DNA from: Candidatus Delongbacteria bacterium
GTDB lineage: Bacteria > UBA4055
NCBI GenBank assembly: GCA_027858225.1
Contig: JAQIDB010000073.1
Span: 1-45,476 of the forward strand
Direction: 5' to 3'
DNA length: 45,476 nucleotides
Shown here in pieces: positions 1 to 45,476 of this stretch; position 1 is the stretch's first letter; each line of letters begins with the position of its first letter. The notes under the pieces are model-generated. The model was not told where the DNA came from. It saw only the letters and a list, made by a program, of their open reading frames with translations, and made no database searches. Both the position numbers and the translations under genes were made by a program.

Positions 1-695
1 TCGTTATCTTCCATTTGTCCTTTGTTTTCTTCAACAAATCTGATTATCTGAGAAGTTGATCCTATAAAGTCAGCTATTTCCAGAACGTCTTTAGGTGATT
101 CAGGATGAACTAAAAGCACGCAATTTGGGTGTTCATGTTTTGCAATATAGATATCTCCGATACTAAATTCATCATGAACATAGCAGTGCCCATCCCAGAG
201 AACAATATCGGCTCCTGTTACCTCTTTACAATAAGTACCTAAATTTTTGTCAGGTGTGAAAATTATTTTCTTATCCTTATAGAATTCGACAATATCCACT
301 GCATTTGCAGATGTACATACAACATCACTTTCAGCTTTAACCTCGGCTGATGAATTTATATAAGTAATTACAACTGCTTCAGGATATTTCTTTTTCATTT
401 CTCTGAGACTATCCCCATTTGCCATCATAGCCATAGGGCATTTTGCATCTTCAGCAGGAAGTATAACTTTTTTCTTTGGTGAAAGAATCTTAGCACTTTC
501 AGCCATAAAATCAACACCACAGAAAACGATCATGTCTGCATCTGTTTTAGCTGCTTCTCTGGCTAAAGCTAAGGAATCGCCTATAAAATCAGCTACAGGA
601 TGAATTTCTTGTCTTTGATAAGAATGAACTAAAATCACTGCATTCTTTTTCTTCTTTAATTCTATAATTTTTTCAATCAATTCTTCGTTATTCAT
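1..695 (-). CDS. nadA: Quinolinate synthase NadA, C-terminal part beyond window edge
   Basis: NadA condenses iminoaspartate with dihydroxyacetone phosphate to quinolinate in NAD synthesis, using a 4Fe-4S cluster held by three cysteines. Translating the minus strand from the ATG at 693-695 gives 231 residues (MNNEELIEK...) with the family signatures HSYQRQEIHPVADFIGDS, the cluster cysteine in LPAEDAKCPMA (Cys85), TYINSSAEVKAESDVVCTSANA, and WDGHCYVH with the second cluster cysteine (Cys171). The third cysteine would lie beyond the left edge, so the gene is partial only because the window ends. I see no SD upstream of the ATG, but a good promoter lies at 747-775. It is the last gene of the minus-strand group and probably has its own transcript. 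Confidence 0.95.
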   Translation of the reverse strand, partial: MNNEELIEKIIELKKKKNAVILVHSYQRQEIHPVADFIGDSLALAREAAKTDADMIVFCGVDFMAESAKILSPKKKVILPAEDAKCPMAMMANGDSLREMKKKYPEAVVITYINSSAEVKAESDVVCTSANAVDIVEFYKDKKIIFTPDKNLGTYCKEVTGADIVLWDGHCYVHDEFSIGDIYIAKHEHPNCVLLVHPESPKDVLEIADFIGSTSQIIRFVEENKGQMEDN

Positions 696-746
696 AATTT
701 TGTCAATCTACTTTAATTGTTATTGTCTCATATAAATTATGGCTTT

Positions 747-775
747 AATATAAAATAGGGTATGAGTAAAGTCAA
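747..775 (-). promoter_or_regulatory. Sigma70-like promoter for nadA
   Basis: Read on the minus strand, TTGACT (770-775) is followed by a 17-bp spacer and TATATT (747-752). It lies between the tsaD stop and the nadA start and predicts a leader of roughly 45 nt. The same -10 hexamer and spacing recur at several other gene starts in the window. Confidence 0.6.
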
Positions 776-779
776 ATAT

Positions 780-1787
780 TTACTCAGATAGTCTTAAAAA
801 AGGGATTGCTTCTACATCAAGAGCTTGGAGATTTTGAGTTGGGTCTGACTGATATTTTTTATATGCGGTCATAGCAACCATGGCAGCATTATCAGTACAA
901 TATTGTGGAGAGGGATAAAATAATTTCATCTTCTTAGACCTAACAATTTTATCTAATTTACTTCTCAGCATACTATTAGCGGAAACTCCACCGGCAAGTA
1001 GAACTGTGCCACAATTATACTTCTCGGCAGCTTTTAATAATTTTTTTACCAGAGAATCAGTCACTGAATCCAAGAATGAAGCAGCGATGTTGTTAATGTT
1101 GTTTTTTAAGAATTCTTGGTCGTTCTTTTCCAGAAAAACTTTTACAGAAGTTTTTAAACCGCTAAAACTAAAATCTAAACTATCATTCATTCCTCTTGGA
1201 AATCTATGAAATTTTGTATCACCTTTAGATGCTAGTTCATCAATGATCTTACCACCGGGAAAACCAAGTCCCATCATCTTTGAAACTTTATCAATACATT
1301 CTCCGGCCGCATCATCTCTAGTCTTACCAATAAGTTCATAACTTCCAAGTTCCTTAACATATATTAACTCGGTATGACCACCGGAAACTACTAAAACTAC
1401 AAATGGTGTAGATATTTCTTTATCATGTTCAATGAAATTAGCAAAAATATGTGCTTCGATATGATTTACAGGTATAAGTGGTTTTTTCAAAGAGTAGCTC
1501 AAACCTTTTGCGGTATTTACTCCGACTAAAAGCGGACCTACTAAACCAGGACCATGTGTAACTCCAACAGCATCAATATCTTCGAGAGCTTTGTTGCTTT
1601 CTTTTAGTGATCTCTTAATTATTTCGGTGATATATTTCAAATGAGCTCGTGAAGCTATTTCAGGGATAATCCCACCAAATTCAATATGCTCGTTCTGAGT
1701 ATGAGTAACAACTGATAATATCTTTCCATCTTCTAAAACTGCTGCGGAAGTATCATCACAAGAACTTTCTATACCTAAAATTATCAT
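780..1787 (-). CDS. tsaD: tRNA threonylcarbamoyladenosine transferase subunit TsaD
   Basis: TsaD transfers the threonylcarbamoyl group to A37 of ANN-decoding tRNAs, together with TsaB and TsaE, in the cytoplasm. The 335-residue protein has the usual length. It opens with MIILGIESSCDDTSAA and has the metal-binding HIEAH motif (His109, His113), the nucleotide-binding VSGGHTE segment and the C-terminal metal ligand Asp299 in CTDNAAMVA. The ATG follows directly after the stop of the 2H-phosphoesterase gene, and GGGAG at the end of that gene acts as SD, so the two are probably translationally coupled. tsaB and tsaE are not in the window. The gene is essential in most bacteria. Confidence 0.97.
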   Translation of the reverse strand: MIILGIESSCDDTSAAVLEDGKILSVVTHTQNEHIEFGGIIPEIASRAHLKYITEIIKRSLKESNKALEDIDAVGVTHGPGLVGPLLVGVNTAKGLSYSLKKPLIPVNHIEAHIFANFIEHDKEISTPFVVLVVSGGHTELIYVKELGSYELIGKTRDDAAGECIDKVSKMMGLGFPGGKIIDELASKGDTKFHRFPRGMNDSLDFSFSGLKTSVKVFLEKNDQEFLKNNINNIAASFLDSVTDSLVKKLLKAAEKYNCGTVLLAGGVSANSMLRSKLDKIVRSKKMKLFYPSPQYCTDNAAMVAMTAYKKYQSDPTQNLQALDVEAIPFLRLSE

Positions 1788-2333
1788 TTACACTCCCAAA
1801 GAAATAAGGTCATGGATCTTCCATCTAAAGTCTGTGTCGAGAATTGTGTAATAAACTTCTTTAACTTCAAATTTTAATGTATTCGTCTTTAGTAACTCCG
1901 TAAGCTCTAATTTTGATTTGTCCAGTTTGTTTTCAGAGACAAAAGTTCCAACCGATACATGAGGAGTGTAAGGAACTAGATTAAGACCTGTCATTTGGTC
2001 TTCGAATTTATTGACGAGCATTTCATTCATTTCAAAAAGCTTTTTATTCTGTTCATTATATCCTGGACCCACCCATAAAAAATAGGGATCTGTAAAGATA
2101 TCTATTTTACCTAACTCCAATGTGAAAGGCTTAAATTTTTTTATGCACTCTACAACACTTTTTCTATTATCGGGCCATTCGGATTTGTAAAAACAACCTG
2201 GATAAATCAAAGTAATATGAGGCTTCGGCATAGGTTTGTCGGTCTCATTGAGTTTCTTTTGCCAAGATAGTATTGTTGCACTGAGTTTATCAGGTAAAAA
2301 AATAAATAATCCACCATCTCCTGGTTTCGACAT
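1788..2333 (-). CDS. 2H phosphoesterase / 2'-5' RNA ligase-like protein
   Basis: The 181-residue protein carries the two H-x-T/S-x motifs that define the 2H phosphoesterase superfamily: His39-Ile-Thr41 (KPHITLIYPG) and His125-Val-Ser127 (TPHVSVGTF). They are about 85 residues apart, as in ThpR/LigT-type RNA 2',3'-cyclic phosphodiesterases. The superfamily cleaves or forms 2'-5' or cyclic phosphodiester bonds in RNA or nucleotides. The exact substrate cannot be told from sequence. It has no signal peptide. An AAGGAA SD precedes the ATG. It sits 8 bp after rmuC and abuts tsaD, so these three genes form one operon. Being next to a tRNA-modification gene makes an RNA substrate plausible but not shown. 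Confidence 0.8.
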   Translation of the reverse strand: MSKPGDGGLFIFLPDKLSATILSWQKKLNETDKPMPKPHITLIYPGCFYKSEWPDNRKSVVECIKKFKPFTLELGKIDIFTDPYFLWVGPGYNEQNKKLFEMNEMLVNKFEDQMTGLNLVPYTPHVSVGTFVSENKLDKSKLELTELLKTNTLKFEVKEVYYTILDTDFRWKIHDLISLGV

Positions 2334-2341
2334 TATATTCC

Positions 2342-3655
2342 TTATAATTCTTGTTCAATTTCTAAATGTTCAATTACTTCGGGTTCTCCGAGTAATGAAT
2401 CAGTCTTATCCTGGGAAAGTTCTTGTACATCTTTCAGTTTTCTTTCCATTGCTCTTGTTCTAACATCAGCCTTATCTATAACATTACTTGCTTCTTGAAG
2501 TTTTTTCTTTGTTTTCTCTAAAATATCGCCAAATTTACCAAATTCAGTTTTCACAGCTCCCAGAACTTCCCAAACTTCACTAGACCTTTTTTCTATAGCT
2601 AAAGTTCTGAATCCCATCTGTAAACTATTAAGTAAAGCAGACAGAGTTGTAGGACCGGTTAGAATAACTTTATATTTATTTTTAATCTCTTCAAACAATC
2701 CTGGTACTCTCATTACTTCAGCGAAAAGTCCTTCGATAGGTAAGAACATTAAAGCAAAGTCAGTGGTGTTTGGAGGGTCAATATATTTTTCGTAAATGTC
2801 TTTGGCACTCTTTTTCACAGCATCCTGAAATTTCTTTCGTTCCGATGTAATCTCAGGAAGATTATTATCATCAATCGCTTGATTTAGTGTCATGTAGCTT
2901 TCAACAGGGAATTTTGCATCAATAGGAAGAAAAACTGACTTACCATCTTTTTGACCGGGCATTTTTATAGCAAATTCAACTCTCTGTGTCGATCCTACTT
3001 TGGTAACAGCATTCTTCTCATATTGTTCAATGGTCAAGATCTGCTCAAGTATATTTTCAAGTTGATATTCACCCATCATACCACGAGTTTTTACATTGGT
3101 AAGAACTTTTTGAAGATCACCAACGTTATTTGCAAGGGATTGCATTTCCCCGAGCCCTTTCTGAACTTTCTCTAATCTATCACTTACAAGTTTGAATGAT
3201 TCACCCAGTCTTGTTTCCAGCGTATTATGTAATTTCTCATCTACTGTAACTCTAATTTCTTCGAGTTTTTTAGTATTGTTTTCCTGAAGATCTTTAAGCT
3301 TATTCTCAACAGATTCTCTGATCTTTTCAGTTTTTTCTTCAACTGTTTTATTCAATTCTTTCTGAATATTAACCAGATTCTCAAATTTCACTTTCAAGTG
3401 ATCATTCTGATCCTTAATATCCTTATCAAGTTTTTCTTCAAATGATTTAAACGAGTTATTCTGCTCTTCTCTGTTCTGTTTGAAAATTGTTGCATTCTCT
3501 GTTCTGTTTCTTGAGAATTCATCCTTGATCAATGATTCATTTTTTACAATCAGTTTATCAATATCTTCGGATTGAGATGAGTTTGAATTTTTTAAAAGAA
3601 CAATTATTGCTACGATAAGAGTAAGTGTGCTTGTAACTAAGATATAGATTTCCAT
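2342..3655 (-). CDS. rmuC: DNA recombination protein RmuC homologue
   Basis: The 437-residue protein has the RmuC architecture. An N-terminal membrane anchor (residues about 3-21, ILVTSTLTLIVAIIVLL) is followed by a long charged coiled coil (about 30-175) and the conserved C-terminal domain. That domain carries TRGMMGEYQLENILEQIL, the nuclease-like stretch FLPIDAKFPVE and FALMFLPIEGLFAEV. RmuC is associated with limiting rearrangement at inverted repeats and with anti-plasmid or anti-phage roles in some bacteria; its biochemistry is less settled. AAAGGAT is the SD. It is the first gene of the minus-strand operon rmuC-2H-tsaD and is divergent from the exported protein at 3873. Confidence 0.92.
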   Translation of the reverse strand: MEIYILVTSTLTLIVAIIVLLKNSNSSQSEDIDKLIVKNESLIKDEFSRNRTENATIFKQNREEQNNSFKSFEEKLDKDIKDQNDHLKVKFENLVNIQKELNKTVEEKTEKIRESVENKLKDLQENNTKKLEEIRVTVDEKLHNTLETRLGESFKLVSDRLEKVQKGLGEMQSLANNVGDLQKVLTNVKTRGMMGEYQLENILEQILTIEQYEKNAVTKVGSTQRVEFAIKMPGQKDGKSVFLPIDAKFPVESYMTLNQAIDDNNLPEITSERKKFQDAVKKSAKDIYEKYIDPPNTTDFALMFLPIEGLFAEVMRVPGLFEEIKNKYKVILTGPTTLSALLNSLQMGFRTLAIEKRSSEVWEVLGAVKTEFGKFGDILEKTKKKLQEASNVIDKADVRTRAMERKLKDVQELSQDKTDSLLGEPEVIEHLEIEQEL

Positions 3656-3672
3656 TGTGATCCTTTGTTATT

Positions 3673-3690
3673 AACTAAAAGATTTTAGTT
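3673..3690. repeat. Perfect inverted repeat in the rmuC upstream region
   Basis: AACTAAAAGATTTTAGTT is an 8-bp perfect inverted repeat around a 2-bp centre, 18 bp upstream of the rmuC ATG, in the divergent intergenic region 3656-3872. It could be an operator-like site or a hairpin in the rmuC leader. The AT-rich composition makes chance occurrence possible. Confidence 0.35.
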
Positions 3691-3872
3691 TTGGTTAATT
3701 TAAAAAATAAACAGACGAATATCTATATTTATTTTCGGATAAAAACAAAAAATTATCTCTCACAGAGACACGAAGATAAGAAGAGGGCGAAAATGTAAAA
3801 ACAATAATTATTTGTCTTGTGTAAAATAATTAATTCGCTTACTTTGTACTATGCACTTTAATAGGAGGAATC

Positions 3873-6800
3873 ATGCAATTCCTTAGAACAGGAATTAAGG
3901 TCTTATTTTTATTCTCAGTTATGGTTTTATCTTCAAGAGGTTTTTTACCTCCTAAGTATGATCAGAAAATACCAATAAATATAGATAAAACTTCAAAGGC
4001 ATTTGTGCCTTATCCTGAGAATAGAGTACACAGAGCAGGATTGTTTTGGCTGAACATTACAAATAGAGGGATATTAGGAAATACAGATAAAGATTTGGAT
4101 CCGTGTACCGGAAAAACTGCACTTAGAGCTGAAATGCCGGGCGGATCGGGAGTTGATTATCTTTTTGGGGCTTCGTTATGGTTCGGAGGTTACATTGATT
4201 CGTCGCATATGAACATTGATGGAGTTGATGCCACATTATTTCAAGGTCCATTGGTTTCAACATCTGCATCTTCGTTTACCAGGTTTTATCACGAATTACA
4301 GCCAATAGGCTTTGATGAAGATCCGACAGGATTGACATTAGGAAAAATTTATGAATCATCTAATATTGAAGGTAAAATAAGTTGTTTGTTTAAAGATGTT
4401 TATGATCCAAATGCCACAGCAGCAGAGCAATTTACAACAATGTACACGGATAAATTTGTAAGTTTTAATTACACAGGTTATGATATTTACGACAAGAGAG
4501 ATCATATTCCACTAGGTATAGAGGTAAAACAAAATAGTTATGCCTGGCCTTACGATTATGCAAAAAAATTTATTATTGTTGATTACACAATTTATAATAA
4601 GAATGAAGATAAGAAAGATATATTTAATTTTTTTATGGGTGCTTTTGTTGCTCCTGAGGTTGGTATTAAAAATGAAGATTCCCCATTTTGCTTTAGAGAT
4701 GATATATGCGGTTTTATAGAAAAATGGGATAATTATTTTGATCCTGCTACGGGTGAACAAAAGTCTGTAGATCTGAATCTAATTTGGTTTGCGGATAATG
4801 ATGGTAGAAATTACCCCGATATTACAGAGAGGCTTCCAATCATCGAACCATCTGCAGGATCACCGTTGGATGGAGCAACGGGAGTATTTACTGTAAGAGT
4901 TCTAAGAAATCCAAATCCAAATCTAAGATATTCCTTTAATTTATTCAATAGCGGTTGGTTTAGTGAAAGTCTTGATTGGGGACCACATTGGAAAACAGGA
5001 CTCCACTCAGACTGGCAATATGATCTGACATCTGAACAAAAAGGTTACGATGATAACAATTATGATAATTTACTATGGGTCACAGACGAACCGCTAAATG
5101 GTGGCAGAACAGAAGGAACACCGATAGGTGATATTGGTAGATATATGGTCATGTCAAATAACGAATTCGACCATAATCAAACTTCTATAAGAGAAGTATA
5201 TCTTGGAATGAGTACACAAGTTGACGGAACACCTATCCCTCAAGTCAATAAATGGCAACCATGGATACTAGATGGAGAAGAGCAAGGAGGTGAGATTCCC
5301 GATGGTAGTGTTAGGCTATTAAATGATATTGCAAACGGAATAAATTCCGATTTACTTTTATCATTCGGGCCATTAGGTTATGAAAGTTATGTAAATGTCG
5401 CCTATGATACTGTTCAAGACACATTAACGATTCTAGATGGAGTGAAGAATCAGAAAGCCTGGAAATTTGCTTATGGTGATTCATTAAAATTAACACTTGC
5501 ATTTATGGTAAGTGAAAATTTCAATAGCTCACTAGATCAGGATCCAAATTATACTGATACTACAATCGTTGATCTATCAGATGGTCTTGATATATCATTA
5601 TACGATCAGGGATGGTATGACACGTTCTATAATGTTACCTGGGTCGAAAGGGTCTACGATATTCCTTTGTATGATACACCTGTTACAAAATATGGTGAAA
5701 CAAAAACTGACGGCTGGTACGGAGAAGATGTAGGTGAAGACGGTATGTTTGCCGATCTGATCTACGATCCAAACACATATTGCTGGTGGACAAGATCAGA
5801 TTATTCTGGTGAAGATAATGGAGAAAATGATTTTGAAATAACCGACTTCACAACACCAATAACAGATACTTACGGTCATATTGCAACGAATGAAGATGAA
5901 CTTCTGCCGTTGGGTAGGGAGCAGGTTGACAGTGAAAGAAAATACGGTATTACAGGATCTTCCGATACAGGAGAAGGTTACGGTTACATGGTAAAGTATG
6001 ATAAACTTGACGGAGCATATCCTCAAGGAACATGGGTAAGATACGGATATGATAACGGTAAACTTGATCCTGGAGACGGAGTTCCTGATTTTGCGGGACC
6101 ACCACCTCCACCATCACCGAAGATAAAAGTAAATTACGACAACAATGATGTCATAATATCTTGGTGTTCACATGAATTCTATGAGAAAGATGATGGTACA
6201 AAGGGCATCGTAGGGCCGGAATTCTTTTACGATCCATTTTCAAGAAAAAAAGATTTTGAAGGTTATCAAGTTCAAATATCAATAAAAGATCATCCAAGAG
6301 AATATGTAGAAATATTTAGTATCGATAGAATGAATTACGGATATGAAAATGTAGTTAAAGTAGGAGAGTACTTAGATAATCCTGTACCTAAAGATAGTGT
6401 TCTATCAAACCCTGAATTATTTCCACCTACAATATCGTATGTGAATAACATATTTCAACTAACTCCATTCGGAGATAACAGGTCAATGTATGACACACAC
6501 TCACATGATGAACTCTACACGTACACAGCAACACCTGATACAAGTCTAATAGACCTCTACGGAGTTATCTGGAACTATAAATTCATTTTACATAATAAAC
6601 TATATGCCAAAGAAAATTTTATTGCAGTAACAGCATCAGATTACGGAGCACCTAAAAGTGGAGTGCCCCCACTACAATCAAGTCCAAGTATGAATGGAAG
6701 ATCTATCATACCTACAAAGATCGAAGGAACGAAAGATGTTGTAGTAGTACCGAACCCTTACAGAGATGATGTGGATTATGAAGCAATGGGATGGGAGAAT

Positions 6801-7085
6801 ACTGATGGCGGACAATGGTTTGAGCAGGACAGGAAAATAGTGTTTATGAATCTTCCGGAAAAGTGCGTATTACGGATATATACATTAGCTGGTGATCTTG
6901 TTAAGACCATCGGGCATAACGGAAATGCAAGAGATGGTGTAAGGTATCAGTACGGTGATTATGGTGTTTCATGGGATCTTATAAATGAAAATCAGCAGGC
7001 TGTTGTATCAGGTATTTATCTTTTCAGTGTTCAGGCTGTAGATTCAGATTATGAATTTGTCGGAAAATTTGTTGTAATAAAATAG
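3873..7085 (+). CDS. Large exported protein A with sorting-type C-terminal domain
   Basis: This 1070-residue protein of unknown function starts with a signal peptide (hydrophobic residues about 8-24). Its N-terminal region is strongly conserved with the protein at 14843: NRVHRAGLFWLNITNRG, DPCTGKTA, IFQGPLV-like LFQGPLV, ESSNIEGK and HIPLGIEV. Later shared blocks are DWGPHWKT, YMVMSN.EFD and LSFGPLG. A proline hinge GPPPPPSP (742-749) precedes a beta-rich part. The last ~110 residues (VVPNPYR at about 959, RIYTLAGDLVKTIGHNGN, VSGIYLFSV, GKFVVIK) resemble FlgD-like or T9SS-type sorting domains, though not the classic NYPNPFNP form. An ideal SD, TAGGAGGAATC, fixes the start. I infer a surface or secreted role. 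I found no convincing promoter in the 217 bp upstream. Confidence 0.85.
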   Translation: MQFLRTGIKVLFLFSVMVLSSRGFLPPKYDQKIPINIDKTSKAFVPYPENRVHRAGLFWLNITNRGILGNTDKDLDPCTGKTALRAEMPGGSGVDYLFGASLWFGGYIDSSHMNIDGVDATLFQGPLVSTSASSFTRFYHELQPIGFDEDPTGLTLGKIYESSNIEGKISCLFKDVYDPNATAAEQFTTMYTDKFVSFNYTGYDIYDKRDHIPLGIEVKQNSYAWPYDYAKKFIIVDYTIYNKNEDKKDIFNFFMGAFVAPEVGIKNEDSPFCFRDDICGFIEKWDNYFDPATGEQKSVDLNLIWFADNDGRNYPDITERLPIIEPSAGSPLDGATGVFTVRVLRNPNPNLRYSFNLFNSGWFSESLDWGPHWKTGLHSDWQYDLTSEQKGYDDNNYDNLLWVTDEPLNGGRTEGTPIGDIGRYMVMSNNEFDHNQTSIREVYLGMSTQVDGTPIPQVNKWQPWILDGEEQGGEIPDGSVRLLNDIANGINSDLLLSFGPLGYESYVNVAYDTVQDTLTILDGVKNQKAWKFAYGDSLKLTLAFMVSENFNSSLDQDPNYTDTTIVDLSDGLDISLYDQGWYDTFYNVTWVERVYDIPLYDTPVTKYGETKTDGWYGEDVGEDGMFADLIYDPNTYCWWTRSDYSGEDNGENDFEITDFTTPITDTYGHIATNEDELLPLGREQVDSERKYGITGSSDTGEGYGYMVKYDKLDGAYPQGTWVRYGYDNGKLDPGDGVPDFAGPPPPPSPKIKVNYDNNDVIISWCSHEFYEKDDGTKGIVGPEFFYDPFSRKKDFEGYQVQISIKDHPREYVEIFSIDRMNYGYENVVKVGEYLDNPVPKDSVLSNPELFPPTISYVNNIFQLTPFGDNRSMYDTHSHDELYTYTATPDTSLIDLYGVIWNYKFILHNKLYAKENFIAVTASDYGAPKSGVPPLQSSPSMNGRSIIPTKIEGTKDVVVVPNPYRDDVDYEAMGWENTDGGQWFEQDRKIVFMNLPEKCVLRIYTLAGDLVKTIGHNGNARDGVRYQYGDYGVSWDLINENQQAVVSGIYLFSVQAVDSDYEFVGKFVVIK

Positions 7086-7098
7086 CGAATTATTTGTC

Positions 7099-7127
7099 TT
7101 GAAACATCTTTTAAATATACGTATCAT
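7099..7127 (+). promoter_or_regulatory. Promoter-like site just upstream of the ABC/CPBP gene
   Basis: TTGAAA (7099-7104), a 17-bp spacer and TATCAT (7122-7127) end only 8 bases before the ATG at 7136. A transcript from here would begin at or within a few bases of the start codon, so it would be leaderless or nearly so. There is no SD in this stretch. Confidence 0.45.
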
Positions 7128-7135
7128 TCACTTCT

Positions 7136-9079
7136 ATGAAAAAGATATTCAAATTTGAAGCAAAGCAACTTTTAAGAGATAAGAAAACGATATTTTTTGT
7201 TTTTATCTTACCATTGATAGTATTTCCATTATTGAATGGAGTTCTCAATAAAGTTGTCGAATCAAGAATGGAAAGTATTTTTGAGCAGAAAGCAACTGTG
7301 ATTGTTCAAAGAGATTCTTTGGCTGAGGAAGTTCTATCAAAGTTTAATGCAGAACAAGACACAACTTTTTTAATTGAATATGTTGAAAAATTAGGTGACT
7401 TGGATTCACTCTTGAAAGAATATCCTGCCGCGATAAATGTAGAAAGAGACTCTATCGGGGTTGCCACTTTTAAAGTCCATTACTCAGCAAAGAACGATAA
7501 GAATAGTATCAAAGCAAAACAGATCTCAAAGAAAATATATGCACTCAGAGACAGTATTCGCTCAGAAAGATATAAAGGAATAGGCATAAATGAATACAGA
7601 GTGAATGAAAAGATCGATTCATTCAATACTTCTTCCGCTGAAGAGATGCAAAATTCTCGACACTCTATGATGTTACCGGTATCGTTGATATTGATATTGA
7701 TGGTTGGAACATTTATGATATCGAACTATGTTATTCTCGGAGAAAAAGATAATAATACGCTTGAATCCTTATTAGCAAGCGGGGTGGATAGGAGAGATAT
7801 AATTTTCGGAAAGCTAGGAATAATATTCTTGGCAGGAATTTTAATGTCATTTTTAGAAATGATATCTTTTGCGGTCTATGGTCATTTTGCAGGTATCTTT
7901 AACTTTGGTATTTCATTTAGTACGAGTAATGTTTTTATACTGATTTTATTAATAATATCCGTTACAACACTAATAGCTTCAATTTCCACATTTACTTCGT
8001 GTAAAATAAAGTCATCCACGGCTGGACAACTTTTATTTATGCCTATAATGATCGTTTATTTATTGCTCACATTATTAGGTACTTTCGAAGGAGTTGAGAT
8101 CAAAAGAGGATTGTTGTTTATTCCAATAATAAACTCTGCTGGAATTATTAAATCTGTTTTAGTGGATAAACTAGTAATGTTAGATGGTTTGATTGTAATC
8201 GTAGTGAATTTTGTATATTCAGTATTCGTAATAAATTTAAGTTCGGCTTATCTTAATAGTGAAGCTATTCTAAAAACAGATTCTGACTTGAAAGATTCTG
8301 AAAATACTTACTCACCCGGTATGGTATTTACATTATTTGGTCTTTTGATAGTAGCATATATGTTAATAGGTGGATATTTGCAGGGAAGGGATATTGTTTC
8401 AGGATTGATCTATTCTCAAGTAGGCATTTTGGGTCTTTTCATAGCTATAATGCTGAAAATGAATGGTGTGAACTTTAAGGAAGTTCTCAAACTGAAAAAA
8501 TTCAATCCGATTTATTTACTTATTGCACTATTTTTTGGGATCTTCGCTAGATATCCAATTTCTATAGTGAAAGAAGGTTTTTTCTATTTTTTCCCAATAC
8601 CAAGGATTATCGAAAATGCAAATCTTCTTCAAACCGGATTGGGAGATTTAAGTCAGTGGCAGTTGATCGCAGTAATTGCTATCTTGCCAGCTATTTTTGA
8701 AGAATTTACTTTCCGTGGGATTTTTCTCTATATGCTGGAAAAGAAATACTCTTTTATCAAAGCTTCAGTTGTGGTAGGTTTAATGTTTGGTGTTATGCAC
8801 CTTAATGTGTTTACATTATTAGAAACTGCATTGCTCGGAATAATACTAACCATGATAACCTTAAGGTCAGGATCAATAATTCCTGCGATAATATTCCATT
8901 TTGCAAATAATGCTTATTCAATAATTCTGATGAAAATGATTGAAGATGATATTATCAGTGAAGAAAAACTATCTTTTTTAGAAGCTGATTGGCTTTCTTA
9001 TTCCGCTTCAATCGTAGTATTCGGAGTTATTGCGTATATGGTTCAGGGTGGAATGCCATCTATAAAAAATAAAATTTAG
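7136..9079 (+). CDS. ABC-2 type permease fused to CPBP-family intramembrane protease
   Basis: The 647-residue membrane protein combines two families. The first ~390 residues are NatB/ABC-2-like: TM1 (about 20-40), a large extracytoplasmic domain, a second hydrophobic segment (about 183-202), then GEKDNNTLESLLASGVDRRD, typical of sodium-efflux permeases, and further TM helices. The C-terminal part is a CPBP (Rce1/Abi-like) domain with all motifs intact: E522-E523-x3-R527 in FEEFTFRG, His555 in GVMHLN, and His588-x3-Asn592 in FHFANN. Such fusions are known in other bacteria. CPBP enzymes cleave within or near membranes. The substrate here is unknown, and no ABC ATPase gene is adjacent. The start lacks an SD. 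Confidence 0.88.
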   Translation: MKKIFKFEAKQLLRDKKTIFFVFILPLIVFPLLNGVLNKVVESRMESIFEQKATVIVQRDSLAEEVLSKFNAEQDTTFLIEYVEKLGDLDSLLKEYPAAINVERDSIGVATFKVHYSAKNDKNSIKAKQISKKIYALRDSIRSERYKGIGINEYRVNEKIDSFNTSSAEEMQNSRHSMMLPVSLILILMVGTFMISNYVILGEKDNNTLESLLASGVDRRDIIFGKLGIIFLAGILMSFLEMISFAVYGHFAGIFNFGISFSTSNVFILILLIISVTTLIASISTFTSCKIKSSTAGQLLFMPIMIVYLLLTLLGTFEGVEIKRGLLFIPIINSAGIIKSVLVDKLVMLDGLIVIVVNFVYSVFVINLSSAYLNSEAILKTDSDLKDSENTYSPGMVFTLFGLLIVAYMLIGGYLQGRDIVSGLIYSQVGILGLFIAIMLKMNGVNFKEVLKLKKFNPIYLLIALFFGIFARYPISIVKEGFFYFFPIPRIIENANLLQTGLGDLSQWQLIAVIAILPAIFEEFTFRGIFLYMLEKKYSFIKASVVVGLMFGVMHLNVFTLLETALLGIILTMITLRSGSIIPAIIFHFANNAYSIILMKMIEDDIISEEKLSFLEADWLSYSASIVVFGVIAYMVQGGMPSIKNKI

Positions 9080-9098
9080 GAACGCATTCCTGCGTTCC
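9079..9098. repeat. Short perfect hairpin between convergent genes
   Basis: GGAACGCATTCCTGCGTTCC is an 8-bp perfect stem with a TTCC loop. It begins within the TAG stop of the ABC/CPBP gene and faces the convergent gene ending at 9111. It is locally GC-rich in an AT-rich context. No T-tract follows directly on the plus strand, so it may be a bidirectional terminator of low strength or a dispersed REP-like element. Confidence 0.5.
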
Positions 9099-9110
9099 CT
9101 ACAAATTTAA

Positions 9111-10358
9111 TTATTTTTCGACATCATGTTTTCTAAATGCAATCACTCTTTGAATGATCTTAGTTGGCTTGTACTTATGCTCAATATACTCACCGTTTTC
9201 TAAATTCTTCTTGTATGACCAATGATATTCGTTGGTTTCTTTCTGAAAAACAATATCCATATCAAATTTATCTAAATGATGAACATAAAATTTAGATATT
9301 TTATTGGTAATATCAGTCTTTTCAATGTTATTCGAAGTTATTGATGCTGTCTTAGGCCTATGAACTATCTCAATAACCTGACAATCGATAGTATCTGCTC
9401 TTGTAATTATTTTTTTATTCGGCAGTTTTCTGAACATGGCAAAATTGTGCCTAGATGGATTAGACTTACTTTCGTATTTTTTGACAATATTTTTTATGTC
9501 ATCACTGAATGTAAATTTGTATAGAAGTGAATCAGCACCGATCTCCCTACACACTTTGTCTTCATTAATATTCTTTTTCAAATCGTTTGATATCAATAGC
9601 CCGGAATATGATATAAATCCACTCTTATTCAGGTTGTACATAAAAACTAAAGGGTTGATATCTTTCAGTAAAACATCAAAATCAGTTTTGGGATTATCGA
9701 TCATAGCAAAGGTAGAAAGAACTTCGCTCTTAATAAAGCCAGTTATGAAACCTCCTTCATTGTTTCGATATTTTATTTTAGCAGTATCGTTAAATAATGA
9801 GTTAACAAATAACGAGTCAACAAAAACAAGGTCTCCTTTGGCAAGAATAGTTACTTCATTCCCAGATAAATTTTCCTCCAAAAAAACTTTTGAGTCTGAC
9901 GTTTTAATCCACCTGGGGTCAATTAAATTATTATCGATATTATTTTTCTCGGAACTATCCTGAGTAAATGATAAAAATGATCTGCCATAATACTTCATTC
10001 TTGAAATGGTTTTCTTCCTAACCCAGCCTTCGACTACATTTGAAGGAGAATCTATCAGTCTGATTTTTACAAACTTTTTCTTAGGACCAAGTTCTAAATA
10101 TTCTACAATGGAGTTTATGTTCAATGAATATTTAAGTTCAGCATTATTTTTAGGAGAATCATAAACTAATCCATTATCGATCTTTACTTTGTAAAAAATA
10201 GTTTCCAGAGAATCCGTTCTGAAGTTATTGAATGTAATACCGGTCTTAGTATCAACTATTGATTTCATAAGTTTAGCTTCCTGTGAGTAAACTATTGAAA
10301 CGAATGCTATACTTAATAGTATAATAGACAAATATTTACTTAGCGGCTTAATTGACAT
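9111..10358 (-). CDS. Exported protein with two SH3-like segments, function unknown
   Basis: The 415-residue protein has an N-terminal signal peptide (about residues 8-25, SIILLSIAFVSIVYSQ). The segment around residues 57-118 (VYDSP..., EYLELGPKKKFVKIRLID, VEGWVRKKTIS) looks like a bacterial SH3 (SH3b) domain. The segment around 155-215 (VFLEENLSGNEVTILAKGD, GFITGFIKSEVL) looks like a second, weaker one. The C-terminal half has no motif I recognise. SH3b domains often bind cell wall peptides, so an envelope role is an inference. CGGAG lies 7 bases before the ATG. It is monocistronic and convergent with the ABC/CPBP gene. Confidence 0.7.
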   Translation of the reverse strand: MSIKPLSKYLSIILLSIAFVSIVYSQEAKLMKSIVDTKTGITFNNFRTDSLETIFYKVKIDNGLVYDSPKNNAELKYSLNINSIVEYLELGPKKKFVKIRLIDSPSNVVEGWVRKKTISRMKYYGRSFLSFTQDSSEKNNIDNNLIDPRWIKTSDSKVFLEENLSGNEVTILAKGDLVFVDSLFVNSLFNDTAKIKYRNNEGGFITGFIKSEVLSTFAMIDNPKTDFDVLLKDINPLVFMYNLNKSGFISYSGLLISNDLKKNINEDKVCREIGADSLLYKFTFSDDIKNIVKKYESKSNPSRHNFAMFRKLPNKKIITRADTIDCQVIEIVHRPKTASITSNNIEKTDITNKISKFYVHHLDKFDMDIVFQKETNEYHWSYKKNLENGEYIEHKYKPTKIIQRVIAFRKHDVEK

Positions 10359-10629
10359 GTGAATTCTCCGTGTATATTTGTTAGTTTAACTATAAATGTT
10401 CACTTTGTTGTGTATTTAATAGTATAATAATGAATGTCTTCTTTTATATGATTGTTTGTATAGCGATAAAAATTTACTTCTTTGGTTTCAAAATGTCAAT
10501 ACCCTACATTATTTAATAATTTTCAATAAATATTTTAAGAGAGTTTGTACTTCTTGTTTCAACGATTGTTTCAATATTTCTATTCGCATTAGTTTTCAAA
10601 AAAAAATAAAAAAATATGATATAAAGCAT

Positions 10630-10658
10630 TTGAAAAAAAAAGGACAATGCTGTATATT
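10630..10658 (+). promoter_or_regulatory. Distal promoter-like site of the envelope operon
   Basis: TTGAAA (10630-10635), a 17-bp spacer and TATATT (10653-10658) match the pattern at other gene starts in the window. A transcript from here would have a leader of about 200 nt that includes the hairpin at 10678-10692 and the strong SD at 10709-10717. Confidence 0.5.
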
Positions 10659-10708
10659 TCGATATAGTAGTGTCATAGGATTGTAAAAATCCGGAGATAT
10701 GCAAATGG

Positions 10709-10746
10709 TAAGGAGGTTGAAAACATATGCTAATTCATTGAAATAA
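10709..10746 (+). promoter_or_regulatory. Isolated strong SD with tiny open frames in the operon leader
   Basis: TAAGGAGGT is a near-complete complement of the 16S rRNA 3' end. Ten bases after AGGAGG lies an ATG (10727) that opens only four codons (M-L-I-H) before TGA. A second frame from ATG 10699 gives 15 codons ending in TAA at 10746. The flanking ATATG (10697-10701) and CATAT (10724-10728) could pair and place the SD in a loop. A translated leader peptide or a ribosome standby site is possible; neither is demonstrated. Confidence 0.3.
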
Positions 10747-10759
10747 ATTTGTTTTTAGT

Positions 10760-10788
10760 TTGCATATTTTTTTTTGACATGCTATATT
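10760..10788 (+). promoter_or_regulatory. Proximal promoter-like site of the envelope operon
   Basis: TATATT (10783-10788) is preceded by TGC, giving an extended -10, and by a weak -35 TTGCAT (10760-10765) at 17 bp. A perfect TTGACA at 10774-10779 lies too close to serve this -10. The predicted leader is about 70 nt. Confidence 0.35.
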
Positions 10789-10864
10789 ATCCCAAACCTT
10801 GAAACAGTTAAGGTTTTGTAGCGCTATTAATATAAACTTAATTAATAAACAAATGGAGCCAACT

Positions 10865-13800
10865 ATGAAAAGAAGTATCGTCATTTTGATGATCGCCCTC
10901 TTCTCCTCTATTCTTTTTTCAGGTACTACCGGAAAGATAAAAGGTATCGTAACTGATGAGAATGGCGAACCTTTAGAAGGTGCTAATATCATGGTAGTAG
11001 GTAAAACTTGGGGTGCTGAAACTGATGAAGATGGTTATTACTATATCATCGGTGTCAGAGCAGGTACTTATCAAGTAAAATGTCAGTACATTGGATACTC
11101 TCCAAAGACAGTCGCCAACCTTAAGGTAAGAGTAGGCCTAACGTCTTCTCAAAACTATAAGTTAGTTTCAGAAGCGATTGAGATTGGTGAAATGGAAATT
11201 ACAGTATACCAAGATGAAAAAGTAGAAATGGATGTGACAACTTCTGTTAGGAGTGTTAACATGGGTACTATGGGTACACAAGCTGTTACTGAAGTTTCAG
11301 ACGTTCTTAATAACGAAGCGGGTATCAAGAAAGATGCTGACGGAGGATTGCACTTTAGAGGTGGTAGGTCCGGAGAGGTAAGTTATGTTATTGATGGTAT
11401 ATCTGTTGGAGATCCAACGGGTGCTAAAGATGCTCCGGTATCCATAAATTTTGCAAATGTTGAATCTTTCAATATTCAAAAAGGTGTACCTGATGCAGAA
11501 TATGGTGATGCACTTTCTGGAAGTGTGAATATTGTGATGAAAATTGGTGATCAAGATAAAACTTCCGGACATGTAAAATATACTACGGATTCTTTCTTAG
11601 GGGATAGTAAGCTGGACTACACAAGAGGTGAGTTTAGCATTAGTGGTCCTATTCCTATACCTGGCATGTCAGAAAAACCTACTTACTATATTGCTACAGA
11701 TCTTACGACTCAAAATGGATTTTCACAGTCGTATAGAGATTTAGGAGATAGGGATGGGGATTATTACGAATTTGGAGATTTTGATATTACTAATCTTGGA
11801 TTTGACGTAGCTCAAAAAAGGGAAAATAATTTTAACATCATCTTTAAAACAGCTTATCAAATAACTCCAAAAATGAGTGTGTCTACGTCTTATACCGCAT
11901 CAAGATCTCACGATTATGATTTTTCTTGGCTTTATAGATATACTCCACAAACAGCTAATGAAGTTATTACAGATGTAGCGGTATTTAACGTGAGTTTTAA
12001 ACACACGATAAACCAACAAAGTTACTATGACTTAATCTTTTCATATTATAATAGGAAATTGGAAAGTCTTCCGGGAGGAAACTTACCAACTGATTTTGTT
12101 TTTGAGGACGAAACTGATCAATTCAGTTTATATGGAGATATGTTAAGTAATAATATCAGAGACGGTGGTGACGCCGAAGGGTATTTTGATTTAAATCTAA
12201 ATGGCTATTTTGATAGAGAGTATTTTATTGATGCGAATGGAAATAGTAATTATGATATGGGTGAAGATTTTGTAGATGCGGACAATAACGGTCTTTACGA
12301 TGGTGATGGTCTTTTCGATTCTGGAGGTTCATCAGCTAATAATGAATGGGATTATTGGGAGGCAGGACAATCTTTCAGTGGTTTTGTCGGAGGTGATTTT
12401 ACAACAGTCGGAGGTGTTTCAGTTACAGTTCCCGGAACGATGACTTCGAATATTTATAATAACTCTTTCGATATTGTTGAAGGATATATTGATCAAAATC
12501 TCAGTGGACATTATGAGAAGGATATTTACGACGAAGGGTTACAGGGTTCTTATGAACATTATGTTGACGGTGACCATTTCTTTGATACAGGAGAGCCGTA
12601 TATTGATCAGAAAAGATTAATGCTGACTACTTCTGGAATTAAAGCAATTTCTAATAAAATTTGGAATGAGGCAACGACAGAAACTTTTGCGCTTAAAACA
12701 TTTAAAGCTGATGATGATTCATTGGTGAATGATAATTTAGCAGGAGGATTAGATTCTTGGTTCTGGTCAGCTTTAGCTGAACATGAGAGCAATAACTACT
12801 ACAATGCGTCTTACAGCACAAGAAACAGTGGCACTTATGAAATAGAAATTGAATTGGATGTATCTGATCCAATAACTGGTGTGCCATATTACTATACTAT
12901 AATGGTGTACGATCAAATGATCGACATTGACTACTCTAAAGAGTCATTCCTTGACCTTAGATCTTCATTAGGATCTTCAGCGCAGCCAAACCCAAGATTA
13001 AATTTGGTGTATGACAAACAATGGAATGGTGTGTTTGATGAATTTGAGGCATATTCTAAATTTAGACCAAATGGTTCGAGTACTGATGAATCTAATTTGG
13101 GATGGACGACAGGTCATTCCTATGCAGATAATCCTTCCGACTATGTTGAATATGTTGGTTCATACGTGATTTATAAAGCTCCAACAAGTGTATTGGTTGA
13201 TGGAAACCTAATCAATATGTATGACGAGACTCCTAATGTAGCAACTATCCCTTTAGACTCGTATTCTACATGGATTAACAACAATGGGGATGTTAATAGT
13301 ACATATAATGTAGCAAATAATATGCACGATGATGGTGAAAGTTTTGAAGATTATAATAGTAACGGTGTTTGGAACTTGAATCCTGGATTTTTGTTGCCAG
13401 ACGAGTATTATGATGGAACGAGATATCAACTTTTTGACAATACCGTTTATAAATTGAAAGGTAATTATACAAACCAGTTGAATAAGTTCCATATGATAAA
13501 AACAGGTTTTGAATTAGCATTGAATGAGTTGGATTATTACAGTAATACTAATCCTTATTACGCTTATGATACTGCTAACCAGGAAGTAATCGAAGGAGAT
13601 CCATTTCCTGAGAACGGAGAAACAAAAACATATTATCAATACAAGCCAATTGAATTTTCAATGTATGTTCAAGATAAAATGGAATTTGAAGATCTAGTTG
13701 TTAACGCAGGAATTAGACTTGATATGAGGTCATTAGATCAAGATGCGATTGATTATTATGAATCTAAATACAATTCAGAAGGTTCAGATCAATTTGGATA

Positions 13801-14809
13801 TGAAGAAGAACTAGAGCCTACAATCTATGCAATAAGTCCGAGATTTGGTATTTCTCATTCTATCTCTGAAAGTTCAAAGTTGTTTTTCTCGTACGGTCAT
13901 TTATATATGAAGCCTAGTTATACAGCAGTATTTGCACCTAATGCAACAACTGATACTAACCCATTGTTTGGTAATATGAACCTTGGTTATGAAAGAAATG
14001 TTCAATACGAACTTGGGGTTGTAAATGAATTAGGATTGTACTTAGTTGATATTACAGGATACTTCAAAGATATCTACGATATGATAAATACAAAAACTTA
14101 CGATTATGGCTCTCACCTTGCTTCAGTTTACTATAATTCAGATTACGGTAAATCTAGAGGAGTTGAGATTGCAGTTGATAGAAGTCTGCAAAACCATTAT
14201 TTGTGGGGTGTTAACTACGTACTAGCCTATGCTTATGGTAAATCATCAGATGCGGAATCTAATTTTGATACTGATATAACTGACGATGATGAAACTGAAC
14301 TTATAATAAAAGAATATCCATTGATATGGGATGAAAGACATCAGATATCTTCATACTTTACATTGATGTTTGGTAAAGGTGAAACTTTGTTCGATATTCC
14401 TTATACTGATAATTGGTCTATTGGAATGAATACAAGTTTTGGAAGTGGTACACCTTTTACACCTTCTGCAGAATTCTATGATGGGGACGTTGCTTCAGAG
14501 GATATTCAGATAAATTCTGAGAGAATGCCTTGGACATCGAGTACTGATCTTAAAATTTCTAAGACTTTTGCATTTACCGGTGAAAATAATGTATCTTATG
14601 GAAATCTTAAATTCGATTTCAATATTTACAATTTGTTTAACAAGATAAATGTTCTAGAAGTATACGAAGATACAGGAAGTTGGTCAGAAAGAAGTGATCT
14701 TTTTTATACCGCGAATTCAACACAGTCTAATTTTTCAGATTTCTATACAGATTTGTCAAATATTGCCGAAAGAAGACATTATAGATTTGGTGTAAGTTAC
14801 GCTTGGTAA
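10865..14809 (+). CDS. TonB-dependent receptor-like outer membrane barrel with calcium-loop insertions
   Basis: The 1314-residue protein has a signal peptide (MKRSIVILMIALFSSILFSG). A carboxypeptidase-regulatory beta-sandwich follows (about 22-105: GKIKGIVTDENGEPLEGANI, YIIGVRAGTY), then a plug domain (about 130-235: VSDVLNNEAGI, LHFRGGRSGEVSYVIDG, GDALSGSVNIV) and a large beta barrel ending in aromatic Trp (RFGVSYAW). Two clusters of acidic DxNxNGxxD loops (about 442-485 and 543-583, plus DYNSNGVWN at 829) look like calcium-binding loops inserted in extracellular regions. I see no clear TonB box, so energy-coupled transport is uncertain. An open frame reaches TTG 10799, but GGAG at 10855-10858 and the signal peptide select ATG 10865. 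It is first in a five-gene operon. Confidence 0.87.
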   Translation: MKRSIVILMIALFSSILFSGTTGKIKGIVTDENGEPLEGANIMVVGKTWGAETDEDGYYYIIGVRAGTYQVKCQYIGYSPKTVANLKVRVGLTSSQNYKLVSEAIEIGEMEITVYQDEKVEMDVTTSVRSVNMGTMGTQAVTEVSDVLNNEAGIKKDADGGLHFRGGRSGEVSYVIDGISVGDPTGAKDAPVSINFANVESFNIQKGVPDAEYGDALSGSVNIVMKIGDQDKTSGHVKYTTDSFLGDSKLDYTRGEFSISGPIPIPGMSEKPTYYIATDLTTQNGFSQSYRDLGDRDGDYYEFGDFDITNLGFDVAQKRENNFNIIFKTAYQITPKMSVSTSYTASRSHDYDFSWLYRYTPQTANEVITDVAVFNVSFKHTINQQSYYDLIFSYYNRKLESLPGGNLPTDFVFEDETDQFSLYGDMLSNNIRDGGDAEGYFDLNLNGYFDREYFIDANGNSNYDMGEDFVDADNNGLYDGDGLFDSGGSSANNEWDYWEAGQSFSGFVGGDFTTVGGVSVTVPGTMTSNIYNNSFDIVEGYIDQNLSGHYEKDIYDEGLQGSYEHYVDGDHFFDTGEPYIDQKRLMLTTSGIKAISNKIWNEATTETFALKTFKADDDSLVNDNLAGGLDSWFWSALAEHESNNYYNASYSTRNSGTYEIEIELDVSDPITGVPYYYTIMVYDQMIDIDYSKESFLDLRSSLGSSAQPNPRLNLVYDKQWNGVFDEFEAYSKFRPNGSSTDESNLGWTTGHSYADNPSDYVEYVGSYVIYKAPTSVLVDGNLINMYDETPNVATIPLDSYSTWINNNGDVNSTYNVANNMHDDGESFEDYNSNGVWNLNPGFLLPDEYYDGTRYQLFDNTVYKLKGNYTNQLNKFHMIKTGFELALNELDYYSNTNPYYAYDTANQEVIEGDPFPENGETKTYYQYKPIEFSMYVQDKMEFEDLVVNAGIRLDMRSLDQDAIDYYESKYNSEGSDQFGYEEELEPTIYAISPRFGISHSISESSKLFFSYGHLYMKPSYTAVFAPNATTDTNPLFGNMNLGYERNVQYELGVVNELGLYLVDITGYFKDIYDMINTKTYDYGSHLASVYYNSDYGKSRGVEIAVDRSLQNHYLWGVNYVLAYAYGKSSDAESNFDTDITDDDETELIIKEYPLIWDERHQISSYFTLMFGKGETLFDIPYTDNWSIGMNTSFGSGTPFTPSAEFYDGDVASEDIQINSERMPWTSSTDLKISKTFAFTGENNVSYGNLKFDFNIYNLFNKINVLEVYEDTGSWSERSDLFYTANSTQSNFSDFYTDLSNIAERRHYRFGVSYAW

Positions 14810-14842
14810 AAGATTAAAATTAAATAATTAGGAGACTGATTA

Positions 14843-17800
14843 ATGAAAATATATAAGCGAATATCTACCATTCTTTTGTTGGTGGCCTTTATATCTTCTT
14901 TTGCTAAGGCAGCACCGGAGAAAATGAATGCAGGTAGTGATATGAAAGTAGTTCAAGATTCGAAGTTGCTAAGACCGGAACTTTACAACAGGACTCATAG
15001 AGCAGGATTATTGTGGATGAATTTAACAAATGCCGGTTATTACGGCAACCCAGATGGATTGATCGATCCATGTACGGGTTCAGTAGCACCATCAGGAGAA
15101 TTACACTCTGGAAATGTTGCGGACTTCTTGTTTGTTGGAGGTCTGTTATTTGGGGGGTATTTGGATTCTACTCAAGTTGAAATTTCTGGTGTTGAATCAA
15201 GTATATTTCAAGGTCCATTGGTTACATCATCTTATGATGGTTGGGTGGGAGATCCTATGGCCAAAGAAATGTGGGCTGTTGATTTTGTAGATGATCCAAG
15301 TGGATTGACACTGGGTAAAATAAGAGAATCTTCAAATATTGAAGGGAAAAAGAGTTGCTTATTCGAAGAAGTTTATGATCCGGCTTCTACTGCAGAAGAG
15401 CAATTTAACACAATGTATACTGACAGATATGTAGATCAAACTTATACAGGGTGGGATCTTAATGATAATCGTAATCATATTCCACTAGGTATAGAAGTAA
15501 GACAAAAGAGTTATGCATGGTCTTTTGATTATGCTCAAAAATTCATCATTATAGACTATACATTATATAACGAAAATGCTGATGGCAACGATATCTATGA
15601 CTTCTTTATGGGTATGTATCTTGATTGTGATATTGGTATGATCAATTCAACTTGGGATGAGAATGCAGCGGATGATCTTGGTGGATTTATTCAAAAATGG
15701 GATGGATATAAAGATCCTGCTACGAATGAATATAAAACTGTTGATCTAAACCTTGCATGGGCTGCAGATAACGATGGAAGAAATTATACAGGAGAGTATT
15801 ATTTAGGTACTGATGTTGAACCCGGAGCTGATAGTCCATTAGATGGTGGTACCGGTATTGTAACAATTAGAGTTCTAAGAAATCCAAATCCTGATTTAAA
15901 GTATGCTTTCAATTTATATGCTGCAGACTCAGATGATGAAGGTAAAGATTGGGGACCTCACTGGAAAACAGACCTACATGATGACTGGGCTTATGATCTT
16001 ACTCCTATGCAAAAAGGTTATGATGATACTAACCATGATGGTTTATTTAATGATGGTGGAGAATTTTTATACAATGGAAGAACAGAAGGAAGACCAATAG
16101 GAGATAGAGGTAAGTATATGGTTATGTCAAATGATGAGTTTGATTATAATCAATATGACATTATAGATGTTCATTTGGGAAGATTTAGTGATCCTGATTA
16201 TGTAGAGGATGGTTCACCATTTGCCCAAGAGGATAAATGGCAACCATGGATACTTCCGGCAGATGTACAGCCAGGTGAAGTTGCTGATGGAGATCTTGAA
16301 ACTAGAAATGACCTTGCAAATGGTGCGGATGTAAAATATGTTCTTTCATTCGGTCCTCTTGGAACTGAAGACTATCAAAATGTAGCTTACGATTCAGATA
16401 ATAATGGAAGTATAGATTCATATATGAATAAGAATATCTGGAGATTTGCTTATAAGGATTCTATTAAGCTTACATTGGCATTTATTGTTAGTGACGGATT
16501 CCATAAATCTCTAGAACAAGATCCAAATTATTATGGACAGGAAGGTGCGATGGATCCCACAACAGGAATAGATCCGTCATATTATGATGCAGGTTGGGAT
16601 GATGCGTTGTATAATGTTTTATGGGCAGAAAGAGTTTATGACATACCAATGTATGATACTCCTGTTAAGAGTGATGTTTACCCTGACGGAATCGGTGATG
16701 GCTGGTTTGGTGAAGATGTAGGTGAAGATGGTATTTATGCTGATACAAGAAATACTACCGAATGTTGGTGGACGGATCCAATAGTTCAATATGGTGCTCC
16801 AGATGCAGGAGAAGGTAATATGGAGATGGATGATTTTACTACTCCATTTACTGACACGTATGGTCATTTAGCAAGTAATGAAGACAACCTTTTACCATAC
16901 GGAAATGAAATCTTTGTTAATGGTGCTAATATTGATTATGAAATTACAGGTACTAGCACTGGTGGTTACAAAGACGGTTATGGATATATGGTTAAATATA
17001 ATAATTTGATTGATCCAAGTTCAGAAGTACCACAAGGTGATTGGGTAAGATATGGATTTGACAACGACAAAATGGATGCTGGAGATGGAGTACCTGATTT
17101 TACAGGTCCACCACCACCACCTTCACCACAAATTGAAGTATCCTATAATAACAGCGACATAATCGTAGAATGGGCATCTGTTGAATTTTCTGAATCAGAT
17201 GGTGTCGAGGCTATTTCAGGACCTGAAATGATAAAAGATCCTTTTACCAGAATAGTGGATTTTGAAGGTTACCAAGTACAAGTTTCTCCTGATGATCTTT
17301 CGATAAATTTCATAGAGGTCTTGAGCGTGGATGAAGAAGATTATACATACGTAAACGTTGCCGAAGTTGGTGATTATTTATGTTCACCATTTTCTAAGGA
17401 AAGATATGATTACCTTGTATCTACAGATTCAACGCAAATTTATCAAGACGGTAAAATATGGATATTAACTGCTTTCGGAGATAATAGAGATATGACATCT
17501 TCTTACGCAGAAGAAGGAATGTATGAGTATAGTGCTACTCCGGCAACAAAGATTATTAACAATACAGATACAATTGATTATTTCAAATATAAATTTATAT
17601 TGAAAGATAAATTATATGCTTCACAGAGCTATATTTCCGTAACATCATCTGATTTTGGTGATCCTGATTCGGGAACTCCGGCATTACAGTCAAGTCCGTC
17701 AGTTAACCAAGTATCTGTTATACCGACAAAGTTTTCCGGAAGAGATGATGTAAGGGTAGTACCAAACCCATATAGAGCAGATGTTGATTACGAAGAACTA

Positions 17801-18103
17801 AACTGGGAAAATTATAACACTGATGATGAGTGGAATGAGCAACAAAGAAAAATACTCTTTATGAACATACCTTTTGAATCAATCGTACGAATATACACTT
17901 TGGCCGGTGATCTAGTGAAGACAATTGGTCATAACGGAAATTCAAGAGATGGTGAAAAGTATCAATATGGTGAATATGGAGCTGCATGGGATCTTATAAA
18001 TGAAAATGATCAAGCAGTAGTATCCGGGATATATTTATTTAGTGTTCAAGATGTTAACGATGACAGCTATGAATATATCGGTAAATTTGTAATTATTAAA
18101 TAA
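14843..18103 (+). CDS. Large exported protein B, paralogue of the protein at 3873
   Basis: The 1086-residue protein has a signal peptide ending near AKA (MKIYKRISTILLLVAFISSF...). It aligns along its whole length with the 1070-residue protein A: NRTHRAGLLWMNLTN, DPCTGSVA, IFQGPLV, GLTLGKIRESSNIEGK, HIPLGIEVRQ, DWGPHWKT, YMVMSNDEFD, LSFGPLG, the hinge GPPPPPSP (755-762) and the C-terminal module. That module starts with VVPNPYR near 972 and includes RIYTLAGDLVKTIGHNGN and VSGIYLFSV. Function is unknown. The conserved tail suggests delivery to, or anchoring at, the surface. TTAGGAGAC is the SD. It lies 33 bp after the barrel gene and 12 bp before the lipoprotein gene, so it is made with both. 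Confidence 0.87.
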   Translation: MKIYKRISTILLLVAFISSFAKAAPEKMNAGSDMKVVQDSKLLRPELYNRTHRAGLLWMNLTNAGYYGNPDGLIDPCTGSVAPSGELHSGNVADFLFVGGLLFGGYLDSTQVEISGVESSIFQGPLVTSSYDGWVGDPMAKEMWAVDFVDDPSGLTLGKIRESSNIEGKKSCLFEEVYDPASTAEEQFNTMYTDRYVDQTYTGWDLNDNRNHIPLGIEVRQKSYAWSFDYAQKFIIIDYTLYNENADGNDIYDFFMGMYLDCDIGMINSTWDENAADDLGGFIQKWDGYKDPATNEYKTVDLNLAWAADNDGRNYTGEYYLGTDVEPGADSPLDGGTGIVTIRVLRNPNPDLKYAFNLYAADSDDEGKDWGPHWKTDLHDDWAYDLTPMQKGYDDTNHDGLFNDGGEFLYNGRTEGRPIGDRGKYMVMSNDEFDYNQYDIIDVHLGRFSDPDYVEDGSPFAQEDKWQPWILPADVQPGEVADGDLETRNDLANGADVKYVLSFGPLGTEDYQNVAYDSDNNGSIDSYMNKNIWRFAYKDSIKLTLAFIVSDGFHKSLEQDPNYYGQEGAMDPTTGIDPSYYDAGWDDALYNVLWAERVYDIPMYDTPVKSDVYPDGIGDGWFGEDVGEDGIYADTRNTTECWWTDPIVQYGAPDAGEGNMEMDDFTTPFTDTYGHLASNEDNLLPYGNEIFVNGANIDYEITGTSTGGYKDGYGYMVKYNNLIDPSSEVPQGDWVRYGFDNDKMDAGDGVPDFTGPPPPPSPQIEVSYNNSDIIVEWASVEFSESDGVEAISGPEMIKDPFTRIVDFEGYQVQVSPDDLSINFIEVLSVDEEDYTYVNVAEVGDYLCSPFSKERYDYLVSTDSTQIYQDGKIWILTAFGDNRDMTSSYAEEGMYEYSATPATKIINNTDTIDYFKYKFILKDKLYASQSYISVTSSDFGDPDSGTPALQSSPSVNQVSVIPTKFSGRDDVRVVPNPYRADVDYEELNWENYNTDDEWNEQQRKILFMNIPFESIVRIYTLAGDLVKTIGHNGNSRDGEKYQYGEYGAAWDLINENDQAVVSGIYLFSVQDVNDDSYEYIGKFVIIK

Positions 18104-18115
18104 TGGAGTACGGAA

Positions 18116-20077
18116 ATGAAAAAACTAATTTTATCACTTATTGCACTGTTAGTAATAATGGTCTTTTTTTCCTGCTCTGATTATGTCGGGGATATGCCGG
18201 GAAATATAAAGCCTAAGCTGGTGATTTATGACACTTATGATAACATAAGTAGTAATAAAACAAGAGTACAGTGGTATGCAAATGATCAAGATGGTACTAA
18301 GATAAAGTATAGTTACTGTATAACAACAGATACTACAATGACAGTATCGGAAGCAGAAATGGAATTAGATGCAGAATTGTGGTCAGAAACAGAAGATTCA
18401 TATGTTGAACTTTCTATGCCATTTGCACCTTTGAATTCTGATATAATGTTTGTTGACAGTACGACTTTTATAGATACTGTTGAATTTGTTGAAGTTACTA
18501 GAGAGATAGTTTGGTCAAGATTCTTTCTTTTTGCCGAAGATCCGGAAGAAGATGGAAAAACGGCAGTTACTTCTAAGGTATTTGGACGTACAAATAGGAT
18601 ACCTAAATTTCCAATGCTAAAATCTGAAAAACTTGGATTTAATGGATTTGATGACTATAGGTTTATTATCGGTCCTGATTCATCCCAGATGATTTTAGAG
18701 AATGAAACATCTACATGGGAAGCAATTGATTTTACTTGGAGAGGAGAAGATGACGATGGTTATGATGTTGTTCTTGAATTTAGATGGGAATTATGGTCTA
18801 TTGATCCGCATCCTGATTCTATCGATGTAAAGATTGATATGGTAGCATCCGAAGATTGGCGAGAAACTCCTACTTCAGTTAAGTTTTCAAAGGTCTTATA
18901 CGATTATTTCCTTACTGATGTAACTCGTGACAGATATTCGTTTAAAATCTGGGTAAGAGATGATGCAAGAGAAGAATCTGATGAACATACAACTGCCAAC
19001 TTCTATATATTTACACCGAAGTTAGAAAAAGGTATTTTGTTAGTGGATGATACATCTTTAAGAAATATGGGAAGTTATCTAACGTTTGAAGGAAATCCAG
19101 ATAAAAATGTAGTAAAGGACCTATATGATAGTTTACTTGTGAATGCAGGTTTTACAATAGATTCAGCAGATCCTTTGACGGACTATGATTATTGGGATGT
19201 TGTTACTGATGGAGAGCCAACTTTAAAAGCACTTGCAGAACATAGACTTATAGTCATTCAAAGTGAAGATCGAAAATCAACTATAAATTATGACTCTTAT
19301 AGAAGAACATTGGAAGAATATATCAACGTTGGTGGAAAAGTATTCTTGGTAGGATCATCAAATCTTCTTGCGGAAGATCTAAAAGTTGATAACTACAAAA
19401 AGCCGATTAGGGTTGTATTTGAAGATTTTAATGATTCGTCTCAACCTTTTAATGAAGGAACAATGGAATTTTTCTATACTTACTTTGGAATATATTCCTA
19501 CACACATCCGGAATCAAAATCTTTCTGGTCTCAATCAATGTATGAATCTGGAAATTTATTACTTATTGGAAAGATCCCTGGTAACTATTATTATACAGAT
19601 AACTATGGTTTTGTAGGAGCTGCTCCTGTAGGTCATATAACTGATGTGAATTTCACTGATATGAATATTGATTCTACTGTAGTCAATACATACTGGACTG
19701 ATGCTTCTGCACCATTAGGAACAACAGTTGAGTTGACTCTAAAAAAGAATGGAAATATTTTAACTGGTATTCCTTCTTTTGAAGCATTCAAAGGTGAGGT
19801 TGTATATGAATTCAAGTCTGTATATGATTACGATGAACATAGCGATATTAGAGAGTGGACAAATCCAAATTTGGCGGACTCATTAAATTTAAGCGGTCCT
19901 GTTGCCCAAATAGATGGAGCTGTATTGACAAGATATCAAGCAAATGATGATGTATATAGAACAGCAATGTGTACGTTGCCGCTTATATTTATGGATAACT
20001 CTGACGGGTCAGTATCAAATATGTTTAAAGCAATGATAGATTGGTTTGAAATAGACATCGATCCAATGACGAAATAA
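18116..20077 (+). CDS. Large lipoprotein of unknown function in the envelope operon
   Basis: The 653-residue protein has a lipoprotein signal with lipobox FFSC and acylation Cys20 (MKKLILSLIALLVIMVFFSC). The mature part opens with a fibronectin/Ig-like stretch (PKLVIYDTYDNISSNKTRVQWYANDQDGT is its core, about 31-60). A second module with WRGEDDDGYDV (about 202) follows. From about residue 302 (KGILLVDDTS) to about 425 (DYWDVV, HRLIVIQSED, YINVGGKVFLVGSSNLL) there is an alpha/beta region. It resembles glutamine-amidotransferase-like or ThuA-like folds seen in some Bacteroidetes exported proteins. I cannot name a catalytic triad. It is coupled to protein B (12 bp) and presumably forms part of the same envelope complex. 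Confidence 0.75.
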   Translation: MKKLILSLIALLVIMVFFSCSDYVGDMPGNIKPKLVIYDTYDNISSNKTRVQWYANDQDGTKIKYSYCITTDTTMTVSEAEMELDAELWSETEDSYVELSMPFAPLNSDIMFVDSTTFIDTVEFVEVTREIVWSRFFLFAEDPEEDGKTAVTSKVFGRTNRIPKFPMLKSEKLGFNGFDDYRFIIGPDSSQMILENETSTWEAIDFTWRGEDDDGYDVVLEFRWELWSIDPHPDSIDVKIDMVASEDWRETPTSVKFSKVLYDYFLTDVTRDRYSFKIWVRDDAREESDEHTTANFYIFTPKLEKGILLVDDTSLRNMGSYLTFEGNPDKNVVKDLYDSLLVNAGFTIDSADPLTDYDYWDVVTDGEPTLKALAEHRLIVIQSEDRKSTINYDSYRRTLEEYINVGGKVFLVGSSNLLAEDLKVDNYKKPIRVVFEDFNDSSQPFNEGTMEFFYTYFGIYSYTHPESKSFWSQSMYESGNLLLIGKIPGNYYYTDNYGFVGAAPVGHITDVNFTDMNIDSTVVNTYWTDASAPLGTTVELTLKKNGNILTGIPSFEAFKGEVVYEFKSVYDYDEHSDIREWTNPNLADSLNLSGPVAQIDGAVLTRYQANDDVYRTAMCTLPLIFMDNSDGSVSNMFKAMIDWFEIDIDPMTK

Positions 20078-20113
20078 ATAAAATCTTATATATAACAAAC
20101 GGAGGGAGTAAGA

Positions 20114-22321
20114 ATGAAGAAAAATTATTTAACACTGATTGTCCTTACATTATTTGCGATCAATGTAATGGCTTTGACCAAAGACTACAAAAAAGAAGCA
20201 TTGACAACAAAAAAAATAGATTTCCAAAAAACTTCTTCATCAAAGGCGCCTTTTGTTGGTACTGATGGTGGTATCTTTGATGGTTCGGTAAATGGTTATG
20301 GTTGGTACCAAGGTTACAATAGAAAGATTCAAGTTAATATGGATCCACTTACTGGACCAATGTTTGGTTCTGTTTACAGACAGAATAATACTGATGCTAA
20401 TTCAGGCCAAATCGGCGGTATGATAGGTAGTTGGGCAACTGATACATTCAATGGTTATACTTCTGAGTTAATGCCAGCATCGTCAGCATGGGCAGCACCA
20501 GGTGGTAGATATCCTTATGCAAATGAATTTATTAATGGATACTTCTTTGGAACATGGAACGATTACGAAGGTGTGGCAACTACTGGTATGAATTCACTTC
20601 CAGTATTCGCTGTTGCAGATGCGACTTTCGGAGCGGATTGGGCTCTTTGGTCAGATAATGGTATTATTGAAGCAACCGAAGGTGGGGCAATACCTGTTGA
20701 TGCTTGGTGTCCAACTGGTGATGTTGTTTATGATGCTGCAACTGGATATTATTACTGGATGCAAAGTTGGAGATGGCGTTTGGGTAATTGGACAGGAAAC
20801 CAAACAAGTTTTGTTATTGGAAGAACTTTGACTCCTGGTGATATTACAAGTTGGGTATGGTCAGATTATAACGATGAAGGTTTTGATTGTACAGCAGATG
20901 ATTCACCTCAACTACAGATGTTAGATAGTCACATAGCTTACGCAAAAGACATCTATGGTAATGGAACTGGTAAAGGTATTATAGTAAACGCTGGAAATGA
21001 TTACAATGATTCTTGGATTACAAGTATAGATTCTATTGGTTGGAACGATTCATTAAGTGTTACAATATGGGATACTGTTACAGTTGATCTAGGAATAAAA
21101 ATAAACTATATGTACACTACAAATTGGGGTGGAGATTACTCAACAGGAGATTGGAAACCTAATTGGAAAAAAAGATCTGATGGAGCATGGTTTCAAGTTG
21201 AGCCATCTGAAATATTTGATTGGATAGGAACTGCATATACAACAACGGATACGCTTCAGGCTGGAAATGGTTCAGATTCACTAGTAACATATGAAACAGT
21301 AATAGATGATGCTTCAATAAATTGGGACTGTTCAGCTATAGCAACAGAATACGATCAAGTACATATTTTAGCTAGAGTGTATGGTTCAACAACAGATCCA
21401 GATAGCCCTTGGGCAGGTTGGACTATTTATGGAAATGATGATGGAGATCTAATAGGTGGTTATTATGATATTAGAGGTACTATCACTGATACAGGTGTTA
21501 TTTGGCATAACGCAGTATTTATTGCTAATGTTGTAGGAATGGATACAGATACAGTTGAATGGCAGACAGATATGGCAATCGGATATGCAGGATATGGTCA
21601 GATTTATGCAACATGGCTTGACAAACCTGTAAGTAGAGGCGTTGTTAATCCTTATGCTGAAGCTGATCAAAATTCAGCTTGGATAGATGATGCATATTTT
21701 AGTTATTCTGATAACGATGGATTGAATTGGGAAACCGATAAAACAGTAACATTTGATTATACTGTAGGTCCTCCAGTTTATCCAACTACACCATATGTTG
21801 CAAAGTATGCTAAAAACATAACTAATAGTAAAACTTTACATGAAGAAGGATGGCAAATAGCTAATCATGGTATGGTAACACATGTAGATGGAACTACTAG
21901 TGAAGGTGCTTTAGAAGTTTATGCAATACATCAATACTATGATGTAGAGAACAGTTATGATCCTGCATTAGAATACTTTGATCATGAGCAATTCTTGCAT
22001 GTATGGAAGATTACAGGTAAAACAACAGGAATTACGACTGAAGATGTTGCGATTGATATGGATTTTCAGTTAATGCAAAATTATCCAAACCCATTTAATC
22101 CAAGTACTGAGATTAATTTCAAGATCCAAAATGATGCTAAGGTTAAACTTACTGTATTCAACTCTAAAGGAGAATCAGTAGTATCTTTAGTTGATGGTAA
22201 AATGGCAAAGGGACTTCACAAAGTTAATTTTGATGCTACAGAATTAAATTCAGGAATTTACTTCTATCAATTAGATGTAAATGGAATGAAATCAACAAAG
22301 AAAATGGTATTAGCTAAATAA
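20114..22321 (+). CDS. Secreted protein C with classic T9SS type A sorting domain
   Basis: The 735-residue protein has a signal peptide (MKKNYLTLIVLTLFAINVMA). A repeat-poor, Gly/Tyr/Trp/Asp-rich secreted body follows (GYGWYQGYNRKI, IGGMIGSW, YMYTTNWGGDYSTGDW). The C-terminal domain from about residue 654 carries MQNYPNPFNPSTEINFKI, VFNSKGE, GLHKVNFDA, NSGIYFYQL and KKMVLAK. This tail is the standard type IX secretion sorting signal: export through the outer membrane, then cleavage and attachment at the surface. It is a paralogue of the protein at 27767. The SD is GGAGGGAG. Function of the body is unknown. Its position upstream of a PorV-like gene fits a cargo-shuttle pair. Confidence 0.88.
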   Translation: MKKNYLTLIVLTLFAINVMALTKDYKKEALTTKKIDFQKTSSSKAPFVGTDGGIFDGSVNGYGWYQGYNRKIQVNMDPLTGPMFGSVYRQNNTDANSGQIGGMIGSWATDTFNGYTSELMPASSAWAAPGGRYPYANEFINGYFFGTWNDYEGVATTGMNSLPVFAVADATFGADWALWSDNGIIEATEGGAIPVDAWCPTGDVVYDAATGYYYWMQSWRWRLGNWTGNQTSFVIGRTLTPGDITSWVWSDYNDEGFDCTADDSPQLQMLDSHIAYAKDIYGNGTGKGIIVNAGNDYNDSWITSIDSIGWNDSLSVTIWDTVTVDLGIKINYMYTTNWGGDYSTGDWKPNWKKRSDGAWFQVEPSEIFDWIGTAYTTTDTLQAGNGSDSLVTYETVIDDASINWDCSAIATEYDQVHILARVYGSTTDPDSPWAGWTIYGNDDGDLIGGYYDIRGTITDTGVIWHNAVFIANVVGMDTDTVEWQTDMAIGYAGYGQIYATWLDKPVSRGVVNPYAEADQNSAWIDDAYFSYSDNDGLNWETDKTVTFDYTVGPPVYPTTPYVAKYAKNITNSKTLHEEGWQIANHGMVTHVDGTTSEGALEVYAIHQYYDVENSYDPALEYFDHEQFLHVWKITGKTTGITTEDVAIDMDFQLMQNYPNPFNPSTEINFKIQNDAKVKLTVFNSKGESVVSLVDGKMAKGLHKVNFDATELNSGIYFYQLDVNGMKSTKKMVLAK

Positions 22322-22338
22322 TACTATTCGATAATAAT

Positions 22339-22367
22339 TTGGTAGGCAGTTTAAAACTGCCTACCAA
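22339..22367. repeat. Perfect 13-bp-stem hairpin after the T9SS cargo gene
   Basis: Arms TTGGTAGGCAGTT (22339-22351) and AACTGCCTACCAA (22355-22367) pair perfectly around a 3-base loop. No T-run follows. It could cause transcript attenuation or stabilise the upstream mRNA between protein C and the PorV-like gene, or be a dispersed palindromic element. Confidence 0.6.
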
Positions 22368-22396
22368 TTATATTTATGTTTTCATTCGGGAGCTGT

Positions 22397-22423
22397 TTGA
22401 CAGTTTCGGACTGAAAATATAAA
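22397..22423 (+). promoter_or_regulatory. Weak promoter-like site before the PorV-like gene
   Basis: A perfect TTGACA (22397-22402) is followed after only 15 bp by TATAAA (22418-22423). The short spacer weakens the case. If used, it would give the PorV-like gene its own transcript in addition to operon read-through past the hairpin at 22339. Confidence 0.25.
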
Positions 22424-22480
22424 AAAGGGAAAGATAACATTGAAAATAAAAATTAAAATAATAAAGCAAAGGGGAACAAA

Positions 22481-23497
22481 ATGAACAAAAAACTGCTAAT
22501 TCTCGTGATGCTTATCGTGGTGTTAGTGCCTGCTTCATTAGCTCAGGATAAAGGTGGAACTGCAGGAATGCCATTTTTAAAGCTTGATGTAGCTGCAAGA
22601 GCATTTGCGATGGGTGGGGCTTTTATAGGTTTATCAGATGATGCATCTACTTTGTATTACAATCCTGCGGGACTAATCAACCTTAAGTCCAGCGAATTTG
22701 TATCATCCCACAATATGTACCTGGCAGACATAAGCTATAGCTACATTGGTGCAACTTATCCGTTGCCACAATTCAATGCAGGTGTAGGTTTACAAGTCTC
22801 ATACCTAACAACAGGTGATATGGATGAAACAACAATTCAAAATCCTGATGGAACCGGAAGAACGTTTAGTGCCTATGATTTTATGGTTGGTGCTACTTAC
22901 GCGCAAATGTTGACTCCTAAGTTCTATGTTGGTGGAACTCTAAAATTATTAGGTGAAGGACTTGCAGAAAAGAAAGTTTATACAGTTGCGGGTGATGTAG
23001 GAACTTATTATAATACAGGATGGGAATCTCTTGTGTTTGGTATGTCTATTAGAAATTTTGGTGGAAACTATTCATATTTCGTTGAAGAAACACCTTTGCC
23101 TATGTTATTTGTTTTCGGTCTTAGATATGCACCTATTGATGATTCAATTAATAAGTTAGATGTTTTATTAGAAGCAGCTCATCCATCTGATAATAGTGAA
23201 TATATGATTTTAGGTCTTGAATATTCGTATAACAATATGTTCTTTGTTAGATTCGGAAGGAAATTTGACAATGATGAATACTGGATTTTAAAAGATGATG
23301 ATGTTTATTTTGCCGATAATGCTGATTCTGCTGATGAGGAATTAAATTATTCAGATAGTGGCATTAATTGGATGGGAACAAGTTTCGGTCTTGGTTTTAA
23401 TATGGAATCAATGGGATTAAATCTTGATTATGGCTGGAAACATATGGGATATTTAGGTGTTACACATATGGTAACCCTCGGTTATGCGTTAAGGTAG
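22481..23497 (+). CDS. PorV/PorQ-family outer membrane barrel protein
   Basis: The 338-residue protein has a signal peptide cleaved near SLA-QD. It has the signature start of the PorV/UPF0164 family: FLKLDVAARAFAMGGAFIGL, DDASTLYYNPAGL, SSHNMYLADISYSYIGA. Repeating amphipathic strands and a GYALR end fit a FadL-like beta barrel. PorV works in type IX secretion as the carrier that takes CTD-bearing cargo from the translocon to the attachment complex; other family members have less clear roles. Lying directly after a T9SS-tailed cargo gene supports the secretion role. AAAGGGGAAC is the SD. A strong terminator follows, ending the operon. Confidence 0.85.
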   Translation: MNKKLLILVMLIVVLVPASLAQDKGGTAGMPFLKLDVAARAFAMGGAFIGLSDDASTLYYNPAGLINLKSSEFVSSHNMYLADISYSYIGATYPLPQFNAGVGLQVSYLTTGDMDETTIQNPDGTGRTFSAYDFMVGATYAQMLTPKFYVGGTLKLLGEGLAEKKVYTVAGDVGTYYNTGWESLVFGMSIRNFGGNYSYFVEETPLPMLFVFGLRYAPIDDSINKLDVLLEAAHPSDNSEYMILGLEYSYNNMFFVRFGRKFDNDEYWILKDDDVYFADNADSADEELNYSDSGINWMGTSFGLGFNMESMGLNLDYGWKHMGYLGVTHMVTLGYALR

Positions 23498-23513
23498 ATT
23501 ATTATTATACATA

Positions 23514-23543
23514 TAAAAAAAGGGAGTTTTTACTCCCTTTTTT
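23514..23543. terminator. Strong intrinsic terminator ending the envelope operon
   Basis: An A-run and GGGAGT pair with ACTCCC and a T-run around a TTTT loop (AGGGAGTTTTTACTCCCTTT core). The symmetric A and T tracts make it work on either strand. It follows the PorV-like stop by about 16 bases. Confidence 0.9.
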
Positions 23544-23639
23544 TTATTGCTTAAATAAAGATTAATGAATAGTATTAATACGTCAAAACCTCTCACTTTG
23601 ACACGAAGGAACGAAAATAGAAATGACCGGAAAAACAAC

Positions 23640-26243
23640 ATGAAAAATATAATAATAATTTTAATTATTTTCTTATTAGGTGAAGCTTTTGGAATTCAAA
23701 AATATACAGTTGATAAGATAAATAAATATTCAGGTAAAAATTCAAAAATCTTACTTGAGATGGTAGATTCTCAGAAAGGTAAAACACTGAAATATATAAA
23801 TTTCATATTAGATAATTCATCAGCTAATGATCTTGCCGTTCTTACTCCTCAATATATCCTCGAAAGTGTTGAGTATGCAATTAAATCAAAAGAGTTCTTA
23901 TATTCCAAACAATACGATGATAAAATATTCCAACATTTTGTACTACCATTAAGAATGTCTCAAGAACCGTTCGAAGAATGGAGAAAAAAATTCTACACAG
24001 AGCTTAAACCGATCATAGAAAAGATAGAAGACATAGAAGAGGCTGCAATTGCTATAAACTTCTGGGCATATGAACAAATGACTTATAAATCAACTCATGG
24101 CAGAGACCAAGGTCCGATCACAACGATGAAAAGAGGTTGGGGTAGATGCGAAGAGATGATGATAATTTATATGGCAGCAGCAAGGAGTGTAGGAATTCCG
24201 GTTAGATCTGCAGGAGCCCCATTTTGGAATTTTACTGATAATAATCATGCTTGGGTTGAAGTATGGACACCTGAAGGTTGGAAATATATAGGTGAATTAG
24301 CCAACAGATTGAATAAGACATGGTTTTCACACACAACTTTAAGAGCATCTCTGATCACTTCAAGAGCATTTGGTAATTATAAGAGTAAGAATGTGATCAA
24401 AACAGAGAATAATTCAACACTATTAAGTTCGATAGAATATTATACGGATAAATATGACGTAAGTAAGATCATGATCGATGATGAGAATGGTCAGCCTATC
24501 GAAGACGCTGTAGTAACGCTTTATGCGGTGTCTTATGGTGGAATTATGCCATTGATCGATGCAAAGACAGATAAATTTGGACAGGTTTCAATACCAATAG
24601 GTAAAGGATCTGTTTTCGTAACAGCCTATGATAACAAATCTAAATTTGGTTATGGGCTTTTTAACAGCCTAGAAAATGGAACTGATTTTAGGCTAATTCT
24701 CAAAGAAAAAAATGAGAATATTGATATAGATATTAATTTTAAATTCCAAATATATCAAAGTGAATTTAATCATGACAGCTTACAAAAAGAATATTTCAAA
24801 GGTACATTCGATATTAAGAATCAACTGGCAAATGAAAAAAGAAAGAATAAATTTAAAAACTACGAAAGAACATCAGAATTTGTAGAATATTTTCAAAGAA
24901 GTTTGAAAAATAATATAGATGTTGATTATTTTAAGAGACAAAAAAAATATTTGGATAAATGTAATTCTTTAGGGGAAAACACTTCAGAATACTTAAAGGT
25001 GTACAAAAACTTAAATGGCTTCAAAAGTAAAAATTATATACTAACCTCAATGATAGAAAAATGGAATGAAAAAGAATTGAATGAAATTCCAGATAGTACA
25101 GCAATTCATAATTTGGTGGATATTTACTATGAAGGAAGGAATAAATTTAAAAAGGTAGTTCCAGATACAATGTTCACTAATAATGTAATCGGTGCCACAT
25201 GGAAATCTGCTACACCACCTCAAAATGGTTGGCAAAAAGAACTTTATAGTAAAATTAAAGATCTCAGGTCCTACAATATGAACACTACTGTAAAAGATGT
25301 TCTTTCCTGGGTTGATTCACAGGTCAAAGTTGATAGTAATTTTACATATAGTTACTACGGTGGATCATTGAATCCGGTACAAATATTGAATATGAAGTCG
25401 ATTTCTCCATTCTACAGAACTAAATTAGTTAATTCTTCGTTGAAATTATTAGGAATTCCGGTACAATGGAAAGGTAGATTAGAATATTATAATGGCAAAA
25501 AATTTGTTACTGTAGAAAGTAAAGCAACTGATAAAAATGATTTTCAGGACAGAGAAATCCGATTATCATTGTATGTTGATAATGAAAAAGTAAAAGCTGA
25601 TCCTTGGAGTAATTTTTTGCTCGGAGAGTACAATAAAGGAGTTATTGAGAATTCGTACTTTGATGGAAAGAATGATTCTTTAGATTACATACTAACGTTT
25701 CCTAGGCAGGATGATAAATTCTTGTATATCGAAGCTGCAGTAAGAAATTCTAATGGGGATGCTAACGTAATAATAAAAAGTATTAACAACGATGATAAAG
25801 AAATAATAGTTAGATTGAACGCTCCAAAAGAGTATTTGGACACTTCGTCTGACCTATCAGAAAAAGCTATTTTAAGTATTATAGAACTTACATCAACTAT
25901 TCCTGACGACAAAGCAAAGGTTATCTTGGTCAGGGGAGTTATACCTACTGAGCCAACAAAACGAATGCTTAGTTTATTAGTTGAGAAAGCTGCAAAATTC
26001 AATGAACTAGATGCTTCAATTGTTATATACACTGAATTAAGAGATAATGATGATATTAAAAATATTTCAGCTGAAAACATTATAAAAAAACAGGGTGAAA
26101 TACTTATTCCAGAGACAGAAGATGAATCTTATCCAATAATTCTATTGGTAGACAAAGGTAATAATGTACTATTTTCTTCAAAAGGGTATAATATGAGCAT
26201 TGCAGATCTCCTTTTAAAGAAAATAAAGAATCTAAAGAAATAA
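23640..26243 (+). CDS. Exported transglutaminase-like protein with carboxypeptidase-regulatory-like domain
   Basis: From ATG 23640 the protein has 867 residues and a signal peptide (MKNIIIILIIFLLGEAFG). A transglutaminase-like (papain-fold) domain spans about 125-235. Its catalytic Cys170 is in GWGRCEEM, followed by ARSVGIPVRSAGAP and His203 in NNHAWVEVW. The third position is Glu219 (YIGEL), where Asp is common. A carboxypeptidase-regulatory-like beta-sandwich follows (about 278-345, IDDENGQPIEDAVVTLYA). A later stretch (KLVNSSLKLLGIPVQWKGR, ~ residue 603) echoes a transglutaminase domain without a cysteine. The C-terminus is thioredoxin-like at best. An open frame extends to ATG 23565, but its charged leader would bury the signal peptide. 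The cleaved or crosslinked substrate is unknown. Confidence 0.8.
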   Translation: MKNIIIILIIFLLGEAFGIQKYTVDKINKYSGKNSKILLEMVDSQKGKTLKYINFILDNSSANDLAVLTPQYILESVEYAIKSKEFLYSKQYDDKIFQHFVLPLRMSQEPFEEWRKKFYTELKPIIEKIEDIEEAAIAINFWAYEQMTYKSTHGRDQGPITTMKRGWGRCEEMMIIYMAAARSVGIPVRSAGAPFWNFTDNNHAWVEVWTPEGWKYIGELANRLNKTWFSHTTLRASLITSRAFGNYKSKNVIKTENNSTLLSSIEYYTDKYDVSKIMIDDENGQPIEDAVVTLYAVSYGGIMPLIDAKTDKFGQVSIPIGKGSVFVTAYDNKSKFGYGLFNSLENGTDFRLILKEKNENIDIDINFKFQIYQSEFNHDSLQKEYFKGTFDIKNQLANEKRKNKFKNYERTSEFVEYFQRSLKNNIDVDYFKRQKKYLDKCNSLGENTSEYLKVYKNLNGFKSKNYILTSMIEKWNEKELNEIPDSTAIHNLVDIYYEGRNKFKKVVPDTMFTNNVIGATWKSATPPQNGWQKELYSKIKDLRSYNMNTTVKDVLSWVDSQVKVDSNFTYSYYGGSLNPVQILNMKSISPFYRTKLVNSSLKLLGIPVQWKGRLEYYNGKKFVTVESKATDKNDFQDREIRLSLYVDNEKVKADPWSNFLLGEYNKGVIENSYFDGKNDSLDYILTFPRQDDKFLYIEAAVRNSNGDANVIIKSINNDDKEIIVRLNAPKEYLDTSSDLSEKAILSIIELTSTIPDDKAKVILVRGVIPTEPTKRMLSLLVEKAAKFNELDASIVIYTELRDNDDIKNISAENIIKKQGEILIPETEDESYPIILLVDKGNNVLFSSKGYNMSIADLLLKKIKNLKK

Positions 26244-26265
26244 GTTTAGAAACCTAGATTTTAGA

Positions 26266-26294
26266 TTGTAAAAAAAAAGGTGGAGAAATATATA
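26266..26294 (+). promoter_or_regulatory. Promoter-like site before the ftsB-like gene
   Basis: TTGTAA (26266-26271), a 17-bp spacer and TATATA (26289-26294) give a predicted leader of about 20 nt without SD. A second -10-like TATATT at 26304-26309 lies 10 bases before the ATG but lacks a -35. Confidence 0.35.
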
Positions 26295-26319
26295 ACTAAC
26301 TAATATATTTTATTGAATT

Positions 26320-26643
26320 ATGGCACTGAGCAAAAAAAGAAAAAGAAAGAGAATACTGATCATTATAGTAAGTATATTGGTTCTTTTATCAAGTTATTAT
26401 CTTTTTTTTCAGGGGCAATTCTCGGTTTTTAAGTTAATTGAAGATAAAAAGCTATACGAGGAAAAGAAAATAGAAGTAGATGATCTTGAGAAGAAAATAG
26501 AACAACAAAAAGAAAGTAACGAACTCTTGAAAAATAAAGACCCCTTTGAAATGGAAAAAAAAGCCAGAGAGCAAGGAATGGTGAAAGAAGGGGAAAAAAT
26601 ATATAAATATAAAGTTGAAAAGGAGAATGAAAATGGCCTTTAA
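26320..26643 (+). CDS. FtsB/DivIC-type septum formation initiator protein
   Basis: The 107-residue protein has the layout of the DivIC/FtsB family. A short basic cytoplasmic start ([11 protein letters not shown]) leads into one TM helix (about 12-30, [19 protein letters not shown]). A coiled coil follows (about 40-70, [24 protein letters not shown]), then the conserved [22 protein letters not shown] motif region. Family members bridge FtsL and FtsQ in the divisome. No SD is visible; the start is supported by the domain layout. Its last 11 bases overlap the argF start, an unusual pairing of a division gene with arginine synthesis that suggests translational coupling. Confidence 0.85.
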
Positions 26644-27634
26644 TCTAAAGAACAGAAATTTTCTTAAACTGTTAGATTTTACACCAAAAGAGATCAAGTT
26701 TCTATTGAAATTATCAAGCGATCTTAAGGAAGCGAAATATACTGGAACTGAAGTACAGAAGTTAAAAGGTAAGAATATTGCATTGATCTTTGAAAAAGCT
26801 TCAACAAGAACAAGATGTGCTTTTGAGGTTGCTGCATATGATCAGGGTGCTCATGTAACTTATCTTGGACCTTCAGGGTCTCAAATTGGTTACAAAGAAT
26901 CAATGAAAGATACAGCAAGAGTTCTTGGTGGAATGTATGATGGTATTGAATATCGTGGATTCGGTCAAGAGATCGTAGAAGAGCTTGGAGCATATGCGGG
27001 TGTTCCTGTATGGAATGGTCTTACTACAGAATTTCACCCAACTCAAATACTAGCTGACTTCTTGACAATGATGGACAATTGCGATAAGCCTCTTTCTCAG
27101 GTTGCATTCTGTTTCTTAGGTGACGGCATGAATAACATGGGTAATTCATTAATGGTCGGTGCTGCGAAACTTGGAATGGATTTTAGAATGGCTTCTCCTA
27201 AATCAACTCAGCCAGATAAGAAACTCGTTGATGAATGTAAGAAAATAGCTAAGCAAACTGGCGCAAAAATTCTTATTACTGATGATGTTAAAAAAGCTGT
27301 GAAAGGTGTTGACTTCCTATACACAGATGTATGGGTATCAATGGGAGAACCAGATTCAGCATGGGCAAAGAAGATCAAGCTGATGTTACCTTACCAGGTT
27401 AATAAAGATGTTGTAAAAGCAACCGGAAATTCAGATGTTAAATTCCTTCATTGCTTACCTGCATTTCACAATAGAAATACAATTAAAGGTGAAGAGATTT
27501 ATAAGAAGTACGGGATTAACGGTATGGAAGTAACTGATGATGTGTTCGAATCTGAGAATTCTTTGGTAATGGAAGAAGCTGAAAATAGACTTCATACTAT
27601 CAAAGCAGTCATGGTAGCTACTTTGGGATCTTAG
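26633..27634 (+). CDS. argF: Ornithine carbamoyltransferase
   Basis: The enzyme makes citrulline from carbamoyl phosphate and ornithine in arginine synthesis. The 333-residue product has the carbamoyl phosphate site S57-TRTR ([11 protein letters not shown]), His135-PTQ, the ornithine-side SMG loop (Ser236) and HCLPAFH (His273, Cys274), so all catalytic motifs are intact and length is normal. An open frame extends to TTG 26615, but AGGAG at 26621-26625 sits 7 bases before ATG 26633, which is the better start. Catabolic use (arcB type) cannot be excluded. No other arg gene is nearby. A UUCG-loop terminator follows. Confidence 0.95.
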
Positions 27635-27660
27635 AATAAAGTATTAGGTTTCACAATATT

Positions 27661-27686
27661 AGGTGATCTTCGGATCACCTTTTTTA
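27661..27686 (+). terminator. Intrinsic terminator after argF with UUCG tetraloop
   Basis: AGGTGATC (27661-27668), loop TTCG and GATCACCT (27673-27680) form a perfect 8-bp stem. A run of T (to 27686) follows. It is a textbook rho-independent terminator, 26 bases after the argF stop. Confidence 0.95.
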
Positions 27687-27704
27687 TTTATAGAATTATT
27701 TAGA

Positions 27705-27737
27705 TTGACAAAACACAAAATAAGTAGTACATATAAT
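27705..27737 (+). promoter_or_regulatory. Promoter-like elements before the second T9SS cargo gene
   Basis: A perfect TTGACA (27705-27710) and a perfect TATAAT (27732-27737) lie between the argF terminator and the next gene. The spacer is 21 bp, longer than normal. TACATA at 17 bp is an alternative -10. A promoter is expected here because a terminator precedes it. Confidence 0.35.
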
Positions 27738-27766
27738 ATTATTACGAAATATTTGAGGAGTTAAAA

Positions 27767-29869
27767 ATGAAATACCGTCTGCTAGTATTTTCTATGTTAG
27801 TGTTTCTTATAATACCATTATCAATTTTAAAATCCGAAACAAAAACACCTTATTCTGGTTCAGTAAGTTCTTCTTTTGATAAATCTAGTAATGGACATGG
27901 TTGGTATCAAGGTTATAATAGAAAGATATCATGGGATGCTGGTGGATCGATGCTTGGTTCAATTTATCGGAAATTAGATGATTCTACTGGTATCGGTACT
28001 ATTGGTGGAATGATCGGAGAATGGACAGGAAATGATCTAAATAGTTTTGCTCAAATAATTTATAACAAATCGGTATTTTGGGGAGAGAATCCAGAAGGAA
28101 GGTATCCATTTTCTTGCGGATTTATTAATGGTTATCATTTTGGGATATTTAATGATTTTTATACCTATGGGGCAGCTATGGATCCGGATTCTGCTCCCAT
28201 ATTCTCAGTTGTAGACGCAACATTAGGTTATGACAATTTTTCAGGATCTGTAGGAATAGTAAGAGATTCATTAGAATATTTTGTGCCAAATGCATGGCAG
28301 GGTACGGGAGATGTTGTTTATGATCTTGCAACAGGTTATTATTATTGGTCACAAGCATGGAATCAGAGTCTTCTTTCTGGGAGTGGGGCTGTAATAAGCA
28401 CTGTTGTTGGAAGATCAATGACACCTGCTGATGCATTAAGCTGGGAATGGAGTGATTACAGAGATCTTACTTTTGATTGCCTGGAACATACAAATGGTCT
28501 AACTTCAATAAATAAATTTTCATATTCTTATTGCAAAGACCTATACGGAAACGGTACCGGTTATGGTATTGCTCTTGCGATGGCTAATGATGTTGATGAT
28601 CATGTTGTATTAGAGGGTACGGGGAGTAGTGATAGTACAAATTCATTTTATGATCTTAATCAAAGAATAAGTTATATGTACACAACTAATTGGGGCGGAG
28701 ATGATACATCGGGCGATTGGTCACCTAACTGGGTCTATGATACATCTCATGGTGATAAAAGATTATTTCGAATAAATCCCGAAGATATTTTTGACTGGTA
28801 TGGTTCTACGAGTACTGTGGTTAATTTTTTTAATGATACTATTGAAATTGTTTTGGATGATCCGTATATATCTTGGAGTATTTCATCTGTGGCAACAGAA
28901 AATAATTATGTACATATATTGTTAAAGGTTTTTGGAGATGCAATTAATATAATGAGCTTGGATAAGGGGAATTATTACTGTTTAGCGAACAATGAGGATT
29001 TTATAGCCGGATATTATCATGTAAGAGGTTTAATTACTGAAACAGGGGTAGTCTGGAGTAAAGCAAATCTTGTTGCTTCATTAGTTGGTATGGACACCGA
29101 GGAAATTGAATATGGTAATACATTATCGATTGGCTATGCTGGTTATGGTCAAATCTATGCTACTTGGTTGGATAGACCGGTGATTAATCCAATGCTTAAC
29201 GAATTTCCTGATCCTAATACAAATTATTATGATGATGGTTACTTTTCATTTTCATGTGACGATGGAGATACTTGGGAGATACCTACTTCAGAAGAAGCTC
29301 CCGGTTATGGTCATATTGAAGTAGAATTTCCTGAAGATCCCGGACATATTTATAATTTATACTACGCTATGAATGTTACAAATACACAAACTCTTCATGA
29401 AGAAGGTTGGTCATGTTCATCCACCGGTAAAATAGAAAATGGGCAAATAGAAGTTTATACTGCACATCAGTATTATGATGTGGCAAATCCATTTGCTGAT
29501 AACATAGATAATTTTTACGATTATCAACAATTTTTACATGCTTGGAAGATCACTGGATCAATTTCTGATGGAACAGGTATTTCAGCTGAACATGTAAGTC
29601 TAGTTAATGACTTTGAATTAATGCAGAATTATCCAAATCCGTTTAATCCGAGTACAGAGATCAGATTTAAGATCCAAAATGATTCCAAAGTAAAGCTGAT
29701 CGTTTTTAATACAAAGGGTGAAACAGTAGTAAGATTAGTTGAGGGAAAACTTCAAAAAGGTCTTCACAAAGTTAAATTTGATGGGTCAAAGTTAAATTCT
29801 GGTGTTTACTTCTATCAGTTAAATGTGAACGGACTGAAGAACACAAAGAAAATGGTACTGGCAAAATAG
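27767..29869 (+). CDS. Secreted protein D with T9SS type A sorting domain, paralogue of C
   Basis: The 700-residue protein has a signal peptide (MKYRLLVFSMLVFLIIPLS). Its body is clearly related to that of protein C at 20114: GHGWYQGYNRKI, IGGMIGEW, YPFSCGFINGYHFG, GDVVYDLATGYYYW, ISYMYTTNWGGDD, IGYAGYGQIYATWLDRPV and NTQTLHEEGW. The C-terminal sorting domain from about residue 619 (MQNYPNPFNPSTEIRFKI ... KKMVLAK) is nearly the same as in C. It therefore should be exported by the type IX route. TGAGGAG is the SD. The gene stands alone between argF and ychF with its own terminator-bounded start. Function of the conserved body is unknown. Confidence 0.88.
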   Translation: MKYRLLVFSMLVFLIIPLSILKSETKTPYSGSVSSSFDKSSNGHGWYQGYNRKISWDAGGSMLGSIYRKLDDSTGIGTIGGMIGEWTGNDLNSFAQIIYNKSVFWGENPEGRYPFSCGFINGYHFGIFNDFYTYGAAMDPDSAPIFSVVDATLGYDNFSGSVGIVRDSLEYFVPNAWQGTGDVVYDLATGYYYWSQAWNQSLLSGSGAVISTVVGRSMTPADALSWEWSDYRDLTFDCLEHTNGLTSINKFSYSYCKDLYGNGTGYGIALAMANDVDDHVVLEGTGSSDSTNSFYDLNQRISYMYTTNWGGDDTSGDWSPNWVYDTSHGDKRLFRINPEDIFDWYGSTSTVVNFFNDTIEIVLDDPYISWSISSVATENNYVHILLKVFGDAINIMSLDKGNYYCLANNEDFIAGYYHVRGLITETGVVWSKANLVASLVGMDTEEIEYGNTLSIGYAGYGQIYATWLDRPVINPMLNEFPDPNTNYYDDGYFSFSCDDGDTWEIPTSEEAPGYGHIEVEFPEDPGHIYNLYYAMNVTNTQTLHEEGWSCSSTGKIENGQIEVYTAHQYYDVANPFADNIDNFYDYQQFLHAWKITGSISDGTGISAEHVSLVNDFELMQNYPNPFNPSTEIRFKIQNDSKVKLIVFNTKGETVVRLVEGKLQKGLHKVKFDGSKLNSGVYFYQLNVNGLKNTKKMVLAK

Positions 29870-29880
29870 ATTTTTTTAAG

Positions 29881-29909
29881 TTGATATAAATAGATATGAT
29901 TTCTATATT
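29881..29909 (+). promoter_or_regulatory. Sigma70-like promoter for ychF
   Basis: TTGATA (29881-29886), a 17-bp spacer and TATATT (29904-29909) lie directly after the previous stop. The predicted leader is about 20 nt and contains the AAAGGAG SD. Confidence 0.6.
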
Positions 29910-29938
29910 TACAGCTGAATTATAGCAAAGGAGAAAAT

Positions 29939-31042
29939 ATGGGTATCATGGCAGGGATCGTTGGGATCACAAACACAGGTAAAACTACGATTTTTAACGC
30001 AATAACCTCTTCAGAGGCAGAATCAACAAGCTATTCATTTTCTACGATTAAACCAAATATCGCGATAGTGGATGTTCCAGATAAAAGAGTTGATGAGATA
30101 TTTAAAAATATTACTTCGAATAAAAAAGTATATAATAATCTTGAAATTATGGATATCGCCGGTCTTGTGAAAGGATCTGCATCTGGTGAAGGTCTTGGAA
30201 ATAAATTTTTAGGTGACATAAAACAGGTAGATGCTATTTTACATGTTGTCAGATGTTTTGATGATGATAACATTGTTCATGTAGATGGTTCTGTAAATCC
30301 ATCCAGAGATATGGAAACTATAGATGCTGAGCTTATAATGAAAGACCTTGAGACCGTTGAGAATAGATTATCTAAAAATGACAAGTTGATTAAAACCAAA
30401 AATAAAGATGCTATTCTTTTGCAACCAATTTATGAAAGGTTGAACTCTGTAATGTCTGAGCTTGAACATCCCAGATCGTTAGGGCTTAACGAAGACGAAT
30501 TGGCATTAATAAGAGATATGAATCTTTTAACATTCAAACCGATGATCTTTGTATGTAACATATCGGAAGATGAATTGATGGAAGGAAAAGACTCTGAATA
30601 TACACTTGCTGTAAAAAAATATGCAGAAGAGAGAAACTACGGAGTTGTTACTATTTGTGGAAAAGTAGAATCTGAAATTGCATTGCTAGATGATGAAGAA
30701 AAGAGAGAGTTTTTAACGGATTACGGACTGGATGAACCAGGATTGAATATACTGTTACTAGAAACCTACTCTCTACTTGGATTAAGTACATTTCTTACAG
30801 AAGGTGAGATAGAAGTTAAGGCATGGAATATTATGAAAGGAATGACTGCACCACAAGCTGCTGGAGTTATCCATACTGATTTTGAGAAGAGATTTATTAA
30901 GGCTGATGTAATATCTTTCGATGACTTTGTCGAGAGTGGATTTGATAGAGCTGTTGCAAGACAAAATGGTAAGGCTCGTTTAGAAGGTAAGACCTACATC
31001 GTTCAAGATGGAGATGTAATTATATTTAGATTCGGGAAATAA
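29939..31042 (+). CDS. ychF: Ribosome-binding GTPase/ATPase YchF (Obg family)
   Basis: The 367-residue protein matches YchF in length and motifs. The P-loop is GITNTGKTT (residues 9-17). Next come YSFSTIKPN, VPDKRVDEIFK and the Walker B-like MDIAGLVKGSASGEGLGNKFL. The altered G4 motif NISE replaces NKxD and explains the family's preference for ATP. The C-terminal TGS-like domain ends in GKTYIVQDGDVIIFRFGK. YchF associates with ribosomes and is linked to stress responses. The usual first P-loop residues GLPNVGKST read GITNTGKTT here, a mild variant. AAGGAG is the SD; ATG 29948 is an alternative start but further from the SD. Confidence 0.95.
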   Translation: MGIMAGIVGITNTGKTTIFNAITSSEAESTSYSFSTIKPNIAIVDVPDKRVDEIFKNITSNKKVYNNLEIMDIAGLVKGSASGEGLGNKFLGDIKQVDAILHVVRCFDDDNIVHVDGSVNPSRDMETIDAELIMKDLETVENRLSKNDKLIKTKNKDAILLQPIYERLNSVMSELEHPRSLGLNEDELALIRDMNLLTFKPMIFVCNISEDELMEGKDSEYTLAVKKYAEERNYGVVTICGKVESEIALLDDEEKREFLTDYGLDEPGLNILLLETYSLLGLSTFLTEGEIEVKAWNIMKGMTAPQAAGVIHTDFEKRFIKADVISFDDFVESGFDRAVARQNGKARLEGKTYIVQDGDVIIFRFGK

Positions 31043-31077
31043 TATTTTTGCAAAAGCATTAAATAAAGGATGTTTAA

Positions 31078-31971
31078 ATGGAATTAACGGTAATACGACA
31101 TAAAACTGCAAAAGAGTTCTTTGAAGGGTTTTATCCTGAAGAGCAGGTTGGATCATATGCTTATCAATTAGAAAGAATGTTTGAGCAGGGATCTGCTGTT
31201 GAAGGAGATTATTTCTTAATAACTGAGAATGACAAACCATTACTATCACTTGAGATATATAGAAATAATACCCGCAGAATATTAGAAAAAATGCCAATAG
31301 TTGCAATTGGGATTGAAGTTAGCAATGAAGATTTCACAAAGGCTTTGACACTGATCTTCGATTATCTTAGTGAAGATATGATATATGGTTCAATTGATAA
31401 AGAATTAGAGATAGCGATTAGGGAAGATTATGAATTCTACAATGAACTTAAGAATGTAATTAAAGGATTTGGCTATAAAAGTATTTTAAAAGCCATTAAT
31501 TATACTTTAGATACAAAGGAAGAATATAGCCTGAAGATAGAAGATTTTACTTCAAAGAAATTCATAGACTACCAGATAGATGACAGATATGATCTATTGT
31601 CAATCAGTATAAATCAAGATCTTATTAGTAATTTGTCAGCAGAAAAATTATATATCGATTTTTTGGAAGAGGGATATCAAAGCGAAAACCTTTGGGAAGC
31701 AATATTCAGTAATGGCAAAATGATAGGCTATATCTTACCTGTCTTTAAGAATGGACTGAAAAATTCTATTGAGATGATCGATTATGGTTTGAAAAGTTCA
31801 GATGATATCATGCATAAGATTACGATCAATCGATTAGTAGAGATCGCAAAAAATAATGATGTAGAAGATCTTACCATAAATATTAATGATTCTGACACAC
31901 GATTTGTTAGCTTGGCAAAGAAGTTGAAGTTGGTCAAAAACTATATAACTGAAAAATTTTTAAAAGTATAG
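31078..31971 (+). CDS. Hypothetical protein, possibly tandem GNAT-like
   Basis: I do not recognise this 297-residue soluble protein with certainty. Each half ends in a pattern like that of GNAT acetyltransferases. The first half has DYFLITENDKPLLSLEI followed by GFGYKSILKAINYTLD. The second has WEAIFSNGKMIGYILPVF, then a helix and LTININDSDTRFVSLAKKLKLVKNYITEKFLKV. No clear acetyl-CoA pyrophosphate loop (Q/RxxGxG/A) is seen, so activity is doubtful. AAAGGATG is the SD. It lies 35 bp after ychF and 15 bp before the PAP2 gene, so the three probably share a transcript. Confidence 0.55.
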   Translation: MELTVIRHKTAKEFFEGFYPEEQVGSYAYQLERMFEQGSAVEGDYFLITENDKPLLSLEIYRNNTRRILEKMPIVAIGIEVSNEDFTKALTLIFDYLSEDMIYGSIDKELEIAIREDYEFYNELKNVIKGFGYKSILKAINYTLDTKEEYSLKIEDFTSKKFIDYQIDDRYDLLSISINQDLISNLSAEKLYIDFLEEGYQSENLWEAIFSNGKMIGYILPVFKNGLKNSIEMIDYGLKSSDDIMHKITINRLVEIAKNNDVEDLTININDSDTRFVSLAKKLKLVKNYITEKFLKV

Positions 31972-31986
31972 AGCTTGGTGATACCT

Positions 31987-32577
31987 ATGGATAAAGAGAT
32001 ATTATTTTTTTTCAATCAAACCATCCACTCAGAACTACTTAATCCAGTATTTATATTTTTTTCAAGTAGAGTTGCAGCGTTACTCTTTTTGATATTTCCA
32101 CTTGCACTTTTAGTCAAAGGATACAGAGAAAAAGATAAAAATTTAGTAAAAAAAATATATATAATGCTGATAGCTACAGGTATTACTATCGCGTTAGCAG
32201 ATATTATTTCGAGTAGAATATTCAAACCTTTATTCCAAAGACCTAGACCTTGTCAGACGATATCAGATCTTTGGTTCTGGAAAAAGAAAAAAGATATTTG
32301 GATATTATCTGATGGTATAAAAAGCCTGAAAGGATCATATTCATTTGTTTCATCTCATGCTTCAAATTCAATGGGTGTAGCAGTTCTGTGGAGTATATTC
32401 TATAAAAGGTGGGCATGGTTGTTTCTCTCGATCGCGATCTTAGTAGGTGTTTCAAGAATGTATCTTGGAGTACATTACCCTTCAGATATTATCGGTGGAT
32501 TTGCTCTGGGTAGTTTTATCGCTATATTTTGCAAGTATTTGGTAGAAATCCTAAAGAAAAAATATATTAAAGGCTAA
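31987..32577 (+). CDS. PAP2-family membrane phosphatase
   Basis: The 196-residue, multi-pass protein has the complete PAP2 acid phosphatase signature. K80-x6-R87-P88 is in FKPLFQRPRP, the second motif is VSSH (His124), and S156-R157-x5-H163-x3-D167 is in SRMYLGVHYPSD. Such small integral enzymes dephosphorylate undecaprenyl pyrophosphate or lipid phosphates at the periplasmic face. The exact substrate is not given by sequence. The open frame begins at TTG 31975, but ATG 31987 gives a more typical N-terminus with GGTGAT as a weak SD. It follows the GNAT-like gene closely and no terminator is visible after it. Confidence 0.88.
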   Translation: MDKEILFFFNQTIHSELLNPVFIFFSSRVAALLFLIFPLALLVKGYREKDKNLVKKIYIMLIATGITIALADIISSRIFKPLFQRPRPCQTISDLWFWKKKKDIWILSDGIKSLKGSYSFVSSHASNSMGVAVLWSIFYKRWAWLFLSIAILVGVSRMYLGVHYPSDIIGGFALGSFIAIFCKYLVEILKKKYIKG

Positions 32578-32618
32578 AATAAGTTCTAATAACGATATTT
32601 GTTGTAATTTTTTTAATA

Positions 32619-32647
32619 TTGATTTTATATAGAGTGAATGGTATATT
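32619..32647 (+). promoter_or_regulatory. Sigma70-like promoter for the receiver-domain gene
   Basis: TTGATT (32619-32624), a 17-bp spacer and TATATT (32642-32647) lie in the 124-bp gap after the PAP2 gene. The predicted leader is about 45 nt and contains AGAGGAAG as SD. Confidence 0.55.
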
Positions 32648-32701
32648 AGCAAAGTAAAGCTCTAAGTGTCGTAAGGGTAATAGTTTAATAGAGGAAGTTT
32701 T

Positions 32702-33079
32702 ATGAGCAATCTTAAGATTCTAGTAGTTGATGATGAAGAAAATATGCTTAACATGTTAAAGAATTTTTTTCTGATAAACGAATATGATTGTAAAACTGCC
32801 ACAAATGGATTAGAAGCTTTAGAGATTTTGAAAACGGATAAGATCGATATTGTTATCACAGATATGAAAATGCCTGAAATGGATGGAATGGAACTTTTAA
32901 AGGTCATCAGGAAAAAGCATGAGGATATTTCAGCTGTAATCATGACAGGATTTGCAGAAGAATATACCCAAACTGAAGCTTTAAATCTTGGAGCAGAAGG
33001 TTATATTACAAAACCGTTTAGAAACAAAGAATTACTTTTAATACTCGATAGAATTCAAGAACTCAACCAATTCGAGTAA
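32702..33079 (+). CDS. Single-domain response regulator (CheY-like receiver)
   Basis: The 125-residue protein is a receiver domain only. It has the acidic pair Asp10/Asp11, phospho-acceptor Asp54 (VITDMKMPEMDG), switch Thr82 (IMTGFAE) and Lys104 (ITKPF), so it should be phosphorylatable. No DNA-binding or enzymatic output domain and no histidine kinase gene is next to it, so its partner and output are unknown. Stand-alone receivers act in phosphorelays or by binding partner proteins. It has its own promoter and is followed after 30 bp by the SpoIID-like gene. Confidence 0.9.
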   Translation: MSNLKILVVDDEENMLNMLKNFFLINEYDCKTATNGLEALEILKTDKIDIVITDMKMPEMDGMELLKVIRKKHEDISAVIMTGFAEEYTQTEALNLGAEGYITKPFRNKELLLILDRIQELNQFE

Positions 33080-33109
33080 TTTTTTTCCATTTATGAATAA
33101 GGAACTCGA

Positions 33110-34543
33110 ATGGGTTTGTTTTATAGAATATTTTTAATATTTATTTTTATTTTTTTAAGCTGTACACCTATTACTCAAGAAAAAAATATTTCGATCAAAG
33201 AAACGATTAAAGAAAAGATCGCTATTGAACCAAAACAAAAGAAGATTATAGTTCCAAAGAAAACAATTGTAAAAAGTAGCAATAATGTTAGAGTTGGATT
33301 AGTTGAGAATGAAAAAAAAATAATATTTTCATTCAAAGGATCATACTCAATTTACAATGAACAAAAGATGATCTTTAAAAAGAAACAATCTACTGATACG
33401 TGGAAAGCATATTTAACGAAAGATAAAATTCTCTGTGTCGAAAATGTGAATTCAGGTGAGAAAGTTGCAGTAAATAATAAAATTATTTTCAAACCAGAGC
33501 AAATAGCTTCCTATATAAAGTTAGGTAAAATAAAATCTGGCAAAGGTTGGCATTGGGAGAATACCAAATCCCGATGTTACAAAGGAAGTATAGAATTTAT
33601 AAAATTCAAAGGTAAGATCACAGTTGTTAATGATGTTGGAGTAGAGCAGTATCTATATGGTGTTGTTCCTTCAGAGATGTCTGCATTATCACCATTTGAG
33701 GCTCTCAAGGCTCAAGCAGTACTTGCAAGGACAAATGTTTTTTCAGATCTGGGGAAAAAATATAAGAATAAACCTTATTCATTATATAGTGATGTTTATA
33801 GTCAGGTATATACCGGTATAAGTAAAACACACGAAAGAGCAAATAAAGCTGTAGATGAAACCAGAGGTATAATACTAAGGAATAACGGCAAACCAGTACA
33901 AGCATTGTTCCATTCTGTGTGCGGTGGACATTTGGAATCCAATGATGTTATTTGGAGCGGGAATAAACTTTCTTACCTGCCTTCAAAAGTTGATGGATCT
34001 AGTAATCTAGGAAAGTATAATGACCTTAGCAGTGAACGATTATTTAAAAAATGGATAGATTCAAGGCCAGATGCATATTGTAACATGGCAGATAAAAAAA
34101 TCAATAAAGCTCTGAATTATGCAAAAAAATACTTTCGGTGGACAAAAAAGTATTCACGAAAGAAACTAGAACAGATCATCAAAAAGAAAACCGGCAAGAA
34201 TTTTGGTACGCTCAAAGACATTAAGATTGTTAAAAGAGGTAAGTCCGGCAAAGCAATTTCACTGAAAGTGGTCGGTACTAAATCTACAGTTACGATAAAT
34301 AAAGAATTAAATATTAGAAAAAAGCTATCTAATCCGCCCCTTTACAGTGCTAACTTTTATGTGATCAAAAAGGGTGGGTATACTCCTTCTGAATTTATAT
34401 TTAAAGGTGCGGGTTTTGGACATGGTACAGGAATGTGTCAGATCGGGGCATGCGGTATGGCTTCACTTGGGAAAGATTTTAGGGAAATATTAGATTTCTA
34501 TTTCCCTAATACAAAGTTAAGTAGTATTGAAATGAATAAATAA
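33110..34543 (+). CDS. SpoIID/LytB-domain lipoprotein, probable peptidoglycan lytic enzyme
   Basis: The 477-residue protein has a lipoprotein signal with lipobox FLSC (Cys18). A Lys-rich linker leads to a SpoIID domain from about residue 165 to the end: VEQYLYGVVPSEMSALSPFEALKAQAVLAR with the putative catalytic Glu189, HSVCGGHLES and GFGHGTGMCQIGACGMA. SpoIID is a lytic transglycosylase acting on denuded glycan strands in spore formers. In Gram-negative lineages the domain occurs in envelope proteins without sporulation. The HGVGMSQYGA motif reads HGTGMCQIGACGMA here, with two added cysteines. It lies between the receiver gene and the ribosomal operon. The weak SD is AAGGAAC. Confidence 0.88.
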   Translation: MGLFYRIFLIFIFIFLSCTPITQEKNISIKETIKEKIAIEPKQKKIIVPKKTIVKSSNNVRVGLVENEKKIIFSFKGSYSIYNEQKMIFKKKQSTDTWKAYLTKDKILCVENVNSGEKVAVNNKIIFKPEQIASYIKLGKIKSGKGWHWENTKSRCYKGSIEFIKFKGKITVVNDVGVEQYLYGVVPSEMSALSPFEALKAQAVLARTNVFSDLGKKYKNKPYSLYSDVYSQVYTGISKTHERANKAVDETRGIILRNNGKPVQALFHSVCGGHLESNDVIWSGNKLSYLPSKVDGSSNLGKYNDLSSERLFKKWIDSRPDAYCNMADKKINKALNYAKKYFRWTKKYSRKKLEQIIKKKTGKNFGTLKDIKIVKRGKSGKAISLKVVGTKSTVTINKELNIRKKLSNPPLYSANFYVIKKGGYTPSEFIFKGAGFGHGTGMCQIGACGMASLGKDFREILDFYFPNTKLSSIEMNK

Positions 34544-34619
34544 ATTCTCATTTTCTTATAAAAATCTTTTAGTTTTAAAAAAAAGTAATCAAATATTCGA
34601 CTTTTAACTAAAAAAAAGA

Positions 34620-34648
34620 TTGACATTTAAATTTAATATTAGTATATT
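34620..34648 (+). promoter_or_regulatory. Strong promoter of the str ribosomal operon
   Basis: A perfect TTGACA (34620-34625), a 17-bp spacer and TATATT (34643-34648) lie upstream of rpsL. The predicted transcript starts near 34656. Confidence 0.75.
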
Positions 34649-34655
34649 CGTTGCT

Positions 34656-34763
34656 CTGCGTAAAAGCAGGCTTTCTGTGCTGTAAAAAACAGCGGGAATT
34701 CGTGCCTAAAAGCGGAAGGGAAAGAGAATAGTAAAAATAATATAGATTATTTGGAGAAATTTA
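34656..34763 (+). promoter_or_regulatory. Structured 5' leader of the str operon
   Basis: The predicted leader of about 108 nt is richer in G and C than its surroundings. It holds a hairpin GCTGT/ACAGC (34679-34693) enclosed by AGGC and GCCT arms. The heptamer TAAAAGC occurs on both sides. An autoregulatory target for S7 or S12 is an attractive idea without direct evidence. GGAG precedes the rpsL ATG. Confidence 0.35.
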
Positions 34764-35138
34764 ATGCCAACAATCAATCAGCTAATAAGGTTTGGCCGTA
34801 AAACGATCAAAAAGAAAACAAAATGTCCAGCATTGGATGCATGTCCGCAGAAGCGTGGAGTTTGTACTAAGATCACAACCTTAACACCAAAGAAACCTAA
34901 TTCTGCACTAAGAAAAGTTGCCAGAGTAAGATTGTCAAATTCTCAAGAAGTTTGGGCTTATATCCCTGGAGAAGGGCATAATTTACAAGAGCACGCAGTT
35001 GTATTAATCAGAGGTGGAAGAGTAAAAGACCTTCCTGGTGTGAGATATCACATTATTAGGGGTACTCAAGATACTGCAGGTGTTGAAGGAAGGACGCAGT
35101 CTCGTTCAAAATATGGTGCTAAAAGACCAAAAAAATAA
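34764..35138 (+). CDS. rpsL: 30S ribosomal protein S12
   Basis: S12 sits at the decoding centre and controls translational accuracy. The 124-residue protein has the conserved [25 protein letters not shown] and [17 protein letters not shown] motifs. It keeps the lysines whose mutation gives streptomycin resistance and the Asp that RimO methylthiolates in some bacteria. Three N-terminal cysteines ([15 protein letters not shown]) are present. It is first in the str operon, 22 bp before rpsG; rpoBC is not upstream, where a SpoIID-like gene lies instead. Confidence 0.98.
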
Positions 35139-35159
35139 AATTTGTAGGAAGAGGATATA

Positions 35160-35633
35160 ATGTCAAGAAGATCCAAAGCAATTAAAAGAACAATTTTACC
35201 TGATCCAGTTTATAAAGATCTCGTAATTGCAAAATTCATCAATAATATGATGAAATGTGGAAAGAAATCTATTTCGGAAAATAATTTCTACACTGCAATG
35301 GAGATCATTGAGCAAAAGGAAAAGGGTAAGAAAGGTAATGAAGTATTTAGACAAGCAGTTGAAAATGTAAAACCGGTTCTTGAGGTTAAGTCAAGAAGAA
35401 TTGGTGGTTCAAATGTTCAAGTACCTATTGAAATCAGATCTGAAAGAAAAGAAGCTTTAGCTATTAGATGGATTATCGCCAATTCAAGAAAAAGAGGTGG
35501 TAAGTCTATGGCTATCAAACTTGCAGATGAATTTATGGCAGCAGGTAAAAATGAAGGTGCTTCAGTAAAGAAAAAGGAAGATATGCATAAGATGGCAGAG
35601 GCTAACAAAGCTTTCGCTCATTTCAGGTGGTAA
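35160..35633 (+). CDS. rpsG: 30S ribosomal protein S7
   Basis: S7 nucleates assembly of the 30S head by binding the 3' domain of 16S rRNA, and represses the str operon in E. coli. The 157-residue product starts MSRRSKAIKRTILPDP, has VKPVLEVKSRRIGGSNVQVPIE and RWIIANSRKRGGKSM, and ends in NKAFAHFRW. Length and motifs are normal for the short S7 form. SD is AGGAAGAGG. fusA starts 6 bp after its stop, so the genes are tightly coupled. Confidence 0.98.
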   Translation: MSRRSKAIKRTILPDPVYKDLVIAKFINNMMKCGKKSISENNFYTAMEIIEQKEKGKKGNEVFRQAVENVKPVLEVKSRRIGGSNVQVPIEIRSERKEALAIRWIIANSRKRGGKSMAIKLADEFMAAGKNEGASVKKKEDMHKMAEANKAFAHFRW

Positions 35634-35638
35634 TGTAA

Positions 35639-37705
35639 ATGGAATTAAGCAAGCTTAGAAATATTGGAATTATGGCGCACATTGATGCGGGTAAGACTAC
35701 AACTACCGAAAGAATATTGTATTATACCGGAAGATTGCACAAGATCGGAGAAGTGCATGATGGTACAGCTACAATGGACTGGATGGCGCAGGAACAGGAA
35801 AGAGGTATAACGATAACTTCAGCTGCTACAAGATGTGATTGGAAAGACCATACGATAAACATTATTGATACTCCTGGACATGTTGATTTTACTGTTGAAG
35901 TTGAAAGGTCTCTAAGAGTTTTAGATGGAGCAATCGCTTTATTCTGTGCAGTTGGCGGAGTTGAGCCTCAATCTGAGACGGTTTGGAGGCAAGCAGATAA
36001 ATATGAAGTACCAAGAATTGCATTTGTTAATAAAATGGATAGGACCGGTGCTGACTTTTATACTGTTCTTGCAATGGTAAGAGAAAGATTGGGTGCTAAT
36101 CCGATAGCATTGCAAATTCCTGTAGGTGCAGGTGAAATGTTTGCCGGTGTAATCGATTTAATAAATATGAAAGCTAGAATGTATAAGAAGGATGACGGTT
36201 TGGTTTTTGAGGAAATTGATATTCCTGAAGATTTGATCGATCTTGCTAAAGAGTACAGAGAGATAATGCTAGAAGCTATTTCTGATTATGATGATGAACT
36301 TATGGAATTATTTCTTGACGGTAAAGAAATTTCAGAAGTTAAAATAAAAGCAGCGATAAGAAAAGCGGCTTTAGATATAAAGATTATTCCAGTATTTTGC
36401 GGATCTGCTTTTAAGAACAAGGGTGTTCAGGGTTTGTTGGACGGAGTTCTAGACTATTTACCTTCTCCAATTGACACAGAACAATATCAAGGTTTAGATG
36501 ACAAGGGTGAGGATTTCGTTTATAGAAAACCTTCTCCTTTAGAACCATTTTCTGCTTACGCATTTAAGGTTATGACAGATCCATACGTTGGTAAGCTGAT
36601 ATTTTTGAGAGTTTATTCAGGAAAAGCCAAAGTGGGTGATGCAATATATAATACAAATGCTGAGAAGAAAGAAAGATTTGGCAGGATATTGCAAATGATG
36701 TCAAATAAAAGAGAAGAAAAACAATTTTGTCAAGCTGGGGATATTGTTGCAGTTGTTGGTCTTAAAAATACAAGGACCGGAGACACGTTGTGTGATGTTA
36801 AAAATAAAATCAGATTCGAAGTTCTTCGTTTTCCTGAACCTGTAGTTCACATAGCAATAGAGCCCAAAACAAAAGTTGATTCAGAAAAGTTAACTGATTC
36901 AATGATAAAATTGGCTGAAGAGGATCCAACTTTTGTAACTACTTACAATGAAGAAACAGGGCAAACGGTTATTTCAGGAATGGGTGAATTGCATTTGGAA
37001 ATAATTATTGATCGACTTAAAAGAGAGTTTATGGTCGAGGCAAATGTCGGTACTCCTCAAGTTGCATATAGAGAAAAATTAAAAAAAGAAGTTGATATAA
37101 ATTATAAACACTCTAAGCAATCCGGTGGAAAAGGGCAATATGCTCATGTTAAAATCAGAGTTCGTCCTGGGGAATCAAATAAGGGTTTAGTGTTTATAAA
37201 CAAAATAGTAGGTGGAAAAATTCCAAAGGAATATATTTCTTCAGTAGAGAAAGGAATAGAGGATGCAATGGTATCTGGTCCTATAGCGGGATATCCTATT
37301 ATGGATAGTGAAGTTGAACTTTATGATGGATCGTTTCATGCTGTGGATTCTTCGGAAATGGCTTTCAAGATCTGTGGAAGTTTGGCATTTAAGGAAGCAA
37401 CTAGAAAATCTGGAACTGTTTTGATGGAGCCAGTAATGAAGGTAGAAATTCATACACCTTTAGCTTATGTTGGTGCTATAACTGGCAACTTAGCTTCTCG
37501 TAGGGGAAGAGTTGAAGGATTAGAAATAAAAAACGATTTCCAAATTATTAGGGCATTAGTTCCATTGTCGGAAATGTTTGGGTATACAAGTCGATTAAGA
37601 AACTTGTCTCAAGGAAGAGCATCATCTTCAATGGAGTTTAAGGAATTCGTTGTTGTTCCCGAGGCGGAAATGAAAAAGATAATGAAAAAATTAGGTTATA
37701 CTTAA
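35639..37705 (+). CDS. fusA: Translation elongation factor G
   Basis: EF-G drives GTP-dependent translocation on the ribosome and, with RRF, ribosome recycling. The 688-residue protein has the G1 motif [14 protein letters not shown], switch and G2 region [12 protein letters not shown]3 DTPGHVDF, and G4 NKMD. Domains II-V follow through [10 protein letters not shown] and [19 protein letters not shown]. Length is typical, with no sign of the spdEFG type. It shares the str operon with rpsL, rpsG and tuf. Confidence 0.98.
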
Positions 37706-37756
37706 TAAATAATTAATAATACAAAAGTATAAGTTTTTAAAGATGGAGGTATTTCG

Positions 37757-38947
37757 ATGGCTAAGGAAAAATTTGATAGGTCTAAACCGCACGTTAATAT
37801 CGGTACTATCGGTCACGTTGACCATGGTAAAACGACATTAACTGCTGCGATCACTTTAGTTCTCTCTAAAATTACCGGTGCAAAGGTAATGGCTTTTGAT
37901 GAAATTGATAAAGCCCCAGAAGAAAAAGAAAGAGGTATTACAATCGCAACTGCTCACGTTGAGTATGAAACGATGAACAGACATTATGCACACGTTGATT
38001 GTCCGGGACACGCTGACTATGTAAAGAACATGGTTACTGGTGCTGCTCAAATGGATGGTGCTATTGTAGTTGTTTCAGCTGCGGATGGCCCTATGCCTCA
38101 AACAAAAGAGCACATTCTACTTGCAAGACAGGTAAGCGTGCCTTACTTAGTTGTTTTCTTGAACAAAGTTGATCAAGTTGATGATGAAGAATTGTTGGAG
38201 TTGGTAGAAATGGAAGTTCAAGAAATTCTTGAGCAGTATGAGTTCCCCGCAGATGAAATTCCTTTCATCAGAGGTTCTGCTTTAAACGCTCTAGAGCATC
38301 CGGAAGATCCAGAAATGACTAAATGTATTATCGAACTTATGGAAGCTGTGGATACTTATATCCCAACTCCTGAGAGAGACAATGCAAAGCCTTTCTTGTT
38401 ACCTGTAGAAGATGTTTTCTCTATCACTGGTAGAGGAACTGTTGCAACTGGTAGAATCGAAAGAGGTGCTGTTCACATAGGCGATGAAGTTGAGATCGTT
38501 GGTTTAAGAGAAGAGAAGTTGAAATCAGTTTGTACTGGTGTTGAGATGTTCAGAAAACTTCTTGATGAAGGTCAAGCAGGTGATAATGTAGGTCTTCTTT
38601 TACGTGGTACTAAGAAAGAAGAAATTGAAAGAGGTATGGTAATTGTTAAGCCTGGTAGTGTAACTCCTCACGTTAAGTTCAAAGCTGAGGTTTATGTACT
38701 TACTGAAAAAGAAGGTGGAAGACACAAGCCGTTCTTTAACAACTACAGACCACAGTTCTTTGTTAGAACAACAGATGTTACTGGATCTATCACCCTTAAT
38801 GAAGGTACTGAAATGATTATGCCTGGTGATAATACAGAGATCAATGTAGAGCTTATCTATCCTGTTGCTATGGAACTTGGACTAAGATTTGCTATTAGAG
38901 AAGGTGGAAGAACAATCGGAGCTGGTGCAGTTTCTGAGATAGTATAA
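37757..38947 (+). CDS. tuf: Translation elongation factor Tu
   Basis: EF-Tu carries aminoacyl-tRNA to the ribosome. The 396-residue protein has G1 [12 protein letters not shown]2 [15 protein letters not shown]3 [13 protein letters not shown]4 NKVD and G5 GSAL. The beta-barrel domains II and III are complete up to [12 protein letters not shown]. Codon use is slightly more C/G-rich at third positions than in neighbours, as expected for very high expression. TGGAGG is the SD. It lies 51 bp after fusA. Only one tuf is in the window; a second copy elsewhere is possible. Confidence 0.98.
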
Positions 38948-38980
38948 TAATTGCGAAGGCGTAAAAGTTAAGAGGTAAAA

Positions 38981-39289
38981 ATGGCTGCACAGAAAATAAA
39001 AATCAAATTGAAATCATACGATTATCATTTGATTGATATTTCAACCGAAAAAATCATTAAGAAGGCTAAAGAAACTGGTGCTGTAATTTCCGGGCCTATT
39101 CCTTTGCCAACTAAGAAAACTATATATACTGTACTCCGTTCTCCTCATGTAAACAAGAAATCGAGAGAACAGTTCGAGAAAAGAATATATAGAAGATTGG
39201 TTGAAATTCTTAACTCATCACAGGAAACTATGGAAGCATTGACAAAGCTCGAGCTTCCCGCTGGTGTAAACATTGAAGTAAAAGTGTAG
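38981..39289 (+). CDS. rpsJ: 30S ribosomal protein S10 (NusE)
   Basis: S10 is a 30S head protein and, as NusE, a transcription antitermination factor binding NusB and NusG. The 102-residue protein has the family motifs [23 protein letters not shown] and [16 protein letters not shown]. It starts the S10 cluster 33 bp after tuf, so str and S10 operons appear joined as in many bacteria. AAGAGG is the SD. Confidence 0.97.
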
Positions 39290-39300
39290 GGTAGAATTGT

Positions 39301-39927
39301 ATGAACGTGATAATGGGTAAAAAACTAGGAATGGCCAGCTTTTTCGGTCCTACCGGCAGGGAATTTCCTGTAACAATAGTTGAAACAGGTCCTTGTGTTG
39401 TAGTTCAAGTTAAGACACTTGAAAGGGATAGGTACGAAGCTGTTCAGTTAGGTTTTGTAGAAAAGAAAGCAAAAGGAGTAAGCAATCCTCAGGTAGGACA
39501 TTTTCAAAAGGCTGGAGTAACTCCAAAAAGGTTCTTGAAAGAATTCAGGTTCGAAGGTGCTAGTGAGCTTGAAGTTGGATCAGAAGTAAATATTTCCATT
39601 TTTAATGAAGGTGACTCACTTGCAGTGACCGGAGTTTCTAAAGGCAAGGGATTTCAGGGTGTTATTAAGAGATGGGGTATGAAAAGACAAGGTAGATCTC
39701 ATGGTACACATGAATCAAAAAGGGGTACTGGATCTATTGGTCAATGTGCTTGGCCTTCAAGAGTATGGAAAGGAAAGCATATGGCTGGAAGAATGGGTAA
39801 TGATCAAGTTACCGTAAGTAATTTAGAAGTATTAAAAATTATTCCAGACAAGAATATTATTTTCGTAAAAGGTTCTGTACCTGGTGGTAAGAATGGATTA
39901 CTTAAAATCAGAAAGCAGGAGGTATAA
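39301..39927 (+). CDS. rplC: 50S ribosomal protein L3
   Basis: L3 is an early-assembly 50S protein whose loop reaches near the peptidyl transferase centre. The 208-residue protein has GKKLGMASFF, VSKGKGFQGVIKRWG, the methylated-Gln region SHGTHESKRGTGSIGQ, and MAGRMGNDQVTV. ATG 39301 is preceded by the weak SD AGGGTAG, and MNVIMGKKLGM leaves ATG 39313 as an alternative start. Its TAA shares an A with the rplD ATG (ATAATG), so translation is coupled. Confidence 0.97.
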   Translation: MNVIMGKKLGMASFFGPTGREFPVTIVETGPCVVVQVKTLERDRYEAVQLGFVEKKAKGVSNPQVGHFQKAGVTPKRFLKEFRFEGASELEVGSEVNISIFNEGDSLAVTGVSKGKGFQGVIKRWGMKRQGRSHGTHESKRGTGSIGQCAWPSRVWKGKHMAGRMGNDQVTVSNLEVLKIIPDKNIIFVKGSVPGGKNGLLKIRKQEV

Positions 39928-40589
39928 TGAAAAAAGTTGCTGTGTTTGATATTGAGGGAAAAAAGACCTCCGAAGAAGTTGAACTGAATGATAAAGTATT
40001 CGGAATTGAACCAAACCGAAGTATAGTTCATCAGGCTGCAAAAGTGTATTTGGCTAACCAAAGACAAGGAACTGCTAAAACAAAAGGAAGATCCGAAGTT
40101 GCGGGAAGTCAGGCTAAAGCTATCAATCAAAAAGGTAGCGGTGGTGCAAGACGTGGAAGTAAGAGATCGCCTCTTTTAGTAGGTGGTGGAAAAACTTTTG
40201 GTCCTTCACCAAGAGATTACACTATGAAAATGAACAAGAAGCAAAAATTATTGGCGAAAAAATCAGCATTTTCTGATAAAGCAATTGGTGATGGTGTATT
40301 CGTTTTTGATAATTTTAAGTTTGATATGCCTAAAACAACAAAATTCCTTAATGTCTTAAAGGGCATGGAAGTGTTAGGTAAAAAAGTATTAGTATTAGTT
40401 GACTCGTATAGTTATATTGACGACGATTCAAAGTATGATAATACGGTTAATGTCTTAAAGTCAGCCCGTAACATCAAGAATGTTAGATGTCAAGTTGCTG
40501 ATACGGTTACGACTTACGAGATACTTAATGCTGATTACTTAGCGATCCAAAAGGACGCTTTAATAACAATCGATAGGGTGAACGCGTAA
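39927..40589 (+). CDS. rplD: 50S ribosomal protein L4
   Basis: L4 lines the peptide exit tunnel and in E. coli also represses the S10 operon. The 220-residue protein has the L4 core with VHQAAKVYLANQRQGTAKTKGRSEV, the tunnel loop GSGGARRGSKRSPLLVGGG and FGPSPRDYTMKMNKKQK. The AGGAGG SD lies in the end of rplC, whose stop it overlaps by one base, and its own stop abuts rplW. Length is slightly above the usual 205-210. Confidence 0.97.
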   Translation: MKKVAVFDIEGKKTSEEVELNDKVFGIEPNRSIVHQAAKVYLANQRQGTAKTKGRSEVAGSQAKAINQKGSGGARRGSKRSPLLVGGGKTFGPSPRDYTMKMNKKQKLLAKKSAFSDKAIGDGVFVFDNFKFDMPKTTKFLNVLKGMEVLGKKVLVLVDSYSYIDDDSKYDNTVNVLKSARNIKNVRCQVADTVTTYEILNADYLAIQKDALITIDRVNA

Positions 40590-40871
40590 ATGAAGCTGAT
40601 ATTAAAAAAGCCGGTAGTTACTGAAAAAAGTAGTATGTTACAAGAAGCTAACAATCAATATACTTTTTTAGTTGAAAAAAATTCTAACAAGATTGAGATT
40701 AAAAAAGCTGTTGAAGTGAAATTCGGTGTTAGTGTTAAAAGAGTTAATACTGTGAATTACATTGGAAAAGCTGCAAGAGTTGGTAAATTTTTCGGCAAGA
40801 AAAGTGATTTTAAGAAAGCTGTTGTTACATTGAATAAAAGTGAAACGCTAGACGTTTATGGTCAAGCGTAA
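40590..40871 (+). CDS. rplW: 50S ribosomal protein L23
   Basis: L23 sits at the tunnel exit and docks trigger factor and SRP. The 93-residue protein has LKKPVVTEKSSMLQE, YTFLVEKNSNKIEIKKAVE and VNTVNYIGKAARVG. Its length is typical. It starts immediately after the rplD stop, and the SD lies within rplD (ATAGGGTG). The family motif RVNT(M/V)N is kept. Confidence 0.96.
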   Translation: MKLILKKPVVTEKSSMLQEANNQYTFLVEKNSNKIEIKKAVEVKFGVSVKRVNTVNYIGKAARVGKFFGKKSDFKKAVVTLNKSETLDVYGQA

Positions 40872-40907
40872 ATTGTTAGTTGAAAAGTAGTAGAATTTGG
40901 AGTTAAG

Positions 40908-41735
40908 ATGCCAGTAAAAAAATTCAAACCATATACCCCGAGTAGAAGATACATGGTTATATCGGATTTTAGTGAAATCACTAAGAAAAAACCCGAAAGA
41001 TCATTGATCAAAAAGGAGACCAAGTCCGGCGGTCGTAATAACTTGGGAAGGATCACTACCAGACATATTGGTGGTGGACATAAGCAGCATTATAGAATTA
41101 TTGATTTTAAAAGAAATAAGCTTAACATCGTTGCAAGAGTTTCAGCAATTGAGTATGATCCTAATAGATCAGCTAGAATTGCTTTGTTGAACTATGTAGA
41201 TGGTGAAAAAAGATATATTCTTGCTCCTGTAGGTATGCAAGTTGGAGATAGAATTGAGACAGGTGAGAAAGTTGAAATTAAGACTGGGAATGCTCTGCCT
41301 TTAAAATCAATACCAGTTGGTCAAATGATACACAACCTTGAACTTAAAATTGGAAAGGGAGCTCAAGTAATCAGATCAGCAGGAACCTATGCAGTTCTAA
41401 TGGCAAAAGACGGTAATTATTGTCATGTAAAAATGCCATCTGGAGAAGTAAGATTGATTCACCAGAATTGCTATGCAACATTAGGGCAAGTAGGAAACAT
41501 CGATCACTTCAAGCAAGTTAGTGGTAAAGCCGGAAGAAGTAGATGGAAAGGTGTAAGACCTACAGTAAGGGGTGCAGCAATGAACCCGGTTGACCATCCG
41601 CATGGTGGTGGTGAAGGTAAAACTTCTGGTGGAAGACAACCAGTATCTCCTTGGGGAGTTTACGCAAAAGGTTATAAGACCAGAAAAATCAGAAAAGTAT
41701 CTGATAAGCACATAATTAAGAGAAGAAAAAAATAA
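40908..41735 (+). CDS. rplB: 50S ribosomal protein L2
   Basis: L2 is needed for subunit association and peptidyl transfer. The 275-residue protein has [34 protein letters not shown], the DFKRNK segment, and the C-terminal [18 protein letters not shown] with the conserved His of the catalytic-centre region. It ends in a basic [16 protein letters not shown] tail. It is preceded by a 36-bp gap with TTGGAG as SD, the widest spacing inside the S10 cluster. Confidence 0.98.
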
Positions 41736-41753
41736 ATGCGGGAGTTTATCTAA

Positions 41754-42041
41754 ATGCCAAGATCCGTAAAAAAAGGACCATTCGTTGACGATCATTTGAT
41801 CAGTAAGATCATGAAAATGAATCAAACCAAGCAAAGAGCAGTTTTGAAAACTTGGTCAAGAAGATCAACAATAGTTCCAGAGTTTATCGGCCATACTATC
41901 GCTGTACATAACGGAAAGCAATTTATTCCTGTGTATATTACGGAAAATCATGTTGGTCATAAATTAGGTGAATTTTCTTTAACAAGAACGTTCAGAGGTC
42001 ATCCTGAGAAGAAATCAGAAAAAGCCTCAAAGAAAAAATAA
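41754..42041 (+). CDS. rpsS: 30S ribosomal protein S19
   Basis: S19 binds the head of 30S with S13. The 95-residue protein has [55 protein letters not shown] and a Lys/Ser-rich tail. All family motifs are intact. GGGAG is the SD, 18 bp after rplB. Confidence 0.97.
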
Positions 42042-42050
42042 GAGGATGTA

Positions 42051-42395
42051 ATGGAAGCATATGCAAGAGCAAAATGGGTAGGATATCCTGTTAACAAGGT
42101 TAGGTTAGTTTTGGAATTGATTAAGCAGAAAGATGTTGAATCTGCGATCACTATTTTGAAATTTACCCCTAACTTCGCAGCAATGCCAATCGCAAAAACT
42201 TTAAAGTCTGCAGTGGCAAATCTTATTGATACAAATAGGGATGTGGCTTTAGATACAAGTAATGTATTTATTGCTGAAATGTATGCTGATGAAGGTCCTA
42301 CAATGAAAAGATTCAAGCCTCGCGCTCAAGGTAGGGCGACTAAAATCAGAAAAAGAACAAGTCACATTTTTATTAAAGTGTCGACAAAAGAATAG
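42051..42395 (+). CDS. rplV: 50S ribosomal protein L22
   Basis: L22 forms, with L4, the constriction of the exit tunnel. The 114-residue protein has NKVRLVLELIKQKDVESA, and the C-terminal hairpin GPTMKRFKPRAQGRATKIRKRTSHI contacts the tunnel. Length is standard. AGAGGATG is the SD, 9 bp after the rpsS stop. Confidence 0.97.
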   Translation: MEAYARAKWVGYPVNKVRLVLELIKQKDVESAITILKFTPNFAAMPIAKTLKSAVANLIDTNRDVALDTSNVFIAEMYADEGPTMKRFKPRAQGRATKIRKRTSHIFIKVSTKE

Positions 42396-42404
42396 GGGGA
42401 CTTT

Positions 42405-43049
42405 TTGGGTCAAAAATGTAATCCGATATCGCTTCGCCTAGGTATAAACCGAACGTGGAATTCAATTTGGTTCGATCAAAAGAACTTTGCGGAGAATCTT
42501 TTAGAAGATCTCAGCATTAAAAAGTATTTAAGAACTAGATTAAGTGACGCATCGGTATCTAAGGTAACGATTGAAAGAAAGCCTAAAGAGATTAAACTCA
42601 ATATCCATACTGCAAAGCCAGGTATCGTTATTGGAAGAAAAGGAAGTGAAATTGAAAAACTTAAAGAAGAGCTTAAGACGGTTTTCAAGAAGAAAATCAA
42701 TTTAAACATCTTTGAGATCAAAAGACCGGAGACGGATGCTTACCTTATCGGAGAATCAATAGCAAAGCAGCTTGAAAGAAGAGTTAATTTCCGAAGAGCA
42801 ATGAAAAAAGCTATGGACATGGCTATGAAATCTAATGTTCAAGGTATCAAAGTACAATGTAGTGGAAGACTTGGTGGAGCTGATATGGCAAGAACTGAGA
42901 GTTACCACAAGGGAAGAGTACCACTTCATACGTTAAGATCAGACATTGATTATGCCTTAGTAGAAGCTCATACTACCTATGGAAGAGTAGGTGTTAAGAT
43001 ATGGGTTTATAACGGTGAAAAATTTGGATACTTGAAAAATAATTCTTAG
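42405..43049 (+). CDS. rpsC: 30S ribosomal protein S3, TTG start
   Basis: S3 lies at the mRNA entry and takes part in helicase activity. The 214-residue protein opens GQKCNPISLRLGINRTWNS and has the KH-domain motif PGIVIGRKGSEIEKL and GADMARTESYHKGRVPLHTLR. The family start MGQK is encoded TTG-GGT-CAA-AAA here, preceded by AGGGGGA, so TTG is clearly the start codon. It is the only complete gene in the window for which a non-ATG start is the best choice; the codon may lower its translation rate. Confidence 0.96.
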   Translation: MGQKCNPISLRLGINRTWNSIWFDQKNFAENLLEDLSIKKYLRTRLSDASVSKVTIERKPKEIKLNIHTAKPGIVIGRKGSEIEKLKEELKTVFKKKINLNIFEIKRPETDAYLIGESIAKQLERRVNFRRAMKKAMDMAMKSNVQGIKVQCSGRLGGADMARTESYHKGRVPLHTLRSDIDYALVEAHTTYGRVGVKIWVYNGEKFGYLKNNS

Positions 43050-43064
43050 CGGAGAAAAAGTAGT

Positions 43065-43484
43065 ATGTTAATGCCAAGAAAAGTTAAGCACAGAAAAGTA
43101 CAAAAAAACCTTGGAAGGGGTTTGGCATATAGAGGAAGCACAATTGTTTTTGGAGATTATGGTCTCAAAGCGCTAGAGCAATTTTGGATGACTTCCAGAC
43201 AAATAGAGGCTGCTCGTGTTGCCATCAATAGAACCATGAAAAGAGGTGGCAAGATGTGGATAAGAGTTTTTCCGGATAAACCTATTACCAGCAAACCAGC
43301 TGAAACTAGAATGGGTAAGGGAAAAGGAGCTCCAGATCATTGGGTAGCAGTTGTTAAGCCAGGTAAAATCCTTTTTGAAGTGCAGGGTGTAGAAGAAGAA
43401 TTGGCAAAGAAAGCTTTGACTTTGGCTTCACATAAGTTGCCAGTTAAAACTAAATTTTGTTCAAGAAAAGAATTTGGGGAGTAA
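43065..43484 (+). CDS. rplP: 50S ribosomal protein L16
   Basis: L16 helps position the A-site tRNA and organise the 50S. The 139-residue protein starts [15 protein letters not shown], as is usual in the family, and has [23 protein letters not shown] and [24 protein letters not shown]. The conserved Arg of GKGAP context is present, so ycfD-type hydroxylation could occur. GGAG lies upstream, 15 bp after rpsC. Confidence 0.97.
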
Positions 43485-43488
43485 TTAA

Positions 43489-43701
43489 ATGAAAGTAGCT
43501 GAGATCAAAGAATTGAATAAGGAAGAACTCCTAAAAAAAATTCAAACTGCACTGCAAGATCTAGATGAATTAAAATTCAAGCATTCTCTGAATCAACTTG
43601 AAAATCCATTGATGATCAGAAATCTTAGAAAAGAAATAGCAAGAATGAATACTATTTTAACTGAGAAACCTATTTCGGATCAGGATAAAGCTGAGAGGTA
43701 G
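43489..43701 (+). CDS. rpmC: 50S ribosomal protein L29
   Basis: L29 is a small two-helix protein next to L23 at the tunnel exit. The 70-residue product (MKVAEIKELNKEELLKKIQ, ELKFKHSLNQLENPLMIRNLRKEIARMNTIL) has the typical helical hairpin and normal length. It begins 4 bp after the rplP stop, with GGGGAG at the end of that gene as SD. Confidence 0.95.
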   Translation: MKVAEIKELNKEELLKKIQTALQDLDELKFKHSLNQLENPLMIRNLRKEIARMNTILTEKPISDQDKAER

Positions 43702-43733
43702 AACTTGAATTTAAAATTTGTTGGAGCAAATAA

Positions 43734-43994
43734 ATGATAGAAAGAGAAAATTTAAAGAAAGAAAGAACCGGTATTGTTGTAAGTGACAAGATGGATAAGA
43801 CGATCGGAGTTCTTGTAACAAGAAAGGTTAAGCACCCGACTTATAAGAAATTCTACAACAGATGCAAAAAGTATCTTGCCCATGATCCTGAAAACACATG
43901 TACTGAAGGTGATAAGGTTAAAATAGGAGAATCAAGAAAACTCAGTAAGAGAAAAACTTGGTATCTTGTTGAAGTTATAGAGCGAAAAAAATAA
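43734..43994 (+). CDS. rpsQ: 30S ribosomal protein S17
   Basis: S17 is an OB-fold protein binding 16S rRNA early in assembly. The 86-residue product has RTGIVVSDKMDKTIGVLVTRKVKHP, YKKFYNRCKKYLAHDPEN and GDKVKIGESRKLSKRKTWYLVEVIE. All family hallmarks are present. TTGGAG is the SD, 32 bp after rpmC. Confidence 0.97.
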   Translation: MIERENLKKERTGIVVSDKMDKTIGVLVTRKVKHPTYKKFYNRCKKYLAHDPENTCTEGDKVKIGESRKLSKRKTWYLVEVIERKK

Positions 43995-44009
43995 CACTTA
44001 GGGTTTAAC

Positions 44010-44378
44010 ATGATTCAAGAAGAAAGTAGAGTAAATGTTGCAGACAACACAGGAGCTAAATCAATCTTAGCTTTTAGAGTATTGGGTGGTACCAAAAAAA
44101 GGTACGCGAGTATTGGAGATGTTATCGTAGCATCAATCAAGAGCGCGATGCCGGGTGGTACTGTGAAAAAAGGAGAAGTTGTTCGTGCTGTTATAGTTAG
44201 AACAAAAAAAGAAATAAAAAGAGCTGACGGTTCATACATAAGATTCGATGAGAATTCTGCTGTTTTATTAGATGAAAAAAATGAGCCGAGAGGAACGAGA
44301 ATATTTGGCCCTGTAGCTAGAGAATTAAGAGAAAGAGGCTACATGAAAATTATTTCACTAGCTCCGGAAGTATTGTAA
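44010..44378 (+). CDS. rplN: 50S ribosomal protein L14
   Basis: L14 lies at the subunit interface and is the target of silencing factor RsfS. The 122-residue protein has [55 protein letters not shown] and [20 protein letters not shown]. Length is exactly typical. AGGGTTT is only a weak SD, so translation may be coupled to rpsQ 15 bp upstream. Confidence 0.97.
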
Positions 44379-44396
44379 CAAAAAGGTTATAATTAA

Positions 44397-44705
44397 ATGA
44401 AGATTAAAAGAGACGACAAAGTAAAAATAATAGCCGGTAACCATAAAGGGAAGGAAGGAAAAGTATTAAAAGTACTTCTTTCTAAAAATCGAGTGATTGT
44501 TGAAGGTGTTAATCTTGTAAAAAAACACCAGAAGCCAAATCAAGCGAACCAGCAGGGTGGTATAATAGAAATGGAAGCGTCAATAAATGCTTCAAATGTT
44601 ATGTTAGTTTGTGAAAATTGTGGAAAGGCCGTAAGAAGTTCATCAAACAGAAACGAAGACGGAACTGTTACAAGAGTATGTACAATTTGTAACAAAACTG
44701 TTTAA
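44397..44705 (+). CDS. rplX: 50S ribosomal protein L24 with zinc-ribbon tail
   Basis: L24 starts 50S assembly. The 102-residue protein has a KOW motif ([21 protein letters not shown]), [18 protein letters not shown], and a C-terminal CENC...CTIC pair of CxxC motifs that could bind zinc. That is a known variant in bacterial L24. AAGGTT is a weak SD. It lies 18 bp after rplN. Confidence 0.96.
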
Positions 44706-44718
44706 TGTAGAGGAAATA

Positions 44719-45285
44719 ATGAATAATCAACCTAGACTAAAAACAACATATAAAGAAACAGCGTGTCCATATTTAATGGATAAGTTTAAGTATAAGAGTG
44801 TAATGCAGCTTCCTAAAATATCCAAAGTGAAATTGAACATGGGTATGGGAGAATCGATAAAAGATAGTAAACTTTTAGATGCTGCAGTGCAAGAACTTAC
44901 TTTAATATCAGGTCAAAAACCGACTATTAGTAAAGCTAAAAAATCTGTTTCTAATTTCAAGCTTAGAAAAGGGATGAATATTGGTACTCACACAACTCTA
45001 AGAAGTAAGATAATGTATGAATTCTTAGATAGATTAATTACAGTTTCTATTCCTCGTGTAAGAGATTTTCAAGGATTCCCTAGAGAATCATTTGATGGAA
45101 GAGGTAACTATAATTTTGGTGTGAAGGAACAAACTGTTTTCCCAGAAATTAAGTTTGACAATGTTATCAGAGTAAATGGACTTAACATTACTATTGTAAC
45201 TACAGCAAAAACAGATGAAGAAGCTTTTGAGCTATTAAAAGTTATGGGTTTCCCATTCAAGAAAACAAAAATTGAGGAAGAGTAA
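44719..45285 (+). CDS. rplE: 50S ribosomal protein L5
   Basis: L5 binds 5S rRNA and contacts the P-site tRNA. The 188-residue protein has [75 protein letters not shown] and a terminal [17 protein letters not shown]. Length is typical. AGAGGAAA is the SD. Its TAA shares an A with the rpsN ATG (TAATG), so the two are coupled. Confidence 0.97.
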
Positions 45286-45470
45286 TGGCTAAGAAATCAA
45301 TGATTGCAAAAGCTAATAAAAAACAAAAATTCAAAGTTCGCCAATACAATAGGTGTCAGAGATGCGGAAGACCTAGAGGGTATATGCGTGAGTTTGGTGT
45401 TTGTAGAATTTGTTTTAGAGAGCTGGCAAGTTACGGTGAAATAACTGGTGTAAGAAAAGCTAGCTGGTAA
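45285..45470 (+). CDS. rpsN: 30S ribosomal protein S14, zinc-binding type
   Basis: The 61-residue form is the short, zinc-binding (type Z) S14: [25 protein letters not shown] contains the two CxxC pairs. The C-terminus GVRKASW is conserved. It lacks the longer N-terminal part of the zinc-free S14 type. Its ATG overlaps the rplE stop. It is the last complete gene; rpsH and the rest of the spc operon should follow beyond the window edge. Confidence 0.97.
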
Positions 45471-45476
45471 GATAAA

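Follow-up and report, generated by a model that had tools for sequence, protein, structure and literature searches.

A conserved four-gene module of Candidatus Delongbacteria and other phyla that may encode an outer-membrane surface complex joining type IX secretion to a TonB-type barrel

The DNA analysed, referred to below as the window, is a stretch of 45,476 nucleotides on contig G000:C120 of a Candidatus Delongbacteria draft genome (2.4 Mb in 204 contigs). Five ORFs proposed there in the initial annotation, designated A to E, were confirmed, all on the + strand and separated by gaps of 33, 12, 36 and 159 bp, so the tight spacing claimed for the first four genes also proved correct. For gene A the ATG at 10865 was preferred as the start codon, the TTG at 10799 given by the ORF program being judged less likely. 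Two further genes that had been noted as paralogues of unit members, B2 and D2, show 55% and 48% identity to B and D, respectively. The features of the region are as follows.

3873-7085, + strand: B2, paralogue of B that stands alone and ends in a tail of the same type (55% identity; orphan branch in the B tree)
10865-14809, + strand: gene A, SusC-like TonB-dependent barrel (PF13715, PF07715 and PF00593 above cut-off; homologues in synteny)
~10937-11191, 11228-11521 and ~13157-14635, + strand: CarboxypepD_reg, plug and barrel domains of A, in this order (Pfam)
14843-18103, + strand: gene B, large all-beta exported protein of 1086 aa (56-row alignment; structure model with pLDDT 79)
17753-18103, + strand: predicted C-terminal sorting domain of B, of type IX secretion system (T9SS) type and resembling the PorZ tail (seven predicted strands; profile comparisons)
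18116-20077, + strand: gene C, lipoprotein (Cys20) containing Ig-like domains plus an alpha/beta domain (lipobox-like Cys; structure model)
20114-22321, + strand: gene D, accessory T9SS cargo with a type A tail at ~22082-22321 (PF18962, TIGR04183)
22339-22367, + strand: terminator-like hairpin in the D-E gap (sequence not conserved)
22375-22421, + strand: conserved covarying RNA hairpin 5' of E (9 compensatory pairs; 6 Delongbacteria)
22481-23497, + strand: gene E, outer-membrane barrel of the PorV/PorQ family, in a separate clade, proposed anchor or shuttle of B (NF033709; tree)
23515-23544, + strand: intrinsic-terminator-like hairpin 3' of E (13-bp stem, T-run)
27767-29869, + strand: D2, paralogue of D with a type A tail (48% identity; PF18962, 40.5 bits)

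Directly after the unit, at 23565-26243 of the window, lies a gene whose 892-aa product has a transglutaminase-like core; its position is kept in relatives.

Gene A encodes a CarboxypepD_reg domain (PF13715) together with both parts required of a TonB-dependent barrel, the plug (PF07715, 41.4 bits) and the barrel itself (PF00593, 75 bits). Its score against the SusC/RagA model TIGR04056 was 52.5 bits, well below the cut-off of 368.25. The product of gene C has a lipobox-like cysteine near its N-terminus (Cys20), which is invariant across 28 homologues, and in its structure model (pLDDT 78.5) an alpha/beta domain comes after the Ig-like domains. As a whole protein C matched no family in Pfam or NCBIfam and a profile search of the PDB found no relative of it, while Foldseek returned for its model only low-TM matches, mostly to Ig-like or multidomain proteins and none worth naming. 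The type A tail of D was recognised by both PF18962 (38.9 bits, cut-off 27) and TIGR04183 (39.9 bits, cut-off 23), and E belongs to the PorV/PorQ family; the pairing of a T9SS cargo with a PorV-like protein, as first described, was thus borne out.

Gene B likewise matched no Pfam or NCBIfam family as a whole protein, and no relative was found by PDB profile search. Foldseek comparison of its model gave low-TM matches, mostly Ig-like, the second of which was PorZ (5m11; E 2e-3, prob 0.95), a match too weak to stand alone. The tail was more informative. B had been thought to end in another kind of tail than the T9SS cargo D, but the comparisons suggest instead a divergent sorting domain of T9SS type whose nearest match is the PorZ tail. 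The profile of B tails aligned to type A T9SS sorting domains (hhalign, 92.5%), and the structure model has seven strands in the tail region. When 24 B tails were searched individually, 21 matched the tail of the PorZ model, 18 PorU and five type A, the individual E-values being weak (0.002 against PorZ for the B of the window). By comparison, PorZ was matched by only two of 14 ordinary type A tails used as a control, all of which matched both PorU and type A. The PorZ contrast between the two sets gave a Fisher p of 1.2e-5, which is only a guide as the rows are related. B itself is not PorZ (NF052228), the match being confined to the tail. In two B copies, L029 (10653-13805) and L041 (3227-6376), a standard YPNPFNP type A tail stands in place of the PorZ-like one, and this exchange speaks for an equivalent function of B's own tail. 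Both copies are nested in the operonic B clade and are paired with a C homologue, with no A or E seen alongside. Stand-alone paralogues make up 22 of the 56 rows of the B alignment, and B has up to about ten paralogues per genome. Orphan B genes with the same tail occur in G005, G006, G010 and G011, some of them in tandem (three in a row at L035).

Comparison with specific family models placed E in the PorV/PorQ family (NF033709, 185.7 bits, cut-off 90) and below the cut-offs of both equivalogs, PorV (NF033710, 65.5 bits against 250) and PorQ (NF033711, 117.2 bits against 220). The same pattern was seen at most loci, where E proteins scored 90-122 bits to PorQ, always below the cut-off of 220, and 60-86 bits to PorV. 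PorQ was the best specific model for nearly all of them, the exception being L105, which leans slightly to PorV2 (85 vs 80). The canonical PorV of the host genome, which is one of seven PorV-family proteins and is encoded away from the unit, reached 220 bits with the PorV model. A tree built from 55 proteins placed every one of the 33 operonic E proteins, together with two close kin, in a single clade (support 98/95), and the 13 canonical PorV proteins stood apart (support 100/100). The sole solved relative of E by sequence is PorV in the SprA-PorV complex (6h3i). Judged from these scores and the tree, E is a third kind of PorV/PorQ barrel, inherited together with A and B.

The arrangement of the genes in other genomes clearly indicated that A, B, C and E form a conserved four-gene module and that D is accessory, the clustering being far beyond chance. 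Within Delongbacteria, A, B, C and E are contiguous or nearly so at loci L026, L031, L033, L034 and L036, and the order A-B-C-(D)-E recurs within conserved flanks in G001, G005, G006 (twice) and G011. E is linked to the operon by a 4-bp overlap (ATGA) of its start with the end of C in three Delongbacteria (G006, G008 and G011). Outside Delongbacteria, A, B, E and C follow in that order at 15 loci, belonging to Calditrichota, Electryoneota, LCP-89 and relatives. Among the 46 B loci outside Delongbacteria, A lies directly upstream of B in 19 and E no more than four genes downstream of B in 20, several of the others ending at contig edges. In these phyla A is followed in turn by a beta-helix lipoprotein, B, E, a large T9SS cargo of beta-helix type, a TPR lipoprotein, C and a putative glycosyltransferase, or the locus shows a near variant of this order. 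Further versions of the unit were found in G013, G015, G021, G037, G051 and G057. B is present in 38 of the 39 genomes of the phylum of G019. The position of D varies in Delongbacteria, lying between C and E in some genomes and after E in others, and in the other phyla D is replaced by the beta-helix cargo. The conserved synteny of five families proposed at the outset therefore holds for the barrel, B, the lipoprotein and the PorV-like gene, which are kept together across phyla, and fails for D, which is mobile or replaced. Departures from the arrangement were also seen: at two A-B-C loci of G007 no E is adjacent, and E-like genes lie away from B in G004 and G007, the former having no B at all. 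In a MAG labelled Caldithrix abyssi (L075) just an orphan B was seen. The titles of L057, L098, L102, L113 and L120 (Kiritimatiellae, Puniceispirillum, Acetofilamentum) clash with the placement of their B proteins, and these MAGs are probably mislabelled or misbinned.

The five genes had also been taken for a single transcription unit with one strong terminator. The 13-bp hairpin with its T-run at 23515-23544, which follows E and has a counterpart at the same place in relatives, agrees with this; the terminator-like hairpin at 22339-22367 in the D-E gap does not. Next to the latter, a long, imperfect hairpin (22375-22421) is shared by six Delongbacteria. Nine of its pairs show compensatory change, and 91.7% of the cells of the alignment pair, compared with 40-54% when the partner is slid. 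With a covariance model of it, each of those six genomes gave a single hit, always located in the D-E gap and strongest on the coding strand, while Rfam gave no match within the window. The terminator scan by itself showed no excess over shuffles (6 vs 6.6), and promoter sites were no more numerous than in shuffles. Because the gap holds both a terminator-like and a conserved hairpin, A-D and E are not necessarily cotranscribed here. The pair may set the level of E relative to the preceding genes.

The machinery on which such a unit could draw is encoded elsewhere. The host genome carries SprA and PorU away from the unit and also has ExbD, and full-length PorZ-like proteins separate from B were found in the same genomes (G000:C39, G001:C67 and others); a GldM search of the genome gave no match, the control being silent too. 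The presence of SprA, PorU, PorV and a PorZ-like protein elsewhere indicates that the unit is a client of the T9SS rather than a new secretion system. SusD/RagB (PF07980) was found in none of the 21 genomes searched, including that of the window, although the positive control matched in Bacteroides ihuae, which upholds the original view that this is not the SusCD layout. A second pairing of PorZ type with TonB type occurs in four genomes, where a full-length PorZ-like gene and a gene for a small plug-domain protein (~530-570 aa) are at most a few kb apart. Its sites are G000:C39 (4179-6431 and 7840-8082), G001:C67, G008:C171 and G009:C7.

Knowledge of the T9SS comes mostly from Bacteroidota. 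In the attachment complex of this system, PorQ:PorZ and PorU:PorV form subcomplexes (PMC5562754), in which the tails of PorU and PorZ stay uncleaved and are held by PorV and PorQ (PMC5562754, PMC10202324, PMC11285876). The PorZ-like tail of B and the separate clade of E make it most likely, by analogy, that B and E act like PorZ and PorQ. On this basis a model can be outlined in which A, B, C and E encode one surface complex of the outer membrane. The products of all four genes, whose signal peptides were read from the sequence, would first be exported by Sec. The ordinary T9SS, with the SprA encoded elsewhere in the genome, would then move B across the outer membrane by means of its PorZ-like C-terminal domain. 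E would take B over from the translocon and, holding the uncleaved domain as PorQ does with PorZ, would keep B on the surface. There B, together with the lipoprotein C, may lie above the barrel A as a partner outside the cell, and A would import a ligand with TonB energy; D would be an optional extra T9SS cargo. Export and anchoring would follow from homology to PorZ/PorQ and PorU/PorV, while the contact of B with A and the import are our inference, TonB-dependent uptake being the function that we favour. The model as a whole, with export of B by the T9SS, anchoring by E and import through A, seems to us about as probable as its opposite. A wider formulation is more tentative: it is possible that a TonB-dependent uptake machine exists across several phyla lacking SusD, in which a protein exported by the T9SS and held by its own PorQ-like barrel, instead of a lipoprotein, serves the pore as extracellular partner. 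As for what might be imported, Delongbacteria have few plug-domain proteins, of which A is the single conserved large one, and this is more in keeping with a general than with a nutrient-specific role. A nutrient-specific repertoire of the PUL type was considered and set aside as weak for Delongbacteria on the same ground, though G013 has several A-B-E cassettes. These cassettes (L151, L152 and L153), found outside Delongbacteria, are diverged, as if duplicated for different uses.

The main rival to uptake is a structural or adhesive role, in which B and its paralogues would form a surface coat or adhesion complex, with A serving mainly as an anchor or assembly platform and importing nothing. 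B is large and all-beta and has up to about ten paralogues per genome, the D-type cargos are adhesin- or enzyme-like (beta-helix in other phyla), and the unit is a single conserved locus per genome containing no transporter or degradative enzyme gene. Nevertheless, A retains the carboxypeptidase-regulatory, plug and barrel domains and ExbD is present, that is, the parts of an active TonB-dependent transporter, and the adjacency of A and B is kept across phyla; we therefore regard this alternative as rather doubtful. Cognate shuttles can be encoded beside their cargo, as are the SprF-like genes beside type B cargos (PMC12618676), and the location of E, a shuttle-family barrel, next to tailed cargos recalls this arrangement. 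It would fit a dedicated secretion or sorting device, a possibility raised in the initial annotation, in which B and D would be exported through E and A, apart from the general T9SS. This is unlikely, since the genome has a normal translocon (SprA), sortase (PorU) and canonical PorV at other loci, A is a barrel of TonB type with a plug and not SprA, and the B copies with type A tails (L029, L041) have no E nearby. More improbable again is a variant attachment complex in which B and E take over from PorZ and PorQ the delivery of surface glycan to the PorU sortase. The PorZ-like tail of B, the leaning of E to PorQ and the putative glycosyltransferase after C in other phyla are in line with it, but family searches did not identify B as a beta-propeller and its model gave weak fold matches, and the replacement was dropped once a full-length PorZ-like protein had been found separately in the same genomes. 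That unrelated envelope genes share the locus by chance, as the varying position and type of D and the hairpins separating D from E might suggest, is highly improbable given the order kept over several phyla, the separate clade of E and the C-E overlap in three genomes.

Set against the uptake model outlined above, known systems resemble the unit in parts, and none of them fits it alone. With the PorQ:PorZ and PorU:PorV pairs of Porphyromonas gingivalis it would share a secreted protein whose sorting domain is retained and held by a FadL-type barrel, the tail of B being nearest to PorZ and E scoring best to PorQ. However, B matches PorZ by its tail alone, E lies below the cut-offs of PorQ and PorV, the pair is coupled here to a TonB-dependent barrel and a lipoprotein, and a PorZ-like protein, PorU and PorV are separate in the genome. 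Like SusCD/RagAB, it encodes a large SusC-like TonB-dependent barrel together with a proposed extracellular partner and a lipoprotein, but proteins of the SusD family are absent, a T9SS cargo would take the place of the lipoprotein lid as partner, and A is below the SusC/RagA cut-off. The type B cargos of Flavobacterium johnsoniae with their PorP/SprF-like shuttles offer a similar sequence of a cargo gene followed by the gene of its own shuttle barrel, whereas the tail of B matches PorZ and type A-like models rather than type B, and E belongs to PorV/PorQ and not to PorP/SprF. Finally, like the proposed complex, the Bacteroidota BAM with BamG places a FadL-type barrel and surface lipoproteins in an extracellular structure beside a larger barrel, but the unit has no BamA and the BamG match of E is at trace level (16.9 bits, cut-off 250). 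A text search of open-licence papers found no description of the A-B-C-E combination, in agreement with the earlier statement that this is not a described system; among the same papers none named Delongbacteria in connection with type IX secretion, and those on Caldithrix abyssi were silent on secretion and the T9SS.

The unit can be regarded as a conserved, probably housekeeping surface complex of Delongbacteria, Calditrichota, Electryoneota and relatives, which would join T9SS export to a TonB-type barrel via a separate clade of PorV/PorQ proteins. It also adds B and C as two conserved protein families that have no family model. Moreover, it allows a direct test of whether PorV-family barrels anchor particular secreted partners one to one.
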